This document shows, piece after piece, positions 1 to 64,000 of a DNA stretch of 64,000 bases. The notes under the pieces are model-generated. The model was not told the DNA's origin. It did no database searches and worked only from the letters and a program-made list of their open reading frames with translations. Position numbers and translations under genes: made by a program. The DNA comes from Affinirhizobium lemnae. Its GTDB lineage: Bacteria; Pseudomonadota; Alphaproteobacteria; Rhizobiales; Rhizobiaceae. How positions within the stretch are numbered: position 1 is the first letter of the stretch; every line of letters starts with the position of its first letter. The stretch is from NCBI RefSeq assembly GCF_022968395.1, contig NZ_JALJQZ010000001.1, positions 186,001-250,000 of the forward strand, read 5' to 3'.

Positions 1-1061
1 TGTCCGAGTTTCGCAAGATCAATGGTATCGAAGGCGAGAGTCCCGGTCAGCCGAGGTGGACTGGACGGTGTCGCCATGGCCAGATCCATGACCCCGGTGC
101 CTTTGGTGCCGTTGGCTGCGACCGAAAGCTGGTCGAAACGCAGAACGTTTCCGATCGTCAGCAGCTTGGCCGTCAGCGAGAGGTTTGTCAGTCGATCGGC
201 GATGTGGACAGGGATATTTCCCCATGTCACGGCCTCTGCGACTTTGGGCACGGAAATCTTCAGGTCACCAGACATGAAGGCATAACGCTGCAGATCTGCG
301 GCGCCGCGGAAGCTTGCTGTTACCAGCGGAGACTGCAGTGTGGCATCCACCTCGCTTCCCCTTCCGGCAAGCAGCAGCAGCGGGTTCACGGCGCTGACAT
401 CCAGCGATACAGGCTCATTGTTTGCGATAGCCTCGATTCGCAGGCGAGCAGACCGTGAGAGCCGGGGCCAGTCGAGGCTGCCCTCGATCTTGTCGATCAG
501 AATAGAGCGTCCGGTCCGGTCTTCGATCCGCAGAGAGCCCGAAACGATCGAAATGTCGCCGATCACCGGGTCGCGTTCAAGCTGCAACTGGCTGTCAACG
601 GCAGACTGAGACTGTCCGATTCTGTGCAAGGTTTGGCCAAGAACGCCATCTGAACTCCAGTTCAACGACCCATCCTGATTTTGGCGCAGAAGGACCTGCG
701 GCTCCGTCAGAGTAAAGTCCTGAAACACAGGTGTTCCCCGCAGTGCCTCCCAGATGCTGAACCGTGCCGAGAGAGATGTCACATGGCCAAGTATGGGAGC
801 ATCAGGTCTGTCTTCTTGGCGGATGGCGATATCATCAATCTTGACAACCGGTCGGGGCCAGAAGCTGAGCGAAGGCGTTCCTCGGATGACCACATCATGG
901 CCCAGCCATTCTTCGACTGCGCTTTCCATGCGCTCACGAACGAGATCGGAGGAAACAAGCAGCGGCGAAAGCAGGCGGAACAAAACCAGCAAGACAAGCA
1001 CGAGCCCAACCGCCGCAAGGGCAATTCGGACCGGCATGGTACGGAGCAGGTTCTGGTACAT
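1..1061 (-). CDS. AsmA family protein (partial, runs off left edge)
   Basis: This is the N-terminal part of an AsmA-like protein; about 353 codons are visible and no stop lies inside the window. Translation from the ATG at 1061 gives MYQNLLRTMPVRIALAAVGL, an inner-membrane anchor of about 20 hydrophobic residues. It is followed by the family's usual start (residues LSFWPRPVVKIDDI), which resembles the beta-strand groove of AsmA/TamB-type proteins. Such proteins span the periplasm and are linked to outer-membrane lipid or protein homeostasis. A GTG five codons upstream (1076) is a possible alternative start; neither has a clear ribosome site. It is divergent from the acetoacetyl-CoA synthetase gene. 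The family call is good; any specific role is unknown. Confidence 0.8.
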   Translation of the reverse strand, partial: MYQNLLRTMPVRIALAAVGLVLVLLVLFRLLSPLLVSSDLVRERMESAVEEWLGHDVVIRGTPSLSFWPRPVVKIDDIAIRQEDRPDAPILGHVTSLSARFSIWEALRGTPVFQDFTLTEPQVLLRQNQDGSLNWSSDGVLGQTLHRIGQSQSAVDSQLQLERDPVIGDISIVSGSLRIEDRTGRSILIDKIEGSLDWPRLSRSARLRIEAIANNEPVSLDVSAVNPLLLLAGRGSEVDATLQSPLVTASFRGAADLQRYAFMSGDLKISVPKVAEAVTWGNIPVHIADRLTNLSLTAKLLTIGNVLRFDQLSVAANGTKGTGVMDLAMATPSSPPRLTGTLAFDTIDLAKLG

Positions 1062-1215
1062 AGACTGAGTTTTCACGTGTTTAGATTGTGCCGCATTGTC
1101 GTTTGCCTTGTGGGTTACCGGATTTATTGCTGGCTTGCAAACAACAGCGGCTCGAGCTCTTTATCTTGCAGTGCAACATGCTATAGCTTGGCGATCAGGG
1201 TGGAGGTGTATGCTG

Positions 1216-3168
1216 ATGACAATTGAAATGCCGCTTTGGACGCCGACCGAAGACTTCAAGAACGCGCAGCCATTGTCGCGTTTCATGACATGGTTGAGCG
1301 AGCGCGAAGGGACAACATTCCCGGATGTGGATGCGCTTCATGTCTGGTCGGTCGAGAATCGAGGTAAATTCTGGTCCGCCATCTGGGATTTTTGCGGTGT
1401 CGAGGGCGAGAAGGGGGAGCATGCGCTGATCAATGACGGTCGCATGCTGGAGGCCCGTTTCTTTCCTGATGCGCGGCTGAACTTTGCCCAGAATCTTCTC
1501 AGGCAATCTGGTGAAACAGATGCCTTGATTTTCCGGGGTGAGGACAAGGTGTCCTATCGCTGGAGCTGGGATGAGTTGAAGGGTCGAGTCTCTCGCCTGC
1601 AGCAGGCTTTTGCGGCAATGGGCATAGGCGAGGGAGATCGCGTTGCAGCCATGATGCCGAACCTGCCGGAGACGATCGCCTGCATGCTTGCGGCAACGTC
1701 CCTCGGTGCCATCTGGTCGTCATGCTCCCCTGATTTTGGTCCGCAAGGCGTGCTCGACCGGTTCGGTCAGATCGAGCCGAAGCTGTTCATCACTTGCGAC
1801 GGCTACTGGTACAATGGCAAGCTGCAGGATGTCTCTGCCAAGGTGCGGGATGTGGCTGCCGAACTCAAGGTGCCAGTTCTGGTCGTTCCCTATGCGGGAG
1901 ATGCCGCCGCATTGGCCGGGTCAATCCCGAATGCCCGGACGCTGGAGCAGTTTATTGAAGGTTTTGAGGTCCGGCCGCTTGAGTTCCGGCAGCTTCCCTT
2001 TTCGCACCCGCTCTACATCCTGTTCTCCTCCGGCACCACTGGAGTTCCGAAGTGCATCGTGCACTCTGCCGGCGGAACTCTCTTGCAGCATCTGAAGGAA
2101 CATGTTCTTCACTGCGGCATCCAGCCTGGCGACCGTCTGTTCTACTACACCACCTGCGGATGGATGATGTGGAACTGGCTGGCCTCCGGCCTTGCTGCTG
2201 GTGCAACGCTCTGCCTTTTCGACGGGTCCCCGTTTGCGCCGAACGGAAGCGTGCTGTTCGATTACGCTGCAGAAGAGAAATTTGCCGTTTTCGGTACCTC
2301 CGCCAAATATATCGACGCGGTTCGGAAGAGCGGTCTGGAGCCGTTGAAATCGCACGATCTGAGCGCCTTGCGTCTGATCACCTCGACGGGATCACCTCTC
2401 TCGCCGGAGGGTTTCACCTTCGTCTACGAGGGCATCAAGCGGGACGTGCATCTGGCGTCCATCTCTGGAGGCACCGACATCGTGTCCTGCTTCGTGCTTG
2501 GCAATCCGCTGAAGCCTGTCTGGCGCGGTGAGATCCAGGGGCCGGGTCTTGGACTGGCGATGGATGTCTGGAACGATGACGGGCATTCCGTGCGCGGCGA
2601 AAAGGGTGAACTCGTCTGCACGAAGGCTTTTCCCTCAATGCCGGTGATGTTCTGGAACGATCCGGACGGCAAGAAATATCGCGCCGCCTATTTCGAGCGT
2701 TTCGACAATGTCTGGTGCCATGGCGACTTTGCCGAGTGGACGAGCCATGGCGGTCTCGTCATTCATGGACGTTCGGATGCAACGCTCAATCCCGGCGGCG
2801 TGCGCATCGGCACCGCAGAAATCTACAATCAGGTTGAGCAGATGCCGGAAGTGCTTGAAGCGCTGTGCATCGGTCAGGACTGGGATGATGACGTCCGGGT
2901 CATCCTCTTCGTGCGTCTGGCCAATGGCCATACCCTCGACGACAATCTGGTGGCGGCCATCAAGAATCGTATCCGTACCGGCTGCACACCGCGCCATGTT
3001 CCCGCAAAGATCATCGCGGTCTCAGATATTCCCCGTACGAAGTCCGGTAAGATCGTGGAGCTCGCCGTCAGGGAAGTCGTTCATGGTCGTCCGGTCAAGA
3101 ACAAGGAAGCCCTGGCAAATCCGGAAGCGCTTGATCTCTTCGCCGATCTGGCTGCTCTCAAGTCGTGA
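1216..3168 (+). CDS. aacS: Acetoacetyl-CoA synthetase (acetoacetate--CoA ligase)
   Basis: A 650-residue ANL-family ligase that activates acetoacetate to acetoacetyl-CoA with ATP, feeding poly-3-hydroxybutyrate or ketone-body carbon back to acetyl-CoA in the cytoplasm. The P-loop [12 protein letters not shown] lies near residue 270, the hinge and ligand region [15 protein letters not shown] near 518, and the C-terminal catalytic lysine is in RTKSGK near 612. Length matches the family (about 650). I chose ATG 1216 because GGAGG at 1202-1206 sits 9 nt upstream; ATG 1210 would be too close. The phasin gene about 6 kb away fits a PHB-cycle neighbourhood. The frame is open further upstream to 1096 but that part has no family match. 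Confidence 0.93.
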
Positions 3169-3437
3169 ACCGCAATAGGACTAAGTTTCACTATGTGGCG
3201 GAATTGTCATCCGGTGAACCAAAGACCTAACCATCATAATAAGGTATCGTGTTTTAATCCCTTGTTAAGATGAAAAGGACACCATCGAGTATCGATCCAT
3301 GAAGCGGCAGGAAATTGTCATCATGGGTCGCTCTGGAGACAATCCATCAGCATACTTTAAACTCACAGGCAGCTTCGGCTGCCTTTCTTCTTATTTTTTG
3401 TCAGAAATGGAGCTGATACGCTTCGGTTCTGAGCAAC
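3169..3437. other. Intergenic region, possible small RNA
   Basis: No convincing ORF. The stretch 3240-3399 is AT-rich and ends in a strong intrinsic terminator. It starts more than 60 bases after the acetoacetyl-CoA synthetase stop codon. It could be just a long 3' UTR or a separate small transcript; the sequence alone cannot tell. Confidence 0.3.
3367..3398 (+). terminator. Rho-independent terminator
   Basis: A 7-bp stem AGGCAGC/GCTGCCT closes a TTCG tetraloop and is followed by a T-rich run (TTCTTCTTATTTTTT). It lies about 200 bases after the acetoacetyl-CoA synthetase gene and faces away from it. Confidence 0.75.
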
Positions 3438-5108
3438 TCAGCGCTCCATTGTTCTGGATACAAAAAGAACCGGAATGAGACCGACCAGCACGATGATGAG
3501 GGCGGCGACAGAGGCATCTTCCACTTGCGCTCTCGATGCATCCTCATAGACCAGCGTCGCCAGCGTGTTGAAGTTGAAGGGGCGCAGCAGGATCGTGGCC
3601 GAGAGTTCCTTCATGGTCTCGACGAACACGAAGAGGCCGGCCGTCAGCAGCGCTGGCCGCATGTTTGGCAGAAGGACGAACAGCAAGGTTTGTCGTCGGT
3701 TTCGGCCCAGCGTTCTTGCCGCCATATCGAGATGCGGCGAAAGCTTCTGGAATCCGGCATCCACTGTGCCCTCCGCCATCGTCAGAAAGCGCACGCTGCA
3801 GGCATAGAAGATGGCGAAGCCGGAGCCCGAAAGAAGCAGGCCCGTGGAGATTCCCAGATGCGCACGCAGGATTGCGTCGAGCGTGTTGTCGAAGGCGGCA
3901 AGCGGAAACAGGACTCCGATTGCAAGCACGGTTCCCGGTATGCCATAGCCGAGTGACGCGATACGGCCTGCCAACCGGGTAGAATGGCTTGTGTCCTTGC
4001 GGTGCGTGTAGGCAAGCATAAAGCCGATCATCACCGTTGCCAGTGCTGCGGCGGCCGAAACCTGCACGCTGTTCCACAAGGCCTTGATCAGTTTCGGTTC
4101 TGCAAGCAGTTCCAGCCGGATGCTTGCATAATGCACCAGCATTGCGAAGGGGAGAAGGAAGCCCAGCGCAACAGGCAGAAGACAGGCGACAGCGGCCAGC
4201 GAGCCGCTCCCAAAACCAAGCGGACGCCGCACATGGTCATTCACGCTGGATGTCGTCCGGTTTGCGGAAAAACGCTGGCGACGCCGTGCGATCCGCTCAA
4301 TGGAAATCAGAACAATAACAACGGCAAGCAACACGAGTGCCAGCTGTGCAGCACCAGACAGACTACCGCGGTTGAGCCAGCTGTCGTAGATCGAGAAGGT
4401 GATTGTGTTGACGCCGAGATATTCAACCGCGCCAATATCATTCAGCGTTTCCATCGCAACCAGTGTCAGGCCGATTACAATAGCGGGTCTCGCCATCGGA
4501 AGCTGAATTCGCCAGAGCGTTCGCCAGAGTCCGGAACCCAGCGTGCGCGCCACATCGCTTGCCGCGCGCCCCTGCATCAGGAATGTCGCCCGGCAGGCGA
4601 GATAGATATAGGGATAAAGCACGCTGGACAGGATCAGCACAGCGCCACCGAGTGACCGGATGTCTGGAAACCAGTAGTCGCGCGCCGTCTTGAAGCCAAG
4701 GGTCGAGCGAAGTGCTGTCTGGAGAGGCCCTGTGTAGTCCAGGAATTCCACGAAGGTATAGGCTGCGATGTAGGAGGGTATCGCAAGCGGCAAGACGAGC
4801 GCGACCGATAGGATGCGCCTGAATGGAAATTCGAACGTCGTCACGAGCCAGGCGGTTGCAATACCGAAGAGGGCGCTGAGCACTCCGGTCATGCTCACGA
4901 GGAGAAACGTCCGGCTCGCGGCTTTTGGCAAGACATTGACCAAGACATGAGAAAGGCTGTCCGTACTGCCGGAAAAGGCGATCCAGACCACCGCGCCGAG
5001 CGGCACCGCCGATATCAGTGCGACAAGCACCGCCAGAAAAATGAGCGAGCGAGTCTCTTCCTTCACTACGCGCGGATAATCATGACTGGCTCGAGGCAAA
5101 ACCGGCAT
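3438..5108 (-). CDS. fbpB: Iron(III)-type ABC transporter permease, double-domain
   Basis: A 556-residue inner-membrane protein with two homologous permease halves (about residues 55-270 and 330-550), each with about six membrane spans. Each half carries an EAA-type loop (LGSGLWRTLWRIQLP in the first, LGRNRRQTLLFVLLP in the second). This fused arrangement is typical of FbpB/SfuB/AfuB ferric-iron and related ThiP permeases. It would pair with a periplasmic ferric-binding protein and an ATPase. A matching binding-protein gene lies 10 kb away at 15484; no ATPase gene is in the window. It follows the kinase gene on the same strand after 66 bases and may be read from the same transcript. The substrate is inferred from family only. 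Confidence 0.82.
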   Translation of the reverse strand: MPVLPRASHDYPRVVKEETRSLIFLAVLVALISAVPLGAVVWIAFSGSTDSLSHVLVNVLPKAASRTFLLVSMTGVLSALFGIATAWLVTTFEFPFRRILSVALVLPLAIPSYIAAYTFVEFLDYTGPLQTALRSTLGFKTARDYWFPDIRSLGGAVLILSSVLYPYIYLACRATFLMQGRAASDVARTLGSGLWRTLWRIQLPMARPAIVIGLTLVAMETLNDIGAVEYLGVNTITFSIYDSWLNRGSLSGAAQLALVLLAVVIVLISIERIARRRQRFSANRTTSSVNDHVRRPLGFGSGSLAAVACLLPVALGFLLPFAMLVHYASIRLELLAEPKLIKALWNSVQVSAAAALATVMIGFMLAYTHRKDTSHSTRLAGRIASLGYGIPGTVLAIGVLFPLAAFDNTLDAILRAHLGISTGLLLSGSGFAIFYACSVRFLTMAEGTVDAGFQKLSPHLDMAARTLGRNRRQTLLFVLLPNMRPALLTAGLFVFVETMKELSATILLRPFNFNTLATLVYEDASRAQVEDASVAALIIVLVGLIPVLFVSRTMER

Positions 5109-5174
5109 CCCTTCTTCGTCCGGTCCCTCTACATCAAGACATCAGGAATCGGAATGCCGTCCTACGCGATCCGT

Positions 5175-8100
5175 TCAATTCGCCAGCACACGGGGCGAGG
5201 GGAAGGTGATCTCGACCAGCGTTCCTTCGTTCGGTGCCGAATGGATGGTAAACACAGCGCGATTGGCGTCTACCATAGCCTTCGTCAGAGGAAGACCAAG
5301 CCCTGTTCCGTCGCCACGCTTCCGAGACGCACCGGCCACCTGCCGGAACGGCTTCATCGCCAGTTCGAGTTCGGAGCGTGTCATTCCGATGCCCGTATCG
5401 CGCACCCGCAGCACCACGCTGCCATTGGTCTCGTAGGACGTTGAAACTACGATCTGTCCCCCCGATGGCGTGAAGCGAATGGCGTTGGACAGGATGTTGA
5501 GGACGATCTGCTTGACTGAGCGAAGATCTGCCACCACCGGAGGCACTGCATGGCTGAGCGCCGTGCGGATGATAACGCGCTGGGTATTTGCCTGTGGCTG
5601 AACAAGCGAGACGGCTTCAGCAATCGTCTCGTTAAGGCCAACGGAAACAAAATCCAGTTCCATCTCGCCCGCCTCGATCTTGGAGATATCCAGAAGATCG
5701 TTAACGATATCGAGAACATGGCGACCTGAGCGGCCGATATCGTTGGCGTATTCGATGTAGCGTGCGTGTCCGATAGGGCCCAGCCGCTCGGTCGCCATCA
5801 TGTCGGCAAAGCCGATGATTGCATTCAGCGGTGTGCGGATCTCGTGGCTGACATGCGCGAGGAAATCGCTCTTGTGGGCGTTCGCCGTTTCGGCTGCGCG
5901 CTTGGCGCTGCGCAACTCGTCCTCGGTCCGCTTCCACTGGGTGATATCGCGAATGACCGCGCAATAGCCATTGGAAGACGTAAGCTTGCCGATCGTCATG
6001 AAAAGCGGAACGAAACCACCGCCCGCTTCACGTCCGATCACCTCACGCCCATCGTTCAACAGGCTGACGACGCCGTGGCTGCTGAGACCATGCAGGTAAT
6101 CGAGAACGGATTTCTGGCTCTCATGGGCAAACAGCATGACGAACGGCTTTCCGCTGGTCTGCTCGTTGTCATAGTTGAACAGCGCATTGGCGGCCCGGTT
6201 CATGGAACGGATAGTTCCGTCAGCACCCATCAACACAACGCCGTCCGTCGCGGTATCCAGGATTGCCCGCAATTCCTCGACCTCGACCTGCAGACGGGAA
6301 ATCTCGCCTGCCTGCCGCGCATGCTCTTCGAGCGCTTCTGCCGATATGGTCGGCGCAACTTCTACAGAGGGCTCTGTCATCTCCACAGTGGCCTGGCTCG
6401 GCATCAAGGCGAGAATGAGAGCCGTTGCGCCATCGTAGCGAACGGATTGCAAGCGCGCCGTTACGGGAACGATGGAATCATCCTCGCGAACCACTACCAT
6501 GCCGCCGGCTTCGTGCGTCTTGTCGTCGAGATCCTGACGCTGCAAAAGCGCATCGAGACCGCCAACGGCGTTGAGATCTTCAAGACCCGCATAGCCCGTG
6601 AGGCGCAGGAACTCCGGATTGGCATGGATAAGGGTATCGCCGCTATGGACCAGCAGAGCGACTGGCATCTGATCGATGATCTCGGCTGTCAATTCCGGCC
6701 GGGGACGCAAGGGAATGGCCTGTGCATAGGCTTCCGCAAGCGAGATTCGGTTATCGTCGGCAGCGGTCTCACCATCCTTTACCGCTTCGCTTTCTTCTGT
6801 CTGCACGTCGGGATCGGCTGCATCGACAGGCTCTTCGTCAGCTTCGAGCAGCGAGCGGGGCGCAAAGGATGCGGCCGAAGCAGAAGCAATCGGCGCTACT
6901 TCGCTATCTGCCTCTGCCTCTGCCTCGGGAGTGTCCACTGCCTGCACGTCGCTCGGCTTCGGATCCAGCTGTTCCTCCGCTGTGACTTTCGGCATTTCCG
7001 CTTTTGGATCCTCACCGCGGCGAAACGCGTCCAGCTTTCGGGCGATCTCGCGAAACGCTGCCTGTTCGCCCGCCGTTAGGCCATCCTGCAGATTGCTCCG
7101 GCGTTCGTCGAAACGGATAACCTTGTCGGAATAACGCAGGCCCGGATTTTCGATGATGCGCAGAACGGGCTTTTCGAATGCGGGCAGAGGGATCGGGGTA
7201 TTGATTGCAGCAGGCGCGTCAGTCGGTGTAGCCCTCTCGTCGCCTTCCTCTGGAACCCACTCGTCCAGCTCGACATAGTAGGCTTCGACCTCTTCCTCCG
7301 TTACCGCGTCATCACCGATCGTGCTCTCGTCCGTCGTCTCTGCAATGGGCTGCGATGCATCCGCATCAGCGGGTTCATCGCTTGCCATTTGAGACGCGGC
7401 GTCATCGGACTGCGGCACGGTTTCGGCTTCAACCTCTGTTGTCTCAACCTGCGCGTCTTGAGATTCCGCCGCCGTGACAACCGGTGTCAGATCTAGGTTC
7501 TCGTCTGTTCCATCGCTGTTCGCTGCGTCGTTCGTTGCGTCTGGCGCCTCCTCGGCTGCGCTCTCATCCTGCGTCGCATCCTCTGCGATCACCGGATCCG
7601 AACCGGTTTCCAGGAACGTCAGGCCGATTGCGTGCTCGTCCTCTTCCGCGTCCGCAAGCCGGATGATGCCAAAACCCCGGAAGCCATCGAATTCACGATT
7701 GCGCGAATAGGTTGGAAGTGCTGCCAAATCGATAGGCACGACCGCTGATGTACCCTCCACAGGCCACCAGATCGTCTTGCCGGACCAGGTGTCACGCCGG
7801 TTCAGCAATTCGGCAATCTTTCCTTCCGGATCGAGATTGAACAAGGCAGCCACGTCCGTAAAGGAAAGGCCGACGATTTCTGCGGCGTGCGGTCCGACGG
7901 ATGCGGCCAATTCCGGCGAGATCTCGCTGAAATAGCCATCGGCATCGATTTTCCAGACAAAACGCGTGGCGCGGGTCTCGCGGCGCAACGACCGGTGCGG
8001 GGATACTGGCTGTGCCGCTGAGCTCTCCAGATCGCTTGCGTCAGGAATTAGCGCGCTGTTTGCGACGCTCTCTTTCAGGGGTTCGACCACCGCTGCGGAA

Positions 8101-8987
8101 GTCTCCGTCTCGTCAACGATGTCTGCATGGTCTGCCGGATCTTCATCGCCCTGCGACACGAAGTCAGGATCCTCGTCGAGTTCCTCCTCCATGTCATCGA
8201 TGGAAGTTACTGCATCAAGCGCCGTCTCGAATGCAGCGTCCGCGACATTGCCGCTGGCAGTCGGTTGATCCGCGATAACATCCTCCGCGACTGCAGTCTC
8301 TGTTTCAACCTCTTCGATGGTCGGGGAGGGTTGAACAAGCATCACAAGGTAAAGAGCTGGCTCATCGCTCAGGCGCGCGATGGCTGTTGGAAGGCTTCCG
8401 AAACCGGTCGGTACGGCGCGTTTGATAAGCCGGTCCGGACCGGACCCGGCAAGCCTCACCAGCAACTGTATCGTCTGGGCAGACAAGGCAAGCCCGGAAA
8501 AGCCGGACGAGGCGGTGATCACGTCCCCCTGATGGTCCAGAACGGCCATATGGGTAGAGGGGTCATCGAAACCCTGCAGCATCTGGCTCGCGCTGGTCAG
8601 GCTTGCCGGCTGCGCCTCGCCGGCTGGGACCGCGAGAAGCACGGCATGGTCGCCGTTCGGAAGGGAAATGAGTTCCAGATTCGCCTGTACGGTCACCCGG
8701 TCAAAACCCGCAGTCATGCGAATGAGAAAACTGCGCGTATCTCCGGTGTTCTGCAAGGGGCGCGCGCTGGCCTTGGCCTGCCTGAAGGTCAGGTCCGTTG
8801 CGGGCGGCCCCTGTTCGATCAGATCATAAATGCTGGCCTGGCCGAAAAGCTGCGCACCGGCCCCATTGGCCCAGATCACCTCATCCATTGCGGCCGAGAA
8901 GATGATCACCGCTTTGCCCGCGGCATAGTTCAGCCTCACGCGCTCATGCACGGCAAGATCAATGAATGGGTACTGTACAGAGGACAT
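5175..8987 (-). CDS. cbrA: PAS-domain sensor histidine kinase CbrA/PdhS1-type
   Basis: A soluble 1270-residue kinase of the PleC/DivJ/PdhS group that in rhizobia acts through DivK on the CtrA cell-cycle pathway. The H-box HVSHEIRTPLNAIIGF has its phospho-acceptor His near residue 1048. N (NILSNAIRF), G1 (RDTGIGM) and G2 (GDGTGLGLPL) boxes follow. Two PAS domains lie near 775 and 900 (MPVALLVHSGDTLIHANPEF; TDGVVLMGADGTIRSMNRAA). A weaker PAS-like segment lies near 360. Roughly residues 230-750 hold long Glu/Asp/Ala-rich, apparently disordered stretches, making the protein much longer than a typical PdhS. The start at 8987 has AAGGA just upstream; the frame is also open to an ATG at 9017. No membrane span is seen. 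The symbol rests on the H-box and the neighbouring phasin gene. Confidence 0.85.
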   Translation of the reverse strand: MSSVQYPFIDLAVHERVRLNYAAGKAVIIFSAAMDEVIWANGAGAQLFGQASIYDLIEQGPPATDLTFRQAKASARPLQNTGDTRSFLIRMTAGFDRVTVQANLELISLPNGDHAVLLAVPAGEAQPASLTSASQMLQGFDDPSTHMAVLDHQGDVITASSGFSGLALSAQTIQLLVRLAGSGPDRLIKRAVPTGFGSLPTAIARLSDEPALYLVMLVQPSPTIEEVETETAVAEDVIADQPTASGNVADAAFETALDAVTSIDDMEEELDEDPDFVSQGDEDPADHADIVDETETSAAVVEPLKESVANSALIPDASDLESSAAQPVSPHRSLRRETRATRFVWKIDADGYFSEISPELAASVGPHAAEIVGLSFTDVAALFNLDPEGKIAELLNRRDTWSGKTIWWPVEGTSAVVPIDLAALPTYSRNREFDGFRGFGIIRLADAEEDEHAIGLTFLETGSDPVIAEDATQDESAAEEAPDATNDAANSDGTDENLDLTPVVTAAESQDAQVETTEVEAETVPQSDDAASQMASDEPADADASQPIAETTDESTIGDDAVTEEEVEAYYVELDEWVPEEGDERATPTDAPAAINTPIPLPAFEKPVLRIIENPGLRYSDKVIRFDERRSNLQDGLTAGEQAAFREIARKLDAFRRGEDPKAEMPKVTAEEQLDPKPSDVQAVDTPEAEAEADSEVAPIASASAASFAPRSLLEADEEPVDAADPDVQTEESEAVKDGETAADDNRISLAEAYAQAIPLRPRPELTAEIIDQMPVALLVHSGDTLIHANPEFLRLTGYAGLEDLNAVGGLDALLQRQDLDDKTHEAGGMVVVREDDSIVPVTARLQSVRYDGATALILALMPSQATVEMTEPSVEVAPTISAEALEEHARQAGEISRLQVEVEELRAILDTATDGVVLMGADGTIRSMNRAANALFNYDNEQTSGKPFVMLFAHESQKSVLDYLHGLSSHGVVSLLNDGREVIGREAGGGFVPLFMTIGKLTSSNGYCAVIRDITQWKRTEDELRSAKRAAETANAHKSDFLAHVSHEIRTPLNAIIGFADMMATERLGPIGHARYIEYANDIGRSGRHVLDIVNDLLDISKIEAGEMELDFVSVGLNETIAEAVSLVQPQANTQRVIIRTALSHAVPPVVADLRSVKQIVLNILSNAIRFTPSGGQIVVSTSYETNGSVVLRVRDTGIGMTRSELELAMKPFRQVAGASRKRGDGTGLGLPLTKAMVDANRAVFTIHSAPNEGTLVEITFPSPRVLAN

Positions 8988-9124
8988 GAAGCTTCCTTGC
9001 ACCGGGACCGTCACCATTTGTTAAGACGGTAGATTAACACATTGTTAGTAACTTCCCAGCCCTCGGGCGTCCATGCGGCAGGGAGAATAAAACCCGAACA
9101 GGGTTAATCTGTAAAATATTATTG

Positions 9125-9151
9125 TGCAGCGCACAAAAATATTGCAACGCA
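9125..9151 (+). promoter_or_regulatory. Two PhaR-type operator sites upstream of phasin
   Basis: Two TGC-N3-GCA motifs occur at 9125-9133 (TGC-AGC-GCA, inside the perfect palindrome TTGTGC-N3-GCACAA) and 9143-9151 (TGC-AAC-GCA), 18 bp centre to centre, so on nearly the same face of the helix. PhaR, the repressor that senses PHB granules, is known to bind TGC-N3-GCA-like sites ahead of phasin genes. The binding itself is inferred. Confidence 0.65.
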
Positions 9152-9222
9152 CAACGAAACCCTCTATATAGGAGGTCATGGAGCTTTCCTGATTGGGGCT
9201 CACCAAAAAAAGGACAGATCAC

Positions 9223-9669
9223 ATGGCATACAGAACTGATGACATTTTCTCGTTCTCGACCTTCGATCCGAGCAAGCTGACGGACAGCTTCCGTGAATTC
9301 GCCGAGAAGGGCGCAACGCAGTCCCGCGAAGCCTTCACCAAGATGAAGGACGCTGCTGAAGAAGCGACCAAGGTTGTGGAAACCACCATGCAGACGGCCC
9401 AGTCCGCCTCTGTCGAAATCGGCCTGAAGGCCATCGACGCAATTCGTACCAATGCTGACCTGTCGCTGACGCACATGGAATCGCTCCTGGGCGTCAAGTC
9501 CGTGGCGCAGTTGATCGAGCTTCAGACGGCCTTCATCCGGAAGCAGGCTGAAGTCGCGGTCGAGCAGGCCAAGGCTTTGCAGGAAACAACGCGCAAGGTT
9601 TCGGAAGATGTGTCCAAGCCTGCCAAGGAAGCGGCTGAGAAGGCGTTTTCCACTTTCAAGCCTGCCTGA
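9223..9669 (+). CDS. phaP: Phasin (PHB granule-associated protein)
   Basis: A 148-residue, almost wholly helical protein of the phasin_2 type (residues SREAFTKMKDAAEEATKVVE and SLTHMESLLGVKSVAQLIEL). It coats polyhydroxybutyrate granules in the cytoplasm and limits their coalescence. No signal peptide or membrane span. The ATG at 9223 has AGGA 9-12 bases upstream. It is monocistronic: two PhaR-like sites precede it and a strong terminator follows. The neighbouring acetoacetyl-CoA synthetase fits the same PHB pathway. It matches rhizobial PhaP1-type proteins in length and start (MAYRTDD). Confidence 0.92.
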   Translation: MAYRTDDIFSFSTFDPSKLTDSFREFAEKGATQSREAFTKMKDAAEEATKVVETTMQTAQSASVEIGLKAIDAIRTNADLSLTHMESLLGVKSVAQLIELQTAFIRKQAEVAVEQAKALQETTRKVSEDVSKPAKEAAEKAFSTFKPA

Positions 9670-9689
9670 ACCATATCCTCCCAAGGATA

Positions 9690-9717
9690 GGCCGGACATT
9701 CGTGTCCGGCCATTTTT
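9690..9717 (+). terminator. Rho-independent terminator after phasin
   Basis: A perfect 9-bp stem GGCCGGACA/TGTCCGGCC with a TTCG loop, followed by ATTTTTG. It ends the phasin transcript before the tRNA gene. Confidence 0.9.
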
Positions 9718-9809
9718 GTATGCGGGGCAAAAGAAGGGCTTGCAAAAACAACGCAATCCTCTTATGTCACGCCGCAGAGCAGCGGATCGAACGGTCCGCA
9801 GCCTGATGT

Positions 9810-9886
9810 GCGGTTGTAGCTCAGTTGGTTAGAGCGCAGGTTTGTGGCACCTGAGGTCGGAGGTTCGAGACCCCCCAACCGTACCA
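9810..9886 (+). tRNA. tRNA-His (GTG)
   Basis: A 77-nt cloverleaf with encoded CCA. Anticodon loop TTGTGGC has GTG at 9844-9846 and T-loop TTCGAGA. The acceptor stem pairs GCGGTTG with CAACCGT (a G-U first pair), the discriminator is A and the base before G1 is T. It therefore lacks the usual encoded G-1 opposite C73, the unusual state known for many alphaproteobacterial tRNA-His. Confidence 0.96.
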
Positions 9887-9909
9887 TTTTTCCCTTAGGA
9901 TTGAAGTTG

Positions 9910-10797
9910 TTACTCGGGGACGAAACGTGCTCTGTTTTGTCCGACGATCTCCTGTAAAAACGAAACGACGGTCCTGATGCGTGCCATGTCACGCAGGCTC
10001 TCGTGATAGTTCGTCCAGTAGGCGCGGCGGATTGAGATAGCCGGAAGAATACGGCGCAGTTCCGGCACTTGGCTTGCGATGTAATCGTGCAGGATGCCGA
10101 TACCAGCGCCTGAGCGAACCGCCTCAGTTTGACCGATTGCGCTGGAGATTTCGAAACTGGCATCCCAGTTGCGCATGATTTCACCGGTGAAATTCAGCGA
10201 CGGGGAAAAGATCAGATCTTCCACATAACCGATCCTGGCATGATGCCGCAGGTCTTCGACATCGCGCGGGGCGTCGTGCCGCTTGAGATAATCCTCGGAT
10301 GCATAAAGTCCGAGCGTGTAATCGGTCAGCCGTGCGCAGATCAGTCGCCCCTGCGAGGGCTGCTCGACAGTAATGGCAATATCTGCCTCTCGCGAAGACA
10401 GCGAGAAGGAACGAGGAACGGGCACAAGTTGGATGCGCAGGTTCGGATGCCGACGCATCAGAGGTCCGAGTCTTGGGGCCAGAAATGATACGCCGAAGCC
10501 ATCCGGAGCGCCGATCCTCACGATGCCTTCTATCGGAGCATCGACTTTGCCTGCTCGTGCCTGCGCCGCCAGCATCTCGGTCTCCATGCGTTCTGCCGTG
10601 GCATAAAAGGCATGTCCTTCTGCCGTCAGATCGCATCCACTGGGCTTGCGGATCAGGAGCCGCGTCCGCAATTGCTCTTCAAGCGCATTGATGCGCCGCC
10701 CGAGCGTTGCGTGATTGAGCCCGAGCCTTCGAGACGCCGAAAGCAACTGGCCTTCGCGAGCCACGGCCAAAAAAATGCGCACATTGTCCCAATCCAT
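9910..10797 (-). CDS. LysR-family transcriptional regulator (likely mmsA regulator)
   Basis: A 295-residue LysR-type regulator. The winged HTH occupies about residues 1-60 (WDNVRIFLAVAREGQLLSAS, RRLGLNHATLGRRINALEEQ), followed by a periplasmic-binding-protein-like effector domain from about 90. It is divergent from mmsA across 105 bases that contain a perfect spaced inverted repeat, so control of mmsA is likely. The effector is unknown, perhaps a valine or inositol catabolite. The start is ATG 10797, with GAGG 8 bases upstream; a GTG two codons earlier is less well placed. The 3' end lies 23 bases from the tRNA-His gene, convergent with it. Confidence 0.88.
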   Translation of the reverse strand: MDWDNVRIFLAVAREGQLLSASRRLGLNHATLGRRINALEEQLRTRLLIRKPSGCDLTAEGHAFYATAERMETEMLAAQARAGKVDAPIEGIVRIGAPDGFGVSFLAPRLGPLMRRHPNLRIQLVPVPRSFSLSSREADIAITVEQPSQGRLICARLTDYTLGLYASEDYLKRHDAPRDVEDLRHHARIGYVEDLIFSPSLNFTGEIMRNWDASFEISSAIGQTEAVRSGAGIGILHDYIASQVPELRRILPAISIRRAYWTNYHESLRDMARIRTVVSFLQEIVGQNRARFVPE

Positions 10798-10819
10798 CGA
10801 CACTGCCTCAGACTATAAA

Positions 10820-10864
10820 ATTTGCACAATGGATGCGTAAATCATGCTGTTGTCTTGTGCAAAT
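10820..10864. promoter_or_regulatory. Spaced inverted repeat, putative LysR operator pair
   Basis: ATTTGCACAA at 10820-10829 and its exact reverse complement TTGTGCAAAT at 10855-10864 are 25 bases apart, between the divergent LysR gene and mmsA. Two half-sites with about three helical turns between centres suit a LysR tetramer. The assignment is by position. Confidence 0.55.
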
Positions 10865-10902
10865 GAAAGCGCATACTGCGGCCACAACACTGGAGGAACA
10901 CC

Positions 10903-12399
10903 ATGTATCAAATCGGACATTTCATCGACGGCAAGAAGGTCGCCGGTACATCGGGCCGCAAGCAGGGCATCTTTAATCCCGCTACAGGCGAAGTGCAGGG
11001 TGAAGTCGCTCTTGCCAGCCAGGAAGAACTGAACGCTGCTGTTGCCAGCGCCAAGGCTGCGCAGCCGAAATGGGCTGCCATGAACCCGCAACGCCGCGCA
11101 CGCGTGTTCATGAAGTTCGTTCAATTGCTGAATGATAACATGGATTCGCTCGCCGAAATGCTGTCGCGCGAGCATGGCAAGACGATCGAAGACGCCAAGG
11201 GCGATATCATCCGCGGGCTGGAAGTCTGCGAATTCGTCATCGGCATTCCGCATCTGTCCAAGAGCGAGTTCACGGAAGGCGCTGGTCCGAACATCGATAT
11301 GTATTCCATCCGCCAGGCTGTCGGCGTCGGCGCAGGCATTACGCCGTTCAATTTCCCGGCCATGATCCCGATGTGGATGTTCGCGCCGGCAATCGCCTGC
11401 GGCAACGCCTTCATTCTGAAGCCATCCGAGCGTGACCCTTCGGTTCCGATCCGTCTGGCCGAACTGATGATCGAAGCCGGTTTGCCGGAAGGCATTCTCA
11501 ACGTCGTCAACGGTGACAAGTCGGCTGTCGATGGCATCCTCACCCATCCGGACATCGGCGCCGTTTCCTTCGTCGGCTCCACGCCGATCGCTCGTTATGT
11601 CTACGGAACGGCGGCCATGAACGGCAAGCGCGCCCAGTGCTTCGGTGGCGCCAAGAACCACATGATCATCATGCCGGATGCCGATCTCGATCAGGCTGCC
11701 AACGCGCTGATGGGTGCGGGTTATGGCTCCGCCGGCGAGCGTTGCATGGCCATCTCCGTCGCTGTGCCGGTGGGTGAAGATACGGCGAACCGCCTTATCG
11801 AGAAGCTCACACCCATGGTGGAAAGCCTTCGCATCGGTCCTTACACTGATGACAAGGCCGACCTTGGACCGGTTGTCACCAAGGAAGCACGCGACCGTAT
11901 TCTGGGCCTCATCGACAGCGGCGTCGAAGCCGGTGCAAAGCTTGTGGTCGATGGCCGAGACTTCAAACTCCAGGGTTATGAAAACGGCTACTTCATCGGC
12001 GGCTGCCTGTTCGACAACGTGACGCCGGACATGGACATCTACAAGACCGAGATCTTTGGTCCCGTTCTCTCGGTCGTCCGCGCCAAGACCTACGAAGAAG
12101 CACTCGATCTGCCGATGAAGCATGAATACGGCAACGGCGTTGCCATCTACACCCGCGATGGTGATGCAGCTCGCGACTTTGCCAGCCGTATCAATATCGG
12201 CATGGTGGGCGTCAACGTTCCGATCCCTGTACCGCTGGCCTATCACTCCTTCGGTGGCTGGAAGTCTTCATCCTTCGGCGATCTAAACCAGCACGGCACG
12301 GATTCCATCAAGTTCTGGACCCGGACCAAGACGGTGACCAGCCGTTGGCCTTCCGGCATCAAGGAAGGCGCCCAGTTCGTCATGCCGACGATGAAGTAA
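10903..12399 (+). CDS. mmsA: CoA-acylating methylmalonate-semialdehyde dehydrogenase
   Basis: A 498-residue aldehyde dehydrogenase that oxidises methylmalonate or malonate semialdehyde with NAD and CoA to propionyl- or acetyl-CoA. It is the last step of valine, beta-alanine and myo-inositol breakdown. The catalytic Cys is at about 281 in SAGERCMAIS. The usual Glu base is absent: the segment reads FGGAKNHMII, as in MMSDHs, which use CoA rather than water for deacylation. N-terminal MYQIGHFIDGKKVAG is typical of MmsA. AGGA about 11 bases before the ATG serves as ribosome site. A divergent LysR gene lies upstream and a strong terminator follows. It would serve the beta-alanine transaminase encoded at 29311. 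Confidence 0.95.
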   Translation: MYQIGHFIDGKKVAGTSGRKQGIFNPATGEVQGEVALASQEELNAAVASAKAAQPKWAAMNPQRRARVFMKFVQLLNDNMDSLAEMLSREHGKTIEDAKGDIIRGLEVCEFVIGIPHLSKSEFTEGAGPNIDMYSIRQAVGVGAGITPFNFPAMIPMWMFAPAIACGNAFILKPSERDPSVPIRLAELMIEAGLPEGILNVVNGDKSAVDGILTHPDIGAVSFVGSTPIARYVYGTAAMNGKRAQCFGGAKNHMIIMPDADLDQAANALMGAGYGSAGERCMAISVAVPVGEDTANRLIEKLTPMVESLRIGPYTDDKADLGPVVTKEARDRILGLIDSGVEAGAKLVVDGRDFKLQGYENGYFIGGCLFDNVTPDMDIYKTEIFGPVLSVVRAKTYEEALDLPMKHEYGNGVAIYTRDGDAARDFASRINIGMVGVNVPIPVPLAYHSFGGWKSSSFGDLNQHGTDSIKFWTRTKTVTSRWPSGIKEGAQFVMPTMK

Positions 12400-12422
12400 T
12401 CATCACTCGATCAGACCAGAAA

Positions 12423-12448
12423 GGCGGCTCGCGTAGCCGCCTTTTTTT
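12423..12448 (+). terminator. Rho-independent terminator after mmsA
   Basis: Stem GGCGGCT/AGCCGCC (7 bp) with loop CGCGT, then seven T's; 24 bases after the mmsA stop. Confidence 0.92.
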
Positions 12449-12463
12449 GTGTGCGTCTTGCTG

Positions 12464-12515
12464 AAACGTGTCGTAGCCAAGAGTGTGAAGCGGTTTTGCG
12501 ATAACGACACGCTTT
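12464..12515 (+). repeat. Rhizobial intergenic repeat, partial copy A
   Basis: Contains GTGTGAAGCGGTTTTGCGAT, nearly identical to the core of the 105-bp repeat at 24505-24609. The ends AAACGTGTCGT and ACGACACGCTTT pair with one mismatch. It lies just after the mmsA terminator. Confidence 0.7.
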
Positions 12516-12581
12516 GAAACGAAAACGGCCCCGCCGGTCGGGCAGGGCCATTCAAAATACTGGTCACCGGACGCGTTTACG

Positions 12582-13241
12582 TCACTTGCTGACAAATCGT
12601 CCCAACTGATGACGGATTGATGCCTTGAAATCAGATACGATCTGGTCGCCTTCGTCGTCTGCCACTTTTATCGCCAGTCGCACCATGCTGACCGTCAGGT
12701 GACACATGACGAAGGCGGTACGAACAAATTCCTCACGCAGGTTGGCCGGAACGAAGGCTTCCGAAGCTTTGCAGAACATGTCTGCGATCTGCCTCGCTTC
12801 CTTGATATCGATATCCTCGAGCAGCTTGTCCGCCTGTACTGCATTGATCAGATCCTGAACATGCGGATGGGAGCGTACGAAACTCGCATAGAGTGTGATC
12901 ATCTCTTCCGCAGCATCGGCAATTCCACCCGCTTCGTTGATCTGAGGCAGGGCGCCCGCAAGGATCGAACGCAGTTGTGAAATATAACGCTCGTACAGTG
13001 TGGCAATAATCGCCGTTTTGTTGGGGAAATACTGATAAACGGAGGCAATCGGCCCGCCTGACAGGCTGGCGATTTCCTTCATCGTTACCGCGTCGATCCC
13101 CTTCTGGCCGATCAGGTCCATCGCCACCTTCAGGATCTCATCGATCCGCTCGCGGCTGCGTTCCTGCTTCGGAATGCGGCGCAGGGCAAAATGCGAACCT
13201 ACATCACGCCTATCGGCCATCTGGTTTCCCGTTGCGTCCAT
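12582..13241 (-). CDS. TetR/AcrR-family transcriptional regulator
   Basis: A 219-residue one-component regulator. The TetR HTH spans about residues 22-70 (IDEILKVAMDLIGQKGIDAV, TMKEIASLSGGPIASVYQYF), followed by a helical ligand domain. I chose ATG 13241 because the transcript strand has GGGGAGA 6-12 bases upstream; the frame stays open to 13364 but without a ribosome site. It has no divergent partner and no operon neighbour, so its target is unknown. It is convergent with mmsA, separated by the repeat copy A. Confidence 0.88.
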   Translation of the reverse strand: MDATGNQMADRRDVGSHFALRRIPKQERSRERIDEILKVAMDLIGQKGIDAVTMKEIASLSGGPIASVYQYFPNKTAIIATLYERYISQLRSILAGALPQINEAGGIADAAEEMITLYASFVRSHPHVQDLINAVQADKLLEDIDIKEARQIADMFCKASEAFVPANLREEFVRTAFVMCHLTVSMVRLAIKVADDEGDQIVSDFKASIRHQLGRFVSK

Positions 13242-13722
13242 TCTAATTCTCCCCTCGACAGGTGCGCCTGGCAGCATAACAAGTATTCCTTGCAGAAAAC
13301 TTGCGAATGCACGTTCGGCGAAACCTTCACGCATTTTTAACTGGAGAAGCCCGTATCTCTCCAAGCATTACATCCGCCTTGAAGTCAGACCAGATCGAAC
13401 GACCTGAACTGAGCTTCATCGACATCACACATTGTCAGATTGCATCCGAAGATCCTGACTTTCTCATGTGCGGCCTAACAGAATTTCGAAAAACTTAACT
13501 GCTTCAGTAAATAAGAAGCATTCCTTTGTTCTTGGTCGCTCATACAGCATACTGCCCGTGTAAGCTCATGTCTGACAGGTTATCAAAACGCAATTTTTGC
13601 TTCGCGCTTGCATCTGCAACGTTTGCGCTTATCTCTGTCAGTACTTCATGTTGTACAGGGGTTCAACTGCATGAACCCATGAATATCTCATTTTTTGAAT
13701 ACGGTTTTTTGTAGATGATTAT
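13242..13722. other. Intergenic, no supported gene
   Basis: AT-richer than its surroundings. A short frame at 13568-13714 (+) would give a 48-residue peptide with a hydrophobic stretch and a lipobox-like TSCC, but it has no ribosome site and no family I recognise. The left part presumably holds the TetR gene's promoter. Otherwise I see nothing here. Confidence 0.3.
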
Positions 13723-14757
13723 TTAGCGCTTCCGGACCCATGCGATCATAGCGGGCATTAGGAATGACAAAAATATAAGTCTTACAATATGATGCGTACC
13801 GACATAGGCAGGATCGGCATGAAGTATAATGGCCATGGCGGCCATGGTCTCAAGTCCTCCCGGGGCAAAAGCTATGAGGGCCGCTGGTAGAGGAACGCCA
13901 AGTAAACGCGACACTCCAATTGCAACGGCGACAGAAATGACACCGGCGATGATGGTTGCGGTCAGACCTGCCATACAGGCTGATCTCAGGTCTGACAGGC
14001 TGACGCCCGCAAATCTCGATCCTATCATGCTGCCAAGAGCGACGTAGACGGGGACCTGAAGCCAAATCGGAATGCCACCTTCAACAACATGGGTGAGGTG
14101 CGCCGCGCTTGAGACGATCATTCCGCCAATCAGCAGAGCAGCCGGTACGCGAAGTCTGTCCAGGCCGCGACCAAGCAGGAAGCCAACCGCTCCCATCATC
14201 GAAAGAGCGAGGGGGGTGATTGTGGTGGAGGCGACCGGCATCGGCGTGCCAATCGGGGCACTCATCTCGACAAACAAGGGCACAAGAAGCGTCAAGGCCA
14301 GAACTCTCACGCTCTGAATGACACCGACGCTCACGAGATCGCTTCTGACCCCCGCAGCCAGTGCAAGGACATAGCTGAGATGTCCAGGGCAGGCCGCCAG
14401 CATGGACGTCATGGGGTCGTATCGGAAAACCGCCTTCAGGACTGCATAGACGATCAGCAGAAGAGCAAGCGACATGGCCGCCAGCGTGATGAAGCTGAGG
14501 GGCCATGCCTGTGCCGCTGAAAGAACCTCCGGCGTAACACCGGATCCCATCGACAAGCCGACCGACAGGAAAGCAACGTTGCGTACAAGGTGGGGCACCT
14601 GGAGATCAAGCCCGGTTAGGCTGCCAAGCGTTACCAATGCCGCAGGTCCGATGAGATAAGGAGCGGGGAGTGAAAGCGCCGAAGCAATCAGGGCGCCCAT
14701 CAAGCCAAGAGCGGCGGTGATGGCAACCGGCCAGATATCCTGCGAGAACATTTTCAC
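13723..14757 (-). CDS. AbrB-family (duplicated) membrane protein
   Basis: A 344-residue polytopic membrane protein with about ten spans and an internal duplication. Each half has the family's Gly/Pro-rich signature (ALSLPAPYLIGPAALVTLGS, DRLRVPAALLIGGMIVSSAA; LLGVPLPAALIAFAPGGLE in the second half). It belongs to the Gram-negative AbrB (PF05145) family, once labelled ammonia monooxygenase-like or AbrB regulator; it is not a DNA-binding protein. Function is unsettled; a transport or regulatory role in the inner membrane is likely. Start ATG 14757 has AGGTGA just upstream. It lies 81 bases downstream of rirA on the same strand, so it could share the iron-controlled transcript. Confidence 0.82.
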   Translation of the reverse strand: MKMFSQDIWPVAITAALGLMGALIASALSLPAPYLIGPAALVTLGSLTGLDLQVPHLVRNVAFLSVGLSMGSGVTPEVLSAAQAWPLSFITLAAMSLALLLIVYAVLKAVFRYDPMTSMLAACPGHLSYVLALAAGVRSDLVSVGVIQSVRVLALTLLVPLFVEMSAPIGTPMPVASTTITPLALSMMGAVGFLLGRGLDRLRVPAALLIGGMIVSSAAHLTHVVEGGIPIWLQVPVYVALGSMIGSRFAGVSLSDLRSACMAGLTATIIAGVISVAVAIGVSRLLGVPLPAALIAFAPGGLETMAAMAIILHADPAYVGTHHIVRLIFLSFLMPAMIAWVRKR

Positions 14758-14838
14758 CTAGCAGCGCTGTGTTGCAGACCAGCCAAGTGGTTGGCCCTCG
14801 CGTTCAGCCTCAATCCGGGTGAACGCGCCATGCGGTCA

Positions 14839-15309
14839 TCAGGCCGGCAGAGCGGCACGCGGACGCGGCGCAAGGTCATCGAGCCCCAGCAGGAAGTTGA
14901 TCTGGGGACGTGCCTTTACCAGATCGTCGATCGAGTATTCCGTCAGGACGTCGAAGAAGGCATTCAGCGCCTTGCGAAGCGCGGAATTGAGGCCGCAGCT
15001 ATCGACAAGGGGACATTCGACGGCGCCGTCTTCGAAGCATTCTGCCATGGCAAAACTGTCTTCCGTCACCTTTACGACGTCGAACAGGGAGATCTTGTCG
15101 GCTGCACGGCCGAGGCGAACCCCACCATTGCGGCCGCGGACAGTCTCAATGAGACCTGCCTTTGTCAAAGGCTGCAGGATCTTGAACAGAAACAGTTCGG
15201 AGACGCCATAGGCCTTGGCGATCTCAGGGATGCGGCTCAGGTTGCCATCATTGGCTGCGCAGTACATCAGCATACGTACGGCGTAATTCGTCTGCTTGGT
15301 CAAGCGCAT
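14839..15309 (-). CDS. rirA: Iron-responsive Rrf2-family regulator RirA
   Basis: A 156-residue Rrf2-type regulator that carries an Fe-S cluster and represses iron-uptake genes when iron is sufficient in rhizobia. MRLTKQTNYAVRMLMYCAAN is diagnostic, and the three cluster cysteines sit at 91, 99 and 105 (AECFEDGAVECPLVDSCG), the positions known for RirA. The HTH lies near 25-62. The frame is open far beyond the ATG at 15309 through the antisense of fbpA, but that part is an artefact. It is divergent from fbpA with an exact IRO motif between them, so both genes are probably under RirA control, including rirA itself. Confidence 0.96.
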   Translation of the reverse strand: MRLTKQTNYAVRMLMYCAANDGNLSRIPEIAKAYGVSELFLFKILQPLTKAGLIETVRGRNGGVRLGRAADKISLFDVVKVTEDSFAMAECFEDGAVECPLVDSCGLNSALRKALNAFFDVLTEYSIDDLVKARPQINFLLGLDDLAPRPRAALPA

Positions 15310-15377
15310 GCCAGTCTCCGTGTTTCCCGTTCGACACACATATAAGCCTTGAGCTTCTTTTGAACAATTCCAAAATA

Positions 15378-15392
15378 TGAAAATTTTGTTCA
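15378..15392. promoter_or_regulatory. Iron-responsive operator (IRO) for RirA
   Basis: TGA-AAATTTTGT-TCA matches the rhizobial IRO consensus TGA-N9-TCA exactly. It lies 69 bases before rirA and 92 before fbpA. A wider inverted repeat, TGAACAA (15361-15367) and TTGTTCA (15386-15392), overlaps it. Confidence 0.75.
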
Positions 15393-15483
15393 TCTTAAGG
15401 TGGGCCTCACAGGGCCGTGAGTTGACTGTGCCCCTCTTTTCCTGAATGAGCCAGTCCAGAATTATTAGTGGAGGGATACATTC

Positions 15484-16521
15484 ATGAAAAAACTCACGCG
15501 CATTGCTCTGGCGGGCGCTCTGGCGCTGATGTCGTCTACGGTTGCTCATGCCGCAGGTGAGGTGAACATCTATTCCTATCGTCAACCCGAACTGATCAAG
15601 CCGCTTCTTGATCGCTTCACGAAAGAAACCGGCATTGCAACCAACGTCCTGTTCCTCGACAAGGGACTGGTGGAGCGTATCAAGGCTGAAGGGGTAAACT
15701 CCCCGGCGGACGTCATTCTGACGATCGACATCCAGCGTCTCACCGAAGCGAAGGATGGCGGTGTGGTCCAGCCGGTGAAGGACAATGCGCTCATCAACAA
15801 GGACATTCCGGCGTCGCTTCGCGATGCGGATGGAGAATGGTTTGGCCTCACCACCCGTGGTCGCGTGGTTTATGCCTCCAAGGATCGCGTCGCCCAGTCC
15901 GAGATCACCTATGAAGAACTGGCTGACCCGAAGTGGAAGGGCAAGATCTGCATTCGCGATGGACAGCATGCCTATAACATTGCTCTCTTCGCCTCGATGA
16001 TCGCCCATCACGGCGCAGACTATACGCAGACATGGCTGACGGGCCTGAAGAACAACCTTGCGCGCAAGCCGGACGGCAATGATCGTAGCCAGGCGAAATC
16101 CATCATGGCTGGCGAGTGCGACATCTCGCTCGGCAACACCTACTATGTCGGCCTGATGATGACAAACGACAAGGCGCCGGAAGAGAAGGAATGGGCGAAG
16201 TCCATCAAGGTTCTGTTTCCGAACGTCAAGGATCGCGGAACGCATGTGAACGTGTCAGGCATGGCGCTTGCGAAGAATTCTCCCAACAAGGCCAACGCGC
16301 TGAAGCTGATGGAATTCCTGGCGTCGGTCGAGGGCCAGAAGATCTATGCCGAGCAGGTATTCGAGTACCCGGTCATGACGGGCGCTGAGCCATCCGCAAT
16401 CGTCAAGTCCTTCGGCACCATCAAGCCGGATACGATTGCGCTGACCGAGATCGCCAAGCATCGCAAGCAGGCATCGGAACTGGTCGACAAGGTGGGCTTC
16501 AACGAAGGTCCTTCGAAGTAA
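15484..16521 (+). CDS. fbpA: Iron(III) ABC transporter, periplasmic binding protein
   Basis: A 345-residue extracellular binding protein. Signal peptide 1-23 (MKKLTRIALAGALALMSSTV then AHA|AG). Mature start GEVNIYSYRQPELIKPLLDR is the classic FbpA/FutA/IdiA opening, and the paired iron-ligand tyrosines are Y220-Y221 in NTYYVGL. It captures ferric iron in the periplasm for an ABC permease; the permease gene at 3438 is a candidate partner, though the ATPase is not in the window. GGAGGG is placed 8-13 bases before the ATG. It is divergent from rirA with the IRO between, and its own terminator makes it monocistronic. Confidence 0.92.
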   Translation: MKKLTRIALAGALALMSSTVAHAAGEVNIYSYRQPELIKPLLDRFTKETGIATNVLFLDKGLVERIKAEGVNSPADVILTIDIQRLTEAKDGGVVQPVKDNALINKDIPASLRDADGEWFGLTTRGRVVYASKDRVAQSEITYEELADPKWKGKICIRDGQHAYNIALFASMIAHHGADYTQTWLTGLKNNLARKPDGNDRSQAKSIMAGECDISLGNTYYVGLMMTNDKAPEEKEWAKSIKVLFPNVKDRGTHVNVSGMALAKNSPNKANALKLMEFLASVEGQKIYAEQVFEYPVMTGAEPSAIVKSFGTIKPDTIALTEIAKHRKQASELVDKVGFNEGPSK

Positions 16522-16550
16522 GTCTGTCGTAGATCAGATGTCCGTCATTG

Positions 16551-16583
16551 AAACGCCGTTGGTCACTCCATCGGCGTTTTTTA
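16551..16583 (+). terminator. Rho-independent terminator after fbpA
   Basis: AAACGCCG/CGGCGTTT stem of 8 bp, loop of 13 bases, ending in a run of six T's. It is 30 bases after the fbpA stop and just ahead of the convergent oxidoreductase gene. Confidence 0.85.
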
Positions 16584-16589
16584 CGTCGT

Positions 16590-17894
16590 TCAGATGCCAA
16601 GTCGGTCTCTCAGCCCATACCACCACGCGCCGAGCTGCGTGATCGGCACGCGGAAGCGGCTTCCTCCGGGGAAGGGCAGGTTCGGTAGCGAAGCCCAGAC
16701 ATCGAAGCGTTCCGCATGGCCCGCCACCGCTTCGCCCAGAATGCGGCCCAGAAGATGCGTCGTCGTCACACCGTGACCGCTGTCTCCATGAGAGAAATAG
16801 ACGCGCGGTGAGAGACGCCCGATATGGGGAATACGGGTCAAGGTCAGGGCAAAGTTTCCGCCCCAGGCAAAATCAATGCGCGTCTGGGCCAGTTGCGGGA
16901 ACGTTTTCAGCATCTTTGGCCGGATTGCCTCGGCGATATCATGCGGATCGCGCCCATCGTATCCGATGCCGCCGCCGTAAAGAATGCGATTGTCGGCTGT
17001 CCGGCGAAAGTAATCCAGCACATAGTTTGCGTCCTCGACGCAGAAATCCGCCGGCAGCAGAGACTGCGCCAGCGCTGGATCGAGCGGTTCCGTTGCAATG
17101 ATCTGGCTTGAGACAGGCAGGACCCGCTCGCTGATCGCCGGAAACTGCGGGGCGAGATAGGCATTGCCGCAGATCAGAACGTAGTCACAGGTCACGGAAC
17201 CCGCAGCCGTGCGCACGACCGGTCGCTCGCCATCGTCCATCTGCAGAACGCGAGAGCGCTCGAAGATCCGGCCATTCTGCTGTTCGAAGGCCCTGGCTTC
17301 TCCAAGAACCAGATTGAGCGGATGAATATGCCCGCCCAGGCGGTCGATCATGCCGCCGGCATAGCGATCGGTCTGCACATAGGCTCCCACTTCGGATCGC
17401 GAGATCATTTCGAGACCGGGATGGCCGTAGCGCTCCCAGTCCTGCTTGTGCACCTCCATCTCGCGCATCTGTTTCTGCGTGAAGGCTGCGAAGAAACCGC
17501 CCTCCCGCAGATCGCAATCGATAGCGTAGCGGGAGATCCGCTCCCGGATGATCGCGCCGCCTTCGAGCGACATTTCACCCAGCCTGACGGCCTTGTCCTT
17601 CCCGTAGCGCGCCGAGATCGTTGCCAGATCCCGACTATAGCCGTTGACGATCTGGCCGCCATTTCGTCCGGACGCACCGAAGCCGATGCGTTCCGCTTCC
17701 AGGATAACGACGGAGAAACCTCGTTCAACGAGAGCAAGGGCTGCCGAGACGCCTGTAAACCCTGCGCCGATGACACACACATCGCATTGCAGATCTTCCG
17801 CCAGCGAAGGCCGAATGCGCCTGTCGCGGGCCGATGCCGCGTACCAGCTGTTGGCATGACCAGCATTGTCTGACTGCGCGGATACGGACGTCAT
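16590..17894 (-). CDS. FAD-dependent amine oxidoreductase (PuuB-like)
   Basis: A 434-residue DAO-fold flavoprotein. The FAD motif VIGAGFTGVSAALALVERG starts at 41, and the N-terminal NSWYAASA resembles gamma-glutamylputrescine oxidases (PuuB, OrdL). GFGASGRNGGQ near 72 and the C-terminal FSHGDSGHGVTTTHLLG complete the family pattern. It likely oxidises an amine or N-methyl/gamma-glutamyl amine with O2 or a respiratory acceptor. It is the second gene of a pair, 11 bases after the DadA-like gene, so the two are probably cotranscribed. PuuB is the nearest named relative, but the substrate cannot be read from sequence, so I give no symbol. Confidence 0.8.
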   Translation of the reverse strand: MTSVSAQSDNAGHANSWYAASARDRRIRPSLAEDLQCDVCVIGAGFTGVSAALALVERGFSVVILEAERIGFGASGRNGGQIVNGYSRDLATISARYGKDKAVRLGEMSLEGGAIIRERISRYAIDCDLREGGFFAAFTQKQMREMEVHKQDWERYGHPGLEMISRSEVGAYVQTDRYAGGMIDRLGGHIHPLNLVLGEARAFEQQNGRIFERSRVLQMDDGERPVVRTAAGSVTCDYVLICGNAYLAPQFPAISERVLPVSSQIIATEPLDPALAQSLLPADFCVEDANYVLDYFRRTADNRILYGGGIGYDGRDPHDIAEAIRPKMLKTFPQLAQTRIDFAWGGNFALTLTRIPHIGRLSPRVYFSHGDSGHGVTTTHLLGRILGEAVAGHAERFDVWASLPNLPFPGGSRFRVPITQLGAWWYGLRDRLGI

Positions 17895-17905
17895 TCGGCT
17901 CCCCG

Positions 17906-19153
17906 CTAGATTGCAAATCGCTCCGGGCGATAGGCTGAGGCATCCATGAAAGGTTTTTCACCACAGATGGCTTCTGCAATCAGGCGGCCCGTGACCGGCC
18001 CGAGCGTCAGGCCATGATGCGAATGGCCAAAGGCAAACCACAGGCCATCATGACGCGGCGCCTTGCCGATGATCGGCATCATGTCGGGCGTACAGGGGCG
18101 CGCTCCCATCCAGGGTTCGCGGTCAAGGCGCTCGCCAAGCGGAAAGATCGTCCGGGCTACGGCTTCGGCGCGCTCAAGCTGCACAGGCGTTTTTGGTGCG
18201 TCCCGAAGCGCAAATTCAGCACCGGTCGTCAGCCTGATGCCCTGGTTCATGGGGGCGAGGAAATAGCCGCGTTCGGCATCCATGGTCCAGCCATTCAACA
18301 CCTTGTTGTCGCGCGTGCCGTAATGCATGTGGTAACCGCGCTTCACACCGACGAGGAAACGATAGCCGAGCGGTGCCGTGACGGTATCAGACCACGGGCC
18401 GAGAGCGATGACGACGTCTTTCGCCTCGATGGTGCCTTCATCCGTCGTCACCCGCCACCCGGCGCCGGTGCGCACAAGCGTCGTCGCATCGCCGCGCACA
18501 AACCGTCCGCCGAGCCTTTCCAGCAGCTTTACATAGGCCATGGTCAGCGCGTGCGGATCGAGCACCGACCAGGGTTCGACCCAGGTCAGGCCACCGACAA
18601 AGTCGTTTGAAAGATGCGGTTCCTTCTCGGCCAGTTGCCTGGCATCCAGCACCTTGAAATTCAGGTCGTATTCCCGCTTCAGCCGCTCGGCCTCCCGGAC
18701 TTCCGCATCCTGTTTGGCCGGTGTGCGGAACGCTTCCGTCCAGCCGTCCTTCTTGATCAGATGCTCGCAATCCGCTTCACGGATCAGGGCATCGTGTTCG
18801 GAGATGGAATGCTCGATGAGAGGCGCATAGGCCTTGGCGATAACCTGATGCCGGCTGACATTCGAATTCCACCAGTACTTCGCCAGAAACTTCGCGACCG
18901 ATGGAACGGCGCTCAGGTGATAGTGCGCGTCGATCCGGTTGTTCAGCGCATAGCGCAGGATCATGCCGATCTGCTGGGGAAAGCCATAGGGAACAACGCC
19001 TTCGCGCTGAATGAGGCCGGCATTGCCGTAGGAGGTTTCTTCGCCGGGTTCGCGGCGGTCCACCAGAACAACGGATTTTCCACGTTTCGCCAGGTGCACG
19101 GCGGTTGAAACGCCGATGATACCCGCACCCAGAACAATTGCATCTGCCGACAT
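17906..19153 (-). CDS. D-amino acid dehydrogenase-like FAD oxidoreductase
   Basis: A 415-residue DadA-type flavoprotein. The FAD motif IVLGAGIIGVSTAVHLAKRG begins near 6, followed by REPGEETSYGNAGLI, the DadA hallmark. The C-terminal WMGARPCTPDMMPIIGKAPR and GHSHHGLTLGPVTG are also characteristic. DadA oxidises D-amino acids to 2-oxoacids and passes electrons to quinone at the inner membrane. I chose ATG 19153 because the FAD motif must sit near the N terminus; an upstream in-frame ATG at 19279 adds 42 residues with no family match. It leads a two-gene operon and is divergent from manganese catalase, which may deal with peroxide from these oxidases (inference). Confidence 0.82.
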   Translation of the reverse strand: MSADAIVLGAGIIGVSTAVHLAKRGKSVVLVDRREPGEETSYGNAGLIQREGVVPYGFPQQIGMILRYALNNRIDAHYHLSAVPSVAKFLAKYWWNSNVSRHQVIAKAYAPLIEHSISEHDALIREADCEHLIKKDGWTEAFRTPAKQDAEVREAERLKREYDLNFKVLDARQLAEKEPHLSNDFVGGLTWVEPWSVLDPHALTMAYVKLLERLGGRFVRGDATTLVRTGAGWRVTTDEGTIEAKDVVIALGPWSDTVTAPLGYRFLVGVKRGYHMHYGTRDNKVLNGWTMDAERGYFLAPMNQGIRLTTGAEFALRDAPKTPVQLERAEAVARTIFPLGERLDREPWMGARPCTPDMMPIIGKAPRHDGLWFAFGHSHHGLTLGPVTGRLIAEAICGEKPFMDASAYRPERFAI

Positions 19154-19265
19154 GAATGACTGTCTCACGCTGTATTGAATTCGTGGGTGACCATGCGTCC
19201 GTGCGGGATCGCTTGCAAACGAAAACTGCAATCGGGGCATCAATCCCTGTTCTTGAATGGGGCAC

Positions 19266-19290
19266 GGAACTTCTGACACGGCCTCTTGTT
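19266..19290 (+). promoter_or_regulatory. EcfG-type (general stress) promoter of Mn catalase
   Basis: GGAAC at 19266-19270, 17 bases, GTT at 19288-19290; the start codon is 30 bases further on. This matches the alphaproteobacterial EcfG consensus GGAAC-N16/17-(C)GTT. The same pattern precedes the sigma-factor gene at 20609 and the secreted-protein gene at 21647. Confidence 0.65.
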
Positions 19291-19320
19291 GGGCGGGCTC
19301 TCAACAGGAAGGAGAAACTC

Positions 19321-20148
19321 ATGTTTTATACCGACGGAAAGCTGCAATATCCGGTGCGTGTCGAAAAGCGGGATCCGCTGTTTGCCCGTGCGCTTCAGCA
19401 GGCGATTGGCGGCGTGGAAGGCGAGATCCGGGTCGCCATGCAGTATTTTTTCCAGGCCTGTGGAGCACGAGGAAATCCCAAGTTCCGCGATCTCTTGATG
19501 AATACGGCAGCGGAGGAGCTGGGCCATATCGAAATGCTGGCAACAGCCGTCGCTCTCAACATGGAAGGCGCCCCTCTTTCGGAGAGGGAGGCAGTGGCCA
19601 AGGATCCCGTCGCCAGCATGGTCATGGGGGGCATCAATATGAAGAACATTCTGTCCGCAGGGCTCTCCGCCATGCCGGTAGACAGTGATGGCGTGCCCTT
19701 CGACATGTCCCACATCTATGCAAGCGGCAATATCGCCGCCGACATGACAGCCAATGTCGCGGCGGAATCCACCGGAAGGGTGCTGGCCGTTCGCCTGTAC
19801 AATATGACGAATGATCCGGGCATGAAGGACATGCTATCCTATCTGATTGCGCGCGATACCATGCACCAGAACCAATGGCTGGCCGCGCTGGAAGAACTTG
19901 GCGGTCACCAGGGGGCGTTTCCCATTCCCAACAGCTTCCCTCAGGAAGACGAAAAGCAGGAATTTTCCTATGCCTTCCTCGGCTTCCAGGCGGATGGAGC
20001 GCCGCCTGTTTCCGGGCGATGGTCCGAGGGGCGCTCGATCGATGGCAAAGGCGAATTTACAACCACGCCCCTGTCCTCAGCCCTTGGACCGGAACCCGTG
20101 CTGGGTAAGGCCAAACCGGGAAGCGGTGCGCAATCCGAGCAGATGTAG
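19321..20148 (+). CDS. Manganese catalase
   Basis: A 275-residue non-haem dimanganese catalase that dismutates hydrogen peroxide in the cytoplasm. Metal ligands fall at Glu35 (EGEIRVAMQYFF), Glu66 and His69 (AAEELGHIEML), Glu149 (AAESTGR) and His182 (DTMHQNQW), almost residue for residue as in the known enzyme from Lactobacillus. The start MFYTDGKLQYPV is typical, and AGGAGAA is 6-12 bases upstream; the frame is open further upstream but lacks a site. It is preceded by an EcfG-like promoter and is divergent from the flavin oxidase pair. Confidence 0.94.
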   Translation: MFYTDGKLQYPVRVEKRDPLFARALQQAIGGVEGEIRVAMQYFFQACGARGNPKFRDLLMNTAAEELGHIEMLATAVALNMEGAPLSEREAVAKDPVASMVMGGINMKNILSAGLSAMPVDSDGVPFDMSHIYASGNIAADMTANVAAESTGRVLAVRLYNMTNDPGMKDMLSYLIARDTMHQNQWLAALEELGGHQGAFPIPNSFPQEDEKQEFSYAFLGFQADGAPPVSGRWSEGRSIDGKGEFTTTPLSSALGPEPVLGKAKPGSGAQSEQM

Positions 20149-20412
20149 TCGTCATTTTGCGTAGTGGGTCGGGCCCCAGCGTCCCGACGGCGCGTACCTT
20201 TTTCCAGCTTTAGCATGGGAGAAGGGCATCCCTGACGACAGATCTTTTCAAATCTCGCGTGCTAGGTGTTTGCCCGGACATGGCCCGGAACCTCGTCGGT
20301 GGAAAAGTGGCGCATAACAGTCAGGCTTCCAGCCGACAGCCGGCGATATTTATATGATATATACAGCAGCCTATATTACAAATTTCGCTGGATAGATAAC
20401 AGGAGTAATGAA

Positions 20413-20544
20413 ATGCGTAGACGTGTGTTGTTGATGCTCGGAATAATTCTTCTCTTAATTGCAGTAGCATCACTCTTGGAGAGGCCGAACTCGACGTCCG
20501 GCCATGCTCCGGGGCAGCCATCGCCCCATGCCATCGACCAGTAA
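20413..20544 (+). CDS. Possible small membrane protein, 43 residues
   Basis: AGGAG at 20401-20405 lies 7 bases ahead of the ATG, a near-ideal ribosome site. The product begins MRRRVLLMLGIILLLIAVAS: three arginines, then one hydrophobic span of about 16 residues, then a Ser/Pro/His tail ending HAIDQ. It would be an inner-membrane single-pass peptide or an uncleaved signal. No family is recognised. The upstream 260 bases hold no other gene and are AT-rich near 20345-20400. The call rests on the ribosome site and hydrophobic pattern alone. Confidence 0.45.
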   Translation: MRRRVLLMLGIILLLIAVASLLERPNSTSGHAPGQPSPHAIDQ

Positions 20545-20560
20545 TGCGCAACTCACAACA

Positions 20561-20589
20561 AAGCGGGAGCGGCAATGCAGCACCCGCTT
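20561..20589 (-). terminator. Possible terminator shared by convergent genes
   Basis: AAGCGGG (20561-20567) pairs with CCCGCTT (20583-20589). On the minus strand a modest T run (TTGTTG) follows, so it may end the sigma-factor transcript. Confidence 0.4.
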
Positions 20590-20608
20590 ATAGTGAGTGG
20601 GACTTTAC

Positions 20609-21100
20609 TCAGTTTAGCTGCAATGCCAGTTGCGCACGGGCCCGGTTGACGCGGCTTTTTATGGTGCCAACAGGGCAGCCGCATCGTTCAGCCGCAACTT
20701 CGTAACTTTGGCCTTGCAGAAGAATGATATCGACTGCATCGCGATAATGTTCCGGTAGGCTGAGTAACGCGCGGTGGAACTCGTGTGCGCGCACCGACCA
20801 TTCTTGCGGCGCATTCACGGTGGATCGCGCGGACGCACAATCTTCAAGCCCAACGTTTTCACGCTTCGCCAATCCGAATTTCGTACAAAACGTATTGCGC
20901 AAGATCGTGAACATCCAGGATTTGAGGCTGGTTCCTTCCTGGAATTTGTCAATGTTAGCAATGGCGCGAACCAAGGTTTCCTGGACAAGATCGTCGATGT
21001 TGCTCGGACTTCTATCCAGCCTTCTCGCGAATGATCTGAGTGCGGGTATAAGTTCTATCATTTCAGCCTGCACGCGGTTGCGGCTGCTTGGATCGGTCAT
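20609..21100 (-). CDS. ECF sigma factor, EcfG-like (RpoE-type)
   Basis: A 163-residue extracytoplasmic-function sigma factor with region 2 (residues RRLDRSPSNIDDLVQETLVR and SLKSWMFTILRNTFC) and region 4 (LLSLPEHYRDAVDIILLQGQ, PVGTIKSRVNRARAQLAL). These resemble the EcfG group, which directs the general stress response in alphaproteobacteria. Start ATG 21100 has GGAGG 11-15 bases upstream. No nepR or phyR gene adjoins it, so it is probably a secondary EcfG paralogue. Its own upstream region carries GGAAC-N17-GTT, which suggests autoregulation. Mn catalase and the secreted protein at 21647 are likely targets (inference). Confidence 0.88.
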   Translation of the reverse strand: MTDPSSRNRVQAEMIELIPALRSFARRLDRSPSNIDDLVQETLVRAIANIDKFQEGTSLKSWMFTILRNTFCTKFGLAKRENVGLEDCASARSTVNAPQEWSVRAHEFHRALLSLPEHYRDAVDIILLQGQSYEVAAERCGCPVGTIKSRVNRARAQLALQLN

Positions 21101-21132
21101 GATGGTTGGCCTCCATTCCCTATCCGAAGTTG

Positions 21133-21157
21133 AACAAGTGGGCAGAGCATAAGTTCC
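21133..21157 (-). promoter_or_regulatory. EcfG-type promoter of the sigma-factor gene
   Basis: On the minus strand GGAAC (21157-21153), 17 bases, GTT (21135-21133), 33 bases before the start codon. It matches the general-stress consensus and implies self-activation. Confidence 0.6.
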
Positions 21158-21181
21158 ACTCTTTGCCGTAAAACGCGACAC

Positions 21182-21646
21182 ATTGTCATCTAACGTACGG
21201 ACGGCTCTTTAGACCATGTTGATTACCCCTGGAGCGGAGATCGACCGATTGGGGGGCTTCTGTTAGGCCCAACCGTACATGCCACGAGGAGAAGGGCGCG
21301 TGGCGTAGCTATAATGGCATACATCCAGGCCCTTCAATAAACTGGACGGTTGGTTTCAGCCAACACTCCGCCGGACTGCCTTGCAAACCGGCAGATATTT
21401 GGAGTTCCGGACACGCTCGTCGCTTTGCCGGGGTAAAGCGGCGTGGCCGGTGGGCGACCTGTAATTTCGCCATTACCTTCGGCTTTTGCCTTGGACGTAT
21501 GGCCAGATTATGCCTAGGGGCAAAACTCCTGATCCTGACTAAAATCCATTACCGCAGAATGATTCAGACAGGTCGGGCTCCACTCTGAGCGCTGCCGGGG
21601 AACCTCAGCCTGCATCAGACAGTTGGGGCCTCAGGAGGATATAGAC
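21182..21646. other. Intergenic region with one promoter
   Basis: No ORF with coding character. Small hairpins occur (for example CGCTTT/AAAGCG near 21421-21440). The right end carries the promoter listed at 21599. Otherwise nothing recognised. Confidence 0.4.
21599..21624 (+). promoter_or_regulatory. EcfG-type promoter of small secreted protein
   Basis: GGAAC (21599-21603), 18 bases, GTT (21622-21624); equivalent to GGAAC-N17-(A)GTT. The start codon follows after 22 bases. Spacing is one base looser than the other two sites. Confidence 0.5.
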
Positions 21647-21988
21647 ATGGAGCCAACACAGAAATCCAGAGCGTCGCTGCGCCGGATTTTCATGGTCGCC
21701 GCCACTGCCGCGATGTTCGCCAGCCCGGCGGGATCGTTTGCCCAGACGCCGTCTGGAACGACGAACTGTCAGGTCCCGCCGCAACAGCAATCGCAAAACG
21801 GTCAGGCAGCCAATGGCCAATCCGCCAACGAGGATGCTTCTTCGCAAAGCCTGAGTGGTAGCCTGGCTGATTGTAACGGAGTTCTGAAACCACCTGCGAC
21901 GGGCGATCAGCAACTTGTGGAACCCGCACCCAAGACAGGCAATATGCCTGTGATCCGGCCCGGGAAATCCCTAGAGTATCCGCCTTGA
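21647..21988 (+). CDS. Small secreted hypothetical protein
   Basis: A 113-residue protein with a signal peptide of about 32 residues (RRIFMVAATAAMFASPAGSF then AQ). The mature part is rich in Gln, Asn, Ser and Pro (PPQQQSQNGQAANGQSANED), has two cysteines and ends EYPP; it is probably periplasmic and unstructured. AGGAGG at 21633-21638 sets the ATG at 21647. An EcfG-like promoter precedes it, suggesting stress induction. The last codons and the stop lie in the left arm of a large inverted repeat (21970-22033). No family recognised. Confidence 0.7.
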   Translation: MEPTQKSRASLRRIFMVAATAAMFASPAGSFAQTPSGTTNCQVPPQQQSQNGQAANGQSANEDASSQSLSGSLADCNGVLKPPATGDQQLVEPAPKTGNMPVIRPGKSLEYPP

Positions 21989-22033
21989 TAAAGTGGGTTT
22001 TGGCTCCCACTTGATCAAGACGGATATTCTAGG
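21970..22033. repeat. Large hairpin (28-nt arms) over the gene's 3' end
   Basis: Arms 21970-21997 and 22006-22033 match at 25 of 28 positions when one is reverse-complemented, with an 8-nt loop. Outer ends are CCTAGA and TCTAGG. No T run follows, so it is a palindromic element or mRNA 3' stabiliser rather than a classic terminator. Confidence 0.75.
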
Positions 22034-22076
22034 CCAGCAGGGCGGTTGACTTCCATCAAATCCGGCGTGTGAGCGC

Positions 22077-22104
22077 AAAAAAGAAGCGGCACTCGAACCG
22101 CTTC
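22077..22104 (-). terminator. Rho-independent terminator (minus strand)
   Basis: Read on the minus strand: GAAGCGG, loop TTCGAGTG, CCGCTTC, then TTTTTT. It ends the rpsU-remnant/small-protein transcript. A second GCCGCTTC at 22111-22118 followed by TTTTTT on the plus strand may make the region work in both directions. Confidence 0.75.
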
Positions 22105-22136
22105 AGTGGGGCCGCTTCGTCTTTTTTGTAGCAGGG

Positions 22137-22322
22137 TTACCGCTTGGTCTTGACGGGCTGGGGCGTTGCCTTCGCCATTCGCATGGCGCGAAGTTTCTCG
22201 GTTTTCTTTTCCCGAGCAATCGCCTCAGAGTCGATAATGGCCTTTGCCGCCCTGTCTGTCGCTTCCGCCCGGTCACGCGGCGAAAGCTTGGCGGGGGTTA
22301 AAGTCGCTTCTTCCATGGACAT
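22137..22322 (-). CDS. Small basic hypothetical protein, 61 residues
   Basis: A short Lys/Arg/Ala-rich protein (MSMEEATLTPAKLSPRDRAE; C-terminal VKTKR), probably helical, without membrane segments. AAAGGTAGG precedes the ATG. It follows the S21-like gene by 44 bases on the same strand and shares its terminator. I recall similar small proteins in rhizobia but know no function. The intact frame beside a broken rpsU suggests it is the still-useful part of this operon. Confidence 0.6.
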   Translation of the reverse strand: MSMEEATLTPAKLSPRDRAEATDRAAKAIIDSEAIAREKKTEKLRAMRMAKATPQPVKTKR

Positions 22323-22366
22323 TGGGACCTACCTTTCTCGTCAAACGGAATTGCAAAATCGTCCGG

Positions 22367-22609
22367 TCAGCGGCCTCCTCGGCCAACTGCTTTCTTGGGC
22401 GCCGGCAGAAGGCCTTCACGCTGTGCCTTCTTTCGCGCAAGTTTTCGCTGGCGGCGGATGGCTTCCGACTTTTCTCATGCGCGCTTTTCGGACGGCTTTT
22501 CATAGGCGCTACGCGCCTTGATCTCCCGGAAGATACCTTCACGTTGCATCTTCTTCTTCAAGACCCGGAGGGCCTGATCGACATTGTTATCTCGAACTAG
22601 AACCTGCAA
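22367..22609 (-). pseudogene. rpsU: Ribosomal protein S21 gene copy with internal stop
   Basis: Reading from TTG 22609 (AAGGAG upstream) gives [20 protein letters not shown], unmistakably bS21. Codon 45 is TGA (22477-22475), where the family has Arg in KRAREKSEA; CGA to TGA is a single change. After the stop the same frame continues through the normal S21 tail ([20 protein letters not shown]) to a stop at 22367, 80 residues in all. Everything else looks intact, so the lesion is recent, a sequencing error, or read through. Rhizobia commonly carry more than one rpsU, so loss of one copy would be tolerated. Confidence 0.85.
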
Positions 22610-22820
22610 AACATCTCCTTTGCATCGTAACCGTTCAAACCTTGCAGCTTGTTACCGGTCCTATGCTAATGGTATCAAGATCGGCGCGCGGCGGCCGAAG
22701 TTGACATGTGCCTGCGTCGCCATGTCGTCGATCGACGACCTCATGTCACAACTTATGTAGGGCGCACTCAAAAACCTTCAACCCTGGCAGGGCCAGCGGG
22801 TCTAACCGATGCTTAAATCA

Positions 22821-22857
22821 ACTTATCATATTTATTTGGCTGAGATATATGATAAGT
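22821..22857. promoter_or_regulatory. Perfect spaced inverted repeat, putative operator
   Basis: ACTTATCATAT (22821-22831) and ATATGATAAGT (22847-22857) are exact 11-bp arms separated by 15 bases, 77 bases before the aldehyde dehydrogenase start. Placement and symmetry suit a dimeric repressor; which one is unknown, as no regulator gene adjoins. Confidence 0.6.
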
Positions 22858-22933
22858 GAGGGATCCATGCTGATCCGGCGGCTGCCGGATCGTGGAACTA
22901 CTATGAAAAGCACGTAGCGAAAGGGAGGCATTC

Positions 22934-24367
22934 ATGACCATCCATCAAAATCTCATTGCCGGTGAATGGGTCGGCACACAAGGTTCGGAAAACATCAATC
23001 CGTCCGATACCAAGAACGTCGTCGGCGTTTATGCGAAGGCCTCTGCTGACGATGCCAAGGCGGCTATTGCCGCAGCCAAAGCCGCATTCCCGGCCTGGTC
23101 CCGTTCCGGCATTCTGGAGCGCCACGCGATTTTGAAGAAGACGGCGGATGAGATCCTCGCCCGCAAGGAGGAACTCGGACGCCTGCTTTCGCAGGAAGAA
23201 GGCAAGACTCTTCCGGAAGGCATTGGCGAGACCATCCGTGCCGCGCAGATCTTCGATTTCTTTGCCGGTGAAACCCTGCGTCTGGCAGGCGAAGTGCTTC
23301 CCTCCGCGCGCCCGAACATTGGCGTCGAAATTACCCGCGAGCCGCTGGGTCCAATCGGCATCATCACGCCGTGGAACTTCCCGATCGCCATTCCCGCCTG
23401 GAAGATTGCCCCGGCACTTGCCTATGGTAACACGGTGGTCTTCAAGCCAGCGGATTTGGTTCCCGGTTGCTCCTGGGCCATCGTCGACATTCTCCATCGT
23501 GCGGGTTTGCCAAAGGGCGTGCTGAACCTTGTGATGGGCCGCGGCTCGGTTGTTGGTCAGGCCATGCTGGATAGCCCGGATCTCGCAGGCATCACATTCA
23601 CCGGCTCCACCGGCACCGGCAAGCGCGTGGCGCTGTCTTCCATCGAGCATAATCGCAAGTTCCAGCTGGAAATGGGCGGCAAGAACCCGATGGTGGTTCT
23701 GGATGATGCAGATCTTGGCGTTGCTGTCGAAGCGGCTGCCAATTCCGGCTTCTTCTCCACGGGCCAGCGCTGCACTGCCTCTTCGCGCCTCATCGTCACG
23801 GAAGGTATTCACGACAAGTTCGTGGCTGCTCTGACAGAACGTTTGAGCAAGCTGAACGTGGATCACGCACTGAAGGATGGAACACATATCGGCCCGGTGG
23901 TCGATGAGAAGCAGCTCCAGCAGGATTGCGATTACATCGAAATCGGCAAGCAGGAGGGCGCCAGGCTCGCCTTCGGTGGAGAGCGTATTGAACGCGATAC
24001 CCCCGGCTTCTACCTGCAGCCGACGCTGTTCACCGAAGCAACAAACCAGATGCGCATCTCGCGCGAAGAGATCTTTGGGCCTGTTGCGGCCGTCATTCGC
24101 GTCAAGGACTACGAGGAAGCCCTGGCGGTTGCCAATGATACGCCATTCGGCCTGTCTGCCGGCATCGCCACGACCAGCCTGAAACATGCCACCCATTTCA
24201 AGCGCAATTCGGAAGCAGGCATGGTCATGGTCAACCTTCCGACCGCCGGCGTCGATTTCCACGTGCCCTTCGGTGGCCGCAAGGCTTCCTCCTTCGGCCC
24301 GCGCGAGCAGGGCAAATACGCGGCGGAATTCTTCACCGTCGTCAAGACCGCCTACACACTGGCTTAA
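22934..24367 (+). CDS. Alpha-ketoglutaric semialdehyde dehydrogenase-like ALDH
   Basis: A 477-residue NAD(P)-dependent aldehyde dehydrogenase. Catalytic Cys280 is in STGQRCTASS and general base Glu246 in LEMGGKNP; the Rossmann part has TGSTGTGKRV. N-terminal MTIHQNLIAGEWVG and overall pattern fit 2,5-dioxovalerate (alpha-ketoglutaric semialdehyde) dehydrogenases, which end the non-phosphorylative breakdown of pentoses and sugar acids or hydroxyproline by forming 2-oxoglutarate. GGGAGG lies 8-13 bases before the ATG. It is monocistronic with its own terminator and a palindromic operator upstream. Succinate-semialdehyde dehydrogenase is the main alternative. Confidence 0.85.
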   Translation: MTIHQNLIAGEWVGTQGSENINPSDTKNVVGVYAKASADDAKAAIAAAKAAFPAWSRSGILERHAILKKTADEILARKEELGRLLSQEEGKTLPEGIGETIRAAQIFDFFAGETLRLAGEVLPSARPNIGVEITREPLGPIGIITPWNFPIAIPAWKIAPALAYGNTVVFKPADLVPGCSWAIVDILHRAGLPKGVLNLVMGRGSVVGQAMLDSPDLAGITFTGSTGTGKRVALSSIEHNRKFQLEMGGKNPMVVLDDADLGVAVEAAANSGFFSTGQRCTASSRLIVTEGIHDKFVAALTERLSKLNVDHALKDGTHIGPVVDEKQLQQDCDYIEIGKQEGARLAFGGERIERDTPGFYLQPTLFTEATNQMRISREEIFGPVAAVIRVKDYEEALAVANDTPFGLSAGIATTSLKHATHFKRNSEAGMVMVNLPTAGVDFHVPFGGRKASSFGPREQGKYAAEFFTVVKTAYTLA

Positions 24368-24390
24368 GTCATCCATCAGGCAAACGATCA

Positions 24391-24419
24391 AGCCGACGGG
24401 GTCTCTCCGTCGGCTTTTT
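24391..24419 (+). terminator. Rho-independent terminator
   Basis: AGCCGACGG/CCGTCGGCT stem of 9 bp, then TTTTT, 24 bases after the aldehyde dehydrogenase stop. Confidence 0.92.
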
Positions 24420-24504
24420 CAATGATGACGTGGTTGCTGCTTGCCTCACAACTCTTTTGCAAGACTTGGGCGTACTTTCAGTTTATGAAGGCGAACCAGA
24501 TGTT

Positions 24505-24609
24505 TAAAGCATTTCGCGCAAAAGTGTGCAGCGGTTTTGCGATAACGACATGCGATAAAAAAGCAGTTAAAGCGTCAGGAGCGAATCTGAAAGACCGCGA
24601 CACGCTTTA
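24505..24609 (+). repeat. Rhizobial intergenic repeat, full copy B (105 bp)
   Basis: Begins TAAAGC and ends GCTTTA, so it has 6-bp terminal inverted repeats. The core reads AGTGTGCAGCGGTTTTGCGA. The reverse complement matches the 105-bp copy at 34643-34747 over its whole length with few differences. It lies right before the small membrane protein gene and carries no ORF. Confidence 0.85.
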
Positions 24610-24622
24610 AGGGGGGAGATCG

Positions 24623-24898
24623 ATGATAGACATTTTGGTTTCGCAACTCACGGATCCGTTTCGCATCGGCATGATGTTCTTCCTGCTCGTCACGGCGATC
24701 CGCACGCGCGATACGATGGGCATGAAGGCGCCTCTGGCCATGGGCGTGGTCTTCGTTGCGATCCTGCTGCCCATGACCACGGCGGCCAGCGCAGAGGTTG
24801 CGCGTTTCACGTCCATCGGCCTTGGCATCGTTTCCAATGCCGTTATTCTCGGCGTATTTCTGGTCGGCTGGTTCTTTTGGGAAAAACGAAAAAGTTGA
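24623..24898 (+). CDS. Small membrane protein, 91 residues
   Basis: Three hydrophobic spans (residues about 14-24, 36-55 and 67-86) with a cytoplasmic-looking basic end EKRKS. GGGGGGAG directly upstream gives a strong ribosome site for ATG 24623. It starts 14 bases after repeat copy B. No family assigned; similar short proteins occur in rhizobia as conserved hypotheticals (from memory). The next gene is convergent with a shared hairpin. Confidence 0.7.
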   Translation: MIDILVSQLTDPFRIGMMFFLLVTAIRTRDTMGMKAPLAMGVVFVAILLPMTTAASAEVARFTSIGLGIVSNAVILGVFLVGWFFWEKRKS

Positions 24899-24914
24899 TC
24901 TTGAAATACAAAAC

Positions 24915-24936
24915 AGGCTGGCGGTGAGGCCAGCCT
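24915..24936. terminator. Bidirectional-type terminator hairpin
   Basis: AGGCTGGC/GCCAGCCT, a perfect 8-bp stem with a 6-base loop. On the minus strand it is followed by TGTTTTGT, so it serves the MHS transporter gene best; on the plus strand the T run is weak. Confidence 0.75.
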
Positions 24937-24966
24937 GTCACATTCCTTCAAAAGGAACCGTCTGGA

Positions 24967-26760
24967 TTACTGTGCGTCGTCCGCAAAGATATCCTTTTTG
25001 TGAGTGTTGCCCGGAACCAGCAGTGCACCGATGACGACAGTCGCACCAGCGATGATGATCGGGTACCACAGACCACCATAGACGTTGCCCGTCTGCGCAG
25101 AGATGGCGAAGGCAGTTGCAGGCATCAGGCCGCCGAACCAGCCGTTACCGATGTGGTATGGCAGGGAGAGGCCGGAGTAGCGAATGCGTGTCGGGAAGAG
25201 TTCGACCAGCATGGCTGCAATCGGGGCATAGACCATCGTCACCAGAATGATGAGGTAGGTCAGGATCAGGACCACGGTAATCTTCTGGCCGCTGAAGATA
25301 TCGAAGAAATGGGCGGCCTTGATGACGGTCGTATTCTTGTCTGCGGAAGCCGGGTAGCCGGCAGCCGTCAGAGCATCGTTGACAGACTTTGTAAAGGCAG
25401 CCGGAGCCGTCTTGGCGGCATCGCCTGCAAGCTTGGTCGCGTCATAGGACGGGATGACCGTCTCGCCAATCTTCACCTGTGCAACCGTTGCCGCAGGGTC
25501 CTGCACCGAGGTGTAGTTGACCGAGGAACGGGCAAGCGTCGACTTTGCGATATCGCAAGAAGACGTGAACTTTGCTGTGCCGACCGGGTTGAACTGGAAA
25601 GAGCAGTCGCCCGGGGCTGCGGTGACAGTGACGACAGTCTGCTGTGCGGCATGGAGTGCCGGGTTGGCGACCTGCGTCAGCAGAGGGAAGACAAATTTGT
25701 AGGTCAGTGCCGCAATCAGGCAGCCTGCAAGGATGATGGGCTTGCGGCCGATCTTGTCCGACAGCGAACCGAAGAACAGGAACCCGCCGGTGCCGAGGAT
25801 GAGCGACCAGGCAACCATGACGTTTGCCGTGAAGCTGTCGACCTTGATGACGTTCTGCAGGAAGAACAGTGCATAGAACTGGCCGGAGTACCATACGACG
25901 GCCTGACCAGCGACGAGACCAAAGAGTGCGATGAGTGCAAACTTGCCGTTTTTCCAGGTGCCGAATGCTTCACGCAGCGGCGCCTTGGAGGCAGCACCCT
26001 CTTCCTTCATCTTCTTGAAGGCAGGGGATTCGTTCATCTGCAGGCGGATATAGAGCGAAATCAGCAGCAGAATGATCGAGCCGAGGAACGGAATACGCCA
26101 GCCCCAGAGATCGAAGGCCTTGATCATGCGTGGCGTGCCATCCGGGTTCATGACGGCAGCACCGGCTGCATCGAGAACCGCAGTAGGAGCCCAGTTGGCG
26201 TTCACATAGCTCTGCACGGCCAGAATAACCACGAGAGACAGTAGAAGGCCGAGCGTCGCGGTCGTCTGGATGAAGGCCGTGAAATAACCACGCTGGTTGG
26301 ACGGTGCATGTTCGGCCACATAGACCGCGGCACCGCCATATTCGCCACCAAGTGCCAGACCCTGAAGCATGCGAAGCACGATCAGGATGATCGGTGCCGC
26401 CGCACCCCAGCTGTTATATCCCGGCAGCAGGCCCACCAGGAAGGTGGAGAAGCCCATGATGAGAATGGTCATCAGGAAGGTGTACTTGCGGCCGACGAGA
26501 TCTCCCAGCGCGCCGAACACCAGCGCGCCGAACGGACGCACGATGAAGCCGGCAGCGAAGGCCAAAAGCGCAAACACGTTCCGCGTGGCTTCTGGGAACG
26601 CGGTGAAGTACTGCGCGCCGATGATGGCGGCCAGTGAACCGTAGAGATAAAAGTCGTACCACTCGAAGATTGTACCGGCAGAAGAGGCCATGATGACCTT
26701 CTTTTCCTCTGCGGTCATGGGCCGTGAACGGTCCCTCGCATTCATCTCGATTGCTGCCAT
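24967..26760 (-). CDS. MFS transporter, metabolite:H+ symporter (MHS) family
   Basis: A 597-residue inner-membrane symporter of the ShiA/KgtP/ProP type. Marks are SSAGTIFEWYDFYLYGSLAA near the start, RPFGALVFGALGDLVGRKYT in loop 2-3, and LRMLQGLALGGEYGGAAVYV. MHS proteins import organic acids, betaines or shikimate with protons. It is about 150 residues longer than usual because of an insert after ALTYKFVFPLLTQ that looks extracytoplasmic and has two cysteines (GDCSF, SSCDI), possibly a disulfide. AGGAGGAAT is just before the ATG. A perfect palindrome upstream (26917-26938) may be its operator. Substrate unknown. Confidence 0.87.
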   Translation of the reverse strand: MAAIEMNARDRSRPMTAEEKKVIMASSAGTIFEWYDFYLYGSLAAIIGAQYFTAFPEATRNVFALLAFAAGFIVRPFGALVFGALGDLVGRKYTFLMTILIMGFSTFLVGLLPGYNSWGAAAPIILIVLRMLQGLALGGEYGGAAVYVAEHAPSNQRGYFTAFIQTTATLGLLLSLVVILAVQSYVNANWAPTAVLDAAGAAVMNPDGTPRMIKAFDLWGWRIPFLGSIILLLISLYIRLQMNESPAFKKMKEEGAASKAPLREAFGTWKNGKFALIALFGLVAGQAVVWYSGQFYALFFLQNVIKVDSFTANVMVAWSLILGTGGFLFFGSLSDKIGRKPIILAGCLIAALTYKFVFPLLTQVANPALHAAQQTVVTVTAAPGDCSFQFNPVGTAKFTSSCDIAKSTLARSSVNYTSVQDPAATVAQVKIGETVIPSYDATKLAGDAAKTAPAAFTKSVNDALTAAGYPASADKNTTVIKAAHFFDIFSGQKITVVLILTYLIILVTMVYAPIAAMLVELFPTRIRYSGLSLPYHIGNGWFGGLMPATAFAISAQTGNVYGGLWYPIIIAGATVVIGALLVPGNTHKKDIFADDAQ

Positions 26761-27205
26761 GTATTCCTCCTCCTTGTGTCCGGCCTGTCGACCGGAAAAT
26801 GTCTTTCAACATCCATCGCGATCGCCACCTCCGTAGCTTTCGCTTGCCTTAAGTTCGGCCCTCTACCGCCTCAAGGCTTTCACGTGCCCCCATGGCGGCA
26901 CGCCCTCCAGTTCCCATTGGTCCATCTAGGTGGACCAAGCTTGCCCTGCGTATCCATCATCGTCAAAACGATAACCTGGGATTTTGAAGCTAGCACAGGC
27001 CTGATGCCTGAATCAGAACGACTTTGGTCTAAGAGAAAAGATAATGCAGGGTAAAATTGAATAAATATATAAAATGCAACTCAGATCGTATGTTCTTGTG
27101 TGCTGCATCTGCTCAATCAATGTGTCGATGCATAGGATCGCTGAGTGTGTGGGCAGTTGAGAAGTTTCAAATGTTCAATAAAGAGAACGAGGTAGAAACG
27201 GGTCC
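26761..27205. other. Intergenic region between divergent genes
   Basis: No gene seen. It must hold the promoters of the MHS transporter and the DUF429-type gene. The one clear structure is the palindrome at 26917-26938; 27040-27170 is AT-rich. Confidence 0.4.
26917..26938. promoter_or_regulatory. Perfect 8+8 palindrome, putative operator
   Basis: TTGGTCCA, six bases, TGGACCAA, about 157 bases ahead of the MHS transporter start. The symmetry suits a GntR- or LacI-type dimer; the regulator is not encoded next door. Confidence 0.5.
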
Positions 27206-28159
27206 ATGAAACCTTCCTGTCTTGTGCACTGCGATTGGAGTGTAGTCGATGAAAAACGGTGGATGACGCTCGCCTGTCGCTACGGAACGAATTGGCTGAT
27301 CTCTGCTCCTGAAAAAGTTGGATCGACCATTTCCCTGTTCGATCGAATCGCCAAGCGAAATCAGGGAAATGGTTGTGTGTTTTTCGGTTTCGACTTCCCG
27401 ATCGGTGTTCCAAACACTTATGGCGAAAAGACTGGCTTCGCGAATTTCCGGGATCTGCTCGATGTGCTTGGTCACGATGAATGGTCGGACTGGTTTCGCC
27501 CCGCTGACAAACCTTCAGAGATTTCGCTGAGGCGTCCCTTTTATCCGGCGCGCTCTGGCGGCACGCTTCAGGCACATCTGTTCGAGGGCTTGGGTATCGG
27601 GAGAGAGAATTTGCTGCGTCTGTGCGAGCGTCCGGCTCCAGGCCTTTCGCCACCTTCCATGCTGTTCTGGACCATGGGTGCATCGCAGGTGGGCAAGGCG
27701 GCAATTGCCGGGTGGCGAGAACTGATCCAGCCCTTTCGTCAAAGGATCGGCATCTGGCCCTTCGATGGCGGTCTGGTTGATCTGTTTGGAGCCCATAAGA
27801 TAGTCGTCGCAGAAAGCTATCCGGCGGATGCCTATGCGAAAATTGGCATTCCGCGAAACCCGGTATGGAGCAAGCGAAGGCAGGAGGACCGGCAGCGGTT
27901 CGCGCCCACTATCCGGCAATGGTTGGCGGCGAGGCCGGATCTGCAACCGGATGACGGGCTGCTCGAAATGATCGACGATTGCTTCGGCAGTGATGCTAGC
28001 GGCGAAGATCGCTTTGACGCGCTGATGGGCCTGCTTCCGATGATCGAGATCGTTGAGGGAAGACACACCGACGGAGTGCCGGATCTGGCGGCTTGTCGTG
28101 ATTGGGAAGGCTGGATCCTTGGGCGCAGGTTGACAGCCCCAGATCACGAAGCACCATGA
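27206..28159 (+). CDS. DUF429-type protein (predicted RNase H-like fold)
   Basis: A 317-residue cytoplasmic protein. It has the spaced acidic pattern of the DUF429 family: an N-terminal strand (CLVHCDWSVV), FFGFDFPIGVP near 55-65, VVAESYPADAYAKIG near 200, and GEDRFDALMGLLPM near 270. The family has a predicted RNase H-like fold; no function is established. The ATG at 27206 has a weak GAGGT upstream. It lies about 100 bases before the ureidoglycine aminohydrolase gene on the same strand, so cotranscription is possible. The family call is by motif recollection. Confidence 0.6.
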   Translation: MKPSCLVHCDWSVVDEKRWMTLACRYGTNWLISAPEKVGSTISLFDRIAKRNQGNGCVFFGFDFPIGVPNTYGEKTGFANFRDLLDVLGHDEWSDWFRPADKPSEISLRRPFYPARSGGTLQAHLFEGLGIGRENLLRLCERPAPGLSPPSMLFWTMGASQVGKAAIAGWRELIQPFRQRIGIWPFDGGLVDLFGAHKIVVAESYPADAYAKIGIPRNPVWSKRRQEDRQRFAPTIRQWLAARPDLQPDDGLLEMIDDCFGSDASGEDRFDALMGLLPMIEIVEGRHTDGVPDLAACRDWEGWILGRRLTAPDHEAP

Positions 28160-28207
28160 GTTCTCGATTTATTTCGACTTCGCTTGAGGATATGACAGGA
28201 GGAATCG

Positions 28208-28261
28208 ATGCCGCTGTCAGACAACATGGCGGGGCATCACCCGACGGAGACATGGGCATGA
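28208..28261 (+). CDS. Possible 17-residue leader peptide, coupled to the next gene
   Basis: AGGAGG at 28198-28203 is 4 bases from this ATG, the best ribosome site in the region. The peptide MPLSDNMAGHHPTETWA ends in TGA at 28259-28261, overlapping the ATG of the aminohydrolase (ATGA). The arrangement would couple translation of the two. No known attenuator resembles it; it may be fortuitous. Confidence 0.35.
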   Translation: MPLSDNMAGHHPTETWA

Positions 28262-29079
28262 TATCAGGACGATACTATTCCAACATGGGCGGACTTCCGG
28301 GGCAGACGGAGCTTCTGTCGAGCAAGGCAACGTTCAAGACTGCCTATGCAGTCATCCCGAAGCGGGTCATGTCGGATATCGTCACCAGCGTGCTGCCACA
28401 TTGGGATGCGACGCGCGCCTGGATCATCGCCCGACCGATGACCGGTTTTTCCGAGACCTTCGCGCAGTACATCATGGAGGTCGCGCCTGGTGGCGGCAGC
28501 GAAAGGCCCGAGCCGAACGCGGCAGCCCAGGCAGCCATCTTCGTGGTCGAAGGCGAAATGACCATAGTGCTGGATGGCACAGCCCACGAATTGCGCGAAG
28601 GCTCGTTTGCCTATCTGCCTGCAGGGGCGAAATGGACCCTGAAGAACAACAGCCAGAGCCTCGCCAAATTCCATTGGGTGCGCAAGAAGTTTCAGGCTGT
28701 CGAGGGGCTGGAACTGCCTCCTGCCATCTTCAGCCATGAGGATGACCACCAGCTTTCCGCCATGCCGGATACCGATGGAAAATGGGCAACCACTCGCTTC
28801 ATCGATCCCGCGGACGTGCGCTACGACATGCACCTGAATATCGTGACTTTCCAGCCGGGTGCGCTCATTCCGTTCATGGAAACGCATGTCATGGAGCACG
28901 GTCTCTATGTTCTGGAAGGCAAGGCGGTCTATCGCCTGAATGATGACTGGGTAGAAGTCGAGGCCGGAGATTTCATGTGGCTGCGCGCCTTCTGCCCGCA
29001 GGCCTGCTATGCCGGTGGACCGGGGCGCTTCCGGTATCTGCTCTACAAGGACGTGAACCGCCACGTCGATCTTTGGTAA
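28258..29079 (+). CDS. allE: (S)-ureidoglycine aminohydrolase
   Basis: A 273-residue double-cupin enzyme that releases ammonia from (S)-ureidoglycine to form ureidoglycolate in allantoin/purine catabolism. The C-terminal cupin keeps FMETHVMEHGLYVLEGKAVY with the metal-binding Glu/His set, and the protein ends YLLYKDVNRHVDLW, close to E. coli AllE (YIYSKDCNRDVEI). I take ATG 28258 because GGAG lies 8 bases upstream and rhizobial homologues start shortly before YYSNMGGLPGQTELL; the frame is open to 28102 without support. No other allantoin gene is in the window. Confidence 0.88.
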   Translation: MISGRYYSNMGGLPGQTELLSSKATFKTAYAVIPKRVMSDIVTSVLPHWDATRAWIIARPMTGFSETFAQYIMEVAPGGGSERPEPNAAAQAAIFVVEGEMTIVLDGTAHELREGSFAYLPAGAKWTLKNNSQSLAKFHWVRKKFQAVEGLELPPAIFSHEDDHQLSAMPDTDGKWATTRFIDPADVRYDMHLNIVTFQPGALIPFMETHVMEHGLYVLEGKAVYRLNDDWVEVEAGDFMWLRAFCPQACYAGGPGRFRYLLYKDVNRHVDLW

Positions 29080-29107
29080 CCTTGGGATAACGTACACGTT
29101 AACCCGA

Positions 29108-29193
29108 CGTCATTCTCGGCCTTCTGCCGAGAATCTACTGAAGTTGACCAAACCAGTTGGTTGTAGATGCTCGGGACAAGCCCGAGCATGACG
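29108..29193. repeat. Paired-hairpin intergenic element
   Basis: Hairpin 1: ATTCTCGGC/GCCGAGAAT at 29112-29134. Hairpin 2: ATGCTCGGG/CCCGAGCAT at 29167-29189. The two units are inverted relative to each other (CGTCAT...ATGACG outside, ATCTAC...GTAGAT inside), so the whole 86 bp could form a cruciform. It resembles common rhizobial palindromic repeats. It lies between convergent genes. Confidence 0.75.
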
Positions 29194-29276
29194 GAAAACA
29201 GTTGAATACCCCCGATGAAATCTCATCAGGGGTATCTTGCGTTGCATCAAGCAACACGCTTCACAGAATTGTCGGG

Positions 29277-29327
29277 TCGCGTGTCGTAACCGTAAAACCG
29301 CTTCACACTTTTACGCGACACGCTTCA
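29277..29327 (-). repeat. Rhizobial intergenic repeat, partial copy C
   Basis: The reverse complement contains AAAAGTGTGAAGCGGTTTTA and ends ACGACACGCG, matching copies A and B. It overlaps the last codons and stop of the transaminase gene (LKRVA), so the repeat has donated the gene's 3' end. Confidence 0.65.
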
Positions 29328-30645
29328 GGGCATCGCCGATCATGGAAACGATCGTCTCGATCTGTTCCTTCTCGATGATCAGCGGCGGCGAGAGAGCAAT
29401 GACATCGCCCGTCACACGGATCAGCAGGCCCTTTTTGAAGCAATCGACGAACACGTCATAAGCGCGCGTTCCCGGTGCACCATCACGCGGGCTAAGTTCG
29501 ATGGCGCCAACGAGGCCGAGATTGCGCACATCCACCACATGCGGATGACCTTTCAGGCTATGCAGCGCCTCCTGCCAGGTCTCTGCCAGACCGGCAGCGC
29601 GCGTCAGAAGGTTTTCTTCCGCATAGATTTCCAGTGTCGCAATGCCAGCGGCGCTGGCCACCGGATGGCCGGAATAGGTGTAGCCGTGGAAGAGCTCTAT
29701 GGCATTCTCCGGTCCGTTCATCAGCCCGTCATAGACCTTGCGGCTGGCGAATACCGCGCCCATCGGGATGGCACCATTCGTCAGGCCCTTTGCCGTGGTG
29801 ACGAGATCCGGCACGACGCCGAAATAGTCGGTTGCAAAAGGTGTGCCGAGGCGACCGAAACCGGTGATGACTTCATCGAAGATCAGCAGGATGCCGTATT
29901 TCTGCGAGATCGCGCGAATGCGCTCCAGATAGCCCTTTGGCGGAAGGATGACGCCGGCAGAACCAGACATCGGCTCGACGATGACGGCGGCAATGGTTTC
30001 CGGCCCATGCAGTTGGACCAGGCGCTCCAGATCTTCCGCCAGTTCCAGACCGTGCGCCGGCAGACCCTTGGAGAAGGCATTGCGCTCGATATCCAGCGTA
30101 TGGCGCATGTGGTCGGCTGGGATCTGCGGGAAGACGCGACGATTATTGACGAGGCCGCCGACGGAAATTCCGCCGAAGCCGACGCCGTGATAACCCTTCT
30201 CGCGACCGATGATGCGGCTGCGCGTACCCTGGCCGATGGCGCGCTGATAGGCGATCGCGATCTTCAGGGCGGTATCGACGGACTCGGATCCGGAGCCTGT
30301 AAAGAAGACGCGGTCAAGCTCAGCGGCAGCACCACCCGGCGCGATCCTTCCCAGTTTTTCGGCAAAATCGAACGCGATCGGATGGCCCATCTGGAAGGTT
30401 GGGGCAAAATCCAGCGTGCGCAGCTGTCGTTCCACGGCATCGGCAATGCGCTTGCGACCGTGACCGGCGTTGACGCACCAGAGACCCGCCGTTCCGTCCA
30501 GCACCGTATTACCATCGACGTCGGTGTAATACATGCCACTCGCGCTGGCGAGCAGGCGAGGAGCGGCCTTGAACTGACGGTTCGCCGTGAACGGCATCCA
30601 GAAATTTTCCAGCGTCGGTGTGTTGGATTGCTTTGTGTAGTCCAT
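29311..30645 (-). CDS. Omega-amino acid (beta-alanine)--pyruvate transaminase
   Basis: A 444-residue class-III PLP transaminase. The Schiff-base lysine is K286 in TTAKGLTNGAIPMG; FDEVITGFGRLG (256-267) holds the cofactor Asp; LENFWMPFTANRQFKAAPR near the start is typical of omega-amino acid:pyruvate transaminases. Beta-alanine would give malonate semialdehyde, which MmsA (10903) can oxidise. AAGGAG upstream fixes ATG 30645 rather than the earlier 30672. It is divergent from a PuuR-like regulator gene, its probable controller. Putrescine- or taurine-type amine donors are alternatives. Confidence 0.87.
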   Translation of the reverse strand: MDYTKQSNTPTLENFWMPFTANRQFKAAPRLLASASGMYYTDVDGNTVLDGTAGLWCVNAGHGRKRIADAVERQLRTLDFAPTFQMGHPIAFDFAEKLGRIAPGGAAAELDRVFFTGSGSESVDTALKIAIAYQRAIGQGTRSRIIGREKGYHGVGFGGISVGGLVNNRRVFPQIPADHMRHTLDIERNAFSKGLPAHGLELAEDLERLVQLHGPETIAAVIVEPMSGSAGVILPPKGYLERIRAISQKYGILLIFDEVITGFGRLGTPFATDYFGVVPDLVTTAKGLTNGAIPMGAVFASRKVYDGLMNGPENAIELFHGYTYSGHPVASAAGIATLEIYAEENLLTRAAGLAETWQEALHSLKGHPHVVDVRNLGLVGAIELSPRDGAPGTRAYDVFVDCFKKGLLIRVTGDVIALSPPLIIEKEQIETIVSMIGDALKRVA

Positions 30646-30801
30646 GGCGGTTCGGCTCCTTCGGCACAGCATGTCATGCTGGTGTGGGCGATTTTTGAGA
30701 TGCCAACAAGTCCTTTTCTCTCAATCTGTAAGCTATTGATTTTTCGATATAGAAGTTGCAGGATTTGCGATATCTTCAACATCCGAAACAGTGGATCTAT
30801 C

Positions 30802-31350
30802 GTGTCTGTCGATGTGGGTAACCGTCTTCGCCATCTGCGCATGGCCCATAAGCTTTCACAGCGGGAACTGGCCAAGCGCGCTGGTGTAACAAACTCCACT
30901 ATATCGTTGATCGAATCGAACGCCTCCAATCCATCCGTTGGGGCACTGAAGCGCATTCTCGATGGCATTCCCATCGGGCTCGCCGAATTCTTCGCCTTCG
31001 AGCCGGATAAGCCGAAGAAGGCCTTCTATGCGGCAGAAGAGCTTGTCGAGATCGGCAAGGGCAAGATCTCCTATCGCCAGATCGGCGATAATCTGTTTGG
31101 CCGTAGTCTGCAGATCCTGAAGGAATGCTATCAGCCGGGCGCCGATACGGGCAAGGTCCCGCTTGTTCACGAAGGAGAGGAGGGCGGTATCGTGCTGTCC
31201 GGCCGTCTTGAGGTGACGGTGGATGAAGAGCGCCGGATCCTCGGACCCGGCGATGCCTATTATTTCGAGAGCCGCAGACCACATCGTTTCCGCTGTGTCG
31301 GGCCTGTTCCCTGCGAGGTCATCAGCGCCTGCACGCCGCCAACCTTCTGA
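30802..31350 (+). CDS. XRE-cupin transcriptional regulator, PuuR-like
   Basis: A 182-residue regulator with an N-terminal XRE HTH (residues 5-60, QRELAKRAGVTNSTISLIES) and a C-terminal cupin domain (HEGEEGGIVLSGRLEVTVDE, GPGDAYYFESRRPHRFR). Size and layout match E. coli PuuR, which represses putrescine use. The start is GTG 30802: the HTH begins at once after it, and the open frame upstream is antisense to the transaminase gene. It is divergent from the transaminase and is the natural candidate to control it. Confidence 0.87.
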   Translation: MSVDVGNRLRHLRMAHKLSQRELAKRAGVTNSTISLIESNASNPSVGALKRILDGIPIGLAEFFAFEPDKPKKAFYAAEELVEIGKGKISYRQIGDNLFGRSLQILKECYQPGADTGKVPLVHEGEEGGIVLSGRLEVTVDEERRILGPGDAYYFESRRPHRFRCVGPVPCEVISACTPPTF

Positions 31351-31352
31351 CA

Positions 31353-32057
31353 TCAAACGGAGCGCATCAATCCGCCATCCACTTTCAGGCTCTGGCCGGT
31401 GATATAGCCCGCACCTTCGGAAACGAGGAAGGAGATGGTGGCCGCGATTTCCTCCATCGTGCCATAGCGCTTCATCGGCACGCTCTCACGCCGCTCCTCC
31501 GTGCCGGGCAGACTGTCGATCCAGCCTGGCAGAACATTGTTCATGCGCACATTGTCGATGGCATAAGTATCGGCAAACAGTTTCGTATAGGCCGCAAGAC
31601 CCGCACGGAACACGGCAGAGGTGGGGAACATGGGCGATGGCTCGAACACCCAGGCGGTCGAGATGTTGACGATGGTGCCAGCCTTTTGCGCCTGCATGAT
31701 GGGCGCCACCAGTCGAACCGGGCGGATGACGTTCATGAGATAGACATCCATGCCGGTGTGCCACTGCTCGTCGGTGATATCCAGAAGCTGCGCGCGCGGT
31801 CCATGGCCGGCAGAGTTCACCAGCGCGTCGATCCGGCCCCACTTTTCCATGGCGCCATCGATCAGCCGCTTGAGATCATCGTTCGATTGGTTGGAGCCGG
31901 TCACGCCGATGCCGCCAAGCTCTGTGGCCAAGGCTTCGCCCTTGCCGGAGGAGGAAAGGATGGCAACCTTGTAGCCATCGGCGGCGAGCCGCTTTGCGGC
32001 TGCCGCGCCCATGCCGCTGCCGCCCGCCGTAATGAGTGCCACTTTCGTCTCTGACAT
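31353..32057 (-). CDS. SDR-family protein with altered catalytic residues
   Basis: A 234-residue Rossmann-fold protein. The nucleotide motif ALITAGGSGMG (7-17), NSAG (81-84) and the C-terminal GYITGQSLKVDGGLM are classic short-chain dehydrogenase marks. The usual Ser-Tyr-Lys catalytic set is missing: aligned positions read Thr134, Ser147 and Arg151 (ISTAW and TSAVFRAGLAAYTK). It may bind NAD(P) without ordinary reductase chemistry. GGAGGC precedes ATG 32057. It is convergent with the PuuR-like gene, whose stop is 2 bases away. Substrate unknown. Confidence 0.8.
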   Translation of the reverse strand: MSETKVALITAGGSGMGAAAAKRLAADGYKVAILSSSGKGEALATELGGIGVTGSNQSNDDLKRLIDGAMEKWGRIDALVNSAGHGPRAQLLDITDEQWHTGMDVYLMNVIRPVRLVAPIMQAQKAGTIVNISTAWVFEPSPMFPTSAVFRAGLAAYTKLFADTYAIDNVRMNNVLPGWIDSLPGTEERRESVPMKRYGTMEEIAATISFLVSEGAGYITGQSLKVDGGLMRSV

Positions 32058-32058
32058 G

Positions 32059-32190
32059 ATCTCTGCCTCCATAAGCTACAGCGCGGCGCGTTCGATTGAA
32101 CGCGCGAACGACGCTGTAAGACTTTAAATTAATGCATATCGCGCTCAACCGAATCCGGTTGAGCGCGATATGCATTAGTGAGGCAGAGAT
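32059..32190. repeat. Nested palindromic element with 11-bp terminal repeats
   Basis: Ends ATCTCTGCCTC (32059-32069) and GAGGCAGAGAT (32180-32190) are exact inverted copies. Inside lie hairpin 1 (32078-32117, core GCGCGTTC/GAACGCGC) and hairpin 2, perfect 22-bp arms at 32130-32151 and 32156-32177 around a 4-base loop. It lies just before the SDR gene and its left end carries that gene's ribosome site. Confidence 0.8.
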
Positions 32191-32243
32191 ATCACGGAAG
32201 GGAGCGACTGCAAGGGTGTTTCCAACCGGGAGAGGCGAGAAGC

Positions 32244-33161
32244 CTATTCAATACCGAGCTGTTCCGCCGTAATCCAGAACACTGCATCCTGGGATTCTGC
32301 TGTCTCCAGCCAGGTGAATTCCAGATGCGGGAATTCCTCTTCCAGAATTTCGCGACCGGAACCGATTTCGCACAACAGGCCGCCCTCGGGCGTCAAATAT
32401 TTCGGTGCCTCGCGCAGGATTTCGCGAACGAGATCAAGTCCGTCTTCTCCGCCATCATGGGCCATGCGCGGCTCGGCCTGATATTCCGGCGGGTAGCCGG
32501 CAAGGGCTTCATGATCCACATAGGGCGGATTGGTGATGATGAGATCGTAGCGTCGTCCATCAAGCGGCTTGAAGAGATCACCCTGATGAAGCGTCACCTG
32601 ACCCTCCACCTCGTGCTCGGCGACGTTGAGCCTGGCGACTTCCAAAGCATCGGCTGACAGGTCAACCGCATCGACCTCCGCCTGCGGGAAGAACTTCGCC
32701 ATGATAACGGCCAGACAGCCGGAACCGGTGCAGATATCCACGGCACGTTCCACCATCATCGGATCCGGCAGCCAGTTGGAGCCATGCGGGTTGGTGTATT
32801 CCGCAAACAGGATTTCGCCGATATGCGAGCGAGGAACGATGACCCGCTCGTCCACATGAAAGCGCACACCCTGGATGTAGGAATGACCGGTTATGTAAGA
32901 GGACGGCTTGCGTGTGGAAACGCGCGTCTCGATCCGCTCCGCCAGAAGCTTGCGTTCGTGGGGCAGAAGTCTTGCATCCAGAAACGGGTCCAGCGTATCG
33001 ATCGGCAGGTCGAGCGAATCGAGCAGCAGGAAAGCAGCGTCATCGCCTGCATTTCTAGTGCCGTGACCATAGGCCAGATCTGCCGCGTTGAAGCGCGAAA
33101 TGGCATAACGCCAATAGTCGCGCAGCGTTACGAGTTCCTGAGTGATGAGGTCAGTGTTCAA
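32244..33161 (-). CDS. prmB: Ribosomal protein L3 N5-glutamine methyltransferase PrmB
   Basis: A 305-residue class-I SAM methyltransferase. SAM motif AVDICTGSGCLAVIMAKFFP lies near 140, and the glutamine-specific NPPYVDHEALAGYPPEYQAE near 210 is the PrmB/PrmC signature; YITGHSYIQGVRFHVDERVI marks PrmB. It methylates a glutamine of ribosomal protein uL3 in the cytoplasm. Length matches E. coli PrmB (310). It is divergent from the pseudouridine synthase gene. The next gene on this strand follows the palindromic element and is unrelated. Confidence 0.93.
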   Translation of the reverse strand: MNTDLITQELVTLRDYWRYAISRFNAADLAYGHGTRNAGDDAAFLLLDSLDLPIDTLDPFLDARLLPHERKLLAERIETRVSTRKPSSYITGHSYIQGVRFHVDERVIVPRSHIGEILFAEYTNPHGSNWLPDPMMVERAVDICTGSGCLAVIMAKFFPQAEVDAVDLSADALEVARLNVAEHEVEGQVTLHQGDLFKPLDGRRYDLIITNPPYVDHEALAGYPPEYQAEPRMAHDGGEDGLDLVREILREAPKYLTPEGGLLCEIGSGREILEEEFPHLEFTWLETAESQDAVFWITAEQLGIE

Positions 33162-33287
33162 GATCGTCTCACTTCCTGACTTGGGTTATCGCAGTTCCAG
33201 GTTATGGCACTTATAAAATATGGTCGTGCAAAACTGCCCTCGCTGTAGAATGGTGCGTGCGGCTGGTCAACAGAGTGAAGAACAACG

Positions 33288-34118
33288 GTGAGAAACAGAA
33301 ATGCGCGCGGTCAGCGACCGCCAGCCCGGTCTCCGGGAAGGGTGCTGGGCAAAGCCGGCAAGCCGAAACTGAAGGCTGCGCCAAAGGCGGCTGCGGGCCA
33401 GCGCGTGACCCTGGCGCGGGCGCTTTCCAAGCTTGGCTTCTGTTCGCGCACGCAAGGGGAAGAACTCATGCGCGCGGGCCGCGTTTCCCTTGATGGAAAT
33501 ATCACGACTGACCTCGAAACCTGGCTGGACCTCGACACCGCAAATATCAGCGTGGATGGCCGACCGGTCGTCGCAGAAGACCATGTTTATCTGATGCTCA
33601 ACAAACCGCGCGGCCTCGTCACCACCCGTCACGATCCGCAGGGTCGGGCAACAGTCTATGATTGCCTGAAACATCTGCCGGACCGGCATGTTTCCCCGGT
33701 CGGACGTCTGGACAAGGCGAGCGAAGGCCTGTTGCTCTTCACCAACGATACGCGATTTGCTGATGCCCTGCTCGATCCCAGAACGCATGTTTCTAAAACT
33801 TACCATGTACAGATCGATGGGCCTGCGGACGACACGCTCATTGAGGGCCTGCGAGCCGGCGTGGTGCATGACGAAGAAAGACTGAGCGCCAGACGCGTGG
33901 ATGTCTTGCGGCAGGGCGAGAAAAACGCCTGGCTGGAAATTGTGCTCGATGAGGGCAAGAACCGGCAGATCCGCCGAATGCTGGAGGCGCATCAGGTCGA
34001 ATGTCTCAGGCTCGTGCGCGTTGCTATCGGCGATCTGACGCTTGGAGATCTGGCAAAAGGTGAAAGCCGCAATCTAATGGAAGCCGAGGTCCTCGCACTC
34101 AAGCGGCTTTCTGGTTGA
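33288..34118 (+). CDS. rRNA pseudouridine synthase, RsuA/RluB/RluE family
   Basis: A 276-residue enzyme. A basic Pro/Lys/Arg-rich tail (1-40) precedes an S4 RNA-binding domain (VTLARALSKLGFCSRTQGEE) and the catalytic domain with GRLDKASEGLLLFTND, where the Asp is the nucleophile, then NRQIRRMLEAHQVECLRLVR. It isomerises a uridine in ribosomal RNA; whether 16S or 23S cannot be read from sequence. The start is taken as GTG 33288 (MRNRNARG); there is no strong ribosome site. It ends 2 bases before the stop of the convergent GreA-like gene. Confidence 0.88.
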   Translation: MRNRNARGQRPPARSPGRVLGKAGKPKLKAAPKAAAGQRVTLARALSKLGFCSRTQGEELMRAGRVSLDGNITTDLETWLDLDTANISVDGRPVVAEDHVYLMLNKPRGLVTTRHDPQGRATVYDCLKHLPDRHVSPVGRLDKASEGLLLFTNDTRFADALLDPRTHVSKTYHVQIDGPADDTLIEGLRAGVVHDEERLSARRVDVLRQGEKNAWLEIVLDEGKNRQIRRMLEAHQVECLRLVRVAIGDLTLGDLAKGESRNLMEAEVLALKRLSG

Positions 34119-34120
34119 CG

Positions 34121-34618
34121 TTAACACACGTCTTGAAGGGTGATGGAAAGCAGTTCCAGTTCCTGTCCGCCCGCCATGACGACATCGCCCACACGTTTTC
34201 CCACAAGCTGCCTCGCAACGGGCGATACGTAAGAGATGCTGCCTGCCTTGGGGTCTGCTTCATCTTCCCCCACGATCCGGTAGGTCTGAACCCTGCCGTC
34301 CTCCCTTGAGAAGGTGACGGTGTGGCCGAAAGCGACCACCTCGGTATCTGTCGGATCCGGTACGATCTGGGCAGTCCTTACCCGTTCCGTCAGATAGCGC
34401 AGGTCACGCAGCGGTCCGGCAGCCTGTCGTCTTCTTTCGTTAATGTCGTCGATTGCGCTGGACGCCTGGTAGGCCTCTCGCGCTTCCTCCAGCTGCCGCT
34501 TCATTTGCTCCAGTCCAGCCTCGGTCACAAGGTTTGGATGCGGCGATATGGGGCGGTCCGGCAACAGGGTTTCCGCTGCCGTTTCTGCACTCTCTTCATT
34601 TACGAAGGCCACACTCAT
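34121..34618 (-). CDS. GreA/GreB-family transcript cleavage-type factor
   Basis: A 165-residue protein with a short N-terminal coiled coil (LVTEAGLEQMKRQLEEAREA) and a C-terminal FKBP-like Gre domain (GSISYVSPVARQLVGKRVGD, ending in the hydrophobic strand QELELLSITLQ). Such factors enter the RNA polymerase secondary channel. The acidic pair at the coiled-coil tip (SSAIDDINERRR) suggests cleavage activity is retained. An N-terminal extension of about 30 residues is unlike GreA proper, so it is a paralogue rather than the main GreA. Start ATG 34618 has AAGAAAGAG upstream. Confidence 0.82.
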   Translation of the reverse strand: MSVAFVNEESAETAAETLLPDRPISPHPNLVTEAGLEQMKRQLEEAREAYQASSAIDDINERRRQAAGPLRDLRYLTERVRTAQIVPDPTDTEVVAFGHTVTFSREDGRVQTYRIVGEDEADPKAGSISYVSPVARQLVGKRVGDVVMAGGQELELLSITLQDVC

Positions 34619-34642
34619 GACGGACTCTTTCTTCTGGACTGC

Positions 34643-34747
34643 TAAAGCGTGTCGCGATCTTTCAGATTCGCTTCTAACGCTTTAGGTCTTTTCTCATCGC
34701 ATGTCGTTATCGCAAAACCGCTGCACACTTTTAGCGACGACATGCTT
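34643..34747 (-). repeat. Rhizobial intergenic repeat, full copy D (105 bp)
   Basis: Inverted relative to copy B and exactly as long; blocks such as TCGCAAAACCGCTGCACACT are identical to the complement of copy B. It marks the border between core genes and the accessory stretch to its right. Confidence 0.85.
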
Positions 34748-35446
34748 CAGCAACTACATGATGCTCTTTGAGTTTCCGCATTGTACGTTTGCGCTGAGAG
34801 CGTGTTGCAGGCAGGAATCAATGTCAAATTCATTGCACTGGTGCAGTCGCGTGCGGCGATTTCTCGTTAAGGAAATGCAATGAACCAACGGATGAAGTGT
34901 ACAGCTCCAATCTGCGATATTGGGAGGTGCTCTAAATCATATTTATGCTTTGCACAGAATAAGGCTTAGGCGAACCTGTCATCTACTTTGCCACGAAAGT
35001 CCGCAAGAAGTTGCACTATCTCGGGTCAACCCATGATGTAATTAAGTACAAACATCACCTAACGTCTGGAGGTTTTTTGGTTGGGAGACATGGATTCTCA
35101 TATGATTTCAAAGGCTTAACAAAATCGCCTTTGATTTCCTATGTTTTCCTGCCGCGAGCGACCATGGATGCTATCTTTGTGCCCTGGCTTTGGGCCGACG
35201 TCAACATGGCGGGAGAGCGGCATTTATTTCCGCTCAAGAACGCACTGCTGACGGCTGATATTTGCGACCTCGGATGAGGTGATTAGCGTAAGTAAAAGTT
35301 GACCATTATGGGGTTCGGATGGACGCCAGTTTGCGCGCCGCGCCGCCTACAGCCTGCTGACCTTCTCCGTCGCATGGCAGGTGTGGGGCTGTTCCCTAGG
35401 GCTTTGGCAAGGGTAACCGTTCCGCTCCCGCATGGTTCATTGCCCT
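34748..35446. other. Gene-poor accessory flank
   Basis: AT-richer than the surrounding core. The longest frame, 35011-35277 (+), would give 88 residues (TMDAIFVPWLWADVNMAGER) without a ribosome site or family; I do not call it. 35320-35410 is GC-rich and may be a relic of another gene. An inverted repeat ATTGCCC (35439-35445)/GGGCAAT (35461-35467) spans the stop of the HEPN gene. Confidence 0.35.
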
Positions 35447-35851
35447 TTAAGTACGAGGCTGGGCAATAACGAATTCGACGCCAAGAGCGACCCGGGACAG
35501 CTCTTGGGCTACCGCGAGCTCAATCGCTGTCGAGCCATCATCAGTCGGAGTGATGGAAAATTGATTGTTGAATCGGTCTTCTAGTCTTGTTGCTTCGCTT
35601 CTAAATCGTTCGGGTAGGGCGTCAAGGATGGTCTCCTTGATGGTTGCCGCCGCTTCCCCAAGAGGTGGCAACTCAGATCCGGAGAGCCTATTCGCTATGC
35701 GACTGCTCAGATCTTGGATGTCACTAGTCTCTATATTCGATGACTCTGAACAGAACCAGGCCGTTCGACGTCCGGGTTTGAATACAATTCGTTCTTGCTC
35801 GCCGGAGGCCGCAGCAGCCCGCTCTCTAGCGTATTCAAGAAGCGCTTCTTT
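35447..35851 (-). pseudogene. C-terminal part of the HEPN protein in the -1 frame
   Basis: From 35851 the -1 frame stays open for 134 residues to a TAA at 35447. It reads like real protein (KEALLEYARERAAAASGEQE, RTAWFCSESSNIETSD, SSRIANRLSGSELPPLGEAA, ALPERFRSEATRLEDRFNNQ), while the zero frame here gives a Ser/Pro-rich tail typical of a wrong frame. Joined after Thr464 it makes a protein of about 598 residues. A one-base deletion near 35850, a sequencing error or, less likely, frameshifting on C-ACA-AAG would explain it. A smaller frame from a TTG at 35671 lies within this part. Confidence 0.65.
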
Positions 35852-37242
35852 GTGTCGAAGTGATAACTGCGGTTGCGGACAAGAGCCGCCAGTCGCAACA
35901 GTCCCCAGAGCACTTCCTTGTCCAGATCGCTCCCGTCAAACAGAACATCGGTCCGGCTAATTGCAGCAGCAGCTTTATCCGTGCGTCCAGAGTCCATCTG
36001 GAATTCGTGCTTCCTTGCCCCGAAGATCAGTCTAGCATGCGATACTATTTTTTCGATCTTCGTGCATTCGAGAGCGCCGGCAGCCGTCTTGTTCAGTGTG
36101 AGGTCCCGATAAGCAGGCTTTCGTCCGCCGGCCTTGTCGGCGTTGAAGCTGTTTTCTGCATGAAGATTGACACCTTCTGCCAGCCAAGTTGCATGAGTCC
36201 TGATCGAGAATGCGACCGCATTCCGCACGACACGGACGAAGGCCTTGTTTCTCTTGATGTCTGACTGGCCGACGCTCGTGGTGTAGTAGTCCATGGCCTT
36301 GCGGACGAGCGAGTTGAAATCAGCGCCCGCATGTCCGGAGCAGATGTCCACGGAGTGCGCAATGATCTTGCCAAGCCTGATTTTGCGGGTGAGACGAGTC
36401 GCATCTCGTTTGCCGCCAACGCGCGCCAGCAGCTCGTCCATGTTCTGTGGCAGAAGGAAACGAAGCTTGTTGTTGTCGCCGGTTCTCAGGGCTTCCAGCA
36501 AACGTGTGCTCTCGGCAAGAGAGCGATAAAAATGCCGGATGCGATTGTGAAGGTTCCACAGTTCCTGGCGCTTCTCTTCCGGAATAGAGGGGTCATTCAG
36601 AACTTTGCCGAAGTGGTCGTATAGAGCGGCTCCGATCCTCTGTCTGGGGCGACCCTTGCGCGATTCGGCTCTGAACCCCTCGATGATCTGACGAGCGACG
36701 TCGCCGTGTCGAGTGTAGAGATCTTCAAGCTCTTCCGACCAGACCTTGTGTTTTTCAAAACCCTCAAGATCACGGGGGTCGGTCGCATTGAGTGTGATGA
36801 TCTCACCGCGCTTGTTGATGAAGCCGTAGCCTGTCGGCCGCTTGTCACTCTTTCGCTCTTTGCCCTCGATCGTCAGTTCCTGCAGTCGGAGATGATCTTC
36901 GATCTTGCCGGCAGCCTCGCGGTAGGCTTCAGCGCCTGATGCGCCAATGGGAACTTTAAAGACGGATGTCCAGCGAGTCTTTGAGACTGGGGCTCCGCTC
37001 GTGCTACCGCTAGCAGCCCGCGCTTCGACAATGTCCTTGGCATTGTCATCTGTCTCCGGCTTCTTCCAGTTCACTTCATGCCGGGCATAGGGATGAACCT
37101 TGGCCTGCCAGCGCTTAAGATATAGCTGATATTCAGGATCCTGCAGCGGCACGTCCTCGAACTGCAGATCGGCGAAAAGATTCCAAAGGCAGGTGCCGAG
37201 ATGAGTTCTCGCGATATAAGAGGGCAAATCGAACTGCCCCAT
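35731..37242 (-). CDS. Uncharacterised protein with two HEPN-like RNase motifs
   Basis: A 503-residue frame (MGQFDLPSYIARTHLGTCLW). No family assigned. Residues 456-461 are RNRSYH, in AALVRNRSYHF, an intact RNxxxH motif of HEPN ribonucleases. Residues 232-237 read HNRIRH in WNLHNRIRHFYRSL, the same pattern with Arg replaced by His. The region between and before is Arg/Lys-rich and mostly helical. Two spaced HEPN motifs recall Cas13 and its proposed AbiF-like relatives, but no CRISPR array, Cas1/Cas2 or neighbouring toxin or antitoxin gene is seen. The frame breaks just after the second motif and continues in -1 (next entry left). It lies in an accessory stretch beside tRNA-Gln. Start ATG 37242 is the only ATG after the upstream stop; its ribosome site is weak. 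Confidence 0.6.
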   Translation of the reverse strand: MGQFDLPSYIARTHLGTCLWNLFADLQFEDVPLQDPEYQLYLKRWQAKVHPYARHEVNWKKPETDDNAKDIVEARAASGSTSGAPVSKTRWTSVFKVPIGASGAEAYREAAGKIEDHLRLQELTIEGKERKSDKRPTGYGFINKRGEIITLNATDPRDLEGFEKHKVWSEELEDLYTRHGDVARQIIEGFRAESRKGRPRQRIGAALYDHFGKVLNDPSIPEEKRQELWNLHNRIRHFYRSLAESTRLLEALRTGDNNKLRFLLPQNMDELLARVGGKRDATRLTRKIRLGKIIAHSVDICSGHAGADFNSLVRKAMDYYTTSVGQSDIKRNKAFVRVVRNAVAFSIRTHATWLAEGVNLHAENSFNADKAGGRKPAYRDLTLNKTAAGALECTKIEKIVSHARLIFGARKHEFQMDSGRTDKAAAAISRTDVLFDGSDLDKEVLWGLLRLAALVRNRSYHFDTKKRFLNTLESGLLRPPASKNELYSNPDVERPGSVQSHRI

Positions 37243-37810
37243 CTTCTTGGCTTCGATCGGTGGATTTGCTCTTGAGCATCAATCCGCGTGAAGGGAGTGG
37301 CCGGCGTTCCTCCTGAGCGGCTGGAGGGCCGCCTTTATTCTCTAGCTCGGCCGCGACGTCCCTCAAATCGTGTGTAGCTGGTTCCCTTAGATCTCAGTAA
37401 GCGCATTCTTGCCCCCTCAGCTGTTACCAGACGAAGCATGAATTCAGCATATGGTTGCAGGGTGGTGCAGCGGGTTATCTTTGGGCTGAAATAGGTCAAA
37501 CCAAATTTTTTTGGATAAGGTGACATTGACTGCCAAGACGGAAAGGGCAGCCCAAATTCTATGGGTGCCGACCGCACGCAAAAAGCGGACACGGAAAGCA
37601 TGTCCTTATCCGTTCGCCCGGTTCAAGATCGCGGAGCTTTGATAGAGCGGTGTCAGGCAACGATCCCAGCGTGAACTCCTGCTGCTTCGAACAACCTTAC
37701 TCCCTTGAGGCGTACATGTATGCTGATCCGGATAGGTGCTTAGGCAAACTGTTCCGGTTGCTGATTGCGTCAACAATCTAAGTAACTGAGAATAAACGAG
37801 AAAAAGAGTT
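37243..37810. other. Gene-free flank between HEPN gene and tRNA-Gln
   Basis: No credible ORF. It should hold the HEPN gene's promoter. One clear long-range stem is listed at 37480-37556. I looked for CRISPR-like direct repeats and for a second copy of the tRNA 3' end and saw none. Confidence 0.4.
37480..37556 (-). ncRNA. Candidate structured RNA upstream of the HEPN gene
   Basis: TTTGGGCTG (37480-37488) pairs perfectly with CAGCCCAAA (37548-37556), and inside lies a second stem CCAAA/TTTGG (37501-37514) with a T4 loop. It is about 240-315 bases upstream of the HEPN start. The structure is visible; that it is transcribed or functional is only a guess. Confidence 0.25.
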
Positions 37811-37884
37811 TGGCTGGGGAACCTGGATTCGAACCAAGATTAACGGAGTCAGAGTCCGCCGTTCTACCATTGAACTATTCCCCA
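37811..37884 (-). tRNA. tRNA-Gln (CTG)
   Basis: A 74-nt cloverleaf with encoded CCA: acceptor TGGGGAA/TTCCCCA, discriminator G, anticodon loop CTCTGAC (anticodon at 37852-37850), T-loop TTCGAAT. Its 3' end faces the accessory stretch to the left, as expected for an integration target. Confidence 0.97.
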
Positions 37885-38221
37885 ATCGCAAGGAGCTACG
37901 CCCTTGTAATGGCGATGCAGGCTTTCGTCGGAGAAGAAGCCCGATGCATTTTTACCCCGCAACATCGTGAGCGCCCTTCTAACAGAATTCCGCAGGTGAT
38001 CAAGAGCGGTCGGCAAGTTTTTTGAGGAGAGCTGAAATTTTCCCGTGTGGTGAAAAATGCGCCGTCCGTCGGGGAGCATTCTCGGCATGATTTGCCTCTT
38101 CAAGCTTTCTGGATAAAGCCATTGGCGAATTCGCCAGAGGCTGTTATCCTGTTGCCAACGAAACGATTAACGCCGCTGCGGGCAAGCAATGCTCTGGGCG
38201 CGGCCATGGAATAAGACAGTG
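37885..38221. other. Intergenic region before ppx
   Basis: No gene seen. A 14-bp perfect palindrome TGGCGAATTCGCCA lies at 38123-38136, within 100 bases of the exopolyphosphatase start, and could be an operator. The left part is the tRNA-Gln promoter. Confidence 0.4.
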
Positions 38222-39904
38222 ATGAACCCCGATAGCGGCGGAAAGCCGCCCGTAGGTGGTACGTCGGCAGATGGGCGACCCGGGGGTAAACCCCGCCGTC
38301 GCCGCAGGGCGAAACGGGGCGGCAAGCAGATTGCTGCGCCTGAAGGCTCGCGTGTACACGACGCGCAGGCCCGTTCTGAAGTCCGACGGCCGGAAACACA
38401 GGAACAACTCTCCCCGCGAAAGCGAAAGCGCCGCCGTGCGCGTGGCAACGGCCAGTCTGGCGGATCGCCGGGCGGTAGCGCGGGTGCGCAAGCGGGCGCA
38501 GCGGGACCTGCAAATGCCGATGCTCAATCGGGGCCGGACGCGACGTCGGCCAAGTCGGCTAACGCGGCAGGTCATGCGCCAAATGCAGGCCGGCGCAAGG
38601 GGCGAGGCAAGAAGGCGCACCAGGCGCGTGGTCTGCAGGGGCGCCCGCTCGCCACGCAGTCTCATGGGCATGGAAAGGGCGGGGCGGGTGCGAAAGCGCT
38701 CCAGACTTCTCCCTCGATGGCAACTACTGGCACGGCAAAGCCGCATCAGGCGAAAGGCGGCCATTCAAAGGGCCCGGCGCACCTCAGGCATGCTTCCGAT
38801 CAACCGGCACGCACGTCATCTGGCGGTGACCAGTTCGCGGACCAGCGCCGACGCTCGCAGGCCGATGATCTCTACGCGGCGCTCGATCTTGGCACCAATA
38901 ACTGCCGTCTGCTGATTGCACAGCCAACGCGCCCGGGGCAGTTCCGCGTCGTGGATGCGTTCTCGCGCATTGTTCGTCTGGGTGAAGGACTGGCCGCGAC
39001 CGGAAGGCTTTCCGACGAGGCCATGGATCGTGCCGTAGAGGCGCTCAAAATCTGCGCTTCCAAGCTTGCCTCCCGCCAGATCCGCAAGATGCGTTTGATT
39101 GCGACGGAGGCCTGCCGTGCAGCGGCCAATGGCGAGGATTTCCTTGAGCGTGTCACCCGCGAGACCGGACTGACGCTGGAAATCATCGATCGGGAAACGG
39201 AAGCGCGGCTTGCCGTCTCCGGCTGCTCGTCGCTGGTCGGGCGCGAAGCGCGCTCGGTCGTTCTGTTTGACATCGGCGGCGGCTCGTCTGAAATCGCGGT
39301 CATTCGCATTCAGGACAATCGCTCCAGCCGGTTGGCCAACCACATCACGCACTGGACATCGCTGCCGGTGGGCGTGGTTACACTTTCGGAGCGCCATGGT
39401 GGGCGCGATGTCACACCCACCGTTTTCTCGGCCATGGTGGCGGAGGTCGAAACCATGCTTGCAGGTTTCGATTGCCCGAACTTTGGTGAAACCGACGGTC
39501 AGGAGCCGGATCCCGAATTCCACCTTATCGGAACCTCTGGCACGGTAACGACGCTTGCCGGCGTTCACCTCGATCTGCCACGCTATGATCGCCGCAAGGT
39601 GGATGGGCTCTGGTTGTCGGACGCGGAAGTCAGCGCCATGCAGGAGAAACTTCTGTCCTGGGATTTCGAGGGCAGGGCAACCAATCCCTGCATTGGGCCG
39701 GACAGGGCAGATCTGGTGCTCGCCGGATGTGCCATTCTGGAGGCTATCCGCCGTCGCTGGCCATCGCGACGCATGCGTGTCGCCGACCGCGGCCTTCGTG
39801 AAGGCCTGCTGACAGATATGATGGCGGATGATGGTGTCTGGCGCCGCGCGCGCGGACGCCGCGCTGAACATTCGGCCCGCAGTGCCGGGGAGACGCACAG
39901 ATGA
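38222..39904 (+). CDS. ppx: Ppx/GppA family phosphatase with basic N-terminal tail
   Basis: A 560-residue protein. The Ppx/GppA domain starts near 215 ([20 protein letters not shown]), with [20 protein letters not shown], catalytic Glu in [14 protein letters not shown] and the phosphate loop [15 protein letters not shown]. It hydrolyses polyphosphate and/or pppGpp. The first 214 residues are a low-complexity Gly/Arg/Lys/Ala tail, as in several rhizobial homologues. I start at ATG 38222 since the frame before it has no support; a later start near the domain is possible. It overlaps rlmE by ATGA, so the two are translationally coupled. Confidence 0.88.
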
Positions 39905-40632
39905 CGAAAACACCGATCGGCCGAAAGCTCGGTCAAAAGGTCAAGAAGGGCAAGCTCAAGGCGTCGTCTCGCCGATGGCTGGAGCGTCATATCAACGACC
40001 CCTATGTCCAGCGGGCGAAGCTGGAGGGATATCGCGCCCGTGCCGCTTTCAAGCTGCTGGAAATCGACGAGAAGCACCAGATCCTGAAGGGCGCTCGCCG
40101 GATCATTGACCTTGGCGCCGCGCCCGGAAGCTGGTCGCAGATTGCCGCGAAAGTGACCGGATCGACGGAGGAGGATGTGCGCGTTGCGGCCATCGACTTC
40201 CTCGAAGTCGCACCCATTCCCGGTGTCAAGATCCTGCAACTCGACTTTCTGGATGATGATGCGCCACGCCAGCTGATGGAAGCTGTTGGCGGAACGCCAA
40301 ACCTCGTGATGTCCGATATGGCGGCGCCGACCACCGGCCACCAGAAGACGGACCACCTGCGCACCATGCATCTGTGCGAAGTGGCGGCCTATTTCGCTGT
40401 AGAAGTTCTGGCGGAAGGTGGGCACTTTCTGGCGAAAACCTTCCAGGGCGGTACGGAGAAAGATCTGCTGAACATGCTCAAGCAGAATTTTCGGCAGGTC
40501 ATGCACATCAAGCCTGCCTCCTCCCGTTCCGAATCGGTCGAAATGTTCCTGCTGGCCAAGGGCTTCAAAGGCCGCAAGGCTGTTCAGGATGCGGAAGATG
40601 CTACAATCGAGAGCGAGACCGCTGAGGAGTAG
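39901..40632 (+). CDS. rlmE: 23S rRNA 2'-O-methyltransferase RlmE (FtsJ/RrmJ)
   Basis: A 243-residue SAM enzyme that methylates U2552 of 23S r[19 protein letters not shown] is the SAM motif; [20 protein letters not shown] includes the catalytic Asp, and the K-D-K-E set completes with AKTFQGG and [17 protein letters not shown]. The N-terminal basic stretch ([20 protein letters not shown]) is typical of alphaproteobacterial forms. The start overlaps the ppx stop. It is convergent with the drug exporter gene, whose stop is 7 bases away. Confidence 0.94.
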
Positions 40633-40639
40633 CAGCGAT

Positions 40640-42082
40640 CTATTCGCCCGGCGCCTCTGCCGGATCGGCGGTTCTGATGCGATGGCCGGAGACGCTTGCG
40701 CCCGCATGGCGCGGTAGCGAGAGGATCGGGATGATCGAACAGAGCGAGATCGCCGAGACGATCAGGAAGGCCAGATGAAAATCCGCCAGTTGCAGGTGCG
40801 TTCCTGAGATATAGGAGGAAGACTCCAGTACGAGCGCTGCAAAGGCCACGCCAAGCGCCAGACTGACCTGCTGCATGACGGAACTGATGGACGTTGCCTG
40901 GCTCGCCTCGTCATCTCCGATGTCGGAATAGCTCAGAGCATTTGCGCCCGTGAAGAACAGCGACCGCGCAAGGCCCGATGCAAATAGGAAAAACGTGATG
41001 ATGAGCGGCGGCGTGGCTGCAGTGAACAGCGCGTTCACGGCGGTCATTGCCGCACCTGCGACGCTTGCGCTCATGAGTGCCGTTCTGAACCCGATGGCGG
41101 CGAAGGCACGCTTTGCAACAAACTTGACTGTCAGCGCGCCAGCAGCCCCGGCAAAAGTGGTGAGGCCCGATTGAAACGGCGTCATCCCGAAGCTCAGCTG
41201 CAACATCAACGGCATGAGAAAAGGAACGGCACCGGTTGCTATTCGAAAAAGCGAACCGCTGGTGGTCGCAGCCCGGAAGGCCGTGTTGCGGAAGATCTCC
41301 AGTTTCAGGATGGGGTTCGGGTGACGCCGCGAATGCAGGATGTAAAGCCCTCCGCAGAGTATGCCCAGCAGCGTCGTGCCGATGCCGATCGCTGGTGGCA
41401 GAGCCGGAAGACTGACGACGGATAGCCCGAACACGAGTCCTGCCGCCGCAACAGCGGTCAGAACGAACCCGATCTTGTCCAGCGGCGGCGCTCCGCGGGG
41501 AGGAATCTCCGGAAGATGCACGGAAGATAGCCAGATGCCGATGATCCCGATCGGTACATTGATGATGAAGATCCAGTGCCAGGTGAAATAGGTGGTGATA
41601 AAGCCGCCGATCGGCGGACCGGTCAGCGGGCCGACCAGTGCCGGAATCGTTAGCAGCGCCATGGCCGAAACGAGATCCTTGCGGTCCGTCGTTCTGAGCA
41701 GAACGAGGCGACCGATGGGTGTCATCATCGCGCCGCCCATGCCCTGCAGGAAGCGTGACATGACGAAGCTGAAGACGGACGAGGAAATCGCACAAAAAAT
41801 CGAGCCGACGACGAAAACGCCGATGGCCAGCCGAAAAACGTTCTTCGCGCCGAACTTGTCTGCCATCCAGCCGCTGATCGGGATGAAGACCGCCAGCGAC
41901 ACCATATAGGAGGTAAGCGCCAGCTTGAGCGTGATCGGGCTTACGCCGAGATCCATCGCGATGGCCGGTAAAGCTGTCGAGATAACGGTGGAGTCCATGT
42001 GTTCCATGAACAGGGCTACGGCGAGGATCAGCGGTACGATGCGGTTCATGCGGTCACGCTCAACAAAGATTGTGTCACTCAC
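40640..42082 (-). CDS. MFS drug efflux transporter, DHA2 (14-span) type
   Basis: A 480-residue inner-membrane exporter with about 14 spans. MDSTVISTALPAIAMDLG and SRFLQGMGGAMMTPIGRLVL are DHA2 motifs (MdtD/EmrB-like); the motif-C region reads GPLTGPPIGGFI. It likely expels drugs or metabolites with protons. A regulator gene is not adjacent; the divergent neighbour is the Tat-exported MBL-fold protein. Substrate unknown. Confidence 0.88.
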   Translation of the reverse strand: MSDTIFVERDRMNRIVPLILAVALFMEHMDSTVISTALPAIAMDLGVSPITLKLALTSYMVSLAVFIPISGWMADKFGAKNVFRLAIGVFVVGSIFCAISSSVFSFVMSRFLQGMGGAMMTPIGRLVLLRTTDRKDLVSAMALLTIPALVGPLTGPPIGGFITTYFTWHWIFIINVPIGIIGIWLSSVHLPEIPPRGAPPLDKIGFVLTAVAAAGLVFGLSVVSLPALPPAIGIGTTLLGILCGGLYILHSRRHPNPILKLEIFRNTAFRAATTSGSLFRIATGAVPFLMPLMLQLSFGMTPFQSGLTTFAGAAGALTVKFVAKRAFAAIGFRTALMSASVAGAAMTAVNALFTAATPPLIITFFLFASGLARSLFFTGANALSYSDIGDDEASQATSISSVMQQVSLALGVAFAALVLESSSYISGTHLQLADFHLAFLIVSAISLCSIIPILSLPRHAGASVSGHRIRTADPAEAPGE

Positions 42083-42238
42083 TACGCCCCTCGCTTTCGC
42101 CTCGCCAGTGCTTTCACGCGACTGTGAGCATTTTCACGTCTACGTGAGCGGAGTTTTCATTATCGATACCTCCATTATCTCTCGGTCCGGTCGCGCAATC
42201 ACGACGATCCGCGATTATCGTACTGTTTGGAGGGATAG

Positions 42239-43240
42239 ATGGCAGGATGGAAATTTGGACGGCGCGCACTTCTGGGCGCAACCGGTGCGGGAATTTTGGC
42301 GGCGCCGACAATTATCTCGAGTCGCGCCTTCGCGCAGACCGCTCCTCAAGCATCGACGGATAAAAGCATGACGACACAATTGCCGCCGGAGACGCACAGC
42401 TTCAAGCTGGGAGACTTCAAGGTTTTCGTTCTGAAGGATGGGGCAAGACCCTCCGGCAAACCGAATGAGACCTTCGGCACCAACCAGAGCGCGGATGCTG
42501 TCGGCGCCCTGCTGGCCGAGAATTTCCTGCCGAAGGACCAGTTCGTGAACTCCTTCGCTCCGGTCATTATCGATACCGGAAGCGATGTGGTGCTGTTCGA
42601 CACGGGCCTTGGCCAGGCCGGACGCGCACAGGGTACGGGCCGACTGCTGGAAGGCATCAAGGCCGTTGGCTACAAGCCGGAAGACGTGACTGTTGTTGTA
42701 ATCACCCACATGCATGGCGATCACATTGGCGGCCTGATGGAAGATGGAAAGCCGACCTTCGCTAATGCGCGCTACATCGCGGGCCAGGCGGAATATGACT
42801 TCTGGACCAATCCTGCCCGGGCTGGCACACCTGCAGAAGGCGGCCAGAAGGGCGTTCTGGCAAACGTCAAGCCGTTGGCGGAGAAGACGAAGTTCGTTGG
42901 TGACAATGCGTCCGTGACCTCCGGCATTACCGGCATGGCGGCCTTCGGTCATTCGCCGGGCCACATGATCTACAACGTCGAATCCGCGGGCAAGCGCCTG
43001 ATCCTGACGGCAGATACGGCAAACCACTATGTGCTGTCGCTTCAAAAGCCGGAATGGGAAGTCCGCTTTGATATGGACAAGGCAGCCGCCGCCGCGACCC
43101 GCAAGAAGGTGTTCGATATGCTTGCGACCGACAAGGTTGCCTTCCTTGGCTACCATATGCCGTTCCCGGCGGTCGGTTTCGTGGAAAAGAAGGATACCGG
43201 CTACCGATTCGTGCCGAAGAGCTACCAGTTCGACATCTGA
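42239..43240 (+). CDS. Tat-exported metallo-beta-lactamase-fold hydrolase
   Basis: A 333-residue periplasmic enzyme. Residues 1-32 form a Tat-like signal ([20 protein letters not shown], then AFA|Q). The zinc motif [10 protein letters not shown] lies near 155, with a further His (FGHSPGHM), Asp (LTADTAN) and His (GYHMPFP) supplying the remaining ligands. The pattern is that of the lactonase/GlyII-like subfamily; quorum-quenching activity is possible but not shown. GGAGGG is 6-11 bases before the ATG. It is divergent from the drug exporter and ends in a good terminator. Confidence 0.87.
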
Positions 43241-43266
43241 CAGCAGTCAGTTTTATGGATCTGAAG

Positions 43267-43295
43267 GCGGGGTATCGGAAGAAGCCCCGCTTTTT
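43267..43295 (+). terminator. Rho-independent terminator after MBL-fold gene
   Basis: GCGGGG/CCCCGC stem, 12-base loop, then TTTTT. Confidence 0.82.
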
Positions 43296-43410
43296 GCTAT
43301 TCCCATCCTGTCATAACCGTGTTACCAGCCCTCGCCAACTTCCCATTCCTGAAGAACGCTTCCGGTATCTCCCGCCGGGACGGGCTTCCTATATTGTAAG
43401 GAAATTGGCC

Positions 43411-44904
43411 ATGGCTCGAATCATTGAATCCGCAACGGGCGCCGAAGCGCTGACTTTCGACGACGTGCTGCTGCAGCCGGGTCATTCCGAAGTCATGCCC
43501 GGACAGACGAATATAGCCACGCGCATTGCCCGCGACATCGATCTGTCGCTTCCGATCCTGTCGTCAGCCATGGATACGGTCACGGAAAGCCGTCTGGCAA
43601 TCGCCATGGCACAGGCCGGTGGCATTGGCGTCATTCATCGCAATCTGACCCCTGTCCAGCAGGCCGAAGAAGTACGCCAGGTCAAGAAGTTCGAGAGCGG
43701 CATGGTCGTCAATCCGGTCACCATCGGTCCGGATGCCACGCTGGCCGAAGCTCTCTCTCTGATGAAGGCGCACGGCATTTCCGGCATTCCGGTGGTTGAA
43801 AACGGCGGTCGTCCCGGTCGGCTTGTCGGTATCCTCACCAACCGTGACGTTCGCTTTGCCTCCAATCCGAACCAGAAGATCTACGAATTGATGACCCGCG
43901 AAAACCTCGTGACGGTCAAGGATGGCGTAGACCAGCAGGAAGCCAAGCGCCTGCTTCATTCCCACCGCATCGAGAAGCTGCTCGTCGTCGACAATGACGG
44001 ACGCTGCATCGGTCTGATCACCGTCAAGGACATTGAAAAGTCGCAGCTGAACCCGCATGCGGCCAAGGATGCGCAGGGTCGTCTTCGCGTTGCCGCTGCA
44101 ATTTCGACCGGTGACGACGGTGTCGAGCGTGCCGAACGCCTGATCGAGGCGGGTTGCGACGTGATCGTCGTCGATACGGCGCATGGACATAGCCAGAAGG
44201 TTCTGGACGCCGTCGCACACGTCAAGAAGATGTCGAATGCCATCCGCATCATCGCAGGTAATGTGGCAACGGGCGAGGGAACGCGTGCGCTCATCGATTC
44301 CGGTGCCGATTGCGTGAAGGTTGGTATCGGTCCCGGTTCGATCTGCACCACACGCGTTGTGGCAGGTGTTGGTGTGCCCCAGCTTGCAGCCGTCATGGCG
44401 GCTGTCGAGGAAGCCAACAAGCACGACATTCCGGTTATCGCCGATGGTGGCCTGAAATTCTCCGGCGACGTGGCAAAAGCCATTGCCGCCGGTGCATCTG
44501 CCGTCATGGTCGGCTCGTTGCTGGCCGGAACGGATGAAAGCCCGGGCGAGGTCTATCTGTACCAGGGTCGTTCCTTCAAGGCCTATCGCGGAATGGGGTC
44601 CGTTGGTGCCATGGCGCGCGGTTCGGCAGACCGCTATTTCCAGGCGGAAGTGCGCGATACGTTGAAGCTGGTGCCGGAAGGCATCGAAGGTCAGGTTCCC
44701 TACAAGGGTCCGGTGTCGGCCGTGCTTCATCAGCTTGCGGGCGGCCTGAAGGCGGCCATGGGCTATGTGGGTGGCAAGGACATCAAGGACTTCCAGGAAA
44801 GGGCGACCTTCGTACGCATCTCCGGCGCTGGCCTACGGGAAAGCCATCCGCATGGCGTCACCATTACCCGTGAAAGCCCTAACTATCCCGGCAGCGGCGG
44901 TTAA
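43411..44904 (+). CDS. guaB: Inosine-5'-monophosphate dehydrogenase
   Basis: A 497-residue enzyme oxidising IMP to XMP with NAD, the committed step to [23 protein letters not shown] at the start, paired CBS domains (about 95-210), the catalytic-Cys loop [20 protein letters not shown], and the flap [20 protein letters not shown] are all present. AAGGAAA precedes ATG 43411; the frame is open back to 43255 without family support. No guaA or riboswitch is adjacent. Confidence 0.97.
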
Positions 44905-45013
44905 TAAATAAAGTTCCATCTTCGCGACAGGCGCCATTGCCAGCCGCAACGCCCTGACTATTCTGGTGCTGCCCTGTTCATCACGCGGGGCTTCAGGGGA
45001 TCAGGGGTAGACA

Positions 45014-45379
45014 ATGAGAAAACTGATTGCAGTCGCAGTTCTGGCCGCTCTTCCGGCCTTTCCCGTCCTCGGCCAGACGGTCGAGGCCGGTACTTATGAT
45101 GTCCGCGGAACCAATCTGGACGGCAGCAAGTATCAGGGCACGGCCCGCATCAAGCTGACCAGCGAAACGACGTGCTCCATCGAGTGGAAAACGGGCTCAA
45201 CGTCGTCTACAGGTATCTGCATGCTCTACGAGAACGCGTTTGCCGCCTCCTACATTCTTGGTAAGGATGTCGGTCTGGTGGTCTATGAGGTAAAGGGCGA
45301 TGGCGTGCTGGAAGGCGTCTGGACCGTATCCGGCGAGGATGGTTCCGGCACCGAGACGCTCCGTCTTCGACGTCAATAA
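45014..45379 (+). CDS. Periplasmic hypothetical protein, 121 residues
   Basis: Signal peptide 1-20 (MRKLIAVAVLAALPAFPVLG then Q), then a compact beta-rich mature domain of about 100 residues with two cysteines (ETTCSIEW, STGICMLY) likely forming a disulfide. It ends ETLRLRRQ. GGGGTA lies shortly before the ATG. No family I can name; the repeated pattern (VEAGTYDVRGTNLDG, GVLEGVWTVSGEDGSGTE) suggests a small lipocalin-like or binding fold. It lies 54 bases before the MAPEG gene on the same strand. Confidence 0.75.
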   Translation: MRKLIAVAVLAALPAFPVLGQTVEAGTYDVRGTNLDGSKYQGTARIKLTSETTCSIEWKTGSTSSTGICMLYENAFAASYILGKDVGLVVYEVKGDGVLEGVWTVSGEDGSGTETLRLRRQ

Positions 45380-45433
45380 GGGTAGGCACCGGAAGTGGCC
45401 ACGTATTGCGGGAATGCCTGGAAAGGAATGTGA

Positions 45434-45853
45434 ATGATTTCGGATCAATCCATGATCTGGCCGATGTTTGCCCATGTCGTGCTTGTCTTCGTGCTCTACG
45501 TGCTTCTGTCACGCAGGCGCGTTGCGGCAGTCAAAGGTGGGCGGGCAACAGTGGCCCAGTTCCGCCAGAACCTGAGCGAGCCGGAAGACAGCCTGTTTGT
45601 GCATAACAACCTGAAGAACCAGTTTGAACTGCCGATCTTCTTCCATGTTGCCTGCATAGCGATCTACATCGTCAATGCGGACAATATCGGTACGGTCCTG
45701 CTCGCCTGGCTTTTTGTCATTTCCCGCTACGTGCACAGCTATATTCACATTTCCACGAACCATATTGCCCATCGTAGACCAGCTTTCATTGTGGGCTTTG
45801 GTGCGCTACTGATCATGTGGATCTGGCTCGCCATCTGGATGGTGCTGACCTGA
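45434..45853 (+). CDS. MAPEG-family membrane protein
   Basis: A 139-residue inner-membrane protein with four spans. The pattern SEPEDSLFVHNNLKNQFELP, then YVHSYIHISTNHIAHRRPAF, is typical of bacterial MAPEG proteins (membrane-associated eicosanoid/glutathione metabolism), which are often glutathione transferase-like. AAGGAA is upstream of ATG 45434. The role in this organism is unknown. gshA lies 5 kb further on but is not linked by an operon. Confidence 0.85.
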   Translation: MISDQSMIWPMFAHVVLVFVLYVLLSRRRVAAVKGGRATVAQFRQNLSEPEDSLFVHNNLKNQFELPIFFHVACIAIYIVNADNIGTVLLAWLFVISRYVHSYIHISTNHIAHRRPAFIVGFGALLIMWIWLAIWMVLT

Positions 45854-45915
45854 GTCAGATGCTCAAATCCAGGTAGTTGAGGCAGATCAACACGCCGATG
45901 CTCAATCTCATCTAG

Positions 45916-45950
45916 ACAAGGTTCGGGCTGCTCGACCGCCCGGACCTTGT
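45916..45950 (+). terminator. Hairpin after MAPEG gene / ahead of adhP
   Basis: ACAAGGTTCGGGC (45916-45928) pairs with GCCCGGACCTTGT (45938-45950) with one G-T wobble, then TGTTT. TCTAGA copies flank it at 45911 and 45955. Likely terminator of the upstream gene. Confidence 0.6.
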
Positions 45951-45972
45951 TGTTTCTAGATGGAGTTCAATC

Positions 45973-47001
45973 ATGGCTTGGACAATGAAAGCTGCCGTGG
46001 TGCGTGCCTTCGGGCAGCCGCTCGCAATCGAGGAAGTGGCAGTTCCGGAGCCGGGCCCAGGCCAGCTTCTCGTGAAGTACATGGCGACTGGCGTGTGCCA
46101 TACGGATCTCCATGCCGCCAATGGCGATTGGCCGGTCAAGCCGAACCCTCCCTTTATTCCGGGCCATGAGGGCGTGGGCTTCGTGGCCAAACTCGGTGCC
46201 GGCGTGAAATCCGTGAAAGAGGGCGATCGTGTGGGCGTTCCGTGGCTGCACACGGCATGCGGTTGCTGCTCGCCCTGCCGCACGGGATGGGAAACATTGT
46301 GCGGCTCGCAGCAGAATACCGGCTATTCGGTCAACGGCACCTTCGCACAATATGGCCTGGCCGATCCCGCCTTTGTCGGAAAGATACCGGACAATCTCGA
46401 ATTCGGACCGGCAGCCCCGATCCTGTGTGCGGGCGTGACCGTCTACAAGGGTCTCAAGGAAACGGAAGTCAGGCCGGGGGAATGGGTGGTCATCTCGGGC
46501 ATCGGCGGGCTGGGCCATCTGGCCGTTCAATATGCCAAGGCCATGGGCATGCATGTTGTTGCTGCAGACATCTTCGATGACAAGCTGGCGCTGGCCAAAA
46601 CCTTCGGTGCCGATCTGACCGTCAATGGTCGGGATGCCGATGCCATCGCGCAGGTTCAGAAGGCAACAGGTGGCGTTCACGGCGCATTGGTGACGGCTGT
46701 CTCGCCCAAGGCTATGGAGCAGGCCTATGGTTTCCTGCGCTCCAAGGGCACCATGTCGCTCGTCGGGCTGCCACCTGGTTTCATCTCTCTGCCCGTGTTC
46801 GATACGGTGCTGAAGCGCATCACCGTGCGCGGATCGATCGTCGGCACACGGCAGGATCTGGAGGAAAGCCTGATGTTCGCGGGCGAAGGCAAGGTTGCCT
46901 CGCATTTCTCGTGGGACCGGATCGAAAACATCAACGACATCTTCCACCGCATGGAGGCGGGCAAGATCGATGGACGTATCGTCCTGGATCTAACAACCTG
47001 A
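45973..47001 (+). CDS. adhP: Zinc-dependent alcohol dehydrogenase (AdhP type)
   Basis: A 342-residue medium-chain dehydrogenase oxidising primary alcohols to aldehydes with NAD. Catalytic zinc site: Cys in TGVCHTDLHAANGDWP and GHEGVGFV; structural zinc site: ACGCCSPCRTGWETLC. The NAD fold has ISGIGGLGHLAVQYAKAMG. These match E. coli AdhP and rhizobial AdhA. GGAG precedes ATG 45973. It may form a transcription unit with the hydrolase at 47101, though an inverted repeat lies between. Confidence 0.92.
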   Translation: MAWTMKAAVVRAFGQPLAIEEVAVPEPGPGQLLVKYMATGVCHTDLHAANGDWPVKPNPPFIPGHEGVGFVAKLGAGVKSVKEGDRVGVPWLHTACGCCSPCRTGWETLCGSQQNTGYSVNGTFAQYGLADPAFVGKIPDNLEFGPAAPILCAGVTVYKGLKETEVRPGEWVVISGIGGLGHLAVQYAKAMGMHVVAADIFDDKLALAKTFGADLTVNGRDADAIAQVQKATGGVHGALVTAVSPKAMEQAYGFLRSKGTMSLVGLPPGFISLPVFDTVLKRITVRGSIVGTRQDLEESLMFAGEGKVASHFSWDRIENINDIFHRMEAGKIDGRIVLDLTT

Positions 47002-47017
47002 TTCTCACGTAGAAGTG

Positions 47018-47078
47018 TATGCGAAGACAATAATGAGCGGCTGTCTGGCCGCTCGACTTGTTCCATCTTCTTCGCATA
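47018..47078. repeat. Two-level inverted repeat between adhP and hydrolase gene
   Basis: Outer arms TATGCGAAGA (47018-47027) and TCTTCGCATA (47069-47078) are exact; an inner stem GAGCGGC/GCCGCTC lies at 47035-47054. There is no T run. Confidence 0.65.
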
Positions 47079-47100
47079 ACGATCAAACGGAGGAAGAGCA

Positions 47101-47988
47101 GTGACCGAAGAAGCGGGCAAGCCGAACATCACGCAGGCCATGATCGACGCCTACGATGAATACACCCATCTCAGTCTTGACCGTCGGAAGTTCATGGAAA
47201 GGTTGACGGTCCTTGCAGGCTCTGGCGCAGCCGCGGCAACCATCGCTCCCATGCTCGCGGCAAATAGCGCGCAGGCCGCCATGGTGGCTGCGGATGATAG
47301 CCGTGTCGCCGGTCAGGATGTCACCTATCCCGGTGCCTCGGGTGAGATGAAGGGCTATCTCGTCACGCCGAAATCCGCTTCTGGCCCATTGGGATCTGTC
47401 ATCGTCATCCATGAAAATCGCGGCTTGAACGAGCATATTCGTGATGTCGCCCGCCGCGTGGCTGTCGATGGCTTCGTGGTACTTGCGCCGGATTTCCTGT
47501 CTCCGCAGGGCGGCACACCGTCGAACGAGGACAAGGCACGCGAGATGTTCAGCACGCTCGACATGGCCCAAACGGTCGCCAATGGCGAGGCCACACGGGC
47601 ATTTCTCGCCAAGCGTCAGGGCGCCAATGGCAAGGTGGGTGCGGTTGGTTTCTGCTGGGGAGGCGGCCTGGTCAATCGCATGGCCACCAAGTCACCGGAG
47701 TTGAACGCAGGCGTCGCCTATTATGGCACGCAGGCACCGGCAGCCGATGTTCCTGCCATCAAGGCGCCGCTCCTGCTGCATTATGCGGGTCTCGATGAAC
47801 GGATCAATGCCGGGATCGACGCCTACAAGAAAGCGCTGACGGATAACGGCAAGACATTCGAGATCTTCATCTATGACGGCGTCAACCACGCCTTCAACAA
47901 TGATACCTCGGCGGCGCGCTACGACAAGGCTGCAGCCGATCTTGCCTGGAGCCGCACGACAGCCTTCTTCAAGAAGTATCTGGCCTGA
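47101..47988 (+). CDS. Dienelactone hydrolase family protein, probably exported
   Basis: A 295-residue alpha/beta hydrolase (YghX/YsgA type). The nucleophile is Cys in GFCWGGGLVNRMA; a further Asp lies in HYAGLDERINAG and His in DGVNHAFNND. Residues 25-60 (DRRKFMERLTVLAGSGAAAA) look like a Tat-type signal behind a short N-terminal lead, common in this subfamily. GTG 47101 has GGAGGAAG 6 bases upstream. The natural substrate is unknown. Confidence 0.85.
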   Translation: MTEEAGKPNITQAMIDAYDEYTHLSLDRRKFMERLTVLAGSGAAAATIAPMLAANSAQAAMVAADDSRVAGQDVTYPGASGEMKGYLVTPKSASGPLGSVIVIHENRGLNEHIRDVARRVAVDGFVVLAPDFLSPQGGTPSNEDKAREMFSTLDMAQTVANGEATRAFLAKRQGANGKVGAVGFCWGGGLVNRMATKSPELNAGVAYYGTQAPAADVPAIKAPLLLHYAGLDERINAGIDAYKKALTDNGKTFEIFIYDGVNHAFNNDTSAARYDKAAADLAWSRTTAFFKKYLA

Positions 47989-48008
47989 TCGCAGTGGATG
48001 TTGCCCGG

Positions 48009-48965
48009 TTACCAGCCGGGCATCATCGGTATGCTGCGCAAGCGTGTTCCGCTGCGGCCGAACGGCTTGATTTCCGCGCCATCCACCTCATCGGCAGCCA
48101 CCGTCGACGAAATATTGTCGAGACATGCGGTGATGTGATCCGTGATCGCCGTCATCAGCGAAGTCGACAGACCGGGGCGTTTCATCAAACCGATCTGGAC
48201 CGGGGGCAGCGAAGGAAAGCCATCCGTCTGCGTAAGAACTTTCATGCCAGGGCGAAGTGCCGATTCCGGCAGCACCGAAACCGCCATTCCAGCCAGCACG
48301 GCCGCGGCGACCACGGTTGAAGACCAGCTTGTGAACAGAATCTGATAGTCGCGCCCATCCGCATCGAGCGCCGAGCAGGCAAGCTGTCGCCAGTTGCAAT
48401 CACGGCGTCCAACGGCCAGAGGCACAGGCGCGCTGTCCCGCAGCGGATGATTTGCCGATGCGACCCAGCACAGCGGCTCGGTTCGCACCACATCCGATTG
48501 CCGCGCACGTGGATTATGGGTCACGAGCGCGATGTCAAGTTCGCCTCTTGCCATCTTCTCGGCCAGATCGACGGAGGGCTCGCAGACGATGTAAAGCTCG
48601 ACATTCGGATGTGTCTTGGCAAAACGACCAATGATTTCAGGCATGTAGCGGTCGGCATAGTCATCGGGCGTGCCAATGCGCAAGGTGCCTTCAAGACGGT
48701 TGTCGTCAAATGCGGCGATTGCTTCGTTGTTGAGGCGAATGATGCGGCGCGCATAGTTCAGGAGTTTTTCACCTTCCGCCGTAAGCCGGTTGCCTCGTCC
48801 GTCCTTGGTGAAGAGCTGCTTGCCGACTCGTTCTTCCAGACGTCGCATCTGCATGGACACCGCGCTCTGCGTCTTGAACACGCGGTCAGCTGCCTTCGTG
48901 AAACTGCCCGCGTCGACGATTGCGACGAAGGTATGCAGCTGATCTATATCCAAAGGTGCAGACAT
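48009..48965 (-). CDS. LysR-family transcriptional regulator
   Basis: A 318-residue LysR-type regulator: HTH in residues 6-65 (DIDQLHTFVAIVDAGSFTKA, TQSAVSMQMRRLEERVGKQL) and an effector domain from about 95 (LRIGTPDDYADRYMPEIIGR). The layout resembles the LrhA/HexA branch. It is convergent with the dienelactone hydrolase gene and divergent from the DUF1127 gene 185 bases away; neither target is proven. The last 30 residues (FGRSGTRLRSIPMMPGW) are a non-conserved tail. Confidence 0.88.
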   Translation of the reverse strand: MSAPLDIDQLHTFVAIVDAGSFTKAADRVFKTQSAVSMQMRRLEERVGKQLFTKDGRGNRLTAEGEKLLNYARRIIRLNNEAIAAFDDNRLEGTLRIGTPDDYADRYMPEIIGRFAKTHPNVELYIVCEPSVDLAEKMARGELDIALVTHNPRARQSDVVRTEPLCWVASANHPLRDSAPVPLAVGRRDCNWRQLACSALDADGRDYQILFTSWSSTVVAAAVLAGMAVSVLPESALRPGMKVLTQTDGFPSLPPVQIGLMKRPGLSTSLMTAITDHITACLDNISSTVAADEVDGAEIKPFGRSGTRLRSIPMMPGW

Positions 48966-49149
48966 TTGTTTTATCCATCAGGTTCTCTGATGTTAATCAT
49001 TAGAAACATTCGTTGGACTGATCAATATGAATTCGGCGATAACTAAAACATAGCAAAGCGACATTGACCCCCAACGCCGCCAAATGCTGTCACTCCTGTG
49101 CAGCCGTGCAGGAGCGAGCTCCCTCGTGCCGAATCGAAAGGATACTCCC

Positions 49150-49431
49150 ATGCGCACGACCGACCGGACCTTTACCCCTGCACTGGCTACTGCTGGCAAA
49201 GCCGAAACACGTTTCTTCGCCTCGGCTGTATTCTGGGTCAAATCCGTATTGAACGGTCTGCGCAATCGACAGGCGCTGTCAGCGATCGCAGAGCTTGACG
49301 AAGTCCATTTGCGAGACATCGGTCTTAACCGCCGGGACGTTGATCACGCACTTGAAACGACAGGTCTGTTGAAGGATCCGTTCACGCTCTTGCCGCCTGC
49401 TCCTCGTCAACGCAGCACATTTTCTCCGTGA
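49150..49431 (+). CDS. DUF1127 small protein
   Basis: A 93-residue protein with the DUF1127 signature NRQALSAIAELDEVHLRDIG and LNRRDV at about 45-75. Small Arg-rich DUF1127 proteins in alphaproteobacteria affect RNA turnover, phosphate or carbon storage and stress, but this longer version has an unusual C-terminal tail (PFTLLPPAPRQR). AAGGA is 8 bases before ATG 49150. It is likely followed by a long structured 3' region with a terminator. Confidence 0.85.
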   Translation: MRTTDRTFTPALATAGKAETRFFASAVFWVKSVLNGLRNRQALSAIAELDEVHLRDIGLNRRDVDHALETTGLLKDPFTLLPPAPRQRSTFSP

Positions 49432-49438
49432 GGTGACA

Positions 49439-49617
49439 AGCCCAACCGTTGGGCTGAGTTCAAACTTCAGGTGGCCTATCCTGCCGCCTTGGCATTTCGG
49501 GTCAGGTGATACGCCTCCCGCCTGTTCGGAATGCTCCAACTCGAATTTTCCCCGCAGGGTACGCCAATATCCCTGCCCCTTGCCCGGCCGGTATGCCCAC
49601 CTGCCGGGCTTTTTTTA
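49439..49617 (+). other. Structured 3' region, possible small RNA, with terminator
   Basis: AGCCCAACCGTTGGGCT (49439-49455) is a perfect palindrome 7 bases after the DUF1127 stop. 130 bases later GCCCGGC (49582-49588) and GCCGGGC (49603-49609) form a stem followed by eight T's. No ORF lies between. It may be a long 3' UTR or an independent small RNA. Confidence 0.5.
49582..49617 (+). terminator. Rho-independent terminator
   Basis: 7-bp GC stem (GCCCGGC/GCCGGGC), 14-base loop, run of eight T's. It is 14 bases before the convergent gene's stop. Confidence 0.85.
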
Positions 49618-49630
49618 TCGTGGAAGGGGC

Positions 49631-50509
49631 TCAGCCGTCACTCTTGCTTGGCTCTGCGGCTGCACCGCGCCGGTAGCCTTCCAAGAGTGCTTCCATATTC
49701 TTCTGATAGGCTTTCTGGACCTCAACCCCTGTATCGAACATGGAATTCAGCATAGACCGGAAAGCCTCGCTATCCGGCTGGGGTACTTCTGCCTGCGCCT
49801 GTGGCTGCGCGGCTTCCTCGGCTGGCTTGGATTGCAATCCGCGGGTCATCATGTCCTGAAATGCTTTGGCGAAGGGGTTGTCGAGGAAGGGATTTCCGGT
49901 CGCCTGCACCTTCTGTTCCTGCTGCTTGTCCAGCCCCCAGAAACTGCGCACAGCCTGGAACATCGGATTATCAAGGGAGAAGGGGTCGGCTTGCGGTTTC
50001 GGCTTCGGCTGGAAACCAATGGCCTGTAGCCATTGCTCGCTCATGCGGGTCATGGCGTCCGGCGAAAAGGCATTGTTTGGCGTCATCTGGCCGCTCATCT
50101 GCTTGAACAGTCCGCCCATCAGCGTATCTGCCATGGCAGGCATCATCTGCTTCAGCACGTCTTGCCCGATGCCGGTCAGTTGTGCGGCCTGCTCTGCCAC
50201 CGCTCGGGAAACCTCCTTGGAACCGAAGAGCTTCTCCAGTACGGCATTGCCATCCATCATGCCCTGTGGGGTAAAGGCCTTGCTGACATCCTCGAAATAC
50301 TTGCCATAATTGCCGGAATACATGGCGCTCATCAGCGAGCTCATATCGTAGGGATTAGTACTCGATCGCTTGAAACCGGAGGAGAAGGCAGGCAGCAGTG
50401 CGGCCATGGCCTGCGCTGTCTGCTCCTGCGCCAAATTGAACTGCTTGGCCATGGCATCCATGGCTGCACCGTTCTGCGCTCTCATGATCATATCGAACAG
50501 CGGCAGCAT
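49631..50509 (-). CDS. DUF937 domain protein
   Basis: A 292-residue Met/Gln/Ala-rich cytoplasmic protein. The N-terminal half repeats the short helical DUF937 pattern (FNLAQEQTAQAMAALLPAFS, LEKLFGSKEVSRAVAEQAAQ, TGIGQDVLKQMMPAMADTLM). The C-terminal half is Pro/Gln-rich and probably flexible, with a final helix (VEVQKAYQKNMEALLEGYRR). No function is known for DUF937. GAGCC before ATG 50509 gives a weak ribosome site. Monocistronic. Confidence 0.78.
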   Translation of the reverse strand: MLPLFDMIMRAQNGAAMDAMAKQFNLAQEQTAQAMAALLPAFSSGFKRSSTNPYDMSSLMSAMYSGNYGKYFEDVSKAFTPQGMMDGNAVLEKLFGSKEVSRAVAEQAAQLTGIGQDVLKQMMPAMADTLMGGLFKQMSGQMTPNNAFSPDAMTRMSEQWLQAIGFQPKPKPQADPFSLDNPMFQAVRSFWGLDKQQEQKVQATGNPFLDNPFAKAFQDMMTRGLQSKPAEEAAQPQAQAEVPQPDSEAFRSMLNSMFDTGVEVQKAYQKNMEALLEGYRRGAAAEPSKSDG

Positions 50510-50659
50510 TCTATGGCTCCTCTCTGGATTGTGCTTATGACCGCACTATAGCGCATCCGGTAAACTGTGCAGCGGTTTTCGGAGGTAATTCAGAGAGAAA
50601 GGGGGGAAGGGGCATGGCCCCTCCCTGATCATCAATAACCCATCGTCAAACGCTGATGG

Positions 50660-52033
50660 TCAGTATTGGTATTCGTCGAAAACCGGATCGACCGATCCAT
50701 TCCAGCGCCCGTTGAAGAGAACGAGCAGTTCTTCCGCAAGAACACGTTTCTTCGCCAGAATTTCTTCAAGCGGCTGCAGGAAGATGCGTTCATCCTGACC
50801 ATCGCCGTTCAGGCGAGCACGCCGCTTCAGACCATCGGTTGAAATTCGTACGATCTCGCGTGCCGTCTCCATCAGCGGATGTCCGGCAATCTCGGCCTGA
50901 AGGCCCGCTGCCGGAACCGCATCCCGAAGAGCCTGCACCGCCTCGAAGCTCCAGCCTGCGGTCACCTCCTCGGCAGCCGCCATGGCGGTGTCATCGTATA
51001 GTAGACCGACCCAGAAGGCGGGAAGCGCGCAGATGCGACGCCACGGGCCGCCATCCGCTCCACGCATTTCCAGGTAGCGCTTCAGCCGCACATCCGGGAA
51101 CAATGTCGACAGGTGGTTGGTCCAGTCGCCCATATTGGGCTCCCAGTCCGTGACCTCGCCTTTCAGGGCGCCATTCATGAACTGGCGGAAGGTCACGTGG
51201 GTGCAATCATGATAGCGGCCGTCGCGCACGATGAAATACATCGGTACATCCAGTGCCCATTCCACATAGTCTTCGAATGTGAAACCATCGCCGAGAGCTT
51301 TGGGCAGCAAGCCAGAGCGCGCATTGTCGGTATCGCGCCAGATCTCGCCGCGCCAGCTTTGCAGACCGTTCGGCTTGCCTTCCGTGAAGGGTGAGGAGGC
51401 AAACAGGGCAGTCGCGAGCGATTGCAGCTTCATCGAAAGCTTCATCTTCCGCGCCATATCGCCCTCGGAAGAGAAGTCCAGGTTCACCTGGATGGTGCAG
51501 GTGCGATACATCATGTCCAGGCCATGACGTCCCACTTTCGGCATGTAGCGCGTCATGATGTCGTAGCGGGATTTCGGCATGCGCGGCGTCTCGGCCAGCG
51601 TCCATTTCGGACTACCGCCGATACCAAGGAAGCGGATGCCCATCGGCTCCGCTATGTCGCGCAAGACGGCAAGGTGCTGGTTGGATTCACGACAGGTCTG
51701 ATGCAGGGTCTCAAGCGGCGCACCGGAGAGCTCGAACTGGCCGCCGGGTTCGATGGAGATCGCACCCATGCCGGACTGCTCGCCCAGGCCGATGATGTTG
51801 TCGCCATCCATGATCGGTTCCCAGCCCAGCTTTTCCTGCATGCCGTTCAGCAGGGCGGAAATGCTGCGATCACCGAAATAGGGAACGGGACTGTTATCCG
51901 CCCGGAAGAACGCAAACTTTTCATGCTCGGTGCCGATCCGGAAATCGCTTTCCGGCTTGCAGCCCTTTGCCAGATAGTCGGCCAGTTCAGCCGTAGAGGT
52001 CAGCGGTGTGCTATCGGTAGTGTCACGGGCCAT
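50660..52033 (-). CDS. gshA: Glutamate--cysteine ligase
   Basis: A 457-residue enzyme making gamma-glutamylcysteine, the first step of glutathione synthesis, of the plant/alphaproteobacterial class (GCS2 superfamily). DFRIGTEHEKFAFF, SIEPGGQFELSGAPLETLHQ and YMPKVGRHGLDMMYRTCTIQ carry the ATP/Mg and substrate residues. Length matches the class (about 457). AAGG precedes ATG 52033. gshB is not in the window. It is followed at a distance by the DUF937 gene and preceded by rsmE on the same strand. Confidence 0.94.
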   Translation of the reverse strand: MARDTTDSTPLTSTAELADYLAKGCKPESDFRIGTEHEKFAFFRADNSPVPYFGDRSISALLNGMQEKLGWEPIMDGDNIIGLGEQSGMGAISIEPGGQFELSGAPLETLHQTCRESNQHLAVLRDIAEPMGIRFLGIGGSPKWTLAETPRMPKSRYDIMTRYMPKVGRHGLDMMYRTCTIQVNLDFSSEGDMARKMKLSMKLQSLATALFASSPFTEGKPNGLQSWRGEIWRDTDNARSGLLPKALGDGFTFEDYVEWALDVPMYFIVRDGRYHDCTHVTFRQFMNGALKGEVTDWEPNMGDWTNHLSTLFPDVRLKRYLEMRGADGGPWRRICALPAFWVGLLYDDTAMAAAEEVTAGWSFEAVQALRDAVPAAGLQAEIAGHPLMETAREIVRISTDGLKRRARLNGDGQDERIFLQPLEEILAKKRVLAEELLVLFNGRWNGSVDPVFDEYQY

Positions 52034-52126
52034 GGGAGACCTTGTTCAATGAAATTGCGGATGGGATTCCGATGATGGCTGCTTGAACCGGATCTTTGAT
52101 CGGTGCAAGTGAATTTCTTTTGCAAG

Positions 52127-52882
52127 TCAGATTGAATATGCACTGGATGACCAATCACCAATTGCAGCCTGAACCACGGCAAGTGCTGCAACGGCTGCCG
52201 TATCCGCCCGCAAGATTCGCGGACCAAGCGGAATTGCGGTGACGTAGGGAAGGGTGCGAAGCCATTGGCGCTCCTCCTCGGAAAAGCCGCCTTCCGGACC
52301 CACGAGCAGTGCCAGCTTGCGTTCGGAAATTCCAGAAAGGACGGGTAGGGGGTTCTGGCTTTCCTCGCCTTCATCGCAGTAGATGATGCGGCGGTCCTTC
52401 GGCCAGGTTTCCAGCAGATCGCGCAGGCGAACAGGCGTGCGAACCTCCGGCACGGAAAGAATTCCGCATTGCTCTGCGGCTTCCACGACATTGGCCTGCA
52501 AACGATCCAGATTGGTGATCTTGCCCTGGACATGCTGTGTCATGACCGGCTGAAGCAGGCCTGCGCCCATCTCGACGGCCTTCTGCACCAGATAGTCCAG
52601 CCTCCCCACCTTCAATGGTGCGAAAAGATAATGAAGATCCGGCAGCGGTGTCTGGGGTCGCGTCTGCTCCACAGGCGCCAACAGCAGTTTCTTGCGGCTG
52701 GGAAGCACCAGCCTGGCACGCCATTCGCCATTTGCACCATCGAAGATCAGCACGTCGTCATCGGCCTGCATACGCAGCACGTTGACGAGATAATTGTACT
52801 GATCGGCCGTGGCCTCCAGCTCGGCGCCAGCCGAAATGGCAGAGGCAACGAAGAGTCTTTGCATACGGAAGTTGGCGCGCAT
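52127..52882 (-). CDS. rsmE: 16S rRNA (uracil1498-N3)-methyltransferase
   Basis: A 251-residue SPOUT methyltransferase. MQRLFV at residues 6-11 begins the PUA-like part; the SAM knot has [19 protein letters not shown] and [16 protein letters not shown]. It methylates U1498 of 16S rRNA. I keep ATG 52882 ([11 protein letters not shown]), as rhizobial forms carry this short lead; ATG 52867 is an alternative. It is 93 bases ahead of gshA on the same strand. Confidence 0.93.
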
Positions 52883-52895
52883 CGGGAATGCCTGT

Positions 52896-54440
52896 TCAGC
52901 CTAAAAACCGCAACATAAGCATCACCACGCCACCTGCAAGGGCCGCCGACAGCGGAACCGTGATCATCCATGCTGCAAGAATGCTCAGCAGGTGCGATCG
53001 GCGCACCAGGCGTCGGCGTCGTTCTTCAGCCTGATTGACATCTCGCGGGGGCTTGCCCGGGGCGACTTCGGTCATCCCCTGTTCTTGTGCAGTCAGGGAA
53101 AGATAGGTCTGTCTCTGCGCAGACCGGCGAATGTACCATTCGCGAAACAGCCCGACACCGAAGACTGAGCCGACAGCGATGTGCGTCGAGCTCACCGGAG
53201 CGCCGATGCTGGAGGCTAAAATGACGGTGACCGCGGCCGAAAGAGCAACGCAGTAGGCCCGCATCGGATTGAGCTTGGTGATCTCCTTGCCAACCAGATT
53301 GACCAGTCGCGGTCCAAAAAGTAGCAGGCCAAGGGCAATTCCCAACCCGCCGATCGTCAGTTCCCAGAGGGGTACGGACTGCATCTCGAAATTCTGGGAT
53401 CCTTCCAGGGCAGAAACGATGGCCGCCAGGGGTCCGATTGCATTGGAAACATCGTTCGCGCCATGAGCAAAGGAGAGCAGCGCCGCAGAAAAAATCAGTG
53501 GAATGCGAAACAGCACGCGCAGGGACTGGTTGCGGTTCTCAAGTCCTTCCGCGCTTTTTGCAATTATAGGTTGAATTATCATCCAAACCAGGACGCCGGT
53601 CACGAAACCAATACTCAGCGTGACGTGCATCGACAGGAATATAATCTCGTTTGGCAAAACGATGAGGATATAGGTGGTGAAACTGCCGAACATCAGAGCA
53701 ATCAAAAGCGGCACCCAACGCCGGGCCGCGGCAATCTTGTCGGGCGTATAGATGATGAACGTCTTGATAAAGGCGAGCATGGCCACGGCGATCAGCGCAC
53801 CGAGAAGAGGCGATACGACCCAGCTGATTGCGATGCCGCCGAGCACGGACCAGTTGACGGCATTCACCCCCGCAGCTGCAACGCCAGCGCCCATGACACC
53901 ACCCACGATCGAATGGGTGGTCGAAACCGGTGCGTTGATCCAGGTTGCGATATTGATCCAGGCTGCTGCGGCAATGAGAGCTGCCATCATGATCAGCGAC
54001 AGTTGAACTGGTCCCTGCACCATGTTCGGTCGCACGATGCCGATCGCGATTGTCCGCACGACATCGCTGCCGGAGATCAGCGCGCCTGCGATCTCGCAAA
54101 TCGCCGCCAGCACAAGGCCCGTTCCGATGCTCATGGCACGCGCGCCAACCGCAGCGCCAATATTGTTGGCAACGTCGTTTGCGCCGATATTCATGGCCAT
54201 GTATGCGGCAAGCGCCGCCGCAAGGACAATAAGAATACTTTCCGGATGACCCGTCATGGCGCCCACGGCCATCAGCATCGCTGCGACGACAAAAAGAAAG
54301 GCCGCTCCGGGGGCAGCCAGCCTGCGCCCGATATGGCGCGAGGCATCCTCGACAAGGTTAATCTTTTCCAGATCTTTATCCAGCGTTGCTTTGCGCAAGG
54401 ACTTTCGCCGGTTCGCCTTTGATGGGTCAGGATTATTCAC
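52896..54440 (-). CDS. pit: Inorganic phosphate transporter, PiT family
   Basis: A 514-residue membrane carrier. The repeated PHO4 signatures [20 protein letters not shown] and [20 protein letters not shown], with [17 protein letters not shown] and [19 protein letters not shown], identify a Pi:H+ (or metal-phosphate) symporter. A basic N-terminal tail ([20 protein letters not shown]) of 40 residues precedes the first span. The stop lies 13 bases before rsmE. No PhoU-like gene (often paired) is next to it, so this is the higher-affinity-independent housekeeping form (inference). Confidence 0.92.
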
Positions 54441-54506
54441 GCAGCCTCAAACCGCCATCTTTGTATTGCCGATGTAATCAGCGGTCTTTGGCAGACGGTT
54501 GACAAT

Positions 54507-55010
54507 TTAGCGACCGACGGCCTTGAGCGACGAGCTCACGCGATGATCGGGATGATTTCCGAAAGCAAGGATGAGGTTGCGCAGTTCCGGTTCCTGAACG
54601 CGCGATGCCGCCGTCTGGCAATCGGCCCAATCCAGATCGCGGACACCCTTTTCCTTGAAGTTATCCACCATTGCGTCGACGCGTAGCGGATGGACCTGAA
54701 CCCGAACAGGAACTTTCAAGCCATTCTTGAGCTTCTTGAGATATCCAAAGTGACCAAAGGCTTCCTTCTCGGCAGTGCCGCGCACCCCCGCTTCCTCTAA
54801 AGCTTCACGCTCGGCAACGGCATGGGCCTTCTTGCCCTTCATCGGCCAACCCTTGGGGATGACCCAGCGTCGGGTTTCGCGGCTGGTCAGAAGCAGGATC
54901 TGGAGCCCATGGATGGAATCGATCCGATAGCACAGTGCGGCATATTGCTGACGCGGCGGTCGCCGCATCATCAGCAAAATGTTTTCCGTTATGCGATCGA
55001 GCAGACTCAC
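54507..55010 (-). CDS. NUDIX hydrolase, diphosphoinositol phosphatase-like
   Basis: A 167-residue NUDIX enzyme. The box reads GWPMKGKKAHAVAEREALEE then AGV; the metal-binding REALEE is intact, but the first Glu of the consensus (GX5E) is Lys, as in a common alphaproteobacterial subgroup. VIPKGWPMKG is typical of DIPP-like members. The substrate may be a nucleoside or inositol diphosphate and is not readable from sequence. It precedes the phosphate transporter gene by about 65 bases on the same strand. Confidence 0.85.
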   Translation of the reverse strand: MSLLDRITENILLMMRRPPRQQYAALCYRIDSIHGLQILLLTSRETRRWVIPKGWPMKGKKAHAVAEREALEEAGVRGTAEKEAFGHFGYLKKLKNGLKVPVRVQVHPLRVDAMVDNFKEKGVRDLDWADCQTAASRVQEPELRNLILAFGNHPDHRVSSSLKAVGR

Positions 55011-55273
55011 TTTCCTACATCTCCTTTCTGCGACCGATTATGACGCAAGAATCAGCCCTTGCACAGCTGTTCAGTATATATAAAACAATAGTGCCGACCT
55101 TTGCTCCTCGTCTAGAAACAGATTTTACGGGCGATAAGTTGCATGAGCCTTAACCGGTCACCACCATTGCAGGCATCGAGTTTCAGATAAGTCTGCTTTG
55201 GCAGCGGCACAAGCTTGATGCGCCTACACGAAAGTGAGAGGAATGCGATATTGACCAGATGAGGGAGGCAGTC

Positions 55274-56725
55274 TTGTCTGACGTGATTTCGTTTCTTCAG
55301 CCGCGCGAAAAGGTGCTGGCTCGCCGTTCTACAATCATCGCGGATCTGGCGGATCTGCTCCCGGCCGATTGCCTGGTGCATGAGCCGCGCGAACTTGTTC
55401 CCTTCGAAACGGACGCCTTCGTCGCGTATCGTCGGCTGCCGCTGGCCGTCGTTTTGCCTCACACCACCGCCCAGGTGGCGGCAGTGCTGAAATACTGTCA
55501 TCGCTATGGCGTCCCTGTCGTGCCGCGGGGCGCTGGTACCTCTTTGTGTGGCGGGGCCATTCCGCAGGAGGACGCGATCGTCATCGGTCTGTCGAAGATG
55601 TCGCGAATTCTCGAAGTCGACTTTGCCAATCGCACGGCAACCGTGCAGGCGGGGGTCACGAACCTTTCCATTTCGGACACGGTCGGGCCCGAGGGCTATT
55701 TCTATGCTCCCGACCCAAGCTCGCAGCTCGCCTGCACCATAGGCGGCAACATCGCTATGAATTCCGGCGGTGCCCACTGTCTGAAATATGGCGTAACGAC
55801 CAACAATCTCTTGGGCGTCAAGATGGTGCTGATGGACGGCACGGTCATCGATCTGGGCGGCAAGCATCTGGATAGTGCCGGTTACGATCTTCTGGGCCTG
55901 GTTTGTGGATCGGAAGGCCAACTTGGTATCGTGACCGAGGCAACAGTGCGCCTGCTTGCAAAGCCGGAAGGGGCGCGTCCGGTACTTTTCGGCTTCACGA
56001 GTTCCGAGGAGGCCGGGGCCTGTGTGGCAGATGTCATCGGGGCGGGGATTATCCCCGTGGCAATCGAATTCATGGACAAGCCAGCCATCGAAATCTGTGA
56101 GGCCTTTGCCAAGGCTGGCTATCCGCTGGATGTCGAAGCCTTGCTGATTGTCGAGGTTGAGGGGTCCGAAGCCGAGATGGAGGCCATGTTGGCCAGCATC
56201 GTCGAGATTGCCCGTCGCCACGGCGTCAAAACCGTGCGTGAAAGCCAGTCTGCCACCGAGGCGGCGCTGATCTGGAAGGGCCGCAAATCCGCCTTCGGCG
56301 CAACCGGGCGAATCGCGGATTATATCTGCATGGATGGCACGGTGCCGCTTAGCCAGCTTTCCTATGTCCTGAAGCGTACGGGTGAAATCGTCGAAGGGTT
56401 CGGCCTGCGTGTCGCCAATGTCTTCCATGCGGGGGATGGCAACATGCACCCGCTGATCCTGTTCAATGCAAACGATCCCATTGAGGCGGCCAAGGCGGAA
56501 GCCGCTGGCAACGAAATTCTGAAACTGTGCGTCGATGCCGGAGGCTGCCTGACCGGGGAGCATGGCGTTGGCATCGAAAAGCGGGATCTGATGCTGCATC
56601 AATACACGCGGGCCGAACTCGATCAGCAGATCCGTGTCCGGGAAGCCTTTGACGGTCAATGGCTGCTCAATCCCTCCAAGGTCTTCCCGCTTGACGGACG
56701 GCCGCAGACTGCCGGTGCCGCATGA
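55274..56725 (+). CDS. glcD: Glycolate oxidase subunit GlcD
   Basis: A 483-residue FAD-linked subunit. VPRGAGTSLCGGAIPQEDAI is the PP-loop of the VAO fold; YAPDPSSQLACTIGGNIAMN and HAGDGNMHPLILFN with EHGVGIEKRDLM are GlcD hallmarks. It oxidises glycolate (or D-lactate) to glyoxylate. I choose TTG 55274, because AGGGAGG at 55261-55267 is 6 bases away and homologues begin near SDVISFLQPR; ATG 55259 lacks a site. It overlaps glcE by ATGA. Confidence 0.93.
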   Translation: MSDVISFLQPREKVLARRSTIIADLADLLPADCLVHEPRELVPFETDAFVAYRRLPLAVVLPHTTAQVAAVLKYCHRYGVPVVPRGAGTSLCGGAIPQEDAIVIGLSKMSRILEVDFANRTATVQAGVTNLSISDTVGPEGYFYAPDPSSQLACTIGGNIAMNSGGAHCLKYGVTTNNLLGVKMVLMDGTVIDLGGKHLDSAGYDLLGLVCGSEGQLGIVTEATVRLLAKPEGARPVLFGFTSSEEAGACVADVIGAGIIPVAIEFMDKPAIEICEAFAKAGYPLDVEALLIVEVEGSEAEMEAMLASIVEIARRHGVKTVRESQSATEAALIWKGRKSAFGATGRIADYICMDGTVPLSQLSYVLKRTGEIVEGFGLRVANVFHAGDGNMHPLILFNANDPIEAAKAEAAGNEILKLCVDAGGCLTGEHGVGIEKRDLMLHQYTRAELDQQIRVREAFDGQWLLNPSKVFPLDGRPQTAGAA

Positions 56726-57930
56726 GCCTTCTTCTGGTCCCGACATGTGAAGACGAGGCGGCGGATATGATCCGCGCCGCCGCCGAAGCAAAACGCAGTC
56801 TCGCAATTTCTGGCGGCAATACCCGCAGCGGCTTCGGTCAGCAAGTCGAAGCACAGGGCGTCCTGCGTTCGCCCGGACTTTCCGGCATTGTCGCTTATGA
56901 TCCGGCAGAAATGGTTTTGACCGCACGCGCTGGAACGCCGGTGGCCGAGATCGATGAGGCGCTTGCCGAAAATGGCCAGATGCTGGCCTTCGAGCCCATG
57001 GACCATCGCCCCGTCATGGGCACTTCGGGCGAACCGACAATCGGCGGCATCTTCGCAACCAATACATCCGGTCCCCGCCGGTTCGTTGCCGGTGCAGCGC
57101 GTGACAGCCTTCTGGGCGTCCGCTACATCAATGGTCGCGGCGAGGTTCTGAGAGCCGGTGGACGTGTGATGAAGAATGTCACCGGCCTGGATCTCGTCAA
57201 GCTGCTGGCCGGCTCCTTCGGGACACTGGGCTTTCTGACCGAAGTTACCTTCCGTGTCCTTCCGCGCCCGCAGGACCAGCGCACCATCATTCTCTCTGGA
57301 CTTGACGATGGAGAGGCCACTCGCGCCATGGCGATTGCCATGAGCCTGTCGGTCGAGGTCTCAGGCGCGGCACATCTGCCGGAAAGCGTCAGGGGCCGCT
57401 TCCTGAACGCCACTCTGCCGGACGGACCCGCCACGGTTCTAAGGCTCGAAGGCCTTGCCGCATCGGTGGCCGTGCGTGCCGAAAAACTGGTCGCAACGCT
57501 GCAATCACTTGCGCCCATCAGCCAGTTGGATGCCGAAGAAAGCCGCGTTCTCTGGCAGGAAATCCGCGATGTCAAACCCTATGTCGATGGCACGATGAAG
57601 CCCTTGTGGAAGGTCTCCGTCGCGCCCACCAGCGGTTTCCAGCTGGTCGCGGCCCTTCGCTTGCAGGCGGGGATCGATTGCTTCTACGACTGGCAAGGTG
57701 GCCTTTTGTGGATGCGCATGGAATCCGAGCCGGAAGGAGAACTCGTGCGTCACGTCATGCATCAGATCGGCGGCGGCCACGCGACGCTTGTTCGGGCGAG
57801 CGTTGATATGAGGGCAACAGAAAACGCGTACGAGCCCTTGCCCGCAGCGGTTCTTGCGCTTCAGGCAAGGATCAAGAGCCAGTTGGATCCAGCCGGCATT
57901 TTCAACCCGGGCAAGATGGCAAGAGGCTGA
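56722..57930 (+). CDS. glcE: Glycolate oxidase subunit GlcE
   Basis: A 402-residue second FAD-binding subunit. SGGNTRSGFGQQVEAQG and GTSGEPTIGGIFATNTSGPR form the flavin-binding fold; the C-terminal end LQARIKSQLDPAGIFNPGKM is typical. It assembles with GlcD and the iron-sulfur GlcF at the membrane. The start overlaps the glcD stop by four bases, and glcF follows after 3 bases, so the three are translated together. Length matches the family (about 400). Confidence 0.93.
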   Translation: MSLLLVPTCEDEAADMIRAAAEAKRSLAISGGNTRSGFGQQVEAQGVLRSPGLSGIVAYDPAEMVLTARAGTPVAEIDEALAENGQMLAFEPMDHRPVMGTSGEPTIGGIFATNTSGPRRFVAGAARDSLLGVRYINGRGEVLRAGGRVMKNVTGLDLVKLLAGSFGTLGFLTEVTFRVLPRPQDQRTIILSGLDDGEATRAMAIAMSLSVEVSGAAHLPESVRGRFLNATLPDGPATVLRLEGLAASVAVRAEKLVATLQSLAPISQLDAEESRVLWQEIRDVKPYVDGTMKPLWKVSVAPTSGFQLVAALRLQAGIDCFYDWQGGLLWMRMESEPEGELVRHVMHQIGGGHATLVRASVDMRATENAYEPLPAAVLALQARIKSQLDPAGIFNPGKMARG

Positions 57931-57933
57931 GCG

Positions 57934-59223
57934 ATGCAGACCAATTTCACCGCCGAGCAGCTTGCCGATCCCCATGTGGCAGAATCCGAGGCCATTCTGC
58001 GCCGCTGCGTGCATTGCGGTTTCTGCACGGCGACCTGTCCCACCTATGTGACGCTGGGCAACGAGCTGGATAGTCCGCGCGGGCGCATCTACCTCATCAA
58101 GGATATGCTGGAAAACGGTCGCGCCGCCGATGCGGAGGTCGTCAAGCATCTGGATCGCTGCCTGTCCTGTCTTGCCTGCACCACCACCTGCCCCTCGGGC
58201 GTGGACTATATGCACCTGATCGACAATGCTCGCGTGCATGTGGAAAACACCTACCGCCGCCCGCTGGTCGACCGGTTGATCCGCAATGTTCTGGCCTTCG
58301 TTTTGCCATACCCTTCGCGGTTTCGCGCGGCGCTGAAACTTGCCCGGATGGGCAAACCCTTCGGTCCGCTGCTTGGCCGCTTCTCCCCGCTGAAGCCGCT
58401 GGCGGCCATGCTGACGCTTGCACCCGCAAATCTGCCGCAGCCGCTGCCTCAGCAATCCCGGCCGCTTGCCGTCCCGAAACGAGGTCGCGTTGCCATACTG
58501 GCCGGATGCGCCCAGCCGGTTCTTGATCCGCGCATCAATGAGGCAACGGAGCGGCTTCTCACCCGCCTTGGCGTCGAGATTGCCCGCCCGAAAGGGGAGG
58601 GATGCTGTGGCGCGCTGGTCCACCACATGGGTCGCGAAGAGCAGGCGCTGGATTTTGCCCGCCGCAATGTGGACGTGTGGATCGAAGAGGTCGAAAAGCG
58701 TGGCCTCGATGCCATCATCATCACCGCATCCGGCTGCGGCACGACCATCAAGGATTACGGCCATATGCTCCGGCTTGATCCTGCATATGCGGAAAAGGCC
58801 AGACGGGTTTCAGCGCTGGCCAAAGACATTACGGAATATCTGGCCATGCTCGATCTGCCAAAGCAGGAGAGCCGCGGCCTGACCGTGGCTTATCACTCCG
58901 CCTGTTCGATGCAGCACGGTCAGAAGATCACATTGCAGCCGAAGGCGCTGCTGCGCAATGCGGGCTTTGCGGTGCGCGATCCGACGGAAGGGCATCTGTG
59001 CTGTGGTTCTGCCGGAACCTATAACATCCTGCAGCCGGAGATTTCTGCCCAGTTGAAGGCGCGCAAGGTCAAGAACATCGAAGCGACGAAGGCCGATATC
59101 ATCGCCACCGGCAATATTGGCTGCATGACCCAGATCGCCAGCGGCACGAAGACGCCCACCGTCCATACGGTGGAGCTTCTGGATTGGGCCTATGGCGGCC
59201 CGAAGCCGGATAAATTGAGCTAA
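57934..59223 (+). CDS. glcF: Glycolate oxidase iron-sulfur subunit GlcF
   Basis: A 429-residue electron-transfer subunit with two [4Fe-4S] motifs, CVHCGFCTATCPTY (near 26) and CLSCLACTTTCPSG (near 76), and two CCG domains (EGCCGALVHHMG; HLCCGSAGTYN). It passes electrons from GlcD/E to the respiratory chain. It is the last gene of the glcDEF operon; a GC hairpin follows. No GlcC-type regulator or malate synthase G is adjacent. Confidence 0.94.
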   Translation: MQTNFTAEQLADPHVAESEAILRRCVHCGFCTATCPTYVTLGNELDSPRGRIYLIKDMLENGRAADAEVVKHLDRCLSCLACTTTCPSGVDYMHLIDNARVHVENTYRRPLVDRLIRNVLAFVLPYPSRFRAALKLARMGKPFGPLLGRFSPLKPLAAMLTLAPANLPQPLPQQSRPLAVPKRGRVAILAGCAQPVLDPRINEATERLLTRLGVEIARPKGEGCCGALVHHMGREEQALDFARRNVDVWIEEVEKRGLDAIIITASGCGTTIKDYGHMLRLDPAYAEKARRVSALAKDITEYLAMLDLPKQESRGLTVAYHSACSMQHGQKITLQPKALLRNAGFAVRDPTEGHLCCGSAGTYNILQPEISAQLKARKVKNIEATKADIIATGNIGCMTQIASGTKTPTVHTVELLDWAYGGPKPDKLS

Positions 59224-59229
59224 CCAGGA

Positions 59230-59261
59230 ATGCTGGCGGTCGCAGAAATCGCCGCCAGCAT
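59230..59261. terminator. Hairpin between convergent glcF and transpeptidase genes
   Basis: ATGCTGGCGG (59230-59239) and CCGCCAGCAT (59252-59261): 10-bp perfect stem. There is no T run, so it is a terminator-like or mRNA-end hairpin. Confidence 0.5.
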
Positions 59262-59268
59262 CCAGAAT

Positions 59269-59961
59269 TCAACCGCCAAAGATCGTGCGCAGGATATCAA
59301 TGCCGCGATCCTCGAATGCGACAGCACCCTGCTTGTTGCCCGGGCCGATGACGATCACCTTCGCGCCAATCTGGGCACGGGAATAGAGATGCTCGACATC
59401 CTTGTTCATCATGCGAATGCAGCCGGATGACATGTTGAGACCGATTGTCCAAGGCTGGTTGGTTCCGTGGATGCGGAAAATCGTGTCGCGGCCACCTTTG
59501 TAGAGATACATGGCACGGGCACCGAGCGGATTGTCTTCACCGCCCTTCTGGACGACAGGAAGATGGTGACCCTTGCGAGCCTCACGGGCAATCATTTCCT
59601 TAGGCGGACGCCATTCCGGCCATTCCTCTTTCCGGCCGATCTTGACGATGCCGGACCAGCCGAAGCCTTCGCGACCAACGCCGACGCCATAGCGAATGGC
59701 CCGGTCATTGCCTTCAACGAGGTAGAGGAACTTGTTGTTGGTATCGATGATGATCGTACCCGGCGCTTCCGTCGTCGCCAGCCGAACGACGCGCCTCTGG
59801 AACTTTTCGTCCGGTTCGCGACGCTGTGCAACGAAGGTCACGTCGTTTGATCTTTGCGCTGCGGGCTGCTGTCCCCGCGTAAAAGCGGATGCTGTATCAA
59901 ACGATGCCAACAACGAGCATGCCGCTAAGCCAAGCGCCATGCCATGCCTGAAAACTGCCAT
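59269..59961 (-). CDS. L,D-transpeptidase (YkuD family), downstream copy
   Basis: A 230-residue exported peptidoglycan enzyme. Signal peptide of about 26 residues (RHGMALGLAACSLLASFDTA then SAF). The YkuD active site is FRIHGTNQPWTIG with SSGCIRM, whose Cys is the nucleophile. It can form 3-3 crosslinks or attach proteins to peptidoglycan in the periplasm. ATG 59961 has a G-rich ribosome site (GGGGGACGGGG) directly upstream. It is 113 bases downstream of a paralogue on the same strand, with the shared block EWPEWRPPKEMIAREA. Confidence 0.92.
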   Translation of the reverse strand: MAVFRHGMALGLAACSLLASFDTASAFTRGQQPAAQRSNDVTFVAQRREPDEKFQRRVVRLATTEAPGTIIIDTNNKFLYLVEGNDRAIRYGVGVGREGFGWSGIVKIGRKEEWPEWRPPKEMIAREARKGHHLPVVQKGGEDNPLGARAMYLYKGGRDTIFRIHGTNQPWTIGLNMSSGCIRMMNKDVEHLYSRAQIGAKVIVIGPGNKQGAVAFEDRGIDILRTIFGG

Positions 59962-60073
59962 TCCCCGTCCCCCTAAAACTGGCTTTTGCAAGTTCGCAAA
60001 GTTTTATTGATTTGCCAGAGAATGCAAGTGGTCCGGCATTGCAGCGTCCGAAAACTCTGCCATGCCGCGACTT

Positions 60074-60919
60074 TTACATCACGATGACCTTCGTGCCGAC
60101 ATTTACGCGGCCGTAGAGGTCCGTCACATCCTCGTTTCGCATGCGGATGCAGCCGGAGGAAACGGCACTGCCGATCGTCCACGGCGCGTTGGTCCCATGA
60201 ATGCGGTAGAGGGTGGAGCCAAGGTAGAGGGCGCGCGCACCAAGCGGATTTTCCGGGCCGCCTTCCATCTTCACTGGAAGATAATGGCCCTTTGCGGCTT
60301 CACGCGCGATCATTTCCTTAGGCGGATGCCAGTCCGGCCATTCCGCCTTGCGGGTAACCGTATGGGTGCCCGCCCATTCAAAGCCGGGCTTGCCGACACC
60401 AACGCCGTAGCGCTTGGCCTGTCCGCCTTCCATCACGAGATAGAGGAAGCGGTTGTTCGTATCGATCACGATCGTGCCGGGCTTGTGCTCGGTCTGGTAG
60501 GCCACCATCTGCGGCAGGAATTGCGGTTCGATCTGACCCTTGATGACGGGAACGCGCTGCATGGCCGCCTGCTGGACCGGTGCCTGCTGCGCTGGCATGC
60601 GGTTTGGCCGAATCTGCGTCGTCTGCGTGCGCGGCACGACATAAGCCGGTTGATGTGAGGGATAGGCATAGCGAGGCTGCGCCGCATCGCGCGTGGCCGG
60701 GTCCCGGTAATCGCGAACGCCGCGCTGCATCGGCTGAACACGGTAGCTGTCGGGAGCGCGAACCTGCCCGCCGAGTTGCATGACCCAGGGAGCGGTAAGA
60801 TCGGGGCTCACCACGACCGGTGGACGTTCACGGTAACGATCCTGCGCCGTGGCTTCGGTGGCCGTCAGTCCCATCGTTGCGCACAACATCAGGACCAGTG
60901 ATTTCGCTCTGCTGGGCAT
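60074..60919 (-). CDS. L,D-transpeptidase (YkuD family), upstream copy
   Basis: A 281-residue paralogue of the preceding entry: signal peptide of about 25 residues (LVLMLCATMGLTATEATA then QD), a Pro/Gln/Arg-rich linker (60-130), then the YkuD domain with YRIHGTNAPWTIG and SSGCIRMRNEDV. The extra linker probably spans or binds peptidoglycan. Rhizobiaceae carry many such enzymes and rely on L,D-crosslinks during polar growth. Start ATG 60919 is preceded by GAGGGATACC. It is tandem with the shorter copy. Confidence 0.92.
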   Translation of the reverse strand: MPSRAKSLVLMLCATMGLTATEATAQDRYRERPPVVVSPDLTAPWVMQLGGQVRAPDSYRVQPMQRGVRDYRDPATRDAAQPRYAYPSHQPAYVVPRTQTTQIRPNRMPAQQAPVQQAAMQRVPVIKGQIEPQFLPQMVAYQTEHKPGTIVIDTNNRFLYLVMEGGQAKRYGVGVGKPGFEWAGTHTVTRKAEWPDWHPPKEMIAREAAKGHYLPVKMEGGPENPLGARALYLGSTLYRIHGTNAPWTIGSAVSSGCIRMRNEDVTDLYGRVNVGTKVIVM

Positions 60920-61114
60920 GGTATCCCTCTTCCTACATTCACTATGGCAGTGGCTTTGCTGCGACCGTGACCCAAAGATTAAAGCGAATGGTAAATTTCG
61001 GGTGGTGCGAATGCCGTGAATGCCGGAAAGCTTTCGGCAAGGTTAATCGCCGGTTTTAAAACATGGTTGATAGCTGTTAAACCGAAGCGGCTTGTAGATC
61101 GGGGAGGATTCGCG

Positions 61115-61744
61115 GTGGAAAAATCTGGCATTATCGAGGGCCCGGATGGCCGCTGCCGCTGCTTCTGGCATCAGAACCTGCCGGATTACATCCGCTATCA
61201 TGATGAGGAATGGGGCCGCCCAGTGACGGATGACAGGCGGCTGTTCGAGAAGATCTGCCTCGAAGGGTTCCAGTCGGGCCTGTCCTGGCTGACCATTCTG
61301 CGCAAGCGCGAGAATTTTCGTGCAGCCTTTGCCAGCTTCGATTTCGAAAAGGTTGCGCTGTTCGATGGTACGGATGTCGAACGTCTCGTCGCTGATGCGG
61401 GCATCATCCGCCATCGCGGCAAGATCGTCTCGACCATCAACAATGCTCGCAGAGCCATCGAATTGCGCGACGAGTTCGGTTCGCTGGCGCGCTTCTTCTG
61501 GTCCTATGAGCCAAAGCCGGAGGAGCGTCCATCCGTCGTTGATCTCGAACACCTGCGCGCCAATCCAACGACGGCGGTCTCGGTTCGTCTGTCGAAGGAT
61601 CTGAAGAAGCGCGGATGGACGTTCGTTGGCCCGACGACGGTCTACGCCTTCATGCAGGCCATGGGGCTGGTCAACGACCACATCGAAGGCTGCTGCATTC
61701 GCGAGGAGACCGAGGCCCTACGAACGGATTTGGTTCGACCATAA
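61115..61744 (+). CDS. tag: DNA-3-methyladenine glycosylase I
   Basis: A 209-residue base-excision enzyme that removes 3-methyladenine from alkylated DNA. RCRCFWHQNLPDYIRYHDEE, RLFEKICLEGFQSGLSWLTI and FVGPTTVYAFMQAMGLVNDH are family signatures; the zinc ligands lie at the N-terminal Cys/His and C-terminal HIEGCC. The start is GTG 61115, with GGGGAGG 7 bases upstream; the longer frame from 61016 lacks family residues. Monocistronic with a perfect terminator. Confidence 0.94.
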   Translation: MEKSGIIEGPDGRCRCFWHQNLPDYIRYHDEEWGRPVTDDRRLFEKICLEGFQSGLSWLTILRKRENFRAAFASFDFEKVALFDGTDVERLVADAGIIRHRGKIVSTINNARRAIELRDEFGSLARFFWSYEPKPEERPSVVDLEHLRANPTTAVSVRLSKDLKKRGWTFVGPTTVYAFMQAMGLVNDHIEGCCIREETEALRTDLVRP

Positions 61745-61759
61745 GGCCTATTCTATGGT

Positions 61760-61790
61760 CCTGGAGGTTGGAAAACCTCCAGGTCTCTTT
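61760..61790 (+). terminator. Rho-independent terminator after tag
   Basis: Perfect 10-bp stem CCTGGAGGTT/AACCTCCAGG, GGAA loop, then TCTCTTT. Confidence 0.82.
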
Positions 61791-61825
61791 CGCACTTAAA
61801 TCAGCAAGTTCGTTCTTGCCGGAAT

Positions 61826-62062
61826 TCAGGGGAGATTGACGCCCCGGTCGTCATCCTCACCCACAACGCCGGACGTCATAAACCCACCGCCATCCCAAAC
61901 GATATAGAGATACTTGCGCTCACCTGGCGCTGGATCGCCTACCCAATCGTTTGTCGCAAGAAAACGCCGTTGTCCGCTTGCATAGGCCTTTTTAATTTCA
62001 CTTGTCGCGTCGCGAGTTTTTTCCCAAACTCCATAGCCTGCATAGGTGATGTTGATAGCCAT
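61826..62062 (-). CDS. Small hypothetical protein, 78 residues
   Basis: A soluble small protein, MAINITYAGYGVWEKTRDAT, with an aromatic-rich second half (LATNDWVGDPAPGERKYLYI, VWDGGGF). I recall short proteins starting MAINITYA in rhizobia, but no function. GGAGG 6 bases before ATG 62062 decides the start over 62080. The upstream 160 bases are AT-rich and gene-free, separating it from the HAD gene. Confidence 0.65.
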   Translation of the reverse strand: MAINITYAGYGVWEKTRDATSEIKKAYASGQRRFLATNDWVGDPAPGERKYLYIVWDGGGFMTSGVVGEDDDRGVNLP

Positions 62063-62224
62063 GACGATCCTCCGTGGCAAAAGCGCCGGGGAAACCGTAA
62101 CTTCACATTACATAAAGCAATAACAAATTGTTCTGAATTATGTAAAAGGAAAATTCGCTTGTGACTATGTATCCAGTCTAGAATTGAAATGGCAGACTTT
62201 AACTCGAAAAAGTCAGGTTATGAT

Positions 62225-62938
62225 TCAGATATTGGAATCTATATTTTTGATCAGGTTTTCCAAATCTCTCAGATCTTTAATTTCCCGAAACCGCGGCGCC
62301 TCTGTCGGTTTGTCGACATGCTCCAGCACCCAGGTCAGTTCATGCGGCACGAACACGCCCCAGGCGCCAGCGGCAATGGCGGGGACAATGTCGGATTTCA
62401 GCGAATTGCCCACCATCATGGCGCGCTGCGGCCCTTCTCCATACTTGCCGAAAATCCGTCTGTAGGTGGTCGCCGTCTTGTCTGACACGATTTCCACCGC
62501 ATCGAAAAAATCGCCAAGCCCGGATTGGGCCAGTTTCCGCTCCTGATCGAACAGATCTCCCTTGGTGATCAGGACGAGAAAATACTGCCCGCGTAGACTT
62601 TCCAGAGCCTCTCGCGCATACGGCAGGCATTCTACAGGATGCTTCAGCAGTTCGCGCCCGATCATCAGGATTTCGCTGATGGTTTGGCTTGGAACCCTGC
62701 CTTCCGTCACCTCGATGGCGGTCTCGATCATTGAGAGCGTGAAGCCCTTTATGCCGAACCCATAATGGGCGAGGTTGCGTTTCTCCGCCTCCAGTAGCCG
62801 CTCGGACACGTGTTCGCCTTGCGCATACTCTGCCAGCAGATCACGGAAACTCTGTTCCGTGAAACGGTAATATTGCTCGTTCTGCCAGAGCGTGTCGTCG
62901 GCATCGAAGCCGATCATCGAGACTGGGCGTATCGTCAA
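62225..62938 (-). CDS. HAD-superfamily hydrolase
   Basis: A 237-residue phosphatase-like protein. Motif I is GFDADDTLWQ (nucleophile Asp and acid/base Asp), motif II LVLITKGD, motif III with the Lys in VSDKTATTYRRIF, motif IV MMVGNSLKSDIVPAI. A helical cap follows motif I, so it is a subfamily I enzyme, near the YfnB/PGP-like group. Substrate unknown. It is downstream of no obvious partner on this strand; the DUF305 gene behind it ends in a hairpin. Confidence 0.88.
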   Translation of the reverse strand: MTIRPVSMIGFDADDTLWQNEQYYRFTEQSFRDLLAEYAQGEHVSERLLEAEKRNLAHYGFGIKGFTLSMIETAIEVTEGRVPSQTISEILMIGRELLKHPVECLPYAREALESLRGQYFLVLITKGDLFDQERKLAQSGLGDFFDAVEIVSDKTATTYRRIFGKYGEGPQRAMMVGNSLKSDIVPAIAAGAWGVFVPHELTWVLEHVDKPTEAPRFREIKDLRDLENLIKNIDSNI

Positions 62939-62983
62939 GGCGGCCTCCTCTTCGAACCTGAGTGTAGTGTCAGACTGCCGCGA

Positions 62984-63009
62984 GACAATGGCGCGGGCGC
63001 GCCATTGTC
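62984..63009. terminator. Perfect 12-bp hairpin after DUF305 gene
   Basis: GACAATGGCGCG (62984-62995) and CGCGCCATTGTC (62998-63009) pair fully around two bases. No T run; it probably ends or stabilises the minus-strand transcript. Confidence 0.55.
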
Positions 63010-63031
63010 GAAATCGGTCAGCAAGAGTGCG

Positions 63032-63406
63032 TCAGCCGCCGTTCTTGGCCAGCCAGTCCTGCATCATCTTGATCTCGGCCTCCTGGGCTGTGATCACCTC
63101 CTCGGCCAGTTTGCGAATGGCGGGATCCTTGCCGTATTGAAGCTGGATCTTGGCCATGTCGATGGCGCCTTGATGGTGCGGGATCATGGAGCGCACGAAA
63201 TCGACATCCGTTTTGCCGGTGTAGGGCACCATCATGTCCTTGTGCATCTTGCTGTTCGCCGCTTCGAAGGCTTTGGTCGAGGCGGATTTGTCCATGGCCA
63301 TGCCCTGGTGGCCCTGATGCCCTTTCATCTTGATGTCCTGCGACAGGGCAGGGGTGACAGTGATGCCGAGCGCCACGATGGCAGCAGAAAGCATTGAGAG
63401 CTTCAT
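63032..63406 (-). CDS. DUF305 family exported protein (CopM-like)
   Basis: A 124-residue periplasmic protein with signal peptide 1-22 (MKLSMLSAAIVALGITVTPA then LSQ). The mature part is His/Met-rich, with MKGHQGHQGMAMDK, DFVRSMIPHHQGAIDMAKIQ and EEVITAQEAEIKMMQDWL, the DUF305 pattern seen in copper-binding CopM-type proteins. It probably binds copper or silver. AGGAGA precedes ATG 63406. It follows the His/Met-rich protein gene at 63452 by 45 bases on the same strand, so the two probably form a metal-response operon. Confidence 0.88.
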   Translation of the reverse strand: MKLSMLSAAIVALGITVTPALSQDIKMKGHQGHQGMAMDKSASTKAFEAANSKMHKDMMVPYTGKTDVDFVRSMIPHHQGAIDMAKIQLQYGKDPAIRKLAEEVITAQEAEIKMMQDWLAKNGG

Positions 63407-63451
63407 GGTTCTTCTCCTGAATGGATCTTGAGTTCTGGGAAGGCACACAAC

Positions 63452-63844
63452 TCAAGCGCGGGGAGGGGGAACCAGCGGGCGCGGGGTTTCGTCGCTCATG
63501 GGAGACATCAGTGCAGGTGCGGGCCTATCCGGTGCCGCAATCGGGCCTGAGGTGAAGATGAGCGGCGGCGGCAGCGCGGTACAGGCGATGCAGAACGCCA
63601 TGGTGCAATTGGCGGGCAGAAGCGGACAATGCCAACTGTTATCCCGCGGCGAAGGCGGCGCATCTTGAAGAGCTTGGTGATGCGCGTGGGAAACGCTCGC
63701 CTTCGTCGCCATCATCTGCTCGTGGCTCATGCCATGGCGCGGGGCATTATCCAGTATGGTGACCGGCGGTGCCATAGCCATGGCTGGCATGAACCCCTGA
63801 AGGGTTAGCGCAAGCAGCATGAGGAGTTTTGCGAAACGGTGCAT
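63452..63844 (-). CDS. Exported His/Met/Cys-rich protein, likely copper-related
   Basis: A 130-residue protein. A signal peptide (MHRFAKLLMLLALTLQGFMP then AMA) is followed by potential metal ligands: RHGMSHEQMMA, HAHH, WHCPLLPANCTMAFC. It resembles DUF2946-type small exported proteins that accompany copper genes, though I do not match it firmly. I use ATG 63844 so that the signal is at the N terminus; the frame is open to 63895. It is the first gene of a two-gene unit with the DUF305 protein. Confidence 0.65.
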   Translation of the reverse strand: MHRFAKLLMLLALTLQGFMPAMAMAPPVTILDNAPRHGMSHEQMMATKASVSHAHHQALQDAPPSPRDNSWHCPLLPANCTMAFCIACTALPPPLIFTSGPIAAPDRPAPALMSPMSDETPRPLVPPPRA

Positions 63845-64000
63845 ACCCGTAAAACTAATGGCACGAATGACTTTGACAAGTGAATTCGCAGTCATGTTTT
63901 TGATCGGTCAAATCTGTTCGTCAGACGGCAGCGACTCGGCAAACCGTCGCCGAGTTCCGTCTTCCTCTCGCAAGCCTTGAAACATGATCCACGCAAAAGC
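63845..64000. other. Right edge, promoter region of the metal operon
   Basis: No gene. It should hold the minus-strand promoter of the two-gene metal operon. An imperfect inverted repeat (GACGG...CCGTC region, 63925-63962) is visible; I do not recognise a CueR-type operator. Confidence 0.3.

Follow-up and report, generated by a model that had tools for sequence, protein, structure and literature searches.

The 503-amino-acid (aa) open reading frame (ORF) that lies between a GreA/GreB-family gene and tRNA-Gln in Affinirhizobium lemnae is very probably a recently decayed Cas13a, the relic of a type VI-A/RT1 effector gene. In intact Cas13a the N-terminal half binds crRNA, and HEPN1 and HEPN2 form a composite site which cuts RNA once a target has paired with the crRNA. 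The features of the locus are given below in positions of the window, which is the whole 64,000-nucleotide stretch of DNA that was analysed.

34121..34618, minus strand: GreA/GreB-family gene, core flank
34639..37810, no strand: variable segment, replaced by other DNA in the two nearest relatives
35450..35755, minus strand: 3' end of another gene, out of frame with the 503-aa ORF, resembling a 274-aa protein of genome G017 in its C-terminal part
35731..37242, minus strand: 503-aa ORF, the probable cas13a remnant, corresponding to about residues 97-592 of the 1423-aa Rhizobium deserti Cas13a
35749..37230, minus strand: cas13a residues 101-592 (fragment-by-fragment tblastn)
35860..35877, minus strand: RNRSYH, HEPN1 RX4H motif (R456, H461), R and H identical in 19/19 alignment rows
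36532..36549, minus strand: HNRIRH, second motif of the first-pass annotation, no conserved HEPN site, both H in 2/19 rows
37157..37303, minus strand: cas13a residues 36-81, out of frame (tblastn 43% identity, clear by eye over the first ~15 residues only); the gap of about 130 bp relative to R. deserti falls in this piece of the DNA alignment
37353..37406, minus strand: cas13a residues 1-18 including the native start, in another frame (tblastn 94% identity over 18 residues; DNA alignment)
37811..37884, minus strand: tRNA-Gln, anticodon ctg
38189..39904, plus strand: Ppx/GppA-family gene, core flank

Family assignment and distribution

The NCBIfam profile NF038188 (Cas13a) matches the 503-aa ORF at 186.2 bits, above its curated cut-off of 150 bits, and the match spans only positions 80-527 of the 1192 in the profile; this combination of a score above the cut-off and partial coverage marks the ORF as a fragment of a Cas13a gene. 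PADLOC also returned Cas13a (1.1e-49), Pfam returned no family at E <= 1 and PHROGs gave no match. The first-pass annotation had regarded the protein as unassignable to any family, which the NCBIfam and PADLOC matches contradict: the sequence-profile search for homologues leads to Cas13a, and to an intact long homologue with a CRISPR array in R. deserti. The ORF is most likely an ordinary case, a decayed representative of a family already known, and the claimed novelty is not supported. A literature search found no mention of this cas13a relic, which may still have been reported before.

Searching the A. lemnae assembly (a draft of 108 contigs, 99.99% complete) with both the ORF and the Cas13a profile gave a single matching place. 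Four of the 57 genomes of the genus, its own included, match the ORF: that of A. lemnae; R. deserti SPY-1, with a 1426-codon open frame at 66% identity; Rhizobium sp. FKY42 (G031), with a 1423-codon open frame at 32% identity; and G016, whose weak match (L005, E 2.6e-4) was rejected as a chance hit, being antisense to a 524-aa ORF that we label oxidase-like. A truncated homologue of the window's form was found in none of the 56 other genus genomes. Across the family-wide sample Cas13a occurs in 5 of 394 genomes, in four of them over the cut-off. None of the 28 pattern matches from a contig scan with a single protein as query was a relative; the alignment-based contig scan gave 18 Cas13a loci and a viral scan two, which entered the BLAST database and had no other use. 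A plasmid search gave no match.

Fragment map against an intact homologue

The Cas13a of R. deserti SPY-1 is intact, with 1423 aa, and is followed by six CRISPR repeats and an RT-Cas1 gene. According to a passage in Toro et al. 2019 (PMC6753606), the Cas13a proteins of Rhizobium sp. SPY-1 and FKY42 belong to the type VI-A/RT1 group with RT-Cas1. The window's ORF is 66% identical to the R. deserti protein across 494 aligned columns, and tblastn by fragments places three pieces of cas13a (residues 1-18, 36-81 and 101-592) in different frames. The ATG at 37242 from which the 503-aa ORF is read is not the native start of cas13a and sits within the former gene, as seen both by tblastn and by DNA alignment with R. 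deserti, and within the first 100 codons the DNA alignment reveals a shifted frame and, relative to R. deserti, a gap of about 130 bp.

Residues 593-1423 of the R. deserti protein, the C-terminal 58% including HEPN2, have no counterpart in the window, where the only match is at chance level and far away (E 8). Homology stops about 35 residues past RNRSYH. A figure legend in PMC13401041 gives the domain order of Cas13a as NTD, Helical-1, HEPN1, Helical-2, HEPN1-II, Linker and HEPN2, and by this order the end of homology should fall before HEPN1-II.

HEPN motifs and the 598-residue reading

The two motifs on which the first-pass annotation built its proposal are present in the 503-aa ORF as described: RNRSYH occupies residues 456-461 and HNRIRH residues 232-237, with 224 residues between their starts. 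A protein of this composition seldom has as many as two matches to [RH][NH]xxxH, since 2,000 shuffled versions contained 0.156 on average (P 0.0085). When the window's ORF is aligned with 18 relatives (19 rows), RNRSYH alone is conserved; the columns of HNRIRH read NNAVRT, HEAVKA, HMAVKD and similar in other rows, and no row but those of the window and R. deserti has both of its histidines. HNRIRH is, by these columns, no HEPN active site, and what had been taken for a degenerate second HEPN corresponds to a part of the N-terminal half that is not conserved. The true HEPN2 reads RNDLAH in R. deserti Cas13a, at residues 1260-1265. A HEPN2 site near the C-terminus was found by pattern in 16 of the 18 relatives, the exceptions being L033, where the contig end cuts it, and L037, which reads RDDLMH.

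The protein of about 598 residues dissolves into two ORFs in different frames and from two gene families. The second ORF runs from stop to stop at 35450-35935, in another frame than the 503-aa ORF, and its 35450-35755 part resembles a 274-aa protein of G017 (30% identity over about 100 residues, E 2.1e-6; in the reverse search, 26% over 121 residues). Among the 57 genus genomes this part is matched in G017 and in the A. lemnae genome only. Taken together, the frames and relatives of the two ORFs identify the locus as a join of two gene remnants, and reading across such a join of broken genes can mimic a novel two-HEPN protein. The G017 gene comes after a HerA-type ATPase gene, a neighbour that suggests a possible defence role for the second remnant.

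CRISPR array and adaptation genes

The R. deserti repeat has no match in the window, which also holds no CRISPR-like tandem array. The pattern common to the two Rhizobium repeats, the only one covered by the genome-wide repeat search, was not found with up to 3 mismatches in the window or the A. lemnae genome, in a search that had no positive control genome. Cas1 was not found in the A. lemnae genome, with 9 of 14 control genomes positive, and one RT-like match there (C63) has no Cas1 part. The first-pass annotation had proposed a protein that acts without a CRISPR array. A broken system is a likelier cause of the missing array than a stand-alone design, as the C-terminal 58% of the protein, the relatives' kind of repeat and Cas1 were all not found.

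The relatives' loci provided further observations. Beyond RT-Cas1, both Rhizobium type VI-A/RT1 loci encode a conserved protein of ~700 aa (L021 13361-15436 and L022 13766-15925; 38% identity) with hydrophobic stretches near its C-terminus, which has no match in Pfam, NCBIfam or PADLOC, nor in PHROGs for the L006 copy, the one searched there. It was not found by tblastn in the other Cas13a loci, whose flanks are 6 kb or less, and the 692-aa protein had no match in the A. lemnae genome in a search without positive control; it is a candidate accessory gene of the Rhizobium type VI-A/RT1 systems. In another genome (G061), contig C20 (L020) carries at 9209-10417 a Cas13a remnant that is C-terminal only and so mirrors the one in the window. 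It is flanked by GTCGCTCCCTTCACGGGAGCGTGGATAGAAAC repeat arrays (pieces from 563 to 8917) and by a further array whose repeat is not the same (10558-10991), and elsewhere in that genome a Cas13a frame is open over 1380 codons (L008).

Genomic site

The remnant stands beside a tRNA, as the first-pass annotation had noted, namely tRNA-Gln at 37811-37884. Homology to the nearest relatives, G022 and FKY42, stops at 34638, beside the GreA/GreB-family gene, and at 37810, at the 3' end of tRNA-Gln. The interval between them measures 3.2 kb in the window, about 13.5 kb in FKY42, where it contains a type I restriction-modification set (C51 about 688733-702283), and about 103 kb in G022 (C4 about 226557-329992), an island read at its two ends, where an integrase-like gene adjoins the tRNA (PHROGs phrog_1, 8e-14; in Pfam DUF6538 only). 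On this comparison we take the GreA/GreB to tRNA-Gln interval to be a mobile insertion hotspot, which would make it a site of turnover for defence and mobile genes.

Other elements were observed in the same interval. Window positions 34639-34760 carry a dispersed repeat of ~107 bp with best copies at 91-92% identity, and 31 of the 34 own-genome matches of 34639-35450 lie within the first 122 bases of the query; the repeat presumably resembles rhizobial RIME elements. About 155 bp at 35077-35235 are 79-80% identical to two places at the end of the G022 island (L019 374-528 and 6471-6628), perhaps a shared piece of a mobile element.

Structure, phylogeny and selection

The AlphaFold model of the fragment is of middling confidence (mean pLDDT 71.4, pTM 0.44). 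Its best structural match is Rhodobacter capsulatus Cas13a (7os0), with a Foldseek E of 3e-7 and a low TM-score of at most 0.37 of the query. VIA-align superposes the model on 7os0 with Z 11.2 and rmsd 11.4 over 385 residues, values to be read with the caution that helical models may often reach a Z of up to about 13; Z is 7 or more only for 7os0, for a pair of Cas13a-AcrVIA1 entries and for a pair of entries titled riboendonuclease, and the best of the remainder has 5.2.

The window and R. deserti are sisters with support 100/99, on end branches of 0.12 and 0.27 respectively, in a tree with an unsettled bootstrap, 11 of 16 inner branches open and long branches meeting at L031. Over 492 aligned codons the NG86 estimates are dN 0.25 and dS 3.6, and those of LWL85 0.25 and 2.0; dS is saturated and the ratio is therefore rough only, although strong past constraint on the window's cas13a codons is plain. 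At conserved columns 9 of 46 residues are changed in the window, one of them in a misaligned tail, hardly more than the 8 of 46 in R. deserti, and one of the window's changes falls on the E of KRNEAF, which all 17 other relatives share. Constraint together with the short end branch would mean either that the break is very recent or that the truncated frame is still constrained, between which one genome cannot decide.

Decay and alternative explanations

With HEPN2, 5' integrity, array and Cas1 missing, the remnant most likely has no function, and the lack of native start, HEPN2, array and adaptation gene leads us to take it as a recent relic. The simplest event would be a deletion which took everything past the first part of HEPN1, HEPN2 included, leaving a stump that is joined, in the wrong frame, to the 3' end of another gene. 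The 5' end is frameshifted and partly deleted, the rest of the type VI-A/RT1 system would have been lost from the genome, and the remnant is most likely what gene turnover left behind at a mobile defence hotspot beside tRNA-Gln. The points that speak against decay are the 503-codon frame, which is still open, the past constraint and an end branch shorter than that of R. deserti. These same points, with the retained R and H of HEPN1 and a dN that is low relative to dS, would suit a truncated N-terminal half of Cas13a that is functional and under selection as a crRNA binder or processor, or as an HEPN1 homodimer RNase, but we consider this very unlikely: the native start stands in another frame and the ORF begins at an ATG inside the former gene, the homology ends where, by domain order, HEPN1-II would still be to come, neither Cas1 nor the relatives' kind of repeat was found in the genome, and none of the 56 other genus genomes has a homologue truncated alike. 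It is most improbable that the 503-aa half is still made and selected as a minimal guide-RNA binder or homodimeric HEPN1 ribonuclease born from a broken Cas13a gene, which, if true, would be a reversal of the proposed path from AbiF to Cas13.

There is hardly any chance that the locus encodes a novel stand-alone Cas13/AbiF-like defence RNase with two HEPN motifs and about 598 residues, the view first proposed. An HEPN RNxxxH motif and kinship with Cas13 are indeed present, and this much of the proposal stood; the protein is however part of Cas13a itself and not a new family, its 598 residues cross two frames and two gene families, HNRIRH is not conserved, and R. deserti has an intact long homologue with an array. 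There is also no Pfam match, and over 30000-42000 Rfam returned only the tRNA at gathering threshold, with the AbiF RNA RF03085 not found. The match to Cas13a, the alignment columns of the motifs and the map of fragments led us to reject AbiF, Cas13an and an unknown stand-alone RNase alike. Equally implausible is an intact Cas13a gene broken merely by an error of the draft assembly, for which the 108 contigs and the clustering of frameshifts at the 5' end might be cited: in an assembly that is 99.99% complete, the searches turned up neither another piece of Cas13a nor Cas1 nor the relatives' kind of repeat, and what follows the join is a different gene. Assembly errors might in principle account for the 5' frameshifts but hardly for the lost 3' half. 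As a decayed Cas13a, the candidate novel RNase becomes a fossil that would record how a Rhizobium-group genome lost its type VI-A/RT1 system.

Comparison with known systems

The closest known system is the type VI-A/RT1 Cas13a of R. deserti SPY-1, which has the same HEPN1 motif, is 66% identical and is the sister of the window in the tree; it is intact and accompanied by HEPN2, six repeats and RT-Cas1, none of which was found in the window. The best structural match, R. capsulatus Cas13a (7os0), is a full-length enzyme in contrast to the fragment described here, and by sequence it is detected weakly by the fragment (E 0.082) and well by the R. deserti protein (9.6e-39). AbiF/AbiD HEPN systems have a protein of the Abi_2 family, which was not found for the 503-aa ORF, as it matches no Pfam family at E <= 1.

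According to an excerpt of PMC12165695, AbiF/AbiD systems have an associated non-coding RNA (RF03085), and Cas13an proteins, of 429-577 aa, carry two HEPN domains with RX4H sites and lack a canonical REC lobe. The window shares the HEPN RX4H nuclease site with both Cas13an and AbiD/F as described there, and the 503-aa ORF falls within the Cas13an size range given, with one conserved RX4H site compared with two in Cas13an. In contrast to Cas13an, the window's fragment has an N-terminal region of the Cas13a type followed by a single partial HEPN, and its sequence match is plainly to Cas13a.
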